Shown here piece after piece: positions 1 through 64,000 of a DNA stretch of 64,000 nt; the stretch's first letter is position 1, and every line of letters begins with the position of its first letter. The DNA is from Hypomyces perniciosus. Its lineage: Eukaryota; Ascomycota; Sordariomycetes; Hypocreales; Hypocreaceae. The position numbers were made by a program, and so were the translations under genes. The notes under the pieces were generated by a model. The model was not told the origin of the DNA and searched no databases. It saw only the letters and a list, made by a program, of their open reading frames with translations. The stretch spans positions 1,736,001-1,800,000 of the forward strand of contig SPDT01000003.1 of assembly GCA_008477525.1 (NCBI GenBank), written 5' to 3'.

Positions 1-3000
1 ATTGCTTGGATTTAAAGCCTAAAAGAAGCATTTTTAGCATTAAAAAGACAATATAGTTACTTTAATACTTTATAAAGAGATTCCCTTTATAGGGAATTTT
101 ACTTATTAAATTATAGTAATTATAAAGGATCTTTAGCTAAATTTAATACTACTTTTAACTGTTTATTAGTTAAGCTAGCTATTTTAAAGGTTAATATTAA
201 TATACTAGACCAAGTAAACTAATATTTAAATTCCCTAGAAAAGACTTATCTTTAGTGGGCTAAAAGAATTAAAGGAACTATTAGATCTAGCAAAGCTATT
301 AGGCAATCTACTAAAGGTTTTAATATTCAGTTTCTTATAGCAGATATATTAGAAGAAACTAGGAATCTATCTTCTACTGTATATAAAGTTAATAAGGCCT
401 CAGGGCCTTCCAAATCCCCCAATTAAAAGCTAACTTTTAATTCCTAAAAAAGGAAGGGAAATTAAAAGAATCAAGGAAATCAAAAGAACTAAAAGCAAAC
501 TATAGAAGATACTGCTTTTGCTAGCATATATCATCTAGCTACTAGGGAGTATAGCTCAGAAAAGCTATCAAAAGAGTCTTCTACTAAATCTATTAGCAGT
601 TTAGATAGTAATCGAGATTTTCTATATACTTTAAACGCTAAAAAAGGAAAAAAGTCTTTTAATCCTTTTAAGCCTTTTAAATCTTCTAAAAAACCTAAAC
701 CCCCTAGACTTTCTATTTAAGATAGTCTATTATATGATACTGGATCTACAGTTTATATAGTTAATTCTAGGAAATAGTTTATAGACTATAGACCTAATAA
801 TAGGGACCTAGGTATTGTCTATACTGGCGGGGGCTCTGTTACCCTTAAGGGAATAGGTACAGCCACTTTTAATATCCTTAATAAAGATAATAACTATAAA
901 AAGATAAAATTATTAAATACCTTTTATTGCCTACAGCTAAATATAAACCTTATAAGTGGTTTAAGGTATTACTAAGCTAGAGGATATATACAGTATAATA
1001 CTCTTTTTACAAAAACTATATAGCCAATAAGGCTGCTAAATCCCTTAAAAAATGGTTTTTTTTCTTTACAATTAAAGGATATACTACACTATATAGCTAT
1101 ATAAATATTTATAGAGCTTATAGCTCTATACAGGTTTAAATTCCTGCTATTAGCGAGGAAAAAGCTTGGGAATATATTGCTATTCCAGAAGCAACAGCTT
1201 CAAAAAAACAATTAATTAGATCTAGTCCCAGGCTTATAAAGAAGAATAATCCTAAGGGAAAGGATTTCTTTGAACTCCCTGAAACCCTAGGCTAAGTGGA
1301 GGAAGAGGGGCTTTGTATGCCCCTATTGCCTAAGGAAATAAGGGGGAATAAGCCTATAGAGGATACCCTTATAGAGGAAAGGCTCTATATGCCTAGGGAA
1401 TCCTCTATTACTAAAGATCTAGAAGTTATTAAGCTATCTGAACCAGAGGGAGAGACTATTACTAGTCCTAGCTACAAGCTGCTAAAGCTAGCCCTTTTAT
1501 AGCATAAAAGACTAGGTTATATTAGCTTAAGTCTATTAAAGAAGACTGCTAAAATAACTACTGGAATTCCTAACTTTAATTCTATTAAAAAGACTGAATT
1601 CCATTGCCTAATGTATAATAAAGGAAAAGCTATTAAGAGGCTTAATTTAAAGCCAATTCCCGATCCACTAGCCTCTCTAAATCGCCTAAAAGCTAATACT
1701 TTCTCTATAAAGCCAATGCCTTATAATAAAGCCCCTATTAGTCTTTTAATTATCGATAGAAAATTAAGATATAGGTGGCTATTCCTTTTAAGAGATTGTA
1801 ATGGACCTACCCTTTTAGCTACTATATAAGGCTTTATAAATAGCCTGAAAACGCAGTATAACCGGTATCTTAAAGAATTTCATTATAATGGCGGAAAGGA
1901 AATTAATCAGGAACTTTAGACCTGGTTCTTTTTTTTAAGAATTATATATTCTTATAGCAGCCTTTATATTTATAAATAGAATAGTTTAATAGAATGCTTT
2001 ATTAGAGTTTCATTAAATAGGTTATAGGCTATTATTATAGCGGCTAACCTGCCGCTATATCTTTGGAATTTTATTATTACTACAGTTCTTAAATTAATTA
2101 ATTATACGGCTGTTATTAATAGGGACTTTACCCTTTATTAAGAATTATATAAAGACTTACACTTTAATAAAGATTATAAACCTGATCTGTAAAGATATAG
2201 GATTATTGGCTTTTATTGTAAGGTATTCGTTCTATAAGAATAAAGGGCTAAGGGCTATAAATTAGCCTTTAGGACTAAAACTGGGAGACTACTAGCAGTC
2301 TTAGGTAGTAATACTTATCTTATCTATATCCCAACTAGATATATAGTCTTTAAATTATTAACTATAAAGCTGTATAAAGATAAGATTCCTGAGCTTCAAA
2401 TCCTAAAGCCCACTACAGGTCAGGATAATAAGGAATTAAAGGGAGAAATAGAGCTAGATTCTATAGATCAAATAATTCCTAGCTCTTAGGATATTAATCC
2501 CTTACTCCTTGACCCTATTCTAGAGGGAGTACCCACTACTATTCCCCCTATTCCTATACCAGTTATATAAGACTCTGCAGTTATAGAGGATCCTATAGAT
2601 ATAAATATATCCCATTTTCTCTATAATAGCATTAAAAAGCTAGCCTTTCCAGCTACTGCAGCACAAGACCCTTAAACGCTTAAGCAAGTACTTTATAGTC
2701 CTAATAAAACTAAATGGCTAGCAGCGATTTATAGCGAATTTGACCAGCTAGTTAAACAATACACCTTTACTTTTATTAAGCGTAATAGTATTCTTAAAGG
2801 CAGGAATCCTATTATTAGTCAATTAGTCTTAAAGACTAAAAAAGACTAGAATAATAGAATAGTAAAATTTAAAGCTAGGCTAGTTGCTAGGGGTTTTCAA
2901 TAACTAAAAGGAATAGATTTCAACCAAACATTCGCCTTAACAGCTATTCCTTCTACCTAGCGGCTCCTATTAGCCCTAGCTACTATCTATAACTGGGAAA

Positions 3001-3873
3001 TCGAACAAATCGACTTTATTGGTGCATTCCTTAACGGGATACTTAAAGAAACTATTTTCCTTAACTTTCCTAAAGGATTTAAAGACTATACTAGTCAAGC
3101 TTCCCCTAAAATTAAGTCTATTTTTAGAAAGTTGGGTTATAGCCCTAATATAGATCAGGTTATTCAGTTACAGAAAGCTCTTTATAGCCTGAAATAGTCC
3201 CCTAGAGAATGGCAACAGGCTCTATAAGCCTTAGGAAATAAACTAGGATATAATCCTTTAATTTCTGACTGCTATTCTCTATAATCCAAATAATAGTATT
3301 TTTATTGTTACTTATATAGATAACTGTCTTTTTATTAGACCAGATAAAGAAGCTATAGCCTAGCTGAAGCTAGCTTTTAATAAAGTCTATGCTATAGAAG
3401 ATAGAGGCCCTGCCTCTTTTTTTTTAAGGGTTTAGATAATTAGGGATAGAAAAAGAGGCCTTCTTTGGCTTTCCCAGAAACAGTATATTACTAAAGCTAT
3501 AGAGTTTTTTAACCTTCAAAACTCTAAGCTTATCCAATTACCCCTGCAGCCCTTTATTTTAGCTAATAAAACCACAACTAAACTAGATAAAGCTAATACC
3601 AAGCTTTTTCAAGCTATTATTAGTACTATTATCTATTTAATAATTTATACTCGAGTAGATACCAGCTTTCCAGTCCAGTAGCTAGCTAGACAATTTCAAG
3701 GCCCTTATAAAGAGCACTTAAACGCAGCCCGCAACCTATTACAGTATTTAAATAGTACCCAGGATCTAGCTATTCAATATACTAGAAAATCTAGTCCTAT
3801 ACCTATTAGTTATTGCAATAGTAATTTTACTAGGGATAAAGAATTAAGCAAATCGACTTATAGCTATATTATT

Positions 3874-4284
3874 ATGGTTGCTAATAGGCCAATTAGCTGG
3901 AAATCAAAAAGGGGCTTAACTATCTGTCTTTCTACGCTAGAAGCAGAGTTCATAGCTCTTATAGAAGCTACCAGGGAGATTCAGTGGCTTATTGGCCTAT
4001 ATAAAGAGGTAGATCGACCAATTACACAGCCAATCTCTCTACTTAACAACAACGAAGGTGCTATTTCTACCTTAAATAACCCTACCCTTTATAATCGAAC
4101 AAAACATACTCTATTGCGGTTTAATTATATTAAGGAACAGGTTAAAAATAGCGTTATTACAGTCAGCTATCTAGAAACCAGTAAAATAGTTGCTGACGGG
4201 CTTACTAAGCCTCTTCCAGGTCCGAAATTAAGGAATTTTATAAATCTCCTTAATCTCAAGATTTTACCTAAAGTATATACCTAA
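3874..4284 (+). pseudogene. copia RNase H domain, uninterrupted relic
   Basis: This is the last and only long open part of the copia polyprotein, 136 codons from an internal ATG to TAA. It holds the family signature ISWKSKRG...STLEAEFIAL, then the NNNEGAI and TKHT segments (the usual D-N-x-x-A and R-T/K-H region), and ends in VADGLTKPLPGPK, the typical copia C terminus. It escaped stop codons although the rest of the element is full of them. It is a relic, not an independent gene, and has no promoter of its own. Confidence 0.9.
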
Positions 4285-4458
4285 AGCTCTTACCCTTCTT
4301 ATAGCTAATAGCTATTTTATAGCTATTTAGCTATCCTTATTATTTTATCCTTAGCTATATTAGCTATCCTTTTATTTTTTATATTCTAGTTACTTTCCTA
4401 TATCTAGATCCTATATTTACTTTAAAGTTATATAGGATAGTATCTATTCCAGAGGGAG

Positions 4459-5029
4459 TGTTAAAAAGGAGGGCTAAAAAGTAAGGATTTTAGTGTATTT
4501 GGGTAACCTTCCTATTCTGACTAGACCCGGAATTAGGCCCGACGCTAGGACCGAGTTCCGGAGGAACTTCGGTGTAAGTCAGGAAATTTCTGTTATCTTC
4601 AACGATAACAATTGAGCTAGGACCAGCTACCCTAGACTCAATACAATGGCCACAATGGCTATTGTGAAAAATCTGACCAAAATGGTTTCCTGTTTGTATA
4701 GCCGTGAGTCGATTTGGCCGATTTCCCATACAAATAAATTTTGCGGAAAATAGGAACAGGGCCACGAACCCAATTCTGCCGCCGCATTCCTATTATCTAG
4801 TCGGAGGACTATTATAGAAGACAAAGCTATTATTCATACAATCACTTCTACACCAGCCGCACATCACTAGATATTCTATAGCTTTCTAGCTATTAGTTTA
4901 GTTACAATTCAATTGTTTATCCATTGTTAACCCAATTAGACTCTCAGTCGTTTCCTTATTGCTGCGTTGGGTGCACCTTCCTAGAAGCTGCACTTAAATG
5001 AGGTTCAGTATAACCTTGTTATTTTAACA
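4459..5029 (+). repeat. 3' LTR of the copia element
   Basis: The LTR begins TGTTAAAA directly after the polypurine tract AGAGGGAG (4451-4458) and ends TTTTAACA at 5029, a perfect 8-bp terminal inverted repeat. Its length is 571 bp. It is less AT-biased than its surroundings. Two ORFs on the minus strand inside it are chance frames. Confidence 0.85.
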
Positions 5030-6202
5030 GAACTTAATCCCTCTTTAATTTTTATTGTAATAGATATATAGGGTATTAGCGCTAAGCTAGGTATATAATT
5101 AAATAATTCTTTAGGTTAAAGGTTTAAAGAAAGGGTTAGGTTTAATACCTTTAAAAATAAAGGTTATTTATTCACTTTAAACTCTTTTATTTTTGGTCGA
5201 GATAAGTTGTTAAAGTCTTAATTAAATAGTCCTTTAATAATAAAATGCCTTTTCTTTTATTAATTAGAGTTGTCTGATTTAAATGCTTAGTCTTTAAAGG
5301 TATATTCTTTTTTTAGGTAAAAAAGGGATATATTTTTTATTCAAGGGGCTATAGTAGAGTATTCCTTTAAGGTAAGGAGTTTTTTTATAATAAAGAAGGG
5401 TTATATTTATCTATTTAAGATAATAAAATTAGCTGTTCTTTTAGGGATAGCTTCCCCTATTAATGCTAATCTTAGGATATTAAATTATTATCTTTTTTAT
5501 ATCCCTTTTAGATGTCTTTAATATAGGTGAAGATAGTCTATATATTAAAGATTATAAAAGCAGTAAAGATAATGCTTTTATTAAGAGTTAAGGAAAGTCT
5601 AGCTAGGAATATTAGTAAAATTAAAATAAAGTCTTTATATTAAGAGATTAAATAATTAGTCTATCTTTTATTAGCTCCTTATAGTTACTCTATTAACTGA
5701 CTCGCTAAGTAGTAAATGAAATGAGGGCGGCGATAGTGTATCGCTAGTTCAAAGGGGATTGAGTTATATAGCGCTGACTGTTTAATCTATATATTTGCTT
5801 TTACTGTAACGACTAGTCTTTCAGTAATTTCCTTTAGGACTTTAGCTTTAGATTGGCAGGTATTGTTGGTTAATAGTTTTTTAAGATTCTGCTTATTTAT
5901 TGTATTTTAGTGTATTACGCTTAGGTTAATTAGTCCTGATATTTATTTTTCGGAAATTGTAACTAAATGACTTATGTTTTTGGAGTTAGGTGTTGTATTA
6001 ATTTATATTAAGTGGTTGCGAAAAGGGGTTTAGGCTGTTTCTCCTAGGTGATTGTCTTGTGTTTGTTTAAAAACTTGCTGAGGCTAGCCTATAATTTTAT
6101 TAGTAGTTAAATGAGTGTAGGTCTTAGTGGCAGTATAGAAGTGCCTTTAATGATTACTTTTTAGGATGTAATCCCTGAGATTTCCCCCTATCTCAGTTAC
6201 TA
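5030..6202. other. AT-rich RIP-type DNA without genes
   Basis: No open frame of credible length is present on either strand. Composition is strongly AT with few CpA dinucleotides, as in the copia body. A few less degraded patches (around 5700-5830) look like older repeat remnants that I cannot classify. Confidence 0.6.
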
Positions 6203-6600
6203 GTTTTATTAAGGGGGAATTGGCACTTTGAATATATATATATATATAATAACAATAACTGGTATTAAGCGCGGGAACTGCGCTCTTAATAGAACTATAA
6301 AGCGGCAATTGAGTAATATAGGGACTAAAAGATACTGCGGATTATTTGATTATAATGCCGGCAGCTAAAAGCAACCAACGGTTACCTTTATACGCCTTAG
6401 CTGCTGTGTTTTTACAGGTGGGGTTGTATGTTAAAGGAGGAAGAAGGTTAGTCTTTTTTAAACTAGGTCTATCTGTATGTCTTTATACTCCTGTGCTTTC
6501 CTAATCTAGTAGCTGCTTAAATAAGCGGCTAACCTTTCTCGGGTAAGCTAAAAGAAAAAGAAAGCGGGTGCGTTGGGCATATCAGTTACCCCTAACAAAG
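6203..6600. mobile_element. MITE-like TIR element, RIP-altered copy
   Basis: This stretch is about 400 bp and is homologous over most of its length to 32441-32846. It is flanked by TA on both sides (6201-6202 and 6601-6602). Ends are GTTTTATTAAGGGGG on the left and, as reverse complement, CTTTGTTAGGGG on the right. The pattern of TA target duplication, short inverted ends and no coding capacity fits a Tc1/mariner-type MITE. Compared with the other copy it shows many C-to-T and G-to-A changes, so it predates or shared the RIP episode of its surroundings. Confidence 0.6.
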
Positions 6601-9600
6601 TACTAGTAAGCCTAAATAGTATAACTCTCTATTTATATAATCTATAATATATATAAAATATAATCTTATATTTATCTCTTTTTATAATATAGATTTTATA
6701 AAAATCAGCTATTATATTAAATTTAGTAAATTCCTTTATTTAAGTAAAGTTATTTAATGTTTCTATCAATAGGGGTAAAGGGTAGTAATTTTATTATATA
6801 ATTGCATTAAAAGTATAATAGTTTATATAAAAATATACTCTTTCTTTTAGCTTATAAATAAAAAGTATTAGCGAAGTAGTAGCTAAGCTGCTAGTGCAAA
6901 TAAACCCTTTATTAAGCAGATGAAAAAAGGTTTTATATAGCATTAGTAGCTTTTCTTGCAATATATTATATAATGGGCTTTATAAAACCTCTAGCTTATT
7001 ACTGTCTTTATTTTACTTTAAAGGGATTTTATAATTAATGCCTAGCCTTTAAGGCAGTAGCTTTACTGCTTTTTAAGCAGAAAATAATAAATAAAATTCA
7101 TTTTAAAGCTTAAAGGGAATAGTCTCCTTTTAATTTATTTACTCTTTTAGCTAAAGTGCTTTTTTAATATCTGTTAATATAAAAATATAAAAATAAAATA
7201 TATATTCCTTACTAGATTATTATATACAATAGTATTTTATTTAAAAGGTTAAGGCAGATATAAGTTAGGCAGTTTATATAGCTTATATACCTTTAGGTTT
7301 TAAATTGCCTAAAAATCACAGTTAAATATCCGCTTTTTAATAGAAGATTTACTATTTAGCGGTATTATAAATTACACTATTTGCTTTTTTTTATAGTTTC
7401 TTAAAAAGCAGGTTATAATCTAAACCTTTAATTATATATATATATAAATATTAAATATAGCTGCAGAGCTTTAAATAGATTATAGCTATAAAGCTAGTTA
7501 TTATTAAAAGAGTTTCTTTAAAAAAGCTATTTAATTATTATTTTTTAATTGCAATTTAAAAAAGGTAAAGTTTTTTTATAAAGGAGTATTTTATAATAAT
7601 ATAGCAATTGCAATTAATATTAAATAAAGTAAACATTTATATATTTTCTATTTTAGCCTATATTATTATTAATTTACTATTTATTTATTATTTAAATTCT
7701 TTCTATCTATTAACTTCTACTTTACTTAACTTTAATGCTTAACTTTACATTAAAGCTACTCTTTTAATAATCTATTAAAAGAGTTAAAGTCGCTATTAAA
7801 CTTAATAATTGAAAGTTCCTACTCCTTTTAAACTTATACTTTAACTTTATAGACTCTATTAATATAAGCTTTAAATTTCTTTTTAAAAGCTTATAGGTAT
7901 TCCTAGGCTAAATATTTAAAAGAATTATAGCGGAAATATACTTAACCCTCTTTACTTAAAAGGGAATCTCTATACTGCTAATTTCCAATACAGTTAATAT
8001 TAGTTATTTATATATCCCTTTTATAGTTATAAGTATAATATTTAATGTATTTACTACCTTTAGCCTTTATATTCTTTAAACCTTTATTTATTGTAAGGGA
8101 AATAGCTTTTATAAATATAGTAGATTTATTATAATGTAATTACTTAATTTTATTAATAATATTTTAAACTTATTTTAGCTAATAGTTATAATTTAATAAA
8201 AGGTTAACTATAATTAAACTGTATTATAGCTTTAAAGAAAAGGTTTTTTTAAAAAAAGTAATCTTTACTTAATCTACTTAATCTTCTTTACTAGCTTTAA
8301 AAAGCTTTTATTTAAACTTTAATAAAAAAAATAAAAAGCTAACTCTCTCTTTTTATTATAACATTGAAAGCTCTTTAATAATATAAACTTAAAAACTTTA
8401 ATCTTTGTAGCTTTAGTTAAATTATATTATAAAATCTTAAAGGTTATATGTGCCTCCTCGCCTATTTAAAAAGTAATAAATAGTTATTATTTATTAAAGC
8501 TTAATTTTAAGGCAAGTATTAATAAAATACTAGAGATCTCTATTGCCTATATAAAAATATTTATTAAAAGCTATTTTATTAAATATTTACTGCGTTTAAG
8601 CTATATATTTACTTTATTTCCTTAAAAACTTTAAGGGGTTAGGAAAGGGTTTCCGCCTCTTTTAGTACAGCGCGCTAGTCTATAAAAGAGGCAGCGCTTC
8701 CTTTATATTATTCATTTTAATATTAAGCGTTTATGCAATAGCGTTTATTTACTTTATAATCGGCTGTATGAATTAGTTAATTAAAGTAATAACTTACTCT
8801 TTACTAAAGTTAAAGTTATTATCGTTAAGAAAGCTGACTATTTTAATATATACAGGGAATTAATAAAATTAATAGAAATAAGCTTTAAATATATTATAGG
8901 TATAGTCTATTATAGTAGCTAATAATAAAGCGCTATAGAATTATCTATTTAAAGCTAAAGAGTAAGAGAATAGAAAAGGGAGCTATCTAGCTATATATAT
9001 TGATCTGTAGGGCAGTGGTATATGTACGCGTAGGCCTAAGGCTTGTGCGCGGCGCCCGATATATATATATCTATATTAGCTGGTCTGGGAGATATAGGGA
9101 ATTGTAGTGCCGGGCTCAGTATAGCCGAGGTCCTTCCTAATTGGGTCTGACCTATAATAATCATATACTTTTTAATTAAAGGTTTTTTAAATAGATTAAT
9201 TATTTTTATTTATAGGTTTATTACTTTTATTAATAAAGGCAGCAGTTATTGTTTTTAATACTTTAAAGTAAAAATTATTAACCTTTTAAGTATTAATTTT
9301 ATTAATTCAGGCTATTAGTTTATTAAACTTAATAATAAAGGTTTAACATAATTTATTTATTATCTAATAAATATTAAACTTTTAAATAATAAATTATAAT
9401 AGGTTAAAAGTGTTATACTATAAGTTTAAAAATTTAATAAAGGTTTTATTATTTTATTATTTTTATAATATATAATCTTTTTTTATTATAATATAAGTAA
9501 ATATCTTTTATATTAAATTATAAGTATTATTATTTACTTAACTATTACTATAAAAAATATATTTATTTAAAATATTAATTGATATACTTTTATTAATCGG

Positions 9601-11924
9601 TTTTTTATATTTTTAATTTTAATATTAAATTTATTTTTATAGTTATTAATTTAATATTTTAAAATCTTATTACTTTTAATTTTAATAAGTTTATTTATTA
9701 TATTACTTTAAGTTTAAACTTTATATTAAATAAACTTTAAGTTTTTCATACTAATAATATTTTTCAACTTTTTGTATTTTAAAGGTATATGAAAATTATA
9801 CTTTTAATTAAAGTATTTATTTATTAAATATAATTATAAAATTTATAATAAAAAACTATTAAATATTATTAAATGATTAAAAAAATAATACTGTAAACTT
9901 TAAATTATAAAAGATTAATTTAGAATTATTAGAAACTATAGAAATTTAAAATATTTTATAACTATTAGAGTATTAGATTAAAGATTAATCTATTAATTTA
10001 AGGTTTTATTTTAAGATAGTTTTTAAAGTATTTATTAATTTAAATTAAAAGTAACAAAGTTTAATATATTAAATAAAGGATTTTAAAATATTTTAGTAAA
10101 ATTGAATTAACATAATAATTAAATAAAAAAAACAACTTTACTTTTAAAAAGCTACGTTAATTTTTATATTTATCCTAATATTATAAAAAGTATAAATAAT
10201 AAAAACCTATTTATTATAATAATTAATACTTTAATTTTAAACTTAAAAATATTAATTAATAAAATAATTAATAAAGCCTATAAAATATTAAATATAGTAA
10301 ATATTATAATATAAGCGCTTTAAAATTTAATCATTTAATGATAGCTTAAAAGTATTTCAAATAATTTAAAGGCAGTAATATAAAACTTGTAAATATATAG
10401 TAATTAAATATATTATTAAATATAACTTTTCCTTTTATTAATAAACAAAGTAAAAATAAAAATTATATATTAAATATACTTTTTTAAATTAAAAGGATAT
10501 TTAAAATAAATAAAAACACTAAACCTTTTTAATTATATATATTAATAGCTCTAAATATTAATTAATACTAATACTTATCTTAAAGGTTATAATTTATATT
10601 TTTGAATAAAGTTAAATAAATCTTTGTTAAAAATTTTAAAACTATTATTAATATTATTTTAAGCTTAACGTAATATTTTAATAAATTATATTATACTGTT
10701 ATTTAACTATAATTAATAAAGTTTAATTTATAAAGATATCTTTATAATAATATCTTATTTAATAAAAATATATTACTTTATGATTATTTATATATTTAAC
10801 ATTAAAAAACTTATTAAAACTTTTATTTTATATATTTATATTTTATATAAAGCTTTAAAAATAATTATATTAAATGCAAGTAGTTAATTGATATTTAAAT
10901 TTTAAAAGCAGTTATTTTATTAATTTAAAATTTACGTTAAATATTTTATAGTTTATTAATTAAAATCTAACAGTTAAATTAAATAATTACATATAAAAGT
11001 AAAGTAATATTTTTAAGTAGTTTATAAATCTTTATTAAAATAATTAAACAATTTAATGATTATTTGTAAAGTTTACTTAAAATAATTAAATATTTAAAAT
11101 AATAAAAACTTTATTATTTTTTATAAATTATAGCTTTTATTTATACTGAAAAGTTAAGCCTTTAAACCTTTACCTATTAAAGTTATTTATTATTTAAAAA
11201 AAACTTTTTATAAAATAAATATTATAATAAAAGATTTGTAATAAATCTTATATTAATTAAAAGCCTTTATCGTACAAGTAATTATTTAATATAAAGCTGT
11301 AGTTAATATATTACAGGAAAATTCATATTAATTAATAATTAAAAAGAATTTAAAAATTAAAAACTTTAAACTCAGTTATATTATAAAAAAGGGAGATAAT
11401 AAATATATAAATTTATATAAACCTTTTAATATATACTTTTAAATTTATTAACTTAAACTCTTTAATTATATTTATATTTTTTTATATTTTATAACTTTCT
11501 TTTTAAACTATTAATAGTTAATAAAGTAAATTCATAAATTTACTTATTTAACTAAAATACTATTAATAAATTAAAAAAATAAAAATATATAATAATAAAT
11601 CTTTAAAAAAGATAATAAAATAATAAAGATAATGAAAAAATAAAAGTTTAATAAAATCTTTAATTACTATAACAAAAATAGCTTATATTCTTATATAGCT
11701 TAAAAATACTATATAAAAAACTTAAAAAAAAATATATCGCTTTTTTAAAATATTATATAAAAAACTTTAATAAAATTAGGTTATTTATTTTACTTAAAAA
11801 AAGGAAAATAATTAACTAGCTAAACCTATAATATAATAGCTGTTATAATAGAATTGATATAATAAAAGGATTAAAATATATATAGTTTTAAAATAACTAT
11901 TTAAAAGTAAATAAAGTTTAAAAA
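6601..11924. other. Extremely AT-rich gene desert (RIP block)
   Basis: More than 5 kb is almost pure A/T with no coding frame on either strand. The composition and position, ending in a polypurine tract, suggest one or more retrotransposons degraded past recognition. Islands of more normal composition remain at about 8640-8710 and 8995-9165; the latter has GC-rich words such as GCGCGGCGCCCG. I cannot assign either island. Confidence 0.6.
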
Positions 11925-12175
11925 GGGGGGGGGTATTATTATAGTATTAAACCTGCCCTCTAATAACTTATCAGTATTACGTGCGTCTTCACGTAATGAC
12001 TTAATCTTATACCTTCAAACCATATTCTTATAGCTTCTTGCCTTATTCAAGGCATAATAAAGATATCACCTTGACCCGCTGTTCTGTATGCCGTGATAGC
12101 CCAGAGGGCTGTGTCTGTGTCTTCCTAACCAGGCAACCAATAACAATGGTGTCTGTAATACAGCCTTATTGGTCG
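11925..12175 (+). repeat. Polypurine tract and LTR-like stretch, probable gypsy 3' end
   Basis: A run of nine G (11925-11933) after AAAA is followed by sequence that recovers normal composition within about 100 bp, as expected at the 3' LTR of a RIP-degraded gypsy-type element lying to the left. The right LTR end is not clear; GTAATACA near 12160 is a candidate. The stretch directly precedes the NLR gene and may supply or replace its upstream region. Confidence 0.4.
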
Positions 12176-12316
12176 ACCCTCGGGCATCAAAAGCTGTTTA
12201 GGTACTTTACTTCGTACACGATCAGGTATCGCAAAAGCTACAATCTTTGGCATCCCATCCTCGCTGCTGCTAAATCGCTATTGACATCCCTCTTATCGGC
12301 CGACCTTAAGAACAAG

Positions 12317-15300
12317 ATGAGTCTTTTTTCATGGATTAAGAGACAAATGAAGAAGCGCCGTAGGAGAGCAAAGCGAGGCGGCGGGGCTTCTTCTTCGTCT
12401 GCATCCACGTCTGCCGATCTCATCTCTCCCCCAACGGCAGCCCTGCCAGCCCCAGTATCTGCTATAACCTCATCCATCACGATGGTCACTGCTCAACCGC
12501 CTGCTCAGGCCGTGTCGTCGATTCCACAGCCTCTAGACACCACTCCCACGTCGTTGGACCCCGCACCATCATCTGCCGATCCGCCAACCGTATCCGACAC
12601 AGTCGTTCCCCCGACGCGTACCGACATCGACCCATGGACTCGCGCTTATGAGTTAGTCCAGGAGAGAGAAGGCAATACGATGGCCGACTATAAAAAGCAC
12701 CTTGCTTCTCTGCAACCTGAGACGAGTGGAGACCTCTCAACCCCACAGTCCGTCGAATCCATCGTGAAAGGGCTGCTGGAAGATAGAGAAAAGAAGCAGT
12801 GGCAGGTCTCGCTTCTGGGTACAGATATCAAAGTTAGGAAACAAGCCGAGAGGCTGACAAAGTTCCTCCTTTGGTCTGATCCCATCGTCAAGGCTGCTGT
12901 GAGCGCCCAGCCACATGCGGCCCTGGCATGGACAGGTGTTTCGTTGCTTCTTCCGGTAGGCAAATAATCTTACTAGCTGTTAAGTTCGTGCTCACTAACG
13001 TACCACAACAGCTCATCACAAGCGGCACGACGCAGAACGAGGCTATGCTGAAAGGCTTCAATGCGATTGGGGATCTCCAAATGTATTGGCACATCTGCGA
13101 GACGACCAATCTCGAACCCATACATCGACAACAATACGAACCCCTCATCGAACCCTTGGCCAAGCTATATTCCTACGTCATTGCATATCAGGCCCGGGTT
13201 ATATGCCACCTCTCTAAAGCTCAACTCTCCCGCGCACGCTCTGACGTGGCCGGCTCCAACGATTGGGACGGTAAGATACGGGAGATTAATGGTATGGACA
13301 AATTGTGCCGCGAGATCATCGGTGCTCTCGATACAGAGAGGATTCAGAAACAAATGGATCATCAACTGCAAGAGATGGAGGAGTCACGGACCATCCTAAA
13401 TGAGATTCGCAAGATCATCCAGGAGAGCGGAAGGGAGACTCGGATGAACTATGAGGACCAGCAGGAGAAGCACGTTCTTCAAGACCTCGCGTCCGACTAC
13501 GAAGGCCACAAAGACTTCAATCCACGGAGGGTTCCAGGCACCTGCGAATGGTTCCTCAAAGATGACCGATTTCTCAATTGGCGGCACAGCAGTGCTTCCC
13601 GTCTTCTCTGGGTCTCTGCCGACCCTGGCTGCGGAAAGTCGGTCTTGTCGCGAGCTCTAATCGATGAGCGACTACTGTCAACAAAATTACCACGTCTACT
13701 GTCTGTTATTTCTTTTTCAAGGACGGAGACAAAAACCGAATGTATGCTCACAATGCCTTGTGTGCAATACTCCACCAGCTTTTCACGCATGATCCTACTG
13801 GCAGTCTGATCGCCCAAGCGCTCCCTAGCCATAAAAGTTTCGGCAACAGTCTAACCGAGAATTTTTCAGAGCTATGGCGAATCATAGAACAGTGCGCTGA
13901 TGCATTAGATGATGAAGTCATTTGCGTCATTGATGCCCTGGATGAATGCCATGCGGATAGCAGAAAGCAACTGATCGAAAAGCTCAAAGAGGTTTATTGC
14001 CAGACCGGACATCCCTCCAAGTTATGCTCGAAGCTCAAGTTTCTCATCACCAGTCGCCCATACGATGATATAGAGGCATCTTTCAAGAAGTTCTCTGATA
14101 CCACCGCGTATGTACGTTTTGACGGCGATGACAACTCTGCCCAGATCAGCGACGAGATCAATTTGGTCATTGATGCGAGAGTGGACGAAATTGCGCGCGA
14201 TTTTGAGGAGAAAGACCGCCGCAAAATTTCTGAGCGATTAAGGAGCATGGAACACCGCACATACCTCTGGCTGCACCTCACACTCGATATCATTGAAAAG
14301 AGTCCAAGTGAATATGAGAGAGTGTGCGATGTGGAAACACTTCTATCTAATCTGCCCTCCAAGGTATCTGAAGCTTACGAACGGATCCTGGACCGAAGTA
14401 AAAATTCAGTTCACACAGAGACTCTCATTCAGATCCTTCTAGCAGCGGCACGGCCTCTGACTCTTGATGAAGTTAACACAGCCTTGACACTTGCTTTGGA
14501 GAGGCCAAGATTTACTTCTCATGAAGCTCTGAAGTCTAAGATGTGGTCAACGAAGAGCTTTAAAGGCGTGGTGAAAAACCTATGCGGCCTCTTGATTAGC
14601 GTTTATGATTCGAAAGTGTCGTTTATCCACCAAACAGCCAGGGAGTTTCTCCTTGATCCTAAGCAAGAAGGGAAGTGGAAAGGGCGTTTCAATGATATAT
14701 CGAAATCGCATAGCACCATGTCACCAGCCTGCCTCCACTATTTGCTGCTGCCTGATCTCGAAACGCCAGCCCGTGACGAGTTTCAAGATCAACAATACCC
14801 ATTCCTCCCATACGCCGCTGCCTACTGGCCTTCGCACTACATCTCGCAGGAAGCTGCTGCCGCTGAAGAATTCCGGAAGGATGTGCGTATGCTCTGTAGG
14901 ACAGATGGGCAGCAAGCAAACATTTGGATGCCTGTCTATTTCAAGTCGGGTTTTCCGAGTGGGAACGGTTGGACAGATCTGGCCTTGGCAAGCTACCTTG
15001 GTCTGGAGCAAGTCGTTCAACATATTCTGCTGGAAAAGACGGACATTGACATGGTAGGCCAATATAACTATGGCACAGCGCTACAAGCAGCAGTAGCAAG
15101 GGGCCATGAGAAGATTGTCCAGATACTGCTGGATAAAGACGCCGACGTCAATATAAAGGGGGGTGTTTATAGCACAGCGCTACAGGCAGCATCAGCAACT
15201 GGCCATAAAGGGATTATCCAGATACTGGTGGATAAAGGCGCCGACGTCAATATAAAAGGGGGGCGTTATGGCACAGCGCTACAGGCAGCATCAGCAAAAG

Positions 15301-15863
15301 GCCATAAAGAGATTGTCCAGATACTGCTGGATGAAGACGCCGACGTCAATATAAAGGGGGGTGTTTATAGCACAGCGCTAGAGGCAGCATCAGCAACTGG
15401 CCATAAAGGGATTATCCAGATACTGGTGGATAAAGGCGCCGACATCAATATAAAAGGGGGGCGTTATGGCACAGCGCTACAGGCAGCATCAGTAACTGGC
15501 TATAAAGGGATTGTCCAGATACTGCTGGATAAAGGCGCCGACGTGAATATAGAAGGGGGTGTTTATGGCACAGCGCTACAGGCAGCATCAGCAACTGGCC
15601 ATAAAGGGATTATCCAGATACTGGTTGATAAAGGCGCCGACATCAATATAAAAGGGGGACGTTATGGCACAGCGCTACAGGCAGCATCAGTAACTGGCCA
15701 TAAAGGGATTGTCCAGATACTGCTGGATAAAGACGCCGACATCAATATAAAGGGGGGTGTTTATGGCACAGCACTACAGGCAGCATCAGCAAAAGGCCAT
15801 AAAGAGATTGTCCAGATACTGGTGGATAAATGCGCTGACAATAATCTGTTATCACAAGCCTAA
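12317..15863 (+). CDS. NLR-type NACHT-ankyrin protein, one frameshift
   Basis: This is a fungal STAND/NLR receptor of the kind linked to non-self recognition and heterokaryon incompatibility. I start at the ATG at 12317, which opens with a basic stretch (KKRRRRAKRGG). An intron at 12956-13011 (56 bp, phase 0, branch CTAAC) joins the N-terminal NWD-type domain. NACHT motifs follow: Walker A DPGCGKS at about 13621-13641, Walker B VICVIDALDE at about 13918-13947, and FLITSRP sensor near 14041. The C terminus (15055 onward) is ankyrin repeats. Between 13681 and 13690 the frame shifts by one: ACAAAATTACC needs one more A to keep the reading STK-ITTSTVCYFFF. So the gene is either a recent pseudogene or carries a homopolymer sequencing error. 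It has normal GC and sits against a RIP block. Confidence 0.85.
15055..15845 (+). repeat. Ankyrin repeat array, 99-bp units in 198-bp dimers
   Basis: Eight units of 33 codons (core TALQAAS..GHK.I.QIL.DK.AD.NIKGG) are spaced exactly 99 bp apart and are nearly identical at DNA level. Units alternate between a V-Y and an R-Y start (VYSTAL... / RYGTAL...), so the array grew by duplication of two-unit blocks. Such identity among units is typical of fungal NLR tails that diversify by unequal exchange. Confidence 0.9.
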
Positions 15864-15968
15864 AATGTCTTGAAGTTGTATAGGACTAAATAAATCGATG
15901 GAATCACGATTAGACTGGCATTTCTCATTATTCATCAAGGGCTACAAATACACTGCAATCCACATACA

Positions 15969-17668
15969 TTATGCCGTGAAATGGAGTCTCACTTTAACCC
16001 CATCCCCCAGACAATTCGTCAGCGTCAATCCATACTTCACCGGCCCAATCTCAGATCCGTCGATAACGTCGATATGTTGAATCATGCGGATCACCACATA
16101 CGCAATCTCCGGCAGGGCAAACTGCTGCCCAATACAAATGCGTGGCCCTCCATTGAAGGGAAGATAATCCCAACGGGGCCGCCGTTTCTCCCACCGCTCT
16201 GGTTTGAAGATTTCGCATCGTCTCCCCACAGATGCTTGCGGCGATGCATGGTATATACCTTTGCAACCAAGGATTAGTAAACGCTTAAACGCTGTGAATA
16301 ATAATAGGTATTGTCATATACCGAATAGCCAATATCTGTTCTTTATTTATATAAAATCGGAAACTTGCTATCAGATCTTCTGCCAGTAGGGAGTATAGTA
16401 TCTATATATACAGTGCAAATATTAAAAGAGATAACTAAATATAACTGTAAATATTTATTAAAATATTAATGTAAATATTAGCAGCCTTTTATTTTTTTAA
16501 ATATAATATTTTAAAAGTATAAATAGGTTTTAAAGTTTTTTAAGATAATTATTTATAAATAGTAAAAGATAGTAGAATATTATAAGTTAACTATTATATA
16601 AAAAAACTATTTTAATTTTAAAGCTATAGTATTATAACCTATAAGTAAAATATTAAGCAGCTAGGATTAAAGTTTAGTTAAATCTTAAGTCTTTTTAGCG
16701 AAAGCGTAAAGGAAAATATATTTTTTATTGTTAATAAATGTCTTTTTACTAGCACTTCACTTAAAGGCAAGCTGCATAAAATAATTAATAAAATTATAAA
16801 TTACCTTTACTAAGCAATAAAACTTTACAGTATAAGCTATCTAGTTATAGGGCCTAAAACGCATAGAAAAGGATATAGTTAATTAGGATTAGTTAAAAGT
16901 ATAGGTAAAGTTGATATGCTTTGCATTAGATTTGCTTAACTCTTTAGACTAACTGTTAACGCTTTCTCTAAAAAGGAACTCGGTTGCAGAGTCGAGGGTA
17001 AAGCGGAAAAAGAGCTCCTGAGGTTCCACTAAGTCCATCCAGCCATCGGATCCAGCACAGCGCTCCAATACCGTCATCAAGGCTCTGACATAGTCCTCCT
17101 GTAGGTCGAGGTCGCTGACTTGGCCATGATTGAACTTGGGTCGCAACAACGCTCTTAAGTGTTCCCACTGCTTACTATTTACAGCAAACTTATATGGCGG
17201 GTTAGATACATGCCCAAAATAACGATCTACGATGCGCGGAAGCGTGTTACGACTCACAATGCCATTCCCAAGCAGCGGCGCAAGATTCAGCGTTCGGTTA
17301 GGACGCAATTCGAAGTCTTCAAACTGAACTGTCAGCATTGCCTGGATGTTCTGGGGATCGTCGGTAATCATGACCTCTCTAAACAACGGATTTTTGAGGC
17401 GCAACGTGCTAACCGGCCGGCCATGTTTCTGAGTTTCGTTTTCGAAGAATGACTGGAAGTAAACCGGGAATTGTTTTTGGCGAGACGCCTTTAGGCCGTG
17501 GAAAAGTTCACCAACGCCGCTCGGGTCAATGGAGGATGTCTAAATTGGTGGCTGACAGCCGAGTTCCTTTGCTCGGGCTGCATGACGCCGATTCTCGCAG
17601 ATCTCTTTCAGAACATAGGCGACGAGGAGAACCGCTGCGGCAATAACACCCACGGCTTTCAAGTACAT
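15969..17668 (-). pseudogene. Cytochrome P450 (CYP52-like), split and frameshifted
   Basis: Read on the minus strand, the start MYLKAVGVIAAAVLLVAYVL is an N-terminal membrane anchor (ATG at 17668). An in-frame TAG follows after GCQPPI, where Gln is expected. The conserved segments LRLKNPLFREV, DDPQNIQAML and QWEHLRALLRPKF end at about 16949. After about 670 bp of foreign AT-rich DNA the C terminus resumes with VYTMHRRK, then the frame shifts by one base before IFKPERWE, and the heme-binding loop FNGGPRICIGQQ follows; the stop is at 15969. The 81-bp insert GTGAGT...AATAG near 17230-17310 looks like an intron. About 170 residues, including the I-helix and ExxR, are missing. The substrate is unknown; the CYP52 clan oxidises alkanes and fatty acids. 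Confidence 0.88.
16275..16945. mobile_element. AT-rich insertion inside the P450 pseudogene
   Basis: The GC content drops abruptly at both edges and no P450 similarity remains. Content is RIP-like, without open frames. The edges are inferred from where P450 homology stops (near 16275) and starts again (near 16945). No terminal repeats or target duplication are visible. Confidence 0.5.
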
Positions 17669-20024
17669 ATTGAAAGAATGCGATAAATCTCAGGCAATGA
17701 ATAAATAAACATGCATGTATCCCTGGAAGACTGGTGAGAGATGACGACAGATGGTCAGCTTCTTTTATACTGTATTATCTTACGAAATTGGATCATCACT
17801 ACTCCGTAATGTACAATCCTAAAACACCCCCACTGCACTACACTATACAGGAAGTAAATATAGGCCAGCTTACCTGATGTCAGAATTTTCATTGTATCCA
17901 ATAGGGTCTCATGAGAATAATCATGAATTACCAGATTATCTCACAAAACTGCCGCCATCACCCAATCGATATTAGATAACCTCCATAGTAGGCAAGCAGG
18001 TGAACCAAACAAGGCCAGTTTCTGTATTACTGGTTATGCTGTTTCGGCGACATTACTCCGTACATATTCTAGCATCATGATCTCCATCTTGCGTCAAATG
18101 TGGCCCCTTTAGGAGGATCATAGAAACGCATACTACAACTGGCCGGCCTGGCCGACAGCTAAAGCTGTTAGTTAGGAGAGCGGATCCCTAAGCCCCTAGC
18201 GCCCATCACAGGGGTAGAGAGTTCGTATTCTAGGGAGAAAATGTTGAAATTCTTCAATAGCTTCTTCAATATTGTATTTGGTATAACCAAACACAAACCA
18301 CACCAACAAAGTCAAATTGGAGTTTTTTTCGGTATCGGGATAGCCTTAATTTTCTCCTATAGGTTGGAAATGAAGGTGGGTTGGAAGATACAGAGAATCG
18401 ATTGCTGACCTGTTTCACCTGCCATATCACGCAAGCCAGCCGTGCGTTGGTGAGTGATGACGAATCACAGACAATACCGTACTAGTAGTATAAAACTTAC
18501 CCATGCGTAATTAAGAGGGGAAAATTATGGCACTTCGTTTGCCTTGATTTTGCGACAGCACTATATAGCCCAACTCTCTATCAGGCCGGGGAATAGTACT
18601 TCTTTTCCGTGACAGCATAGTGCGACAAGACATCTCGTTTTTAGAACCACAAGGACCAAAGACGAGGTAATAAATATTCCCGGAGAGCGGGTTTGACAAT
18701 GAGCCCGGTTGGGTCAAGTTTTATAACTAGTACGACTATTTTCTAGCCCGACTATCCTCTGGGCCCCCGCTCATAGGATTGATCCTGTAGGTTCGATGAA
18801 CTGTCCGGTATAGTGATAGTATCAAGATCTTTCGGGTACAACCTATCATCGAGGACTCCTTCGATCACCATTATGGACCTGAAGATGAGATGTACTGTCG
18901 GAGAAGGCTTGAGCAAGGCAAGCTGCTGATGACAATACCAGCATTGATCCGAAAGATACGGTTGCGGGATAAATCTAATGATATATTGACTGTAGATGAA
19001 ACTTTGACATGTCCTAGCCTTCAAAGGGATATTCGCCGACTAGGCTGGGGTTGCTTAGTTGGGCACAAAAGGCTAGGGCAAATCGGGGCAAATTGGCTTA
19101 GGGAAACCTCATTCAGATATAGCTATGGCAAAGTATACGGAGTTCTCTATCTTTAAATATAGTGTTTAATTAATATTCTATGTATAATAGCAGAGTTCTA
19201 TTGCATATGTTCATGCGTACTTTAACATTATTAAAATTCAGTACTCCGTATATCTTATATTATGGCATGCGGTGCGGCATATTGGTACTCTTCCTGAGCC
19301 TAGATACCGATGATGTCGACCGAATATCTCTACATTTTCCATCACAAAATGCTAAGACAGAACTCAGAGAATTTGAACACAACACTAACCAAATTTGATT
19401 TTTTTTTTATCTGAATTTGAAGGGCAGTCGGAAGAATGTTTACATCCAGAGAAACGCCACACATCAAAGAAAGTACGTATAAGCCCAGTAGCTATAGATC
19501 AAACCGCCTGGCTTCACGATAGGCATGAGAATCAAAAGTCCGCACTTCACTGTTGCTAGCTAAGTTGTAGGCGTGAACCATTGTATAAAACCACATGAAA
19601 AGTTCAACAACAGCGACTTGCTAATTAGTTCTCAGAACAGGTGGGAAAATGGTCCAAATCGCAATTGCGATGCATTTTTCGTAGACTGGATGTTCATTTC
19701 ATAGGTTAGCCACATCAGCAGCCGAGTGTCTTGGTCAAGAAAACTTGACATGCTATAGCGTAGTTCGGCGAGAATTGTAACTGAGGCAAGACGAGCAGCT
19801 GTAGATAGCCCTAATTGAATAATAGTTTGCATAAAGTGATTTCACTAAGGCTTCGCCTTACAGAGGACATAGTAATAGATGGGGTACCATTTCAGGTTCT
19901 CGGAATCATGATTATTGAATGAAAATTCAAAAGCCTTTTGCATTATTGTATAGAAAGAATGTTCAATGTTGAAAAGGGAAAACCCTATATCATGGAGGGT
20001 ACCATGGCCCGGCAGATTTTCCAT
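17669..20024. other. Intergenic, no confident gene
   Basis: Only short ORFs occur here. A 66-codon minus-strand ORF (19632-19832) has a composition reminiscent of the tail of a fungal transcription factor domain, but I cannot support it. The octamer ACTCCGTA or its complement occurs near 17810, 18053, 19135 and 19243. Confidence 0.5.
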
Positions 20025-20510
20025 TCATTCAATAACTTGTTTGCCCCCAGAGGTAGATTTCTCGATAAGGCTATTATAATGTTAGCGACCGGGATAAAAT
20101 TGAAAATACCCGAAGAGAATTCCTTACATTTCAGAGTTAAGCTTATTTTTATCGTGAACCGTCACAGAACTGTGGAAAGGTTGCAATATAGCTTCGGCGT
20201 CTTGAAACAAGACACTCTTTTTACCCTTTTCAAGTATGCCAACCCCCTGTCCAATAACGTTCAAGAAAACATCTCGAAAAGTAGCCTTGCCATCTTGCTG
20301 TATGCCACCCAGACGTATCAAGACATACTGAATCTGGTCGATTTTGAGCAATGGCTTAACGTCATCGATGCCACCCTCACCTCCGGCAGAAAAGTGTACC
20401 GTATTTGGTGTAACGTAGTTGAGAAGTACCCAGCCACTCTGTGAGTTGGCGTTGAAGAGAGCGGCCTGTGCCTCTCTCAGCTCTGATTCATTGTCAAGCT
20501 GCAAAGGCAT
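20025..20510 (-). CDS. Coactosin-like actin-binding protein (ADF-H domain)
   Basis: This is a small F-actin binding protein of the ADF/cofilin-homology superfamily. Exons are 20128-20510 and 20025-20070, with a 57-bp intron (GTAAGG...ATAG, branch GCTAAC); the product is 142 residues, the typical coactosin length. Signature segments are WVLLNYVTPNTVHFSAGGEGG, IQYVLIRLGG, GQGVGILEKGKKSVLF and the C-terminal STSGGKQ tail that coactosins share. The single ADF-H domain fills the protein. The ATG at 20510 is the only in-frame start. It acts in the cytoplasm on actin filaments. The plus-strand ORF overlapping it is an antisense shadow. Confidence 0.88.
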
Positions 20511-22132
20511 TTTGTGTTTGCGTTTGTCAAGGAAGAGTTATGTGATAAATAGTGAGGAGTTGTGATATCGTTTTTTATGAAACGATAGAGGGAAGCGATG
20601 GTTGAAGAGCTGAACCCCTCGTAGTCAACGGGGGAAGTGAAGCTTCTTTTATAGTTGATATGACCGGTCAATAGTCATGTTTACTTGAAGCCCTGTACAT
20701 GCATTCAATTACATTATATCCACTTACTTTAGACGATCCGCCGCGGCGGAAATGTGTGACGTCTTACACATTGCCTCAACCCCGCTTCTTGTGGGGAAGC
20801 TTCTCTCCTGTCGTCCGTAAGGCCACTCGATGTCTTATACGTGACGCACTGCCCCGCAAGACGCGGGAGAGGTTGCACACTCAATGCGGGACCTGATTCA
20901 GTATCTGTTACTCTACCTGTCTCCAGTTGATGCTATACCCTACACATCCAGCTTATTTCAGCCTAACTGCGGAGTCCGTTTGGAACACACACAGCTGAAA
21001 CCTGTATGGGGCTTTGTTTTGCGCGTGCAACGCATCCTAACAGACGGTGAAGCATCAAGTAAAGGGGAACTCTAGGTGAAATCATCAATCTTCCTTGCTA
21101 TAACACGTGGGTATCGGCAGGCTTGAGAACTACTTCTTGATTGGGACAACCATAGGCGATCTCTATAGTAGGTGGGAAGCTGGGATGCGAAGGAGATGCC
21201 ATCAGAGTTCCCTGGTCTGAAAGACAAGAGACGGAACCAGTTCATGCGAGCCAATCCCGTTACTCCAGCATATTGGAGCTGGCACACGTGTTCAACATGT
21301 TGCCATATTGCGTCAGAAATTACGGAATAAGCCAACACCTTGAGATCATCTCACGTAGTACATATGGCGTCGAGCACTGAGTACGAAGTACTCCATCTAA
21401 TGTCCTCATTGTCTAGCGAGGACGCTAAGATGCGGCCCGTTGTTAGTTCAAGAGACTGGATCAGGCTGGAGCAGAATGGGTCGTCTCCATAGAACCCACT
21501 ACTAGGTACCCCTCATCATCCCCTCACCGGTGACGTTTAGCGATTAGGAGTGAGTTTTGTTTATAATTTAGCGTGACATTTTTTGTGTCGAGTCTCATCA
21601 TCATTATGCCCAAGTAAGTCGTCCCCAGGTTAAAACTTATATACCCACAGATCTGGCTCCACGTCTATTAAATTATATACGTTTCACATGTTTTTGAAGC
21701 TCTGAATATCTGATACAGTCCTTTAAAGCACCTCTGCTTGCCAATTGAACTATTCCATTTATGTAGGTATCAGACCAGATCTCCTTGGGTAGCATTATTG
21801 GCGGCTTGGGGACCGAAAGAGCCTTGGCGGGAGTAACACCGACGCCTCAACAATCGTGCATTAACGTCGCTGACCATTGCCACGGCTTCTAAGTTGTTAT
21901 TAGAACCGTGTAATTCTAATCTTCTTTTTTCCAATTTCCTGTGCCAGATAACAGATCGGTTTCTGTAGTGTAAACATGGTTGGCAGTTGTACCGTCAGCG
22001 GTTCACCCAAAACCAGGTCTTTGTCCATCAACCTCTCTGTCTGCTGGGTGTCTAGTCTAGACTTGTGTTGGAGTGAGCAGGCCACACATATTACGCCAGT
22101 ATGCGCTAATGCGCACTAACCGGTGCTATCTG
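20511..22132. other. Intergenic, upstream of coactosin gene
   Basis: No convincing coding sequence is present on either strand. Positions 20511-20700 are the probable coactosin promoter. ORFs at 20884 and 21072 lack any recognisable pattern. Confidence 0.5.
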
Positions 22133-22312
22133 TTGACATACATACACATCGCGTAAGCGATCTGTAAGGCGATATCGGCGCTTTCCTTTCCTTTTCCCTC
22201 CTTTAGCTATACGCATATATAGATGCCATTAGGGCACATTCTCTTTTCATAGAATCAAGCTTCATTTCCCATCTCTCTATGCTCCACATAGCTGTGCCGC
22301 GCTCCGTCACAA
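22133..22312 (+). repeat. Dispersed repeat, copy A
   Basis: This stretch matches the reverse complement of 33030-33360. Shared blocks are the palindrome ATCGCGTAAGCGAT near 22148, AGAATCAAGCTTCATT near 22252, and CTCCACATAGCTGTGCCGCG near 22281. It lacks the 126-bp insert found in the other copy. It is non-coding and its termini are not determined. Confidence 0.7.
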
Positions 22313-23117
22313 CTTGCTTGTCAACTTATGTTTCTTAGATTCCATAGCAACTGATTTATATGGCGTGGGAATCCCCATACAATTATACACCATCAACCCG
22401 ACCCGCTCCCCCGAAGATGCTTAGGCGGCTAAGCCACTCACCGATAGATCAGCAGTTTACTACGAGTAGGTATTCCTTTTTTGGTTTCCTTTTTCCACCC
22501 TCTAGTTTTAACTGTGGATCTATGGGGGATGCTGGTGGCTGGCTGGATATGGGGCGTTGAAACTTGTAATGTGGATCTCTTCTCTGGTCTGCATGCAGCA
22601 TAACCATGTGCGGACGGGATTTCTTCCTGACTGTTTGAACTTTGAACATGGCTTTTACTACTCCGTATTTGTCCCACTTTTTCGGCGCCGTCTGTTATTA
22701 CCTCATGTCCGTTTCGGACGGCCGTTTCTCAGCTCCAGTCCCGATGTCCAGCTCGAAGTGCCAAATACTCCCCAGCTATACATGTCGCCTCACTCGCCTT
22801 TCCACCCATATATTTTCTGGCAGTTTCCGGTGATTGGAGGAGATTTATAGATGGCATGCGCCTCCTGTAATGTATTTGTGGCAATAACGAAATTGAGTTA
22901 CTTGCTCTTTAACGTGCAATAATAACAATTGCTAGATATATTACTAATTTAGTCTTTAAAAATAATAACAAATTTAGAGATTATAAGTATATTTCATAGT
23001 TATAGTGGCAACAAATATTATATCTTTGTAATTTACTGTTATATTGTCTAAAGGGTCAAGGCAAATCGGATTAAGAGTCCTATAGCCAACATCCTCATGG
23101 GTATGAGACAACCAGTA
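22313..23117. other. Intergenic
   Basis: Several overlapping ORFs of 60-97 codons occur in different frames, none with a recognisable family. Positions 22915-23060 are AT-rich. One ACTCCGTA lies at about 22659. Confidence 0.4.
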
Positions 23118-23521
23118 CTAGAAATTTTCGGTCCGACGGTTCAGGAAAACTCGAAATAACTCCAAGTGGCTATTTCTCGGGTTGAGCAATGTCTGGAAGG
23201 CTCTGAAATCAATAGCGTAAGGGGAAGCTGTGCAACTTGGATTGCTGCCGATGCTCGTGTCAACAAAACGAAACACTATCGATGTTAGATCAATTCCCAA
23301 GAACTCTAGGACATATATTCTAACCATTCACATGACCTTGATATGTTGGAGGGTGAAAGCCATTCACTACCGTTGCCATAAGCGAGCAGATTATGCAATA
23401 ATACCTTCGGAAGGTAATCATCCTCCTTGATAGGGTCGCCGACAGGAACAAAAGAAACGTCGCATTCGTCAAGCCACCACAATGACATCCTCAAACAGAT
23501 GTTCAAGACTATAGCAAACAT
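23118..23521 (-). CDS. Small hypothetical protein, two exons
   Basis: ATG at 23521. Exons 23332-23521 and 23118-23275 are joined by a 56-bp intron (GTGAAT...CGATAG, branch GATCTAAC) that keeps frame and gives 115 residues. I recognise no family. The sequence includes SLWWLDECDV early and LLNPRNSHLELFRVFLNRR near the end. It could be a truncated larger gene or spurious; the intron with a good branch point is the main support. Confidence 0.4.
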
Positions 23522-23576
23522 ATAGGAGTCAGAGAGCTTAGAAAATATTTGTTAAAAACTCAGTCCCTCCGTGATT

Positions 23577-24049
23577 TTATTTGGCACTCTCCATAAAGAA
23601 GTAGTCCTTTTGTTCAACAATCAGATCATTCTCCCATCGCGTCAGCGAAACCCCCTTCATCAAAACCTCTTGCCCCTTCTTAACACTGAACTTTTCAATG
23701 TCTGCGCCAGAGATAAAGGTGAGATCGACCTCCCATGCAAACAAATTGTCCGAGCCATGGGCATGTCGTGTGTGGAATGTGACTCCCTTATTTCCACTCA
23801 GGAAGCCACCGAAAAACTCACGGATCTCTGGCTTCTGCATGTTGACAGCGCCAAAAGCTACATTCCGTAAAACCGCGCGGTTAGTGTCAATCGGTTTCCC
23901 TGGTGGAAAGAAGGATTGCGGATATCTTGGGTGGCCTCACCGAAGTCACTGAATCTGACGTGTTCGGGGTACAACTGCATGATTCTGTCTATGTCGCCAC
24001 TGTTGTTTACCTCCTCCAGGAGGGCAACACGGGACGAAACGTTGGCCAT
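23577..24049 (-). CDS. SnoaL/NTF2-like domain protein
   Basis: ATG at 24049. Exons 23941-24049 and 23577-23857 flank an 83-bp intron (GTGAGG...TGTAG, branch CACTAAC) and encode 129 residues. The start (RVALLEEVNNSGDIDRIMQLY) followed by FSDFAFGAVN, IREFFGGFLSG and a C-terminal beta-rich part ending WENDLIVEQKDYFF fits the SnoaL-like polyketide-cyclase fold: a small alpha+beta cone with a ligand pocket. Such proteins serve as cyclases, isomerases or hydrolases in secondary metabolism, but the substrate cannot be read here. Without splicing the frame breaks, so the intron is needed. Confidence 0.75.
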
Positions 24050-26484
24050 GGTTTTGGATTGAGGCAATGCAAAAGAACTCAATGTCCGCAAATTAAGACA
24101 GATGGCTTGCAATTTTGAGATAGTACTGTTTTTCCCCTCAATGAGGAGGCGTACAGACAGGGCTTTATACTCTTTATAATTCTCGCAACATTAGTCATAC
24201 CATGACGCAAAGTTGGCAGTAAAGTGGATGAAACATGTTCGTATATGCATCGCATCTTTGAACCCGATGGATATTTAGCTGCGGATTGTAACAGTGGGGT
24301 TTAGTCCGTAGAGAGAGCATGCCACTCACCCGTATTTCTCGCTTCTCCTTCACTCACTGTGCGCACATTACGTGGCCAGCATGAGATGCTGCTAGCGGAA
24401 CAACTGCAAAGTTTTTCATATGTCAAACCATTGATTCATGCCTCGGAACTCGGGTACACAGGCTCACAGATTGGTATTTAGTCCTCGTACGTCATAAATT
24501 CAGAGGACCTCGCATACGGAGTAAAAGCGCTGAGGCTTCCTCATATCAAAGCAGACTGTTTTCGACACAGTATGGAAGAGTGCAGGGTAAACAAGAGGGC
24601 CAGGTTGGGATTGAGAAAATGAATAATCTAAATCTTTCCAACATTCCTCGCGTCGTATCTATGGTCTCTTTTCTTGCAGTTCCTGATTGCCTGCGCCTGG
24701 CTTGACTGTCTCTCATCTCTTGGCCCCATACGCCGTCTGTTCCTTTCTCCATCTTTGACGATAGACTAAGTCAAGGAATTGCTTAATACACTACACCGTA
24801 CTCTGCATCACCATGTCAGTAGAGGCCGAGTGTCAGTATTAATTCGACAGATATTACTGCAATTCAAACACCCATCACTATTTTATAGAATACTTCAGTT
24901 TTCGTTTAGTCTGATGCTGCTGATGAATGGGGCTTACCAGGCGGCCTCATCTAGTAAAACGGGTTGTTATAACTTCAAATCGGGACAGGGAGATTGACCC
25001 TGACCTCAATATGATGAACAAAAACAGCGGTTGCAATTTTAGTTAGGTACAAGCGTACTCAAACTGCCCTTATCCAACTGTTACCGAGCTCATCTGGTAA
25101 TTCATGATGCGAGTAACATTTGAGGTTGGAGTTACCTGAGAGCAGTTGAAGATATCGCCAAATTCCCACCAAAAACACGAAAGCGTTTAAAAGCCTTGCC
25201 ATAAACACTCATCTATTCTGGAATACAAGTTTCATCTAGTGTCCATAGAGAAGAAGCAACACACCAAACAAAAGGCGTGCTTATAAGCTTCTCTAGCCCC
25301 ATCAATGAAAGGATGGGTGCTTGATGGATGACCCCTTGTTAAATAAATATTTATGTTAGGGTAAGATTCAGGAGGGAAAATTATGGGGAACGTCTATCTC
25401 AGGTCAGCTATTGTGCTTTCATCCGGGCATCTCTGGCATAACGGCACAGCCCCAGGCTCGGCCCGTCCCGCACAAGACTGATGTCACAGGTCTCATGGAC
25501 AGTTATGCATGTGCGTAAGTTAACAGAGTCCATCACTTAGTTGTCTTCCTTTGGCGGCTTCCACGGCTTCGGATCACAATTAGTGATCTGGAATCCCGAT
25601 ATGCACATCAACGTCAAGGCGGAAAATTAGAGTGCACTGATTTGAGAGTTGAGACAGACACCCCGGTTGCCAAGTTGTCAGCTTGAGAAAGTCAAGAACA
25701 AACCACGAAAAGGTGCATGGGTCAGACCCATCGGATAGGTTCTCTTTCTTTTCATTCTTTTCCTCGCTTTTCTGAGATCCCTACTGATGTCTAGTGACTG
25801 CGCGTTGTACGGCAAAACTTACGAACTCATCTTATTGGCCAACATGGGAACCACATTCATTGGTGGCCACAATGATCTGGCTGAGATCAAAAGACGCCGG
25901 AATGCACTTATATAGGAATTTAGTCCGTCTTCTGAAGCTCAAGATGGATCACTGGAGCTTCTATGTCATCTCTTACAGCGAAATCCACTACATAGAATGA
26001 ATGTACATGGCCAGGATACATGGACTACGACATTGGTGAATTACAAACTATCTCGTTCAAACTACCACGATTTTCCTTTATGCAAAGCTGTCTCTGCTTG
26101 CGGCTGAATGTGATGTTTTAGGACGCTATCGATGTAATGATGCAGAAGCATAGTCGTGTCATAGATATATAATCCAGTCACCACTCGAGGCCCAAGTGAT
26201 TCCAGTTGGTCGAGTTCTAAGGTGTCTCCATTTCCTTGGCTCTGGATTTTATTGGAGTGGTTTTGACTCATGCCGCTGTCGTTGTGGTGGTGGTTTTCAA
26301 TGCGATCTCCCACATGAACTTTGCTTTGGCCGTCAGATCTCCAACAATGTTCCTAGCAGAGGTATCGCAGGAGCTATTAAGTCGCCGGGTGTTGCTGTTC
26401 AGCTCACCAGCATGATGGCTGATATTGATAGTTCCTGTGATCAGGCTGTGGCTATACCTATGCGTTCAGCTATTGTTACGTGAG
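24050..26484. other. Intergenic, with a short coding relic
   Basis: No intact gene is visible. From an ATG at 25787 an ORF reads MSSDCALYGKTYELIL and hits TAG after NALI, then stays open for about 60 more codons; it looks like a decayed gene fragment of unknown family. ORFs at 24546, 24779 and 26062 show no pattern. TACGGAGT occurs at about 24513. Confidence 0.4.
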
Positions 26485-26688
26485 CTGGGCGCTCCTACGC
26501 AGAGCAGCCTAGCGGCGCATTGCGATGCCTTCCACAAAGTCGTCAGCGGAGAGCCTTGCTACAACATATCCACTGCAGCCGGCATCTCTCTAATCAACCT
26601 TTTCGCCTATAATCCAGTCGTGGGCAACATTTGCAGCAGCCTCTGGCCCAATTTCATTGCCAAACTTGTACTCCTGGAGGCCGGTTGA
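26485..26688 (+). pseudogene. LysM domain fragment
   Basis: The frame encodes GAPTQSSLAAHCDAFHKVV followed by SGEPCYNISTAAGISL and FAYNPVVGNICSSLWPNF, the hallmark spacing of a fungal LysM module (CDxFHKVxSGDxCYxIxxxxGISLxxFxxWNPxVG..C..LWPxxYVCV). LysM modules bind chitin oligomers, and secreted LysM proteins mask chitin. No signal peptide or start codon can be joined to it, and the expected closing YVCV is replaced by IAKL before a stop, so I call it a remnant. Sequence 26196-26480 upstream is open in another frame and may be part of the same decayed gene. Confidence 0.65.
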
Positions 26689-27104
26689 TTATGTCTGTAT
26701 CGGGATTTTGTGAGCTCTTAGCATTGGTCTAAAGGGCAGTTGGATTAAGGAATACATGTCATTATATTAAGGGATTAATACAGAACGATGCAGCGAATCG
26801 GACTGATATGTCTAACTTGTTAAATCATACAAAAAGGAAATATAGAGAATCACATGTGAATGTCATCCTAGTTAGCGCTTATTGATGCCCGCGCGCGTAT
26901 GAGCTGTACCCATCGGCCCGATGGGTAGTAGTCGATTCTGCTTCGTACTTCGTATGGTGATTCATAATACATACGATCTGTATTACAAACCATCCTGGCA
27001 CTACGAAGTCTAATCCCATTTCGTGGGCTTTATAATATTGTGTCATAAATTAATAATAACGAATTTGGGCGGAGAGTGACTGAAATTTAATCAAGCTATT
27101 CAGC
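26689..27104. other. Intergenic, FAD monooxygenase upstream region
   Basis: No gene is visible. This is part of the 5' region of the monooxygenase at 27243. Confidence 0.5.
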
Positions 27105-27181
27105 TTGTCGCATGGCATATAAGGTCACTTATCCACACGCACAGTGTGTGGGCTTACATTTTGCTGGATCTCGGTCCGACA
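27105..27181 (-). repeat. SINE-like dispersed repeat, copy 1
   Basis: This stretch shares about 75 bp with 30940-31010, including CATATAAGGTCACTTATCC and the following CACACGCA block. It ends about 60 bp before the monooxygenase ATG, so it probably forms part of that promoter or 5' UTR. The tRNA-like head seen in the other copy is not preserved here. Confidence 0.6.
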
Positions 27182-27242
27182 AAGCTTCATCTTCTCTCCA
27201 AGCTCAACCTGCTAAGTGTTCAGTTCAGCAACACAGCATACA

Positions 27243-28418
27243 ATGGCCACCACCAAACCAATCCTAATCTCGGGCGGCGGCCTTGCATCATTGCTGCTAG
27301 CCCAGTCTCTGCGGCTATCAAAGATCCCCTTCAAGATCTTTGAGCGAGATGCGACATTTACATTTCGCGCGCAAGGGTACCGATTACGCTTATCGTCAGA
27401 AGGCCTCGACGCCGTCGAATCTGTCCTTGACGCCGAAACATGGCAGCGATTCTGGGATACTTGCGGTAAAACAGGTGGCAGTGGCTTTACTTCATTCAAC
27501 GCCGTGACTGGGGAGCAGACCGAGCACACGGTCGCCGAAACTCTGGCCTCTCGAGATGGCAAAATCGTGGGCATTGCTCGGGGAGACATGCGAAAGATCT
27601 TCGCAGAGGGCTGCGAGGAATATATTGAATGGGCCAAGCACGTCACGGGCTATGAACTTACCAATGACGGCGTGGTTGCCGTATTTGCTGACGGGACCAA
27701 GTCGATCGAAGGTTCCATGCTCATCGGCGGCGAGGGCATCTACTCCAAGGTCGCAAAGCAGCTCTCGGGTGGGAAACTCAAGGTCTACGACACGGGCGCA
27801 AGGGGTATCCACGGCCAAGCACCGACCACGGCATTCAGGGGCCTGGGCGAGGGTGTCTTTAGGCTGCAGGACAGCACTCGCCAGAGCGGGTCTATTTCCA
27901 TCATTACTAATGTCCGCCCTGGTGAGATGGACGAACCCGACATTGAATTTGGATGGACGATGGGCGGCCAACCAGGCGTGATCCAAGTCCCCAATGACGA
28001 TTACACCATCGTGGGCAAGCAAGCTGCAGACATCGCCAAGTCACTCGCGAAGGACTGGCACCCGCGCTTCAAGCCGCTCTTTGATCAGATGAACGAGGCG
28101 GAATCAGCCTTCTGGAAAATCACCTGTTCAACGCCATCAGGTGTGCCAGAATGGCCCAACGAGCCTCGCGTGACAGTCATCGGTGACGCTGTCCATTCGA
28201 TGACACCTGCAGGAGGCATTGGTGCGAACACTGCCGTTCGGGATTCTGCCTTGCTCGGGAGGTTATTACGCGAGGCTGGCGGCTACAAGCCCGGTGTCAC
28301 AGCCGCTTATGAGCAGGAGATGAGGATTTATGCCAGCGAGGCTGTTCATCAGAGTTATTCCACCGCCGTCAGCGCATTTGGCATTAGAATTAATGAAGAG
28401 ACTACTCCTACAGTGTAA
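27243..28418 (+). CDS. FAD-dependent monooxygenase
   Basis: A single-exon gene of 391 residues with ATG at 27243 (a GTG further upstream is in frame but not needed). The N-terminal nucleotide-binding loop ILISGGGLASLLLAQSLR is a variant of the usual GxGxxG, followed by the acidic end of strand 2 in KIFERD. The second FAD motif GDAVHSMTPAGGIGANTAVRD is intact near residue 315. The family is PHBH-type class A flavin monooxygenases, which hydroxylate or epoxidise aromatic and polyketide-like substrates with NAD(P)H and O2. The neighbours (SnoaL-like upstream, alpha/beta hydrolase downstream) would suit a small catabolic or secondary-metabolite set, but spacing is wide and co-regulation is not shown. 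Confidence 0.9.
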   Translation: MATTKPILISGGGLASLLLAQSLRLSKIPFKIFERDATFTFRAQGYRLRLSSEGLDAVESVLDAETWQRFWDTCGKTGGSGFTSFNAVTGEQTEHTVAETLASRDGKIVGIARGDMRKIFAEGCEEYIEWAKHVTGYELTNDGVVAVFADGTKSIEGSMLIGGEGIYSKVAKQLSGGKLKVYDTGARGIHGQAPTTAFRGLGEGVFRLQDSTRQSGSISIITNVRPGEMDEPDIEFGWTMGGQPGVIQVPNDDYTIVGKQAADIAKSLAKDWHPRFKPLFDQMNEAESAFWKITCSTPSGVPEWPNEPRVTVIGDAVHSMTPAGGIGANTAVRDSALLGRLLREAGGYKPGVTAAYEQEMRIYASEAVHQSYSTAVSAFGIRINEETTPTV

Positions 28419-28486
28419 TATAGAGGTATAGATTTATACTATATGACCGACAAGTGCTCTCGCTACCTAGACTAAGCACCTCATTG

Positions 28487-28696
<210 letters not shown>

Positions 28697-29448
28697 CCTT
28701 TAATACTAGTTTTTATCAACCTTTATTATTGCTATTCATTAACCTATCTTTATTATTGTTTTTCTTGTTCTTTTTAAATGGCGCTTCTACCTCTTCCTCT
28801 ATATATAGTACTACCGTCCAGCCAATTGGAAAGGCATTGACGTGTATGTTTTATCTTATGGCTCTTGAAGCCTAAGCCGGCAAAGACCGGCGTAACAGTA
28901 AAAGCCTGCCTACCAGGCAGATACAGGAGTTGCGGCGCTATTATTAACGTTATTTTGCTCTCTCCATCTACTCCGTATTTCGCGCCGGTTTTACGCACTG
29001 TTAGGAAACGTGTCGACTATTATATCATATCTTTAGGTAGCTCTCATAGCTTGTTTGTGGACGTGCTGATTCTGAGATCGGAGGGGGAAGCGGGGGAAGA
29101 AGAGGGGGCGGGGGAGGAGGCGTAGCAAAAACAAAGCTCCAAGTCCCGCGTCAGCCGCTGAAGAAAATGGTGTGAAAAGAGGAGAGAGATGCAGGTCAAT
29201 GGATGGTTGAGAAGACTGAGTTATGTGCATATCCCACAGGCGTTGTGGTTATCTATATAAGTTTTTTTTTTTCTTTTTTTGGTTCGTTTTGGATGCTTCT
29301 GAGCAAGAGGAGAGTAGAGGGAAAGAAAAAGATCGTCTAATCTGAGGCAGACACGGGCTGATTTCCAACTGGCATCTCCATTCCCGTATGCGTGTATGAG
29401 ATTAATACTGCTACCTACTTCAAGTATGCTAGCACCTAAGAGCTCAAG
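28697..29448. other. Intergenic between convergent genes
   Basis: No gene is visible. A purine-rich stretch lies at 29075-29125 and one ACTCCGTA at about 28968. Confidence 0.5.
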
Positions 29449-30298
29449 TTATGGATGGTTCTCCTTACATACAGCCTGGATAATCTCTACGATCTCATCA
29501 GGCTTCGAGAGGAACGGTGAATGACCAGTCACGACGCTGAAAGTCTGGAATGTTACTCCATACTTCTCCTTCGCGTACTGAACCATCATCTGCTGCGCTT
29601 CTAGTGTCACGATTTCGTCCTGTTCTGTGAAAACCCAAGTGCAAGGGACGTCTTTCCAGGTGGCGTGGGTAATGGGTTGGGTGAGGACTTCGGTTGCTTG
29701 AAGTGCCATGTATTGTTTCCAGTGTTCGCGTTCGGTAGCAGGGCAGTCAGAGTAGTAATGCTCATAGAATGGGGCGAGGTCGAAAACCGAGGTGCCGTTG
29801 GCCTATGCGGCATGCACTCATTAGCAAAGGATCTTGACGCTCTGAACCCGATGTCCCACAGACCTCAGTGAACGATGCCCTTGATGGCAGAGAACCACGC
29901 GTGCCGTAGAAGGTGAACACGCTTTCGCCCTCGTCAGGGAGGTATGCGGCCAGGAAGACCATGTGTGACACACCACCGCTGCGGCCGCACTTCTCTCGAT
30001 CGGCCTTTGTCAGGCCCTGCGCTGCTTCAATTGCCACTACTGACCCGAGCGAGTGCATGAGAATGACAATATCCTTCCCGGCATCAGCCAGTGTTTCTAT
30101 CTTCTCCCGCCAATAAAGGACATCGTCCTGAAAAACGTGCCCGGTCCTAACGGTAGCGAGACCATTCGAGGGATTGGTTCCGGCCACTGTGGCAAAGCCT
30201 GCGGCGTGAAGCCCAGTCTCAAGACGTTCCCAGTAGACCGCATTCCCATAACCACCACCGTGGACTAGGAGGATCGTTGGTGCCTCTTTGCTTGCCAT
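29449..30298 (-). CDS. Alpha/beta-hydrolase fold protein
   Basis: ATG at 30298. Exons 29864-30298 and 29449-29802 are split by a 61-bp intron (GTCTGT...CATAG, branch GCTAAT) and encode 262 residues. The N terminus TILLVHGGGYGNAVYW carries the oxyanion-hole loop. The nucleophile elbow is ILMHSLGSVVAIEAAQ (Ser in H-S-L-G-S). The catalytic acid probably lies in TEQDEIV and the catalytic His in TGHSPFLSKPDEI near the end. This is the AB-hydrolase_1/6 type that includes esterases and methylesterases. No signal peptide is seen, so it is likely cytosolic. The donor GTCTGT is weak, but the frame and both motif sets require this splice. Confidence 0.87.
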
Positions 30299-30941
30299 GC
30301 TGAAATTACGGGCCGGATTACAGATTGAAACGAATGAGTTACAAGATCGATAATTCTCGAGTAGAAATTGGGGAAAGGAACAATAATTTACGAGTAGATA
30401 TACCCGCGACTGTAGACCTTTGGGCACCGATTTAGTAGTTATTACCGAAGCCCCAGACGGAGATAGCCGTTAGTTGATGTTTTGCCTTGCACACAGAACT
30501 AACCTGAGCGGAATCCAAGGTGTGCTATGTATGTCAGCCCTGTTGAGTCTTGAGCCTCAAGTCCGTCACCTGACTGGATAACGGCCAACCAAATCGCCCA
30601 AATAACTGACCTGACACAGTGGCCCAAAACGAGAAGGATCAATGGCAGAAATCTCTGGGGTAGTGCGGAGAAACACGATGACGTGCCTTGAAGCTTGAGC
30701 CTTGATTTAGGCTAGGCTGGGCTGGGCTGGGCGAAGCCGGAAGATGGGAAGATGGGAAGATGGGAAGATGGGAAGGGTCATGAAGTTGATTGGTTGTAGC
30801 CGGGGCTCGGGTCGGGATAGATCGGAAAAGGCCACTGAACTGTTTGAGTGGGGGTCATATCTTAAAACGTATAGGAAGGAAAGATGATGACGGGGAGATC
30901 AGTTTTACATCAACAGAAATGTTTACACACAAGCTGTTGTT
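30299..30941. other. Hydrolase upstream region with short minisatellites
   Basis: No gene is visible. A run of GGCTG units (about 30710-30733) is followed by four to five GGAAGAT units (about 30739-30774). Confidence 0.6.
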
Positions 30942-31049
30942 GTCGCATTACATATAAGGTCACTTATCCACACGCATAGTGTAGGCTCACACTTTGCTAG
31001 ATTTGATCTGACAGCTGTGTTACAACTGCGCTCTACCAACAAGGCCCCC
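30942..31049 (-). repeat. SINE-like dispersed repeat with tRNA-like head, copy 2
   Basis: On the minus strand, 31049-30985 starts GGGGGCC, then TTGGTAGAGCGCAGTTG (A-box-like). Next comes a five-pair anticodon-type stem (CAGTT/AGCTG) around the loop GTAACAC, then a decayed B-box region. The body downstream is shared with 27105-27181. A tRNA head plus a shared unrelated body is how SINEs are built. I do not call it a functional tRNA because the acceptor and T stems do not close. Confidence 0.5.
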
Positions 31050-31342
31050 ATGAAGTGATGACAACAGCGAATTGACCGTGTTTTGCGCAACATCTCCATA
31101 TTTGTCTCCGAATTTATTGAGTCTATGGCGCCACATCTGAGCAACAATCCGATGTCAGGTCTAGCAGTCGGATGGAGATTATTGCTCGTCAATTGAGGTA
31201 TTCTATGATCAAGGATAAACTCCATATCTGGTCTGAGCCATGATGTCAAACTCAGTAATGGATTCATATCACTACAACACATTCTAACAGTTCTCCCTTC
31301 ATTCCTAACCATGGGCCCAATAAATGATGACCTGTGATTGAT
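31050..31342. other. Non-coding stretch beside DUF3435 relic
   Basis: A minus-strand ORF here shows no family pattern and probably continues decayed DNA downstream of the DUF3435 relic. Confidence 0.3.
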
Positions 31343-31562
31343 ACATGATCCTCTCATATAAATCATTGTTTCTAGATAACTTGGCCTTACTCGCCGATCC
31401 TCGTAGAGTACTTACATCCCGACGCTTTTCGAACTGAGCTATATTCTCTTTTCCAACATAAATAGGAATATCAGGATCTCGTCTTATGAGAACTTGACTC
31501 ATCAATGGAATCACTTCGTCAGTTTCGCCAGCACGGTTGCCGTATGCCACTGTCATGAGATT
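31343..31562 (-). pseudogene. DUF3435 (Starship-captain-type recombinase) relic
   Basis: The minus-strand frame reads NLMTVAYGNRAGETDEVIPL, then SQVLIRRDPDIPIYV, then FEKRRDVSTLR. This parallels the segment of the intact DUF3435 protein in this window, which reads AFGKLGKQDDALWSV, FLRRDPYAPLYL and FNERNDIKALR. The flanks lack the preceding recombinase core and the following helix-rich tail, so only about 73 codons are recognisable. It marks a second, older member of the family just left of the 5S cluster. Confidence 0.7.
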
Positions 31563-31986
31563 TTGTTCGAGAATTGTAGGGTAGGAGGAAAAGAGAGAAA
31601 CTTGGGATAGATTTTGTGACTTAGTAGAATATATACTTTCAATATTCACATGTAAGGCATTCTGTTTAGGACATAAATGGCATAGGAATGGCCCATTGAG
31701 GCAGGGCTTACCAAAGTACATATTAAAATAAGACGCAGCCAGGTATGCTAGGTGCTGTGTATAACTGGGGAGTGTCCAGTGCTTCGAACTCGCGATGCCA
31801 GGACCAGAGGTAGAAAACGGTTAAAGTACAATCCATCGTACCCAAACAGTCAATCCACAACAGACACGGAGTTCAGACGGGAAACAGAAAAACTTCAGCA
31901 CAAGTTCAATTTTCACACAAAATACCCCGTCCGCTCCCCCGGCTATTATATATTTTTGGTGTTTTTCTCGTCTAAGGAAGTCTTGG

Positions 31987-31994
31987 AATATAAG
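31987..31994 (+). promoter_or_regulatory. TATA-like element of 5S gene
   Basis: AATATAAG lies about 27 bp before the 5S start at 32017. The second intact 5S gene has ATATAATG at the same distance (36802-36809) and the split gene has GATATTAT near 32178. A TATA at about -27 is typical for filamentous-fungal 5S genes. Confidence 0.6.
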
Positions 31995-32016
31995 ACTTCG
32001 CAAGGGTGAATCTGGC

Positions 32017-32135
32017 ACATACGACCATATCTATTGGAATATACGGGATCCCGTCCGCTCTCCCATAGTCAAGCCAATAAGAGGCAGATTAGTAGTCAGG
32101 TGGGTGACCACTGGCGAACACCGGCTGTTGTATGT
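32017..32135 (+). rRNA. 5S ribosomal RNA
   Basis: 119 nt from ACATACGACC to GTTGTATGT, which pair as helix I, with the conserved GGTGGGTGACCAC loop E/helix region and CTTTTT after the end as RNA polymerase III terminator. It is identical over its whole length to 36830-36948. It differs from the commonest Aspergillus-type 5S in helices II-III but keeps the pairing (TCTATTGG with CCAATAAGA), so it is a sequence variant rather than a pseudogene. Confidence 0.95.
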
Positions 32136-32207
32136 CTTTTTGATGTTTCTTTTTGTTCGCTGTTGTGAGGTGGTGCTGATATTATGTGAGCTAAGAGCCT
32201 AACCACC

Positions 32208-32246
32208 ATATACGACCATATCTATTGGAATACACGGGATTCCGTC
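32208..32246 (+). pseudogene. 5S rRNA 5' half (nt 1-39)
   Basis: 36 of 39 positions match the intact gene from A(T/C)ATACGACC to CCGTC, then similarity stops abruptly. It starts 73 bp after the intact 5S gene, the same spacing as between the other fragment and gene (78 bp). It is therefore the left part of a former tandem 5S gene interrupted at nucleotide 39. Confidence 0.85.
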
Positions 32247-32440
32247 AAGCTCTTTTCTTGAGCTTAATCTCTTCCTTTTTGCACTCCAAGACTCCAAATT
32301 TGGAGTCATATGATTCCGTTTTGGGAGGCCAATAACGTCCTTCACTCACAATTAAAACGGAGCCAGCGCTTCCAAGACTAGACTATTTTTATACCTATAA
32401 AACATAGTTTATATCTATATCCCTAGCGTTTTTGTACCTA

Positions 32441-32846
32441 GTTTGTTGAGGGGGAAATGGGACACCCAAATACACGCATACACACACACGCGCGCGCGAA
32501 GACTAGTATAGAGCGCGGGAACCGCGCTGCTGATAGGACCACGAAGCCGTAATCGTATAACTTGATACTCAAAAAACACTGTGGATCATTTGACCATGAT
32601 GCCGGCAGCCAGAAGCAACTATTAGTCGCCTTTCTATGCCTCGGTGGCAGCAATAGCCACAGCTGGGGTCATGTATTGAAGGGGGAAGAGGGTTGATTGT
32701 ATTGAACTAAGTCTACCTGTTTATCTTTTATACCCATAGCTTTCCCTAATACAGTAGCTACCAAGTTAGGCAGTCAGTTCTTCTCTCGGGTAAGCAGGGG
32801 AAAAGAAATGCAAGTGCATTGGGCCCGTCAGTTACCCCCGACAAAC
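32441..32846. mobile_element. MITE-like TIR element, less altered copy
   Basis: 406 bp flanked by TA (32439-32440, 32847-32848), with ends GTTTGTTGAGGGGG and, inverted, GTTTGTCGGGGG. It is homologous to 6203-6600. It has no coding capacity. TG...CA ends also resemble an LTR, but the inverted repeat continues past them to the TA, which favours a Tc1/mariner-type MITE. It holds a (CA)n/(CG)n run near 32475-32498. Confidence 0.65.
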
Positions 32847-33029
32847 TAGCTAAGCAATTGGGTTTAAAGTTTTTAACTAACTTTAACAAAGAATGTTTTT
32901 CAAGTAATAAAAAGAGTTCATTAATAAAATAACGATATTAATAACTACATAATATAGTAAATTAATAAATTATAGTTAAAATTTTTATATTAAAATTAAT
33001 TTTAATATAATCAATCGTTAATTTACTAT
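32847..33029. other. AT-rich filler
   Basis: RIP-like AT-rich DNA without features between two repeats. Confidence 0.5.
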
Positions 33030-33360
33030 TTGTGGCGGAGCGCGGCACAGCTATGTGGAGCATAGAGAGAGAGTGAATGAAGCTTGATTCTACCTATCCA
33101 AGAGAATATGCCGTAGTGGCCTCGCTATATATACACATAGCTAACACAAAGAAGAAGCGGATTCCTTTGTCCAGCGAAACGTAGCGAACAGGGTCTAGAC
33201 CCCTGGCTCCTACCGACCTGTTGCCCACACGAGGCTGTTGTACCTAGATACAGAGTGGTCGTAAATAGTAATAAAAAAAAATAAAAAAAAGAAGAAGCGG
33301 AATACAGGCGCTTACAGCGCCTGCACAGCCGGACACATCGCTTACGCGATGTTTATGTCA
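33030..33360 (-). repeat. Dispersed repeat, copy B, carrying a nested insert
   Basis: Reverse-complement match to 22133-22312 at both ends, interrupted in the middle by the insert at 33162-33287. Shared blocks include CGCGGCACAGCTATGTGGAG near 33039 and ATCGCTTACGCGAT near 33337. Confidence 0.7.
33162..33287 (+). mobile_element. Short A-tailed retroposon (SINE-like) with 14-bp target duplication
   Basis: The 126-bp body starts TTCCTTTGTCCAGCG and ends in an A-rich tail (TAATAAAAAAAAATAAAA). It is bounded by the direct repeat AAAGAAGAAGCGGA at 33148-33161 and 33288-33301. The sister copy at 22133 lacks the body and has only one target stretch, so the insertion is confirmed by an empty site. 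The body can pair AACAGGGTC with GACCTGTT. No clear tRNA boxes are visible; it may be a novel SINE or a processed small RNA. Confidence 0.7.
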
Positions 33361-33638
33361 GCTCGTATCTGCTATATAAGCAGATATCTTGTCTTACATT
33401 CCCGCACTACGCCAGTCATCAAAATTATTTATATCGTATCATATTAACTCGTATACTAGTCTCCATTGACCGCAGAAGCGAGTTCTGGTTGATCCACGCC
33501 GCTTCGCCGCTCTTATCTTATGTCAGGCTCGGACCAGCTTAAATACTCCTCTCTTCCCTGTTAACTCTTTTCTTCTTTATCGCTTCTTTATTGCTTCTTA
33601 TATTCACTACTCGCTACTGTTCACTAATTCCATTCAGG
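33361..33638. promoter_or_regulatory. Upstream region of the DUF3431 gene
   Basis: No ORF. CTATATAAGC near 33372 is a possible TATA, but it is 260 bp from the ATG. The stretch 33540-33630 is pyrimidine-rich (CTCTTCC, TCTTCTTT), a usual feature of fungal transcription start regions. Confidence 0.4.
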
Positions 33639-34412
33639 ATGAAGACCATAGCGCTAATAGCACTCGCTCTCGCCCAGTCCGCCATGGCTGACATAGGCAT
33701 CGTCGTAGCGCGATACAAGGAGCCCCTTGAGCCTTGGGTGCCTGTCGCCAAGAATACATTTGTCTATGCAAAGGGTGGCATCCCCCAAGCCAAGGACTCG
33801 GTCCACCACGGCATCTTTCGATCCTACATGCCGTTGCCTAACATTGGTCGCGAGGGACACACCTACCTGACCCACATCACTCGCCACTACGACGACCTGC
33901 AAGAGATCATGATCTTCTCACAAGCGGACCCCTTCGATCTGCTCAACCCCATCGTCAACACCACGGAGCAAATGGTCAGAATCGCAGAGAAGGTGCATAA
34001 AGACGAGATCAACCCCTTTAACCCATCCCTCTGGCACGACACGGACGACTGGTCCAAGATCAACTGGACCGATCCCAAAGAGTCTCTCTGGATAACCGCA
34101 AGCCAGCTCAAGTCCCTCGTCTACGCGCCTTACACCCCCGCCGACTTTTGGTCGCTTGTCTTTGGTAAATGCGAGCACCCTCCTGCCATCAGGTCCAACC
34201 ACGGAGGTACCTTTGCGGTGCGCCGCGAGACAATCCGGAGCCAGCCGCTCGAGGTGTATAAGAGGGCGCTGCAGGAGTTTGAAAATGCCAACGTCGTGAA
34301 CCCTGAAATAGGCTTCTTCTGGGAGAGGTTCTGGGCACCGTGCTTTTCAAAAAGGTACTATTTGGTTAATACTCCTGGATATGTCACGGCACCAACCAAG
34401 ACGCGATATTGA
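33639..34412 (+). CDS. DUF3431 secreted protein, C terminus replaced by a repeat
   Basis: One exon, ATG at 33639, 257 residues. The start MKTIALIALALAQSAMA is a signal peptide. The mature part opens DIGIVVARYKEPLEPWVPV and holds HYDDLQEIMIFSQADPFD and the late motif EIGFFWERFWAPCF, all typical of DUF3431, a fungal family of unknown function proposed to resemble glycosyltransferases. The last nine residues (from VTAPTKTRY) and the stop lie inside a dispersed LTR-like repeat starting at 34382, so the original end was lost by insertion. The core domain seems complete, so the protein may still fold. It lies within the 5S-inserted element and may be cargo. Confidence 0.85.
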   Translation: MKTIALIALALAQSAMADIGIVVARYKEPLEPWVPVAKNTFVYAKGGIPQAKDSVHHGIFRSYMPLPNIGREGHTYLTHITRHYDDLQEIMIFSQADPFDLLNPIVNTTEQMVRIAEKVHKDEINPFNPSLWHDTDDWSKINWTDPKESLWITASQLKSLVYAPYTPADFWSLVFGKCEHPPAIRSNHGGTFAVRRETIRSQPLEVYKRALQEFENANVVNPEIGFFWERFWAPCFSKRYYLVNTPGYVTAPTKTRY

Positions 34413-34567
34413 CGCCTTGTCACGTGACCGGAGCTCACGTGACCAGGCCCCAACGCATTCCTAGCTATAGCTTTCCGTAAAGCCTCAGGGCTTTCTCGCT
34501 CTCTACAGTATAACAACAATATTTGCCTTAATTTACCTTTCTATATTATAATAGTTTATACTATCCT
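34382..34567 (+). repeat. LTR-like dispersed repeat, copy A
   Basis: Starts TGTCACGGCACCAACCA and matches 48085-48256 through CTATAGCTTTCCGT and CAGGGCTTTC near the middle. The 3' half is AT-biased compared with the other copy, as after RIP. The TGTCACGG start is LTR-like, but a right end was not found. Confidence 0.6.
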
Positions 34568-34736
34568 TTAATTTAACGTCACCATCGCAAAATATATACT
34601 TAATTAATTATAACTTCCCCTTTATTCCTAAACCTATAATAATACCTTTATAGCCTAGCCTTTATCTTTTAAACTTTATATTTATAGAAAATTAATTATA
34701 AATGAAATAAATGTAAATACTTTAAACTTTACTTTA
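34568..34736. other. AT-rich stretch
   Basis: RIP-like DNA between two repeats, without features. Confidence 0.4.
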
Positions 34737-35566
34737 GAGTAATGCTATTGGAATAGATAAAAATTGCTACTGGAACAGATGGTCTGTGCGCGCACACAGA
34801 AATCGTCCTAGCTTTCAATTCCTCGATCTTCCACAAACAACAACTTAAGTGATACACAATGGGCTGAAAGGAGTGGAAAGGTTATGATGATGGAAGGAAA
34901 GGAAAGGAAAGAGAAGGATACGCTTTTATGCGTATCATTAAGCAGCAATAACAGCAGCAATAACAGCAGCAGCCTTATTATTGCTATATAATAGTTGTAA
35001 CAGCAGCAATAATAAGGGCGGCCACGAGGGCAAAGACGCAGCAGCAGCAGTAAAGCTGCTATACAAGAATTATAACAACAGTCACAGGTGCAGCCGACAG
35101 GTCGGCCCCGGGGCCAACCACCTACACATCAGCTTAACCCTAGCATATAACGGGTCCCCTCACAGTCAGAGATTGAGAGCTCGCAGCCGATATTACAGGG
35201 GCCTAGAACATCCAGTCAACGTTCTAGAGGCTATAGTAGATCGCGGGTTACAAAAACTTCTAGCCGACAAAGCCGTGTCTCTGCTACAGCAGCAGCGGCA
35301 ACAGCAGCAGTATTGTCCCAGATCAAGGAGATTACAGAGATTATACCGGCTATACAGCTAGAAGAATAGTCAGTTTAAGGGAATGTATATAAATAGATAG
35401 AATATATGCTAAAGACCTGTTATTCAAAGCAATTTAATGGTGTTGGAATTAAGTGTTGCGTAAAGGAGTAAGTTATGTGTTGAGGGAAATTGCTGGGAGA
35501 ATTTCGCAGCTGCGCATAGACTATCTGTTCCAGTAGCAATTTTTATCTGTTCCAATAATATTACTC
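34737..35566. mobile_element. Tc1/mariner-like TIR element, about 830 bp
   Basis: TA flanks (34735-34736 and 35567-35568) enclose 55-56 bp inverted ends starting GAGTAAT. Each end contains two direct copies of a 15-bp motif GCTA(C/T)TGGAA(C/T)AGAT about 22 bp apart, an IR/DR layout that in mariner-type transposons binds transposase. The interior is CAG-rich. One frame near 35200-35370 reads a Ser/Arg-rich stretch ending IKEITEIIPAIQLEE, which could be the tail of a lost transposase. No full transposase, so non-autonomous. Confidence 0.75.
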
Positions 35567-35732
35567 TATATATTACACAGGCCATAATCCTTAACGCCTT
35601 AAATTTTTTAAAGTAAACTAAAAAATTTATAAAAGATAAACTATACTTAAATTAAAAGTAATACTAGTTATATAAATAAAAATTACTATTTTTATATAGC
35701 TTGTATATTACCTAAAATCTTTAATAGTAATA

Positions 35733-36140
35733 TGTCACGACCCGACCATGTCGAAGACCAGGTCACGGGGACACAGGAGAATATCGGTTACACCGACCAA
35801 TCATCAAAGAGTGATCACCGCGCTAAGAGTGATCACTCAAACGCTCACTACACCAAGACGTGTGATCACTTACTCGATCACCGCACTATCGCAGTGATCG
35901 CAGCAACGCTCACTGGAACATCAGCGATCACATATAGATTTCCTTTGTATATATACGACTGGCTTGTCACTCATTTAGTATAGTTACTTAGACAGTCGTT
36001 AACAAATTGCATTCACCAGAACCACCTGTTCTACAGAATCGTGACTACATTACCCTGCTCAGTATTTATCCCTGACCTCTCTGTCAATATAAACCCACGA
36101 ACCTCGGTTTATCCCTTAAGAATCAACCCGGATCGTCACA
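35733..36140 (+). mobile_element. Solo LTR with 5-bp target duplication
   Basis: Starts TGTCACGACCCGACC and ends CCGGATCGTCACA; the ends are imperfect inverted repeats. The direct repeat TAATA flanks it (35728-35732, 36141-36145). It is 408 bp. Copies of GTGATCAC recur between 35810 and 35930. It sits in RIP-affected AT-rich DNA but is itself not AT-shifted, so it arrived later. It is the leftover of a gypsy-type element after LTR-LTR recombination. Confidence 0.88.
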
Positions 36141-36145
36141 TAATA

Positions 36146-36508
36146 AAAGTAAAAATAATAATAATATTATAAATAATAATAATTAATAATAATTAATAAT
36201 AATAAAATATAAATAAAAGTAATTAAAATTAAAATAATAATGTTTATTTAAAGTTTTATTTAATTTATAAAAATATAAATTAGTTTATATTTTACGTAAA
36301 AATTTATTTAATTTAACTTTAGAAAATACCTATTAAATAAATTCTTTTAATATATTTAATGGGAGTAATTAATAGGTTGTAGGTTAAGAGATATATAGGG
36401 TTACCTGCTAGTTTATGTCTAAATATAGGAGGGGTATAGTTTAGTTATAGTGCTTTAGTATCAAAGGCTAGACAAAACGGTGGCGGAGATACAGATAAGG
36501 CTTTCCTG
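36146..36508. other. AT-rich stretch
   Basis: Dominated by AATAATAA-like runs, no coding frame, RIP-like. Confidence 0.5.
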
Positions 36509-36509
36509 C

Positions 36510-36666
36510 TTTGCATATACCGCAAGGATCACAAATATTGGTTTAATACAAGACCTATATCTCGAATTTGTGATTAGAGTATAATACAGATATGTATTTC
36601 TATATAAAATCGGGATATGGGTCTTGTACTGAACTAACGTTTGTGATCCTTGCGGCATGTAGAAAA
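36510..36666. repeat. Large hairpin (foldback element)
   Basis: Arms of about 60 bp (36510-36568 and 36606-36666) share CCGCAAGGATCACAAA and ACAAGACC(T/C)ATATC(T/C)CGA in inverted order around a 37-bp spacer. The left arm differs mainly by C-to-T and G-to-A. It lies just inside the end of the 5S-inserted element. It could be a foldback MITE or a structural element of that end. Confidence 0.75.
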
Positions 36667-36712
36667 CGGCGACCAGCCAGGCAGACAACAGAGGGGAGGT
36701 TCAATGACTAGG

Positions 36713-36752
36713 GTAGGTGGGTGACCACCAGCGAACACCGGCTGTTGTATGT
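36713..36752 (+). pseudogene. 5S rRNA 3' fragment
   Basis: GGTGGGTGACCACC to GTTGTATGT matches the last 40 nt of the intact 5S gene and is followed by a T-rich terminator. The sequence to its left belongs to the element end, not to 5S. The junction falls on GGTGGG, which occurs both in 5S and in the element end (ATGGTGGG), so a small deletion by short homology probably removed 5S nt 40-80. Confidence 0.8.
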
Positions 36753-36829
36753 CTTTGTTTTTTGCTTTTTTGGTGTTGTATACTTCGTATCTGGGTGCGG
36801 ATATAATGTAACTTGAGAGAGTAACTGGC

Positions 36830-36948
36830 ACATACGACCATATCTATTGGAATATACGGGATCCCGTCCGCTCTCCCATAGTCAAGCCAATAAGAGGCAG
36901 ATTAGTAGTCAGGTGGGTGACCACTGGCGAACACCGGCTGTTGTATGT
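36830..36948 (+). rRNA. 5S ribosomal RNA, second intact copy
   Basis: Identical to 32017-32135 over 119 nt. TATA-like ATATAATG at 36802-36809; GTTTTT follows the 3' end. It is the third gene of the former tandem. Confidence 0.95.
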
Positions 36949-37218
36949 TTTTGATTCTTTTTTTGCTGTTCCTTTCACGCAGCGTGATTAGTGTTTAAGT
37001 CCCCTTCATGCGAAAGAGGAGAAACCCACAAGTACTCCGTAAATCCGAGTCTTATCCCTATCACACCAAAGTAGCATTGTCATGGACCTGAGCATTAAAC
37101 GGCTACCACGAATAAATAAAAGTAGAATTTTAGAGACATTTTGTATTAGCTCGCATGTAGTGATATATAGACTATCCTATCAGTCCACCTTTGAGAGACC
37201 TTTTTAGTAGTCACGCTT

Positions 37219-37745
37219 CTACTTGAGACGCTCCAAGTAGAAGAAGTAGGCTGGGTGATACTCAGGAAGTTTGGTGTCCATGACACCAAAAACAAGGTCA
37301 TCGGTCACCCATCGGAAACTATCAACGATAGGAAGGATGTCGTAAACCATAGCAGCTGAAACAACTCCGCGGATTTTGACCTCTCGAAGCTGACACAAGA
37401 ATATGTTAGCACATAAGCCACCAAGTCTCCTGCGCTCCATACCGTTGCCTTTCCAAACTTCTCATACCACACTCGCTTTCCATCATCATCAAAGATAACA
37501 ATAGGATCCACATCGTCGATAGCATGGAATGCTTTTCCGGCCCACTTTGAGCTTGCTAGCCAGGTGTTCAAGGAATGGTCTGTGTTTATCATGCCCCCCT
37601 TCCATTCTCCAAGCATGAATTCAGGTGTAACAGGTTTGAGCCGATCAAAGACCGACTCGAGCGTCTTTGAGTCGACATGATCCTGGGTCTTTGCCAAGTC
37701 GATCGCGGCCGCTTCGGGACTTGAAACCAGTGAAAGCATCAGCAT
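37219..37745 (-). CDS. GXWXG/DUF4334 domain protein
   Basis: ATG at 37745. Exons 37443-37745 and 37219-37389 with a 53-bp intron (GTATGG...GTGTCAG, branch GCTAAC) give 157 residues. The first part carries FDRLKPVTPEFMLGEWKGG, the GXWXG motif that names the family. The second part matches DUF4334: LREVKIRGVVSAAMVYD, then LPIVDSFRWV, GVMDTK and the end YFFYLERLK. These two domains normally occur together in small proteins of unknown function. The N terminus (MLMLSLVSSPEAAA) is not typical, and a further upstream exon cannot be excluded. Confidence 0.85.
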
Positions 37746-38698
37746 GGCAGCATCTTTTTGCTACGATATGAAGTCATATCCGAAGAGCAGAGGCGACTTA
37801 CGTAGACATTTCGTCGGGATTTTTGCAGAAAGTCAGGTCAAGAATTCGGATCGTTTCCTAGAGATGGGAGGAGAAGTGGCGATACGCACCGCACTGACGA
37901 CAACTGTATCTTATATGTGACGCTAGTGGCATTTTGCATCCCATGTGATTCTCCAACCTGGCACGAGGAAAAAGAAACTTCATACTTTGTGCTACGTGAT
38001 GATGCATATAATGTCTCGCTCGAGGTACTTCGTAAGCTCCCGCGGGTATCTATTGGCATGATATTAATAGAATTGTACCTTGCTTCGTATCTGAGCTATG
38101 GTTGGTCTCCTGTGTAAAGTGCGTCATCTCACTAAAAAGTGTATACCCTTCTCTCATAGTATTGTGAGCTCTATCCCCCAAGGTCCGAAAAAACAGATCG
38201 TTTTAAAAGCGGTGTAGAAGGCGCGAGGGAAATAACAAGAGGAGCTAATGCCAAGGCCGAACTAATGCAACTGAACTTCGGTGAATAAGAGGATAATAGT
38301 CCTTCTATTATATGTCGGGTTATTCTTAACTATCCGATTCAGCCATGCCCTAGACTCGAGCCCCTCATTGCCTTTACAGCTGAGCCCAGCGCTTTCACAC
38401 GTTGAACAGTGAGTGGCTAAAAGCGTTTAGAGTGCATGCCTACCTATTTATAGCAAAATACGTATTACTTTCAAATTATGCATAAATTCTATGACAAGGT
38501 TATTAAAAATGGATAAATATGTATCTTACAATCGATCCTATATTTCGTCAGTTATATAACTATTAAATTCTCGAGCTGGGATCACGGTTATTATAGAAAA
38601 TAGTGCTGTTTGCGATGGTTAAACAAGCAAGCCAAGTGATGGCGATTATGTATCCACTAGCCTAATCACAAATCTAGAATCTCAAAGTCATACCCCCT
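37746..38698. other. Intergenic
   Basis: One short ORF (37917-38117) without pattern; nothing else seen. Confidence 0.4.
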
Positions 38699-39274
38699 TC
38701 AATGTCTCTTCTGTCTCTGGCACTTACTTTTTAGATCAATGACCTCCTTCCTCTCCACAATTTCCCATTCCTCAGAGTTGTCGGAGTCATCTTCCACGCC
38801 AAGATCAACGTACTGCTCCTCGATAGTTCCGTCAGAGGCAGAATCTCTGTCCTTGTTTGCCTCCAAGGAGCCGTTCTCCTTTGTCTTAAAGCCAAGATCG
38901 CTATGCTTCACATTGACGAAGCCATCGGCTTTTTCTTCCTCTCCTTCATCGAAAAGCGGTATTGTTTCGAACTCACTTTCATCAATATTCTCATATTTCC
39001 GGGATGGTCTTAGCTGCATAGAAGCAGTGGATGCCCCTGACGTAGAGTTCAAGTGGCGACCGAGGGCAAGGCTAGCTGAAGAAGCCCCGGATATGCGCAT
39101 GAACTTGTTGGAATCAGCAAATATGGATTTACCAGCGAAGCTAGCATTTGAGGGCGTGCGGGTGGGCATCTTGTAACTATGTTGATGTGATGTGTTGAGT
39201 TGGGAAAGGAAAATTGGTCGTGTGTCACTGGTGCGTGTGCGTTGTTGCGAGTTATTGTGAATCGGATGAGACAT
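38699..39274 (-). CDS. Hypothetical acidic, Ser-rich protein
   Basis: 191 residues from the ATG at 39274; a second in-frame ATG at 39169 (MPTRTPSNASFAGKSIF) may be the real start because the residues before it look like UTR. The protein is rich in Ser and acidic residues (GVEDDSDNSEEWEIVERKE) and looks disordered, with no known domain. A consensus donor GTAAGT lies at 38727-38722, so the last nine codons may be intron and the true C terminus could differ. It is not similar to its neighbours. Confidence 0.55.
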   Translation of the reverse strand: MSHPIHNNSQQRTRTSDTRPIFLSQLNTSHQHSYKMPTRTPSNASFAGKSIFADSNKFMRISGASSASLALGRHLNSTSGASTASMQLRPSRKYENIDESEFETIPLFDEGEEEKADGFVNVKHSDLGFKTKENGSLEANKDRDSASDGTIEEQYVDLGVEDDSDNSEEWEIVERKEVIDLKSKCQRQKRH

Positions 39275-40090
39275 TATATGCTGATGATGGTGAACGATGT
39301 TTTGGTGAGATGAAGAGGGAGCATGATCGAGAAGATTGCCTGGTGTTGATATAGGCGAGCCGCATATTCAGTGCTGCTGAACGGTGATGTCGTTCATGAG
39401 TTTGAGTCGCTGTGTTGCTAGCTTGCCTGTCAGTTGTTCAGTGTTCTTCAAAGAACGATCCTTGAGAATTTTTCTCATTTACCAAAGAAAGCTGACAGCG
39501 TGGGAGTAAGCTTTATAAGTGGAAGGACTTTTTTCGTGATTTTGCAGATAAGTCATGTTGTAAGTTATCTGTTCAGGATCGTACAAGTCTCAAATTCACT
39601 GCAGAATCCTTCATTGTCAGGTTGAATGGTGAGGCACAAAGGTGTTCTTCAAGATGAATTCTACTTTTAAAAAAATGCTATTCACAACAAAATGAGACAA
39701 AGTCCAAAAGACTGAAAGAGCCAGGCGGCTTTGTTAATCTGGGTCCATGGATGCCACCGCATCACACAAATCATGGCAGGCCAGCGATGTCTTGCAAAGT
39801 GATTCCAGTACCTATAATAACGATTTTTTTCGGACTACTATTAACTAATTTTATCAGTAAAATGACTTGTTTTCCAACCACTCTAAGCCGAGCTTCAGTT
39901 GGATGGCAGTGAACGGCGCGGACTTGTTCTGACGCATCTCTGCCCAGTCAATGGGGATTGAAGTGACAAAGAAGAAGAAAAAATAACGATGTGGGAGGTG
40001 AATAAAGGATTTGTTGAATGCATTGTGGATTAAAAAAGGATGCTCATTGATGGTTGCAAAAAAAGATTCGATAAAAGAGCAAAAATGAAA
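39275..40090. other. Intergenic
   Basis: Probable promoter of the gene at 38699-39274 plus non-coding DNA. No other feature. Confidence 0.4.
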
Positions 40091-40168
40091 AGATACAACA
40101 GCCGGTGTTCACTGGTAGTCACCCACCCAACTAATACTAATCTGTCTCTCATTGGGAGAGCGAACGGA
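40091..40168 (-). pseudogene. 5S rRNA 3' part, third fragment
   Basis: On the minus strand it runs from CCGTTCGCTCTCCC (5S nt about 35) to the 3' end, with a 9-10 nt internal deletion and several changes. A T-rich tail lies beyond the 3' end. Similarity stops at the same 5S site as in the other split copies. Confidence 0.8.
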
Positions 40169-40330
40169 GTTTCTTGTTCACTTTGTGAATATGGCCCAAG
40201 GTTCTGCCGCAGACCACCGTTCAGTATATAAGGCTCAGGACCGCCTCTATCTCTGCCCTATCTACATTTCCACTTTCCGGTCTAGTATTTCGCTTTCTAG
40301 GTGCCGGATACTCTGAAAAACGTATACGCC
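40169..40330 (+). mobile_element. End fragment of the 5S-targeting element
   Basis: CCCAAGGTTCTGCCGCAGAC near 40193 and TCTACATTTCCACT near 40260 line up with CCCGAGGTTTTGCCGGCCCG and TCTACATCTCCGCT of the element at 42856. A TATA-like TATATAAGG lies near 40219. No recombinase ORF follows, so only the terminal promoter-proximal part remains. Confidence 0.6.
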
Positions 40331-41079
40331 TTCGTTAACCCTTTGCCCTTTTTATTCGGAAGCTTATGGAATGTAGGTTCTGGGAAGATGCACTCAATGT
40401 AGCAATATGGAAGCGACTAGATGGATTTAGGTAAACGATAGTAAACTAACTAACTAAATTATATATAATCTAATAGCTAGAAGCTATAATAAAATAAATA
40501 ATGTGTGGACCATAGGGATCATTATGCCAGACCGATTCCCTTGTTGAAGATCCGTCTTTTCGCAAAACGCCAATCCAACACCACGTTCCATACGAATCCT
40601 AGAACATCTACAAGGATAATGTGACAAACCGTCGTACTGTCACGTCAATTGGCAAAATAATAGGCTAATAATCGCATTTGTAGCAATTATCATGACGGTA
40701 TCAACTATATATAACGGAAACGTGCTCGGAACGTGACAGACAACTTCGACTCCACGAATGTCACATAAGTCACCAAGTCACCTAAACTTCTTGTTCAATA
40801 GTACCAGGGACACTTGTCCGCTCGGCTAAAGCCCTAAACCTCTCCGAACATAATTCTACTTCCCCCGCCCCGACGTCACAGAGATGCATCTGTACAGGAG
40901 ATATCGAGTTTTAAATTTTATCCCTCAGACCGCTGTCATCAATCTTTCTCTAGCTATCACAAACCAGTTCTATCAGATGACAGGGATTCGAATGACTCCT
41001 CCTTATATACATGACGAACAGACCTTCCCGATCACCTCAGGCAAGGTGTTGGAAGGAATTCGTGTGATTTTTGGGTTAC
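40331..41079. other. Intergenic
   Basis: Short AT-rich run at 40440-40500. No gene recognised. Confidence 0.4.
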
Positions 41080-41494
41080 TTAGAAGATGAGGAAGTTGTT
41101 CGCGCCTCCATCCGGTCCCTCAACGCAACCATCGCCGATGCGGACCAACTTGCAGACCCTGTTCTGATCATCATGGCATGCGAAAGCACCGTCATACGAC
41201 TCGTATCGGCCCTCCTTGGTGACCTTCAAGTACTTGCCCGGTGGGCTGACAGTATGCTTGTCCTATATATCAAAAAGTAAACCAGTCAGCAGTTGATCTA
41301 GAAAATTGATCTCCTAGAATGGAAAAAAGGCTCACGTAAAAGGAGGTTCCAGTATAAGAGCTAGTGAGCGACTTCTCAGAGCAGTCTTTAGAGCTGTAGA
41401 AGTTCACCCTCCAGGTTCCTCGGGCAGGATTGGGAGCGGCGGAGGCGAGCCCAGTAAGGGCAGCACCGGCAAGAATAACGGATTTCCAGAGCAT
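41080..41494 (-). CDS. Small secreted cysteine-containing protein
   Basis: ATG at 41494. Exons 41336-41494 and 41080-41262 with a 73-bp intron (GTGAGC...TATATAG, phase 0) encode 113 residues. MLWKSVILAGAALTGLASA is a clear signal peptide. The mature protein of about 94 residues has four Cys (KDCSEK, FACHD, RVCKL, DGCVE), enough for two disulfides, and is rich in Gly, Lys and Tyr. Size, secretion and cysteines fit the small secreted protein class seen as candidate effectors, but no family is recognised. It lies between two 5S-element ends, an accessory location. Confidence 0.75.
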
Positions 41495-42768
41495 TTTGAA
41501 ATGAGGTAAGAGTAGTTCAAAGGTGTGTTTAAGGATGTAGGTTGACTTGAGAGAATCAATGGTTTCGTATGTTGATTGAAACGCTCTTCACTCTTGTTTA
41601 TATAGATACTGTTCTTTTAAACTTTCTTTTTTAGGTAATAACAATCGGGGCGTACAGGATTCCAAACGGGACATATGTGATTCCGACGGCGAAGGATAAG
41701 TCCGATCAGGATATTGACAAACATCCATGGCGATTACTTCTCCGTAAGAATTTCATGCCAACCTGCCTACATTGGAAGCCCGGGCGCTCAGAGAGCACTG
41801 GCGTCGGATAGTTAAGTGCCCCGATGAAACCGCAGGTCTATGTATAGATGGCCACTAGCCCATGTAGTCCATACATGCGTGTCCATACTGACCCCAGTGA
41901 TTGCTGACGATCTGTAGCCCCTGTGTAGAAGCCAATTTGCCCAAATTGCGCAAATTTATGACTTGTACATGAAATGATAGTCCCAAGCCCTTCTAGAGAA
42001 ACTCAGGTTTAGGTTATGGCGCGGCCAATTCTGAGGCCACCGTCACGACGAGGAGTTCATTGCCACTCGCCAAACAATACTTGTAGGATCTACAGCAGCT
42101 TTGTGCTAGACATCAGATGGTAGGGCTGCTAGGGTGTTTTGTTACGTGCTTCCTTGCTCCGGTCTATACCCCTGATAAAAAAGCCAAGGCTTATTACTCA
42201 AGGTAAACCAGGCGTACCTAGTTAACGTCGGCTGACAGGTTTAAGCTCGATCAGGCAGCTCGATCGGAGAACCTGCAGCATTGTCCACCTTTTCGGCGTT
42301 ACAGATCTTATTAATTTGTATAATTATTTAAGCTTTTCCAACCGATCCAATAAGCTTATATATAACTAGACCATAAAGGTTAATGCAGTATAAGACCCAT
42401 ATCGCTGTTTTGATTGGCTGATAAAGCAGAAGTTGCAGTACTTTTAAATACTAGGAAGACACTACGAAAATGAAGTCCTAGATATACCTAAATGATTGGA
42501 AAGAAGTGCAATGAAAGTGGTAGAAATGTTGTTGAAAGTGTAACGACGAGACATTAATTTAACTAGGATGAGGGGCTATACGGATTGAATGACAGGCCAA
42601 TTAGTTATAAGTTAAAGGTGCAAAAATTGGAAAACACTGAACTCAAGAGAAAAGCTTGTCGTGATCCTGTATATCCTAATGAGTATGGTCAAATGTGCTG
42701 GTTGCTGTCTCAGCTCGCCGGATATGCACCCACAACCTAGGAGCAAAATAGCAAAAAAAGACAAAAGA
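41495..42768. other. Intergenic
   Basis: Promoter of the secreted protein near 41500-41600; the rest holds no recognisable gene. The region 42290-42420 is AT-rich. Confidence 0.4.
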
Positions 42769-42855
42769 ACATACAACAGCCGGTGTTCACCAGTGGTCAC
42801 CCACCTGACTACTAATCTGCCTCTTATTGGCTTGACTATGGGAGAGCGGACGGGG
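42769..42855 (-). pseudogene. 5S rRNA 3' part directly abutting the DUF3435 element
   Basis: On the minus strand CCCCGTCCGCTCTCCC to GTTGTATGT is nearly identical to the intact 5S gene from nt 34-36 to the end, followed by TTCTTTTG and a T-run. Similarity stops at the CCGTC site, where the element starts. Confidence 0.88.
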
Positions 42856-43282
42856 AACCCACCATAGTCATCGAACTTCCCCGAGGTTTTGCCGGCCCGG
42901 CCCTCCGTTGCGTGCTTGGCCCGGCTGCCGTTTCCACGGAGAGGGTAGGCCCCGTCTACATCTCCGCTACCGTTTCGTCCGGCCTCCGATACCGAAGCGC
43001 CGTGGACAAACCGCACCCCTCCTTCAACCCCCGAGAGGTAGGTTAATGCCGGCCGGGATCAAGGTCGGACGATGGGTACCGCACGCCCCTCCCATCTTCT
43101 TATTTTAATGAGACGAGAAGCGCGCCCCTTCGTGTACTGGTACGCTTTTGCAATGGCTTGCGGCGCTCCCCACGGCCTTCGCTTTCTATGGATGATGGTG
43201 CTATGGAGCGGGCGAGTGCTGGCTATTCCCCCCTGTCCCTTTTCTGTCATGATTCTCCGTGCCTTTCCGCGGCTACTGCATG

Positions 43283-43289
43283 TATATAA
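43283..43289 (+). promoter_or_regulatory. TATA box of the DUF3435 gene
   Basis: TATATAAG about 105 bp before the ATG at 43390, followed by pyrimidine-rich sequence. The related end at 40169 keeps a TATATAAGG. Confidence 0.6.
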
Positions 43290-43389
43290 GTCTGCCTCGT
43301 GCTTCGTCCTTGCCCACCCTCTTTCTGATGTGCGTAAACTTCTTCCTTCTCTACCTTCGTTTCGGCTAATCATCATTTAAACCACCATC

Positions 43390-46234
43390 ATGGCCATCCC
43401 TGTGGCCTTGACTCGTTCCAGATAGCATAATTTCCCCTCAAGGACCTCTTCCCTTCGAACGACCTCGCCAACGGGCTTTTAATGCAGAGATTGCTTTGGC
43501 TACCCTTAAGCAATATCAGGCGAACCCACTTGATAAAGATTCATATATAGACCCGGACACACAAAAGCGTCGCGACAGGGTATGGGAGAATTGGCGATGG
43601 TGTGATAATGCTTCCCCTTACCTAACTTCTGGCCGCTCTCCAGCTGGTGCTAAGGCAATCGTCTAGCTTCGCCGAGTCTATTAATATTGATCCCGAAGGT
43701 GTCTGGATTGACCTTCGTGTCGGGTTAGAGGATGTCCAATCGATATTCCAAACATTTTTAAGGTTGTATGTCGAAAACTCAATCACGAAACGGCCATGCT
43801 TGGGGCCGGAGGAGTACGAAGAAGTTCGGACCATTCAAAGCGCCTGCTCAGTTGAAGACACATGGACTCTTCTTGTCAACGAAGCCGACAGTAGGGTAAT
43901 GAAAGCGAAGCGAAGGGAAGATCGAGCCAATGCGTCATTCTGGACACTTAATTTTTCATCCCGCAATGTTGGTCATGGTCGTAGTCCAGCCTATGAGATA
44001 GCTCGGGTGAGTTCCTCTCTCCTCCCATACTTGGCGCCTTGTTGCTGACAGGTCGGGGTGAGTGCAGTGGATACCGCATTTGGCTATTGAACTTGGTCTT
44101 TCCCTCGAGCAGAGTTTCGAAAAGTCTGAGATGACAGCAGAAGATGTCATCTTCTGCCTCGATACAGTCTGGACAAGGGCACAAGATATACCGTGCAGAC
44201 CCAGCAAACGGCTTGCATTCCATTGTGCCACCCTTTTAGGCGGGATTGGCGGCTGGAGGCCAGGCAGTCTAGTAAACATCAGGTATGAGGATATTGAGCT
44301 TGCTTGGGTCAGAGACCAGGAAGTGCCGTCCAGGACTTGGCCAGTGGTATTTATTACTATTCACCACGTCAAGCAAAGAAAGAATCGCATTCAGAGAGAT
44401 CAGCGCTCCAGGTAGTGTAACCTACGACACGCCTTCTTACTCAAATCTCAGCTTGACTAACAACACTGTAACGAGACAGGTTGCGCGTTCCTATGACACT
44501 TGTGCCACACAAATTGCTTTGTCTCGTCACGCTTTTCACGATCAGGGCTATTGCCGATAATGCTTTCAAAGCTGGCTATGATTCATGCGACCAGGTCCTG
44601 CGTCCCGGGCCGCTCGAGAAAGGCGTGAATTACGTACGACTTGAGTGGAGTGACGAGGTGCTGAAAGAGAAAAAGAAGATTATTCCAATATCGTACAATC
44701 AGTTTTTGGGCGTTTGGAATCGCGTACATTTTGTCGCGGGGTCTCGCGAAAGGAAGCGGCCATATTCACTGAGAGTTGGTGCAGGGGGACGGCTTGATGG
44801 TAGGTCGACACTGATGGTGGTGGCCTTCATGTTCTTTATTTGACTGACGCCTTGTCCTTGTTCTTCACAGGAAGCTTAACCTCAGCCGTACGAAACTACA
44901 TTCTTGCAAACTCAACGGAAGTCTTCGAAATATCTTATCAGCCGGTTCAGACACGAAATAAGCTGCCAGAGATTGCATTCGGCAAGCTTGGTAAACAAGA
45001 TGACGCCCTATGGTCCGTCATATCCAACGCCTTCTTGCGACGGGACCCATATGCCCCTCTCTACCTCACACAGGAAGAGAAAGACAAATTCAATGAACGA
45101 AATGATATTAAGGCCTTGAGACAGGAGTTGACAATCATACGGAATAAATATGGGCTGAAAAGTAAGGAGGAAGGGAAGATCTGGGGACGAATTCAGCACA
45201 TATACGACTGCCTGGAGAACCTGACGCTGCAGGAGAAACGTCGAACTTACTTCGCGGAGGTTGATAGATTACGGGCACAAGGGAAACCAACTACGCATTT
45301 ATATGATTCTTTGGCCACCAACCCGCGACGAGTGCTTTTCCAGGCCAGCAACACCGCCGCCGAGAAGATTTCTTCACTGCTCACGGATCGAATGCCTCCT
45401 ACAACGCTTCCAGACAAGATTGTGGCATATATAAGAGGGAAAACCCCGGAGGGCCATGAGGATGCTGACCCTGTGACCGGGGATCTCAAGCTCGAGACTT
45501 CTGAGAAGCCACGGTGCCTCTTTGGCTGTGGTGGGTTTTTTAGCAAGTCTTCACTCACCAGACATGTCCAGAAGGTTCATGATTTTAAGCACCCTTTCTT
45601 CTGCCCAGAATGTAGAAGTCTCGGGTGGGGTGAGTGCATGATCGAGGCCAACCCATGTGCTTGGAGCAGTCATGTCGAGCGACTGCATGGCAAGATACAT
45701 GCACCAAACCTTCAACCCAAGACGATGAAAACGGCGTATTGCCCATTATGCCGGGGCTTCTTCACAGCAAGAGGATTCACACAGCATCTCAACAAAAGAC
45801 ATTCCAGGAAATTCTCTCATCCATTTCAATGTCCGGAATGCCCCGGACAAGAGCCGACATTAATCGATGGTCAGGATTTCTGGGTGGCGCACTTGAGAGA
45901 TGCCCATGGTGGTGGGGAAGTCCCAGGAGCGAGGCTTGTCAGCGACGAGAGTCGGCAAAACGAGCTAGCTGTAGACCCAGAGGGTATGCTTACAGAGAAA
46001 AAAGGGGATTATCCGGACAGAATCAAACACCTGAATGTCACAAAGAAAAGGAAAAGAGCTACGACTGACTTAGAGGCGTGGCATTCAGTTAATGCTCACC
46101 CAGGAAAGAAAATGCGCTTGCTCTCCGATCAATCGATGGAAGAGAGTGATTATGAGGAGGATTGGGATTGGAAGGCTGAGGGATCCCCTGATCCTCATGC
46201 CGACGAGGAGTTTTGGGTAGAAGGTTGGGATTGA
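43390..46234 (+). CDS. DUF3435 tyrosine recombinase (captain-type) with C2H2 fingers
   Basis: Five exons: 43390-43579, 43644-44006, 44068-44411, 44480-44799, 44871-46234. All introns are GT-AG and four joins keep frame. The recombinase core includes GGWRPGSLVNIRYEDIEL, then YSLRVGAGGRLDG|SLTSAVRNYI and STEVFEISYQP, which I read as the R...(Y/H)xxR...Y boxes of tyrosine recombinases; SYQP would hold the nucleophile. Next is the family segment FLRRDPYAPLYLTQEEKDKF. The C terminus has two to three Cys/His fingers (CGGFFSKSSLTRHVQKVH; CPLCRGFFTARGFTQHLNKRH) and a basic then acidic tail. In exon 1 the ATG frame stops after 11 codons; a one-base shift near 43421 restores a long frame (PPQGPLPFERPRQ...), so the start is uncertain or damaged. 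About 860 residues. Confidence 0.8.
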
Positions 46235-47390
46235 TATGTATCTCATAACGCAGAGGATGGCTATCTGTTAGCCAGCTACTCCGTGAACCCTTAAGCATGC
46301 AAATGAAGACAAATATTCTTGTAATGGTCCCTGTTTGAACAATATACTTAACAAAGAGAGCGTTCAGTTCAAGTCAGCCGCTACAAATTCCTGCCGCCCT
46401 CCACCGCCTTCCAACTCAGACAAGCCTCCCACCTTCCCCAAACTTTCGACCTCCCGCTTCTTAAAGTATTTCTATAAGAACGCCCACCGTTTCCCCTCAA
46501 CCTATATCCCACTCTCCTCTGCCTCTCTCTCCGTCTCCTCGCCCTTCTGTCCGCCGTGTTCCACCTGAAAGCTCTCTCCTTATCTAACTGCGCCCCCCTC
46601 GCACAACCGCCCTTCCCCTCCCTACTGCATATACAGGTTAGGATCATGATCCCGGTATTCCACCCGTCGGCTTCGCATACCACCACACCCTTGCCCGCCT
46701 ATTTCTCTAGCCTGTCGCTTGTCTCCGCCAAAGGGCTTTCCTACCTTTCTCTTGACGCCTTAGAGGCGGAAGAACTATCATTCGCTGAACTTGATCGAGC
46801 CCCGACTTATCTTCGCCATCGACACTCTGGCGACGGGACGCCACAGCCACGACTCTCCTAGTTCCTTAAATCTCGCCAGCGACTTGGCGAGGGCTATGCC
46901 CAGGATGCTTCAATGATTCTATGACGATGACAGCTCATCTGGGATTAGGTGACGTGCTTAAGTCTGCCCCGCCCTAGCAGGGTTTGCCCATACGGACACA
47001 TGCCGAGACTCAGCCAGCTGGTCCTTTTGCTTCGCAGAGGTTTCATCGGCCTCCCCTTCTGTGCATGCGGCGAGACGACTAACGGAACCTTGGGTTCGTT
47101 TGGGTGTTGGCGGGCTGAACTCTCACAGTCGGTACAATGCCATTAGACCGCCATTCGACAAGAGTACCACCGGTGTTGGCCCGCGGTCTGCGACCATATC
47201 TACAGCGAATGCAATCCTGTTATGTAGTGATTCACTGACTTGGGTGATATTCGTTTATCCCCCTCAGCTGTATGCCCGCAGCCCCACGAGAGCGGGAAAA
47301 TCGTCTCCCAAGCTTCCCAGCAAGCTGTGTCAAATCGTACGATTTTCGGATACACAGCTTCCCGCGCCACGGCTCATGTCTGAACCCCTG
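46235..47390. other. GC-rich stretch, no confident gene
   Basis: Pyrimidine-rich 46390-46620 resembles a promoter. An ATG at 46645 opens 72 codons (MIPVFHPSASHTTTPLPAYF...) of unknown type, which could be a first exon. Nothing else is recognisable. Confidence 0.4.
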
Positions 47391-47923
47391 AAGATTGGTT
47401 GCCCCAAGACGATGTTGCAGAGTCAGGTGGTCTGGTAATCGTGCCTGGATTTGCGGTTAGTCCAGATCCTGTTGGGAAAGGGCGCAAGTTCCCGGCTCGG
47501 CTGCGGTTTGCGATGCAACTCGACTCGTAGGGAAGGGAAGAAACAGGATTCGCGGAGGACGCAAGTGAAGGCGTATGGCGAGACGCAAGATGCAAGGGTA
47601 TATGAAATGGAAAAAGTGCAGGCGTATTCGCCGGCCGTAGAGGCCTGCTTCTTTACCGCTCACAACTCAAGATAGGCGGGGGTCACGCATTCAGGAGGCC
47701 CACAACGTTTTACAGGGAGCGGAACTCTTCAGCTCGATTGCCGCGAGCCCCAGCATCAGACAGTATCTGAACCGATTGCGTCCGCGAGCAGCAGCGAGGA
47801 ACCTTGCGACGCAGGAGCCAAAGGAGGAGGAAGAATACCCGCTGCTCAATGCCGTGTCTCAAAATCGAGTTTCGACGAGCAGTAGTCAGGAATATAAGTT
47901 CATGCGCTTAGGCGAGACATGAC
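47391..47923 (+). pseudogene. Decayed coding remnant
   Basis: One frame reads EDWLPQDDVAESGGLVIPGF up to a TAG at 47527-47529. A second open part from about 47714 reads ELFSSIAASPSIRQYLNRLR and ends RLGET at 47923. GC content is high and codon use gene-like, but there is no start and the frames do not join. Family unknown. Confidence 0.4.
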
Positions 47924-47989
47924 GAGAATCGAATGGATCCATTGAATTTAAGGTCATATGGGCATCAACCTGGGTGAGTGTCGAGAACC

Positions 47990-48084
47990 TCGGGGGAAGC
48001 GGACTTTTGAAGAGGCTGAGGAACTGGTGGTGAATGAATTTGGGCAAGCCACGTGGGAAAGGGAGATGAATAGATCTGGCTATC
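47990..48084 (+). pseudogene. Coding fragment cut by a repeat
   Basis: PRGKRTFEEAEELVVNEFGQ then ATWEREMNRSGYL is open up to the point where the LTR-like repeat at 48085 brings a TGA. Helical, charged; family unknown. Confidence 0.35.
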
Positions 48085-48256
48085 TGTGACGGTACCAACC
48101 ATGACACGAAGTTAGCGCCTGGTCACGTGCCCACGCGCCAGCGCGTGACCCGTAGCTATAGCTTTCCGTCGAGCCCCAGGGCTTTCTTGCTCCTCACGGC
48201 ACAACAACGTTATCTGCCCCGACCTGCCCTTCCGTGCCGTGACACTATCCCGACAT
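48085..48256 (+). repeat. LTR-like dispersed repeat, copy B
   Basis: Starts TGTGACGGTACCAACCA and aligns with 34382-34567 through TAGCTATAGCTTTCCGT and CAGGGCTTTCT. This copy keeps C and G where copy A has T and A, so it escaped RIP. As with copy A, its left edge cuts an open reading frame. Confidence 0.6.
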
Positions 48257-48587
48257 GGATACCAAGACTGAGTACTCCGTACGGAGTGATTATCTAAATA
48301 TGGAGTATTAAGGTAACCATATCATTCAAGTTATGTCTCCGTCTGCGTTGATAGAATCGATTACTAGCTTCTGTATTTATTAAAGGATAGACCATTGTTG
48401 TCGAATCAATTCGATTAATTTTTATTTGTATGAATCCGCTTTGCTCGCGGCTGGAAGTGTGCAAGACGTTCATATGCGACCTGCCATGAAGCTCATAATT
48501 GATATCTCGTGTGCACTCTCGGTATCCAAGTCTTATGGTCATGAGCAATGAAATGCCAATATGGGATGAGCTACTGGTCGGCCAACC
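48257..48587. other. Non-coding
   Basis: Contains the palindrome TACTCCGTACGGAGT near 48275, two head-to-head copies of the recurring octamer. No gene. Confidence 0.5.
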
Positions 48588-49096
48588 TGAGAGCTACATT
48601 AGTATACCAGTATCCTCACCTGTTTCCAAGTGTCATCTCCCCCATCGTGTCTAGGCGGTTACCAGAACTCTCCACTTACCAATGATAAAATTACCCGTAA
48701 CTGCGCATCCTTGCACGTGTGGTTACTAGTACTTCATGTCTTTCTCCTCGGTGGTTACCAGTACCCACCACTCACTAAGAACGGAATTGCTGGTAACCGG
48801 GCATTGGGTATGTGTGGGTTACTAGTACTCCATAGTCTTTCTCCTGGGCGGTTACCAGTAGCTTATGAATACCAGTAACTGCGTTCGTGTGGGTTACCAG
48901 CACCCCCTGGCTACCAGCAACCTATAGCAGGAGGTTACTGGTATTTACTGTCTGGGATTTGCCAGTAACCGCTTAGGCCAACCTGCACAGTTACTGGTAC
49001 CTCAGTAGCCCGTGTTTGCGGGTTACTGGTGACTCAACAATTCGGTCTGGCAGGTTTCTGGTACCTCACTCCCAGCTACTTGGTAGTTACTGGTGC
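48588..49096. repeat. Array of about 17 GGTTACYRGTA motifs
   Basis: In about 500 bp the motif GGTTAC(T/C)(A/G)GTA or its complement recurs in both orientations, for example GGTTACTAGTAC at 48721 and 48818, GGTTACCAGTA at 48752 and 48850, and GGTTACTGGT at 48933 and 49021. The core TTACYRGTAA is a palindrome. Part of the array is also a tandem of about 95-bp units (near 48625, 48718, 48812). The stretch is non-coding and ends about 240 bp before the kinase gene. Confidence 0.8.
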
Positions 49097-49333
49097 TTCA
49101 GATAGCCGCCACGGGGCTCCTTCTGTTTAAAAATGGTGGGGTCATGGGCTAGTGATTGCCAGCAGTGCTCAGCGTGGTTGGCTTGATTTGTTCCATTTTT
49201 CCAACCCGTTAAAACGCGCTGACTCATGCAAGCGCTCAACGCATGCGTCTTACAACGCTAACCCGGCCACCAAAGGCGCGTGTGCCCCTTTCCATCACCG
49301 AATACAACATGATCATCGACAGCCTTCTTCGCC

Positions 49334-51721
49334 ATGACGGATCAAACCAGATCGAAGCTCATTGAGGATAACCCTATTGGAAATGGACTCGATACATTCC
49401 GCGCCTCGTTCAATTCGGTTTGCGAAGGTAGAAATATCTCCTATACCCCAGGCACGCTTGCCCAGCTTGGCGACAAAGGTAAGTCGGACAAGCAACGTTA
49501 GCAGACCCTTCTGATTGTTGCAGACCTTCAACATCTTTCCCTCAATCTTTTGGTTGCTCTACAAAACCTCCCAGCTGCGAGTTTAATACCTTCCAGAACA
49601 GGTCATAGTACTCTGAAAAGCGATCTACTGAGACTTCTTTCTGCTGTTACGTCTGATAATTTCGACTTTGACCGTATCAAACCTCTCCTCAAGGCAGCCT
49701 TTGCCGACAAGCCTCAAGATACACTGATCTGGGATCTTGTGTCTATCGCCGTCGTCGAGTCCACCCCACCTCCCCGACCGATTGCCTCTTCCCTCCAGCA
49801 GACGCCATGGTGTCACAATACGAGCAGCTTCGCGAACTCGTCCGAGTACAGGCGGGATGTTGACAGGGTCCTTAAGGAGGAGCTTGGTCCCCTCTATGTT
49901 GGGCTCCCTGGTTTTCGTGAGGCGTTCTTTGGAGGCATTGCAGATCTCGACACCACGTCAGAGGCCATTTTCCAACGGTGCAAGGACGGCAAGGATCCAC
50001 TTTTTTGTGAAGGGTGGAAGGGGTGGCCTAAAGATGCAAAGCAGGACGATGTCTTGAGCTGGTTTGCGGATGTCATCGCGAAGATAGAAGCACTCGCAGA
50101 GGGCCACAACCCACCCCAAACATGTCGCCGACCACTGGCACAGCCAAATAAGCCAATACAGGGATCCACGGGAGAGCGCAAGATGGACGTCGGTTTTGTG
50201 AGCGACCCTCACGCTGGGAAAGACTCTCAATGTCACTGGTCGCAGATCCTCATTCCTGGTGAGCTAAAGAGTAATCCTTCAGCCGACACAGCCTCGAAAG
50301 CATGGCTTGATCTTGGGAGATACGCGCGGGAAGTGCTCGCTGCTCAAGACACTCGTCGTTTCGTGGTGGGCTTCACCTTATGTGGGTCTCTGATGAGGAT
50401 ATGGGAGTTTGATCGGCTGGGGGGGATTGCATCAGAACAGTTCGACATCAACAAAGATGGGCTGCAGTTTGTATCGACCATTCTCGGATTTCTTTGGATG
50501 AGCGAGGAGGGGCTTGGATTCGACCCCACCATTATCACATTTGGTGATGAGCGGTACATCGAGATTGAAAGAAACGGCCATACAGAGCGTCTCATCATCG
50601 ATAGAGTGATGAGTCGCGCACGCTGCATTGCCGGCCGGGCGACAACATGCTGGAAAGCCCATTATGAGAAAGATCCGAGCACGCAGCTCGTTATCAAAGA
50701 CTCATGGCAATGCACGGAGCGAGTTGAGGAAGGCGAGCTGCTCCGTGAGGCGACCGAGAAAGGAGTAATCAATGTGGCGCGATATTATCATCACGAGACT
50801 GTCCATGTTGGCGCTGCTGAGGATGATATTGCAAAGAATGTTCGCAAGGGGCTGGAACTCTCAAAAGCTACGAATTATCGGCTGGGTCGCTCAAGGCTGA
50901 CTCCAAGTACAAGCGCAGTTGGTATGCCCCGCCAGGGTCGCAGCAGCAGCACTGGCGTGAAGCGGCCGTCCAGTGAAAGAGGAGTAGCTCTGCCGCCCAG
51001 CAAGCGCTCCTGTTCAGCATCCCGAGCAAAACCCAGCATTGGTGCACTGCTGAATCGGGTACATCGGCGTGTTGTTCTTTGTGACTACGGGAAGCCAATC
51101 TACAAAGCCAGCTCCCGTGTAGCTCTGCTTGCCGCGCTGGAGGGCTGCATTAACGGGCACGAGTCCTTATACAAGGCTGGCAGTCTCCACAGGGACATCT
51201 CCATTAACAATCTCTTGATTAATGAAGACGAAGAGGACAATTCTTATTCGGCTTTCTTGATCGACCTTGATCTCGCTGTTAGAGTGCAACGGGAGCGCAC
51301 CTCAGGAGCAAAGGGAAAGACGGGCACGAGAGCTTTCATGGCCATCGGCGCCCTATTGGGTGAGCAACATTCTTTCATGCATGATCTTGAGTCATTCTTC
51401 TGGGTACTGTTCTGGATATGTATTCACTACAACGGCCCGGGTAAAGATATTGGTCCAACAGAGTTCGAGAGCTGGAATTATGAAGATGACCAGAAACTTG
51501 CCCGTTCGAAGCTTGGTACTGTAGGTGACGAAAGCATGTTTCTCGATACGGTGGGAGAACACTTTTCGGCTTTCTATCAACCATTGATTCCATGCGTCAA
51601 TAGGTTGCGGAGGAAAGTCTTTCCAAATGGTGAGAGGTGGAAGAAAGAAAGTCTAGACTTGTATCTCGAGATGGTGGAGGTATTACGAGCAGCACGGGAG
51701 ACACAGGAATCAGGCAACTGA
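49334..51721 (+). CDS. FunK1-type fungal protein kinase
   Basis: Exons 49334-49478 and 49524-51721 with a 45-bp intron (GTAAGT...TTGCAG, phase 1) encode 780 residues; start MTDQTRSKLIEDNPIG. The large N-terminal half contains WSQILIPGELKSNP, a conserved FunK1 segment. The catalytic loop is SLHRDISINNLLIN (about residue 575), with HRD present. The magnesium loop is FLIDLDLAV, that is DLD in place of DFG, usual for FunK1. GKTGTRAFMAIGALL and HSFMHDLESFFWVLFWIC follow as in the family. FunK1 kinases are expanded in filamentous fungi and are common on accessory regions; targets are unknown. A low-complexity Ser/Arg linker lies near 50930-51040. Confidence 0.92.
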
Positions 51722-52981
51722 CACCGATAAGTAGCTAGTCTAAGCTCCGTCAGGAAAACCCTAGGTATAAAATATACATGAATCGTCTCGTACAAAGAGT
51801 CAGCATTGCTTTCGCAGGAAGCTCCAGCGCCTCAGTTAGCCATCTCTATTGTGTTGCCTCTTTACTGTAGGGATTTATGTCTATGGAATTATTGCCAAGA
51901 ATAAACCTAATAATTTCCAGTCTATGTAGATAATAGCGGCCGACATGGGAGTCATTTACATTACCCAATACGCTCACTGGATATGATATATTACGCCCTG
52001 GTACACCCTGTTCCCTGAATATTGCACATTCTGGTACTTTTAGCGTGCTTAGCGGAATTTACCTCCATCTTAATTATCAAGTACTCAGCCTTTTCTGGTC
52101 ATATTATGGATTAATTCGAGCGATCTTATTGGATGGAATCTCCACTTTTAAGTGTACACCGGCACGACACCGAGTGGCACGATAGTCTAAATGTCAGATC
52201 ATAGCGAGGCGAACGGCATCTTCCACACAGGATCGTGAATTAATATTGGCCTGAGTTCTATCTACTGTTAATTGAGCCGTCGACAGCTATTTTATGCAAA
52301 GAAGCACCAGTATCGTGATCTCGCACGTGAGATAATACAGTCTTGCCCATTTATCCGCCGAGGATAGTCCAGATCCACCCGGCTAAATGCGACACTAAAT
52401 AAAGCAGAGCTAGCCGAAATCGCGTAAATTAAGCAAGTCTGGGAGAAGCATGTAGCCCGACTGAAAGACGCGAGTAGCTAACTGTTTGCAGGACCAAAAT
52501 GGCAGAAATCAATTCGCAACCTGAAGGTACCGGTGCCTGATCTTTTCGGCTACAAACCAGACATTAATTCACCCCGCTCATCAACGACAGTCCCCATTCC
52601 CACGACGTCACATGCAATCAACCTCAGCATACCTCGAAAGCGAGATCATAGTATTAATCACAGATCAACAGCTTTACAGCACATAGATAACTTGGAATGA
52701 TTCAATTAATACTCTTCTGCTGATCCCAAGTTGAGTGGGAAAGGCTGTTGTTTAAATACATAATAAATTGGCGTTTAGCCATTCTGGATAAATAGAATAG
52801 GATAAATAAAACAGCATGAATATCAGTTACGGATAAACATCTGGATGAATGGTTGCGGACTGGGGTTGTGTGCCGAATCCGGCCTTGAAGCCATTCCTGA
52901 CGTTGACACATAGCTCGTCAAATTAGTCTCCATTGTGCGCAAAGAGAAGAGAAACAAAGTAGATGAAGATTAGAGATGACG
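51722..52981. other. Intergenic
   Basis: No gene, repeat or RNA recognised in 1.2 kb between two genes facing each other. Confidence 0.5.
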
Positions 52982-54378
52982 CTAACCCTGTAAGCCAAAT
53001 CTTGTCCCAGTTATGAGCCATCTCTCCCAAGTTTTCAGTCGCCGCAGCCTACCCTTATACTGGTTGATCTCCCTCAGCCAGCAATCAACGCTGAAATGCA
53101 AAGTTCTCCAAGTGTTGAGCTCGATAAGTTTGTGCTGACAAGCTTGAGCTAAACGCATAAGATGATCAAGTGCCCTATATTAACTCATGAGCATATAGGT
53201 TGTCGGAAATGCGTGCAAACTTACTGATCCGCAAAGCATAACGTAGTAAGCTTCGGGGAGGCAGTGATAGTGCGCACAAACTCCACTGAAGCGTCCGCTT
53301 CTAGCTTGAAAGCCTCGCATCGTTCCTCGGCTGAAGCAGCTTCGTTTCCACCGAAATCACGAAGGAAGAGCGCCTTCATATTACATAGGTGAGCTTTAAA
53401 ATAACGATTGGCACAGCCATTGCTAGTTTGGACTAACATGTCCAAGTCGTTACGGCGTACTTTTAACTCTGGAAGTGAGTTGCTGCTGAGGTTTCCGCAA
53501 AGTACAGCGACACTGCGCGCAAGTTGGACCTTCCGATAAAAATATGGTGATTCAAGTAGGTTCTGATCTAGCATTAATGGATGGTTTAAAATCGGCAAAA
53601 CGGAGGAGAGGAACATCCAAGGTTGGATCTCACTAAATGATGTTTAGCGAAGACCTATTATTGTTTCCTAGGGTTGTGACTCACAGAATGAGGAAGACGG
53701 CTGTCCAAACCGTCAGAAAGTTGTCACGGTCAGTCATGTCCACCTTTTTTTCTTGTCTAAAATCCCAAAGATTAGCAATTTTCATAGGCACAGCATCGCG
53801 CGGCAAGCTTACATCATCTGTTGCATATCTAGGCAGATGCGGTACATGTAACTATTTCGACGACCGTCTTCCAAAGATAAGTATACAAACAAAAGAACTG
53901 CGAGTACAAGAACTCGGATATCTCTCATCTCCATAGCGGGTTGCTGAGTCCGCATCTCGACTTTCAACAAAAGATCATCAGTCCACTCGGCGCACTGCAG
54001 CGGCTTGTTCGATATAATAGCGCCCAATCTGAGGATGAGGGAAAGCTCCAATTGCTCGCCCGGCTGCAAAGTACTGGACTCGAACGACTGCATTGCGTCC
54101 ACCGTAGTCGGTGTCAGTAGAGGATATGCTACCAAAAAACTTTGTTTGAAGCATAAGATCCAAAGATTTAGCTCTCCTTCTACCCCCTGCGGGAGGGACA
54201 ATGCATGCCTCTGATCTTGATTGAGTGAAAACTTATTGGCCTTCAACGATGCTATTCCGGTCATTTTTTCGTTCGGTAGACGAGGCAAAAGTAATAGCGG
54301 GGGTTGGAGGCAGTTTAAGAGTAAAATGAGAATTAAGGAGACTGATGCTGTATAGTATCTGGATATGATGTTTGGCAT
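52982..54378 (-). CDS. Hypothetical four-exon protein
   Basis: ATG at 54378. Exons 53813-54378, 53685-53756, 53225-53632 and 52982-53174 are separated by introns of 56, 52 and 50 bp with good donors (GTAAGC, GTGAGT, GTAAGT) and stay in frame to give 412 residues. The start (ISRYYTASVSLILILLLNCL) is hydrophobic and could be a signal anchor, or translation may begin at the Met of MTGIASLKANKF. The helix-rich remainder ends WLREINQYKGRLRRLKTWER. It resembles the middle and C-terminal region of fungal transcription regulators in texture, but no zinc cluster is present and I do not recognise the family. Confidence 0.65.
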
Positions 54379-54882
54379 GCTTATGATTCCAAGTCTACGA
54401 ATGGAAGCTGCTATTTAAGGATGTCGCACTGACCACTCGACTGGAAAAAATGAAGTGCGCACTCCGACAGAGTGCTAAGTGGTTATGCGTTCTATCCTGC
54501 GACAGGGGATATTGCTTCCTTCCTCAAACACAGGGGCCATCCCGGTTAAGGGGTTTGTATTCCTAGACAAGGGGGAAGTGATGCATATCCATTCAGCCGC
54601 CAATCCACCCAAAGACCAGTTGCTATGCAGTGAATGAAAATTGTCATGCAAGTGGCACCGGACTACGATGAGTCAGGCGGACTGGCTGTCTTGGATGTTT
54701 CCCGGTCGATCCCTAGACCGTGATATGGCTTGGATGGTTGTTATGCATCCATTGTGCCATTGAGAATATATATTAATATCCCTAATTGCCCGAGAATGCT
54801 GGTAAAGTGAGTTTTGATATTTAATCTGTATATTCTGTTGAAGCCCACACCACCAGGACGGCGACGTTTGGTGTAACCTAGC
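54379..54882. other. Region between divergent genes
   Basis: Shared upstream region of the hypothetical gene (minus) and the methyltransferase (plus). No other feature. Confidence 0.5.
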
Positions 54883-55981
54883 ATGTCTGACCAAGAATTC
54901 CAGGATGAAGGCTTTGATGATGACTCTGCATCAGATACTTCTATCGACGAAGAATTAATAACGACGTTGTACCGGAATAACAGGAAATATCGGCGCTTTC
55001 ACTTCTACTCAGACGATGCAGATGTAGATGGGTTTGACCGTTGGTCTGTGAACTTGGGCTCCTAACCTTATTGTGCGGTAGCTGACTGCAACAGGCAACC
55101 GAGCGACGACAAAAATGAAAACTCGGAAAGTTTAATGTGAGTTTATACGTTATTGCCTTATAGAACCTGTCTAAACAGCAATTTAGTTCGGAAGCATGGG
55201 TCGCTGAAGATCGTCAGCTATTCTATGCGCCAATAGCCAAATTCAGACATGTTCTTGATATTGGATCCGGCCAGTATCACTGGGCAAGGTACCTGACACT
55301 ATTCATAATAATAGAGTTAGCTAACGAACTGTAGCGATTTCGGAAACCGTTTTCCAGCTGCCATAATAACTGCAACAGATGTCATGATTCCTGGCCAACC
55401 TTTGACAGCTGTAAACGTTAGGGCAGTCTTAGACGATGCAGAGAAGTTTCCATGGACTTACAAGAACGTGGACTTTATACACATCCGACAGTTATATGGA
55501 ATCAAGGATTGGCAGCGTGTGGTGGATGAGGCATGGCGCTGCTTGGCACCTGGTGGCTACCTTGAACATGCCGAGTTCAGATTCCAGCCAGGTACAAAGC
55601 ATAAAAAATGGCTTGAATTCGAAAAGGACCTTAAAGATGCCGAGTTGAAGTCAGGGAGATCACTGCTAGCCAACAATATGGCTTGCTTTATGACTGAAGC
55701 CGGATTCGCGGATATTCAGATGAAAGAGTACCAGCTGTTCACATCTGACGAAGACAAAGACAGCCTTGGTGATATAGATATCCATGGCCTTATAGCAAGC
55801 CCGTTGTCTTTCATTGGACGAAGTATGGAAGACATTCTACAGCAAGCCATAGGCATGACGCGGGAGTTACAAGACGGTTCAATACCGATCATTGTGTATG
55901 TGCTCTATATGGCGTATCCTTTCCCTGCTAACTTTCAGCAGTACTCGAGTCTGGGGAATGAAACCTCTGGATGCAAATTGA
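54883..55981 (+). CDS. LaeA-like SAM-dependent methyltransferase
   Basis: Exons 54883-55043, 55095-55136, 55187-55288, 55335-55895 and 55939-55981 (introns 51, 50, 46 and 43 bp) give 302 residues. Motif I is HVLDIGSGQYHWASDFGNRF, followed by ATDV at the end of strand 2, FIHIRQLYGIKDW and LAPGGYLEHAEF (motif of the post-strand-4 region). The last intron uses GTATGT with branch GCTAAC and gives the family-like ending VWGMKPLDAN; without it the ORF runs into unrelated residues. Members act on secondary metabolites or, as LaeA, on regulation. The N terminus is acidic (DEGFDDDSASDTSIDEEL), as in this group. Confidence 0.82.
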
Positions 55982-56051
55982 ACTTCCAAAACACTCTTCT
56001 TCTTTCTCCTTCTTTCTACTTCTTCCTCAATACAATATTGAATAATATTAC

Positions 56052-56315
56052 TTACACCCGCCCTGTTTCCACCCACGTAATAGTCTCATTATCATCAAGA
56101 TTAGCCCCAAGCTCGATTTCGTCACTAACAGTCTGTCAAGCATTAGTAATATTCATTTTAAGACAGAAACCTGGATATACCTTGACCTTAGTCAAGACGT
56201 AAATAATAGGATTTGTAAGAGGCGGGATTCTGGATTGGCGCCGATGACGAATGAAACCCCAGGTAAGTAAAAGAGAAAGTGCAAAGATATAATAAACAAG
56301 TTTGAGAAGCTCCAT
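56052..56315 (-). CDS. Small single-pass membrane protein
   Basis: ATG at 56315. Exons 56181-56315 and 56052-56132 with a 48-bp intron (GTATAT...TTGACAG) give 71 residues. MELLKLVYYIFALSLLLTWG is a membrane segment followed by a basic stop-transfer stretch (IRHRRQSR), then an acidic tail (TVSDEIELGANLDDNE). No family recognised. The stop lies 70 bp from the convergent methyltransferase stop, which supports both gene ends. Confidence 0.55.
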
Positions 56316-56538
56316 TGTTGTTAATGCTATTGAGTTCTAGTGATAAAGATGAAGAGATGATGAGTCGGAGAGGGACTCGCTAATTTAAATAGAATATTGC
56401 TATGGGGGTAATCACAGACTAGACCAGAGTGGGCTGCAACTCGAGAGCTTAATATGCTGTGGCTTTCATGTTTAGGATGCCTACGTGAAACAACTAAAGG
56501 CCAACGAAATAAACGAATTGTGCTGCGAAGCTGGAACG

Positions 56539-57224
56539 CTACCAAGGCAGGTTCCCAAACCAACGAATCCACTCTTCAACCCCCCAATGGAGCCAGCCAT
56601 CAATACCGTGCTCTAGCGTTACCTCACATGACCTGTCGATATCAGGGATCTCTTTTGGGTTACCGTGATGCCTTCGGAACACAGACATAAATTGCTTGTA
56701 GCGGGCCACTGAGGGAGTGTTGTCTTAAAACAAGTGTCAGATTACTTAATGAATGAAAGCGAGGCATCTTACCACGGCCAGGTTCCATCGGAACAATATA
56801 AAACCTAATCTCGCTTGCAGTCTTATATAATGCCATCTCCGAATCACAGATCGACTTGATCAATGCCTCAATTCTGGGACGGTCATGTTCAGTGATGTCA
56901 ATCTTACGACAAGATGCAGGATCAAACAACGCATTCCAGCTCTCATGACCTCCATTCCTATGGTAGGCCTTCAAGTATAGTCTATATTCGTCCTCGGTGA
57001 ATTGAGACCCTGTTTCAATGATAAGATAACTGTTTTAAAGCGCAAGGGTAGGACTGACCTATATCCTTGAAATTTCCTATCCTGGCAAGGTCTTTATGTT
57101 GGATGATCAAGCCCATGTCTATGCCGGCTCTTAGACATGGGTATTGGAAGGTAGCTATAAAGTGAATACAATGAAAGTCTGATTTCGTAGGCTCTTGTGG
57201 GCTTATAGAAGGTGAGGGACTCAT
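56539..57224 (-). CDS. Hypothetical three-exon protein
   Basis: ATG at 57224. Exons 57059-57224, 56773-57009 and 56539-56723 with two 49-bp introns (GTCAGT...AACAG and GTAAGA...TTTAAG) encode 195 residues. Segments include DFHCIHFIATFQYPCLRAG, GSQFTEDEYRLYLKAYHR, and a Trp-rich end HWGVEEWIRWFGNLPW. No signal peptide or membrane segment. Family not recognised. Both introns are required to keep the frame, which argues for a real gene. Confidence 0.65.
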
Positions 57225-57771
57225 CGTGGCTGGCGTGTAAGGGTCTGGATTTGAAATAAGGGATTCAGATAACGAAGACCAAGGTTCCTAACCAGATTCA
57301 AACGGACATTTCGGCAACACAGCAGCTTCCAGTAAGCGGGATGATCAGGTGATATATCCTGAACACTACGCGACAACTTGGGAAGGACGTATTGGTTGAA
57401 GTCCGGTGTGGTGACCCCCTAACTCCCCTTAGAGTGTTGGATCATAGATAACCACCACCCTCTGTTGTCGGATAACGTCGGTCTAGTTGTTGGAACAAGC
57501 AAAACTGTGTATGCAAGGGAACCTGTGATCTGACGTGAGGTGAAACAGAACGCGCGGCGTTCTGTTTCTATGATAAAATGGCTGGAAGAGAATCCAATGA
57601 AGACGAAAAACAACGGAGAGCACATGGAGCAATTGAGTGGAATTCTGGCGCCCTATCTTCGTGATGTGAACAAGCTGACTACGTAACTGGGTTTTCTAAC
57701 ATCTGTATCTTCAAAGTCAATATATATTTCGTGCTATAAGCCCTATAATACACTGTTTCACCTGCCAGAAA
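57225..57771. other. Intergenic
   Basis: A 68-codon minus ORF (57419-57625) without pattern; otherwise nothing. Confidence 0.4.
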
Positions 57772-57823
57772 GGCGGCTTGACGGAGTGGTAATGGTGTCA
57801 TGGTTCGAATTCTGAGACAGGTG
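57772..57823 (+). pseudogene. tRNA-like fragment (A and B boxes)
   Basis: GGCGGCTTGACGGAGTGG resembles the start of a tRNA-Ser/Leu with A box, and GGTTCGAATTC is a near-perfect B box, but they are only about 13 bp apart and no anticodon arm fits. It is probably a deleted tRNA gene or a SINE head. It overlaps the 3' end of the membrane-protein ORF. Confidence 0.4.
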
Positions 57824-59241
57824 TGTGCTGAGCAGATACGCCTACCCCTGGTGAATGACCAGCCGAGTCTCCCTTATTAACCAAGTATCGAAACTGCGTG
57901 GTCGACACCACGACTGACCCACATAGACAACACTGGATGCCAAACTGCTGAGGGAATATGCTAGACTCATAGAGTCCTAGGGAGACACAAGCGACTATGA
58001 ACGCAGCGAAGTATCCTAATCCGCGATAGAGTAAAGTCTTTCTGAATTCACTTGATGAGGTATTGCGCCGGATGGATAGAGCCAGGATGAATATAATGAA
58101 GTGGCACAGTCCTGGCATTGCCCATATCGACTGAATATGTGATTGTCGCCATTGCCAGAACGCTAGTATCGCACAGATACCATGTGCACATATGACCGCA
58201 CTAATGAAGTAAGGCTTTCCATTGGCGAAATAGGCCTCGCTGAAAGGGAGTAGAAGCTCCGTGATCTGTGATGACTTAGCCCACTGGTGACTGGCATCGG
58301 AAGTTCCAACAGCCTACCTCAACGGTGACGATAGACAACAGCGTTAAACTGCGCCAGAGGGTAAAGAAGAAATACTCAAAATGACTTGGGATGGATTTGG
58401 CCTTGGCGGCCGAGAACACCACAGCAAATAGAAATCCAAAGAAAAGTAGACAACAACTAATAATAAGCCCTCGGCTTCCATGAATGATGCTCTGTTTCCG
58501 TCCAGCCATGAGTTTGAGTTTCCAGATAGCATAACCGATAATACAACCAGTAATAAGAGGAAATGTTATCCCCGTCTCGATTATCTCACCGAGACTGACT
58601 AGTTCGTGATGCATGGCCATGAGCGGTGAGCTTGTAACCAATAGGATGTGAGCTTCGGCGTGGAAATAAGGCAGCCAATGCCACTGAATTAGGCAAAGAA
58701 TAAGGCAATTAGGATGGTTCGCTGCAGGGCCGTCAATGCCATTTGTACTTATTGCGATGTAATTCCACACAGTTGGTCAAGTCGCGCTAACCCACAAGAA
58801 TGTCCAGTTTTGTCAGGCAGTGGCAGAAATCATCAGATGAGCGATGCAACTGTATAATGCACCAAAGCACACTCATCCATATGCGACTCATAATTTACTC
58901 TAAGGGAGCAATGTCTCCTTCTCATTTCGTTCAGGGGTACATGGCTGACCATTGTGTTAAATTAACGAACGTTTGGCATACAAGTAGATATTCCACCGGC
59001 CCACAGTCTTATTATTGGAAGATATTCCATTTTTGACACGCGTACGCGGCTGTGTTGTTAGATCCTCGAATCCCGAAACAGAGCCACTCACCCAGTCTGA
59101 ATGGCCCGTGTTTGCCTTGCCCATCACAATGAATGAGTAGTGTCCAGAGAAGTAGAGTGCATGGGCCAACATGAGTGGGACCCACAAGACTATTCCTAAA
59201 CCTGTGAGATTTGATGTCCTGTACACCAAATAGGACATCAA
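57798..59241 (-). CDS. Multi-pass membrane protein, 5' structure uncertain
   Basis: Certain parts are exon 58318-58770 (reads VWNYIAISTNGID at its start, then several hydrophobic helices) and, after a 52-bp intron (58266-58317), exon 57798-58265 (ITELLLPFSEAYFANGKPY onward, three more helices). At least six membrane segments are visible. Upstream, GLGIVLWVPLMLAHALYF (about 59195) plus donor GTGAGT after HSDW looks like the first exon, but I could not join it in frame across 58780-59140, so an exon boundary is wrong or the gene is damaged. I recognise no family; a transporter or membrane cyclase are guesses only. Confidence 0.5.
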
Positions 59242-59274
59242 ATCCCGCAGGTTTAGGAATAGTCTTGTGGGTCC
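59178..59274. repeat. 43-bp inverted repeat, 11-nt loop
   Basis: Left arm 59178-59220 and right arm 59232-59274 match at 41 of 43 positions (GGACCCACAAGACTATTCC... and inverted). It sits between divergent genes. The left arm is the coding start of the minus-strand membrane protein, the right arm is an inverted copy in the 5' region of the plus-strand gene. Confidence 0.9.
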
Positions 59275-59307
59275 TATTTATGACCCCTCCACTGGACTCT
59301 CGCTTTT

Positions 59308-61414
59308 ATGATATCCCGGCCCTCAGTCATCCATCCTTTTTTCCTCTTTATCCTCTTTACTTCTCTAAGACCGATTGTCGCGATGGAGTGTCAACCCCCC
59401 CTCAAAGTTGGCAATATCGATAACTTCATTCAACCTTGTCAGAGAAGTGATAATCATACAGCGATTCTAGAGCGTACGGCCGCTCTTGTATCTTCTTTGC
59501 ATCTATTTATCCTTTATGCAATCAAAACCAATTCGCTCACCGATGGCAATGAGCTACCGAAAGAGCTCCTAGGGATCAGGAAAATCTTGAGCACCGTAGT
59601 CTTGGAGAGTATCGCAGCATTAAGGAGCATTGCAGCTTCAGACAGCATTGCAGCTCCAGATAGCATCGCAGCGTTGAGGAGCATTGCAGCTACCGACAGC
59701 ATCACAACCTCGGAAATTAATACAACTTCAGAGAATATCCCAGCCCTCGAAAGCATCGCAGCTTTAGAAAGCGTTGCAGCTTTGAAAAGCATCGCAGGTT
59801 CAGATAGCATCGCAAGTTCAGACGGCATCACTACTTCAGATAGTACCGCAGGTTCGGACAACATCGCAAGCTCAGATGGCATCACAATCTCAGACGGCAT
59901 CACAACCTCAGATGGTACCGCAGATTCGGATAACATCGCAAGCTCAGATGGTATTACAACCTCAGATGGTACCACAGGTTCAGACAACGTCGCAAGTTCG
60001 GACGGCATAACAACCTCAGACAGTATCGATAAAGATTCCTCGCCTTTCTCAGACTGGATCAAGGATCCAAATTCATTTTGGGAGACCTCGACGGAATTTG
60101 TATCATCTGAGGAATGGCAAAGCACTCCAAAGAAACTCCGGGCCTTTCTTGAACACGCCATTAAGAGAGAGGCTGAACGTGAAATGCAAAACTTCCAGCG
60201 CAGATTTCATTCTGTTTTGGTCTTTCTTAGTTATGTACGATCACAGAGTTTAACACGAACTGAGAAGAAGCGCGTAGAGGCATTTCTTCAAGAGGTCGGC
60301 TTACCCACTGAACACGAAGAGGTTTGCTCCGATATCATCCGCGGTGGGCGAAATCGCCTGGTCTTCTGCTATGAGCTTCAAAGTGGCAAAACAAAAATCG
60401 ACTCCGATGTATTGTCACTCGATATTGACTATAGTCCATTGTTCCGCTCTGAGATTCCAGACCAAATGTAAGCAACCTCCATTTTACAATACGTACTTTA
60501 GGCTAAGGCTACATGCAAGATGGGAGCAACGCTCTGGCTATTTTGGACGGCAACGGAAACATTGGATCGGCGAAATGCAGTCCCAGGATATTAAAAATTG
60601 GTCAGCGGGCACTAGAGCTCCATTAGCAGCGAGGGCCATTATCAGTTCTAGCCAGACACTTATATGGGCCAGCGATAGCATGGAATTTCCCCGTTCCCAG
60701 CAACAAAACAACGATACCTCCAAAAAAAATCGGCCGACCAAACGTGATTTAGGACAAGATTCACAGACCAATGTTGGAACAGGACGCAAACGCCGCCGCG
60801 GCCCGTCGCTAAACAATATTTGCGACTCATCTGCCGTACTGCGAGCAGAAAGCGTCATCGAAAATGCAGAGCCCACGCTAAGATGGCATGGCCAGCGGTC
60901 GCAACCACAGACTGTCGAGGACGAAGATTCACCATCGGCGGTGCCAGAGTTTCAACCTGGCAGGGAAGAAGCTACGAGCAAACGGCTGCGTACTACGAGC
61001 TTCAATGGGGACAGCACTGTTGTTAATATAAGTACTGGCATGCATCCTTCGGTACCAAATGCAACACTATCGCCTGGCTTGCAACATCATGCGCTATCGA
61101 CGAATTCGGCCGCGTTGGTAGAGGAATTCCGACAAGATACTCCAGGAGCGTTTTCAGCTTTGCACAACCTTGCCCAGCTCGCAACTAAGACCCTGGGACC
61201 CCTCACAAATTCCGTCAATTCTGCCTTTGATGAAACTCACATCCCTCTCAACTACGGATTCTTCTCAGATGAGGCCCTTGAGCCCCTCACAGATTCCGTC
61301 AATTCTGCCTTTGATGAAACTCACATCCCTCTCAATTACGGATTCTTCTCAGATGAGGCTCTCGAGCTCCTTTGTCACACGGATATAAGCCACGCTATCC
61401 GCTATAATTCCTGA
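59308..61414 (+). CDS. Repeat-rich hypothetical protein with signal peptide
   Basis: ATG at 59308; exon 1 to 60467, exon 2 from 60502 or 60508 (intron 34 or 40 bp, GTAAGC...TTTAG or CTAAG, unusually short) to 61414; about 687 residues. The start MISRPSVIHPFFLFILFTSL is a signal peptide. Residues about 95-240 are degenerate short repeats around S-I-A-A/S-D-G-I-T-T-S-D. Then comes a charged helical region (PKKLRAFLEHAIKREAEREM), a basic patch GRKRRRGPSLNN (nuclear-signal-like, at odds with secretion), and a tandem duplication of 26 codons (PLT(N/D)SVNSAFDETHIPLNYG) near the end. Family unknown. If the intron is false, two genes are present. Confidence 0.5.
61200..61360 (+). repeat. Tandem duplication of about 78 bp in coding sequence
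   Basis: Two copies of CCCCTCACA(A/G)ATTCCGTCAA onward, ending TTCTCAGATGAGGC, nearly identical. It keeps frame, so it arose recently without breaking the gene. Confidence 0.85.
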
Positions 61415-61786
61415 GGTGTTCACTTCATTTTTGCTAGCCTGGTACAATGGTTTGATATCCTTGCAGATCCTATCAATCCCACCTTTTATTCCAATCTCCT
61501 TCCTAATTCTATAGTTAGATCCGCTAGGCATTTTGACAGCATTATTGAACAGAGCCCCATCAGTGGATAGTCAAGATAATGTGGGCGATTCGTGGAAAGA
61601 TGCTCAGAGGGAAACCTCTCTTGTAATAGACATGGAGACTTGCTTTAACATACCTAGTTGTCTTAGTGGAGTAAGAGTGTAGGTAGTTGCTTGCTTTCTG
61701 TTTGCAAATTGACTAAAATAGAAAATTAATACAACAACCTCTTTCTTGAACTTTTTGCAGACGTCAAATCTTCATTTGAAAATTGC

Positions 61787-62439
61787 CTAACGAGCGAACC
61801 AAACCATATACATTATTTCACCATCTGCAATTCTCAAGCTGCCACTTCCACCAGATAATTCAAATTTCTTGCCACCCTCCAACTTATGAGACAGATTCCC
61901 AGAAATAATGTTAGATTCCTCGCTATTGTAGATAGGAATCCAGACTCCTGGTTGCGAGATGTCTAGAATACGTCGTTGTATTCTAATCAAGTAACCTCGT
62001 AGATTATGGTACTATAACAGTTAGTTAGATATGAACGGGAGATGGAACACTGAAAGTTAACCTTTGGTAGTATAGGTTTTATAATTTCTTCCAGGTCCTT
62101 ATTTGAAAATAGCTCAATACCGCTCATACTTGGCGAAGGGGTCCATTTTTTATCTTGGTTAGCCGTTAACCAGACCGATATCTTGTGCATAACATCCTGT
62201 TCCGTGGGGTCAAGGTCTTGCACAAGTAGCCCTTCACTCATTGGGATAGGCTGAGGAGGAGGAGGTTTGGGTTCGCAAACGTTACTGCTGGGTATGATTT
62301 CTGGTCTGGCTAAAGCGCGCGTTTTATTTCTTCTTTGAACTTTTTTCGTGGAACTCAAACTTTGGCGGGGTTGACGGTGATGTTGATGCCTGACGCACTT
62401 GGCGTCAGGTGTCACATGACGACGGTTTTTATCACCCAT
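61787..62439 (-). CDS. Hypothetical two-exon protein
   Basis: ATG at 62439. Exons 62062-62439 and 61787-62011 with a 50-bp intron (GTTAAC...GTTATAG, branch TCTAACTAAC) encode 200 residues. The N-terminal 70 residues are basic and Pro-rich (EPKPPPPQPIPMSEG). The remainder (DLDPTEQDVMHKISVWLTAN, LEEIIKPILPK, ending GGSGSLRIADGEIMYMVWF) looks folded. No family recognised. Confidence 0.6.
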
Positions 62440-62877
62440 TTCAGTCAGGTCAAAGCCCAATGTTATCTAGTACTTACTCAGCAATTGTGGGGCAATCATT
62501 CTCACGACGCTGAGCCATTCAGTACGTTGTGTGAGAAAAGAATTAAGAGGGGTAGATTTATGGAAGCCGTGATCAATTCAAGCTATAACAAGTGTGCTGT
62601 CGGCTTGACATAGCATGCGAAACTTGACTAATCCTTTTTTTGGGCTGCCTGACTCAGGTTGGTTTTGTCTGTGAACGGGCAGACCGATGGATGGGCCCAG
62701 AGTTCAAAACGATCTATCGCGGGGGTAATATCACATCCCAGATCAATGCAGGAACTAAGGTCGCCTGCATGTACTGGTTGAACTTCCTGGATAGCGGTAT
62801 AAATAAGCGGTCTGTCTCTCCCATGAATCATGCGAAATACTAAGCCTACCTTCTCTTCGCAGCCTTTAGCTACGAAG
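62440..62877. promoter_or_regulatory. Region between divergent genes
   Basis: GGTATAAATAAG near 62798 is a TATA-like element about 75 bp before the ATG at 62878. The overlapping ORFs have no pattern. Confidence 0.4.
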
Positions 62878-63403
62878 ATGTATCATATGATTCATATCCC
62901 AGCAACTGAAAATCTGGCCAGGGGTCTTCGCTATGATCTTCTTGAGTCGCCAAGTGGCTGGGCGCACCCCTCCCACGAAGAATCTCTTGCTCTACGTCCC
63001 GTACCTTCATCGACGAAAATCAACCTTTATCAACTTGCTGCATTAGCACATACTCTACCGGAGGCTTACGTCGCCCTAGAACCCACTCACGATCTTCATT
63101 CTGATTCGGATTTGCGAGATAAGCTTAACAAAAAAGTATGGCAACTCTTCTACAACTGGAACAGTATTGCATTGGTTACATACATCCCTGCAAGTTTGGG
63201 ATGATTGGCCCTCTTGGGACCCCGAAGAGAACCTTGAACGGTTGAGATTTCAGCTACTGCTCTTACAGCCATTTTATGGTATCTTTCGGTATGCGAAACG
63301 CCGTACAAAACCACTCAAAGACTACTTAGAGCTTTGCTTTCAATATGGACAGCAGTGTCAAAATCTCTCACGCTCCAGTCGAATGATGCAGTTCCCTAAG
63401 TAG
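62878..63403 (+). pseudogene. Hypothetical gene with one-base frameshift
   Basis: The ATG at 62878 (MYHMIHIPATENLARGLRYD) opens a frame to KKVWQLFYNWNS near 63162. After a one-base shift in CAGTATTGCATTGG the reading resumes LHWLHTSLQVWDDWPSWDPE and ends RSSRMMQFPK at 63403. The composition is uniform across the shift and no GT-AG pair fits, so this is a frameshift, either real decay or an assembly error. About 175 residues; family unknown. Confidence 0.5.
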
Positions 63404-64000
63404 GCGGCCCACGTTCATTTCTGTATTCCTATTTCAATGGAAAAACATTAACTATCTATTCTCTAGAGAGTGCCAATATATCAAAGCACTAATAATGACT
63501 CCGTTGTTAACAGACGAGTAGTTTGATTGGAGCACTGTAAACTTGGTTCATGGTGCCATAGATAACCTTATGGAGCAAGTTTTGGACTTTGGACATAATT
63601 GCAATGTGCTGAAGATGGAGTTTTGGTTGATGACTATGGTGATTGAACTCCAATCACAATGAGGATCCTAGGAAGGGCATTTTTAGATGCATGGGTGTTT
63701 TTTTAATTATTATGTACTGTTGCTATTCCTACGTCGCGTTAGAGCTATCAATGACTCATCGCTTTGATGGAAGGGCATCACAAGCATGCGTTACCCCTGC
63801 TTCGATCATGCATACGGAAAGGGAACACTCAGTGAACAACGGCACAACCCAGCTTCATCTACACATGTTACCGGGGTGGGCAATATGTGCCATTACGTTG
63901 CAGACCGTCTAGTTAATCATGAAGCGCCACAAAAAGACCGGGGTCACAAGCTTCTACAAATTGTGAAGCGACGAAGCATTGGTGAGGAGGAATGTTTCCC
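63404..64000. other. Window end, no gene recognised
   Basis: One 89-codon ORF (63643-63912) without family pattern. Confidence 0.4.

Follow-up and report, generated by a model that had tools for sequence, protein, structure and literature searches.

The 5S junctions and the extent of the element

The window, i.e., the whole 64,000-nt stretch analysed here, corresponds to C8:1736001-1800000, C8 being the contig that holds it, and belongs to a genome of 44.0 Mb in 23 contigs. Coordinates without a contig refer to the window. In its right-hand part, a partial 5S rRNA gene adjoins an element that opens with a DUF3435 tyrosine recombinase gene, the captain, and runs past the end of the window. The junction and the element comprise the following features:

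42769-42854, minus strand: 5S rRNA 3' part, nt 119-34, flanking the near (captain) end, assigned by identity to intact 5S
42849-42854, minus strand: 6-bp direct repeat CCCGTC in the 5S sense (nt 34-39), from comparison of the near and far junctions
42833-42841, no strand: TGACTATGG, within the 5S half; forms the outer arm of an inverted repeat of 9 bp that has the 6-bp direct repeat at its centre
42862-42870, no strand: CCATAGTCA, element arm of the 9-bp inverted repeat, paired with TGACTATGG
42855-64000, plus strand: in-window part of the probable Starship element, 21,146 bp of 51,615 bp; the element ends at C8:1830469, outside the window
49502-51718, plus strand: cargo, FunK1-type fungal protein kinase (PF17667, 4.7e-145; 87% to Trichoderma ceciliae)
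55321-56199, plus strand: cargo, methyltransferase-like open reading frame (PF08241, 23 bits; cut-off 21.2)

The near 5S half aligns with the intact copy at 32017-32136 at 85 of 86 positions; Rfam identifies two intact 5S genes in the window, this one and 36830-36949. The sharp break that the earlier note had placed at 42855 is correct to within one base, 42855 being the element's first base. When 14 near-end loci were aligned with intact 5S, 11 stopped at 5S nt 34 and continued into common element sequence, so the break is not a matter of chance. The other three loci consist of one truncated 5S half, one 5S half with other sequence and one without 5S.

An inverted 5S 5' half (nt 1-39) had been predicted beyond the window, and it is present: it occupies C8:1830470-1830508 and shares its strand with the near half. 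There, 51.6 kb from the near end, conserved far-end sequence is joined to 5S nt 39 at C8:1830469. The far-end match of the window ship spans C8:1830325-1830508 on the minus strand, with no other near or far end listed in between. Because the near half (nt 34-120) overlaps the far half (nt 1-39) by CCCGTC, the element is bounded by a direct repeat, whose second copy lies at C8:1830470-1830475. The element thus carries at both ends the short flanking repeat (target site duplication) of a Starship, and it lies inside 5S rDNA at a fixed base, as a 5S-targeting Starship would. The interval originally singled out, 42769-46234, does cover the 5S half and the captain, but the element continues past the window.

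The same far junction recurs across the genome, in which 5S occupies at least 45 places (at least 43 above the Rfam cut-off, among the best candidates scored). A 25-base pattern of the 5S 5' end, allowing up to 3 mismatches, gave 49 genome matches and none in a reversed control. Twenty-nine of these fall within Rfam 5S places and 20 are orphans, 18 of which continue after 5S nt 39 with AAGCTCTTTTCTTGAG or a sequence much like it (the 5S part of one has changed in length by 1 nt); the remaining two are ambiguous (C16:2131507) and different (C8:3151002). A genome search with the far-end sequence returned 47 matches, 40 of them reaching past the 5S part. Thirty-two of 34 tabulated far ends start exactly after 39 letters of 5S (C16:2131507 counted in), a count that is circular for rows found through far-end similarity, whereas the orphan count of 18 of 20 is not. 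Six near-far pairs, put together solely from the order and orientation of their ends, are between 49.9 and 96.4 kb long. The C4 pair, the longest, is uncertain: two further far ends (C4:3641029 and 3620660) lie beyond it, and RIP mutations mark its near end but not its far end. The near end at C16:4138874 has no nameable partner. Comparison of the near and far ends by eye revealed no terminal inverted repeats, and no inverted-arm match was seen by eye at the far end.

At the near end, TGACTATGG and CCATAGTCA match at 9 of 9 positions, each offset by 7 nt from the direct repeat. Across 200,000 shuffles of the element's first 30 bases, a 9/9 match at the same offset arose in a fraction of 0.000185 and a match of at least 8/9 in 0.0029, in a test picked after the match had been seen. 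By eye, the other near ends examined retain 6 to 9 of the 9 positions, two of them shifted by 1-2 nt. The match is a hint that the captain might bind paired arms, in the manner of Cre. A single-strand DNA hairpin at the near junction was no better than shuffles (z 0.21). Two other near-end junctions, C22:1130068-1130187 and C16:4138787-4138903, score as weak full-length 5S (35.7 and 33.4 bits; Rfam cut-off 38), the ship contributing the first 33 nt of the match, and a hybrid Pol III transcript from them is conceivable.

The cargo includes the kinase and methyltransferase-like frames listed above, as expected of a large, cargo-bearing Starship of 51,615 bp. No DUF3723, FRE, PLP or NLR companion genes were found in the 10 frames scanned out of 15 stop-to-stop open reading frames of at least 120 aa between 46.2 and 64 kb. 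Paralogous cargo clusters, 67-74% identical to parts of 56.5-62.5 kb, occur at C4:713-718k, C8:2693-2698k, C12:56-61k and C9:1202-1208k.

The captain gene and its zinc fingers

The captain is divided into five exons, with GT-AG introns at the same places in a related copy on C22:

43390-43579, plus strand: exon 1, first ATG at 43390
43644-44006, plus strand: exon 2
44068-44411, plus strand: exon 3, with Arg box GGWRPGS at 44248 and Lys box HHVKQR at 44362 (PF11917)
44480-44799, plus strand: exon 4, with PYSLRVGAGG at 44760 (second Arg box)
44871-46234, plus strand: exon 5, with SYQP, including the presumed nucleophile Tyr, at 44933, and C-terminal zinc fingers (PF11917)
45515-45907, plus strand: four C2H2-type zinc-finger units (45515-45580, 45602-45688, 45740-45802 and 45830-45907)

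The identification of the gene as a DUF3435 recombinase is borne out by PF11917 matches within 44062-44415 and 44804-46234 (31.7 and 26.6 bits; Pfam cut-off 25.8); the other two captain stretches scanned gave no Pfam match. The gene had been said to start about 530 bp from the 5S break and to point inward, and the ATG at 43390 indeed lies 535 bp from the element edge on the plus strand. A DUF3435 tyrosine recombinase is therefore the first gene and points inward, as in Starships. Its ATG-led frame is interrupted shortly after the start in the window copy; the C22 copy is open from its ATG.

At least 27 proteins are related to the captain. Among the matches listed, two relatives of 830 and 821 aa are 72% and 69% identical across 100% of the query, the closest sequences being from Trichoderma harzianum (72%) and another Trichoderma (69%); they are followed by T. 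virens (72% identity, 72% query coverage), by Hirsutella (52%) and then by other fungi. Together with the cargo kinase, these relatives point to Trichoderma or a close relation of it as the probable host. Residues R238, K276, Y384, R387 and S417-Y418 are invariant in 13 aligned sequences. R238, K276, Y384-R387 and Y418 supply the R, K, (H/Y)xxR and Tyr nucleophile of a tyrosine recombinase, catalytic roles that we presume from the motifs of the family. A structure model of the 72%-identical relative has a predicted Cre-like fold. The fold and the R-K-YxxR-Y set resemble those of Cre/lambda-type tyrosine recombinases, from which the captain differs in its low identity (~10%) and its extra C-terminal zinc-finger region. 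Further DUF3435 genes on C3, C5, C7, C8, C12 and C16 have far higher PF11917 scores than the captain; for some of them (C8:4181477, C7:1335049) the distance to a contig end is between a few kb and tens of kb.

The C-terminal C2H2 fingers read from the sequence in the earlier note are present as four units in exon 5. Their Pfam score is below cut-off (zf-Di19, 20.2 bits versus 27.5), and a profile of 27 relatives over positions 608-750 matches solved DNA-binding C2H2 proteins (Aart, 3.6e-06; CTCF, 2.4e-04). The fingers are common to relatives that are 34-75% identical. TFIIIA reads the 5S control region. The captain's C-terminal fingers might read the 5S target. TFIIIA is absent from the best 60 of 79 solved-structure matches to the captain profile, which carries no evidential weight. 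If the fingers do read the 5S control region, finger exchange would be a way in which targeting evolves.

The far end, the direct repeat and the DUF3435 captain support the reading of this locus as a Starship inserted in a 5S gene, to which we assign a probability of about 0.93. Both junctions, the direct repeat, the captain's family and the insertion point fixed genome-wide are direct observations, joined by the predicted fold of the relative; from them we infer the enzymatic route. The captain would carry out a Cre-like crossover in or beside CCCGTC (5S nt 34-39) and so connect an element of the 50-kb class with a 5S rRNA gene; the far end would then be flanked by nt 1-39 and the captain end by nt 34-120.

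The mosaic captain and its possible origins

Comparison with copies on C4 and C22 divides the captain into two parts:

45575-45599, no strand: mosaic breakpoint, C4-like to the left and C22-like to the right, from 449 informative sites
45599-57396, plus strand: captain 3' end and cargo common to the C22 element; collinear high identity stops near 57.4 kb

The best split of the informative sites leaves 295 of 302 C4-like to the left of 45575 and 139 of 147 C22-like to the right of 45599, and none of 2000 permutations reached it. The switch falls between fingers, as finger 1 ends at 45580 and finger 2 starts at 45602. In 250-bp bins, identity to C22 is 79-93% up to 45.5 kb and 96-100% after, and non-RIP-type differences from C4 rise from 0.4-2.0% to 3-12% at the same point. 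The left part of the captain differs from C4 by 12.6%, nearly all of it RIP-type; the C4 copy that it matches is RIP-mutated, and the C22 copy matching the right part is open. Agreement with C22 is 99.0% over 45599-47600 (21 of 2002 sites differ), 97% over 52900-57396 and 94% over 42955-52976 taken whole, and falls to 73% at 57.9-58.8 kb, in a cargo cluster with relatives on C4, C8, C9 and C12. Most of the 3 kb compared near the far end matches C4:3649656-3652569 at 98%. Against the C4:3648847 end, identity is 99.4% over the terminal 161 compared columns and 100% over the 254 that follow, versus 88.7% and 64.9% for C22. The far end thus sides with C4, so the whole ship has more than one switch. 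The 5S halves that adjoin the C8 and C4 far ends are 84.6% alike, and one far end sits in two different 5S genes within the genome. Among the matches listed, no further copy has high identity to the window both left and right of 45.58 kb, the best others reaching 88% and 86%. As a matter of sequence comparison, the mosaic nature of the captain is well supported. The window copy is very probably a recombinant whose near end, recombinase domain and finger 1 are C4-like and whose other fingers and next 12 kb are C22-like.

The 5S halves bear on how such a recombinant could have formed. The 5S genes examined are mainly of types A, A' and B and are often neighbours ~190 bp apart. These types occur genome-wide in small tandem arrays, and the stem-strand differences between them look paired by eye. 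In the window ship, the near half is type A and the far half type B. Typed by eye, the halves agree in four of seven pairs (C4, C16:3277583, C22:3254601 and C22:3372108) and differ in three (window, C22:1130100 and C8:1563611); an eighth possible pair, C8:3151157 with C8:3194514, was excluded on account of the changed length of its far 5S half. As the simplest history we tentatively suggest, at somewhat less than even odds, that one tandem array held two ships, in 5S genes next to each other, and that these recombined inside their captains, deleting the intervening DNA. Such a fusion would also explain why the surviving halves differ in 5S type. For the DNA between a B-inserted and an A-inserted ship to be lost, B would have to come before A in the 5S sense; several arrays have this order, and C16:4308359 has the reverse.

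It is also possible, and only slightly less probable, that the mosaic arose by gene conversion and not by a fusing crossover, either of a C4-like tract (near end, 2.7 kb of captain and perhaps the 5S half) or of a C22-like tract into a C4-like ship. Since the far end is C4-like as well, a C4-like backbone with a C22-like middle fits equally, and conversion of the near end could have taken in the near 5S half. However, a tract entering from the left must begin at or outside the element edge and end between two fingers, and the near 5S half is type A whereas that of C4 is type A'. An improbable alternative is that the window copy is an unrecombined parent and that C4 and C22 each arose by recombination with a third element not seen here. 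The close comparison covered three copies only, which leaves room for such elements, but the C4 match and the C22 match change within the same 24 bp and two independent events would have to coincide. A misjoin between repeats, at the captain junction or within the 51.6-kb span, is more improbable still. The family is repetitive and the comparison covered assembled sequence, but the left part differs by 12.6% from C4 and the right part at 21 of 2002 sites from C22, and joining C4 reads to C22 reads would not have produced this sequence. Finally, a small Crypton-like or solo captain lying by accident beside a decayed 5S gene, with no giant element, is very improbable even though the genome has other DUF3435 genes and solo ones are more usual than captains according to PMC12134995, given the matching far end and direct repeat 51.6 kb away, the collinear cargo that the C22 copy retains over more than 14 kb and the fixed 5S break in many copies.

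Returning to a 5S-inserted Starship with a recombinant captain, tandem 5S arrays could serve more generally as a workshop in which same-family ships in neighbouring 5S genes recombine within captain genes, giving ships whose flanks come from two different 5S genes and whose hybrid captains have exchanged zinc-finger sets, a generalization that we consider rather doubtful. The mosaic captain itself provides sequence evidence for recombination of captain genes. Because a natural finger swap exists, the role of the C-terminal fingers is testable.

Known Starships and neighbouring elements

Starships inserted in 5S genes have already been published, and the window element adds to a known kind. In PMC12153272, the Osiris navis of Aspergillus fumigatus (Enterprise family) has 5S rDNA as its predicted target and is inserted in, and predicted to fragment, 5S genes. 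The mean lengths given there (38-138 kb) bracket the 51.6 kb found here, and the window recalls the 5S-rich Starship region of A. fumigatus, where several ships gather in a cluster of 5S genes. The two differ in host group (Hypocreales-like, judged by protein relatives, versus A. fumigatus) and in the direct repeat, which has 6 bp here, whereas the same source ties repeats of >6 bp to 5S targeting. Terminal inverted repeats occur in 18 of 20 A. fumigatus ships in that source and are not universal. Voyager of Macrophomina phaseolina shares a DUF3435 captain, and its target, AGAATACAGGGC as quoted in PMC10128009, is a 12-mer that by eye resembles 5S nt 20-31 here, directly beside the cut. In contrast, the direct repeat here is nt 34-39, and the exact Voyager motif was not seen by eye in 5S types A, A' or B of this genome.

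Exchange of sequence between Starships (cargo swapping), including a gene cluster common to ships with distant captains, is described in PMC11623301. Here, by comparison, ships of one family are involved, and the switch occurs within the captain gene itself, where one finger-coding unit gives way to the next. In the passages of PMC12134995 consulted, exchange of a captain for one from another family is raised as no more than a possibility. A narrow literature search found no publications on chimeric captains, and a search for DUF3435 together with 5S rRNA found none. The present locus ties a Starship family to one 5S base in a Hypocreales-like fungus. The family has copies enough in this one genome (34 far ends tabulated) for the insertion site, the two termini and the direct repeat to be defined with no need to compare strains.

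Smaller elements lie beside the ship:

42619-42696, minus strand: small element (about 40168-42657) in the neighbouring 5S gene, with its far end at 42619-42657 and 5S nt 1-37 at 42660-42696
40093-40167, minus strand: damaged 5S 3' half flanking that element on its opposite side
32208-36753, plus strand: third 5S gene with a degenerate element of 4.47 kb (about 32247-36714), comprising 5S nt 3-39, far end, near-end remnant and 5S nt 82-120

The 5S remnant of the first element sits 72 bp from the ship's own 5S half, and its near end, at 40168, is unlike that of the family. With small elements in two more 5S genes of the stretch, several 5S sites have been hit here. The degenerate element, located between the two intact 5S genes, carries a DUF3431 open reading frame (33543-34409). 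Farther to the left, a NACHT/NPHP3 and ankyrin-repeat (NLR-like) coding stretch extends over three overlapping frames at 12005-15860. It adjoins a very AT-rich region, 7001-12000, that has 11-21% GC per kb versus 51% at 12-13 kb and is perhaps RIP-mutated.
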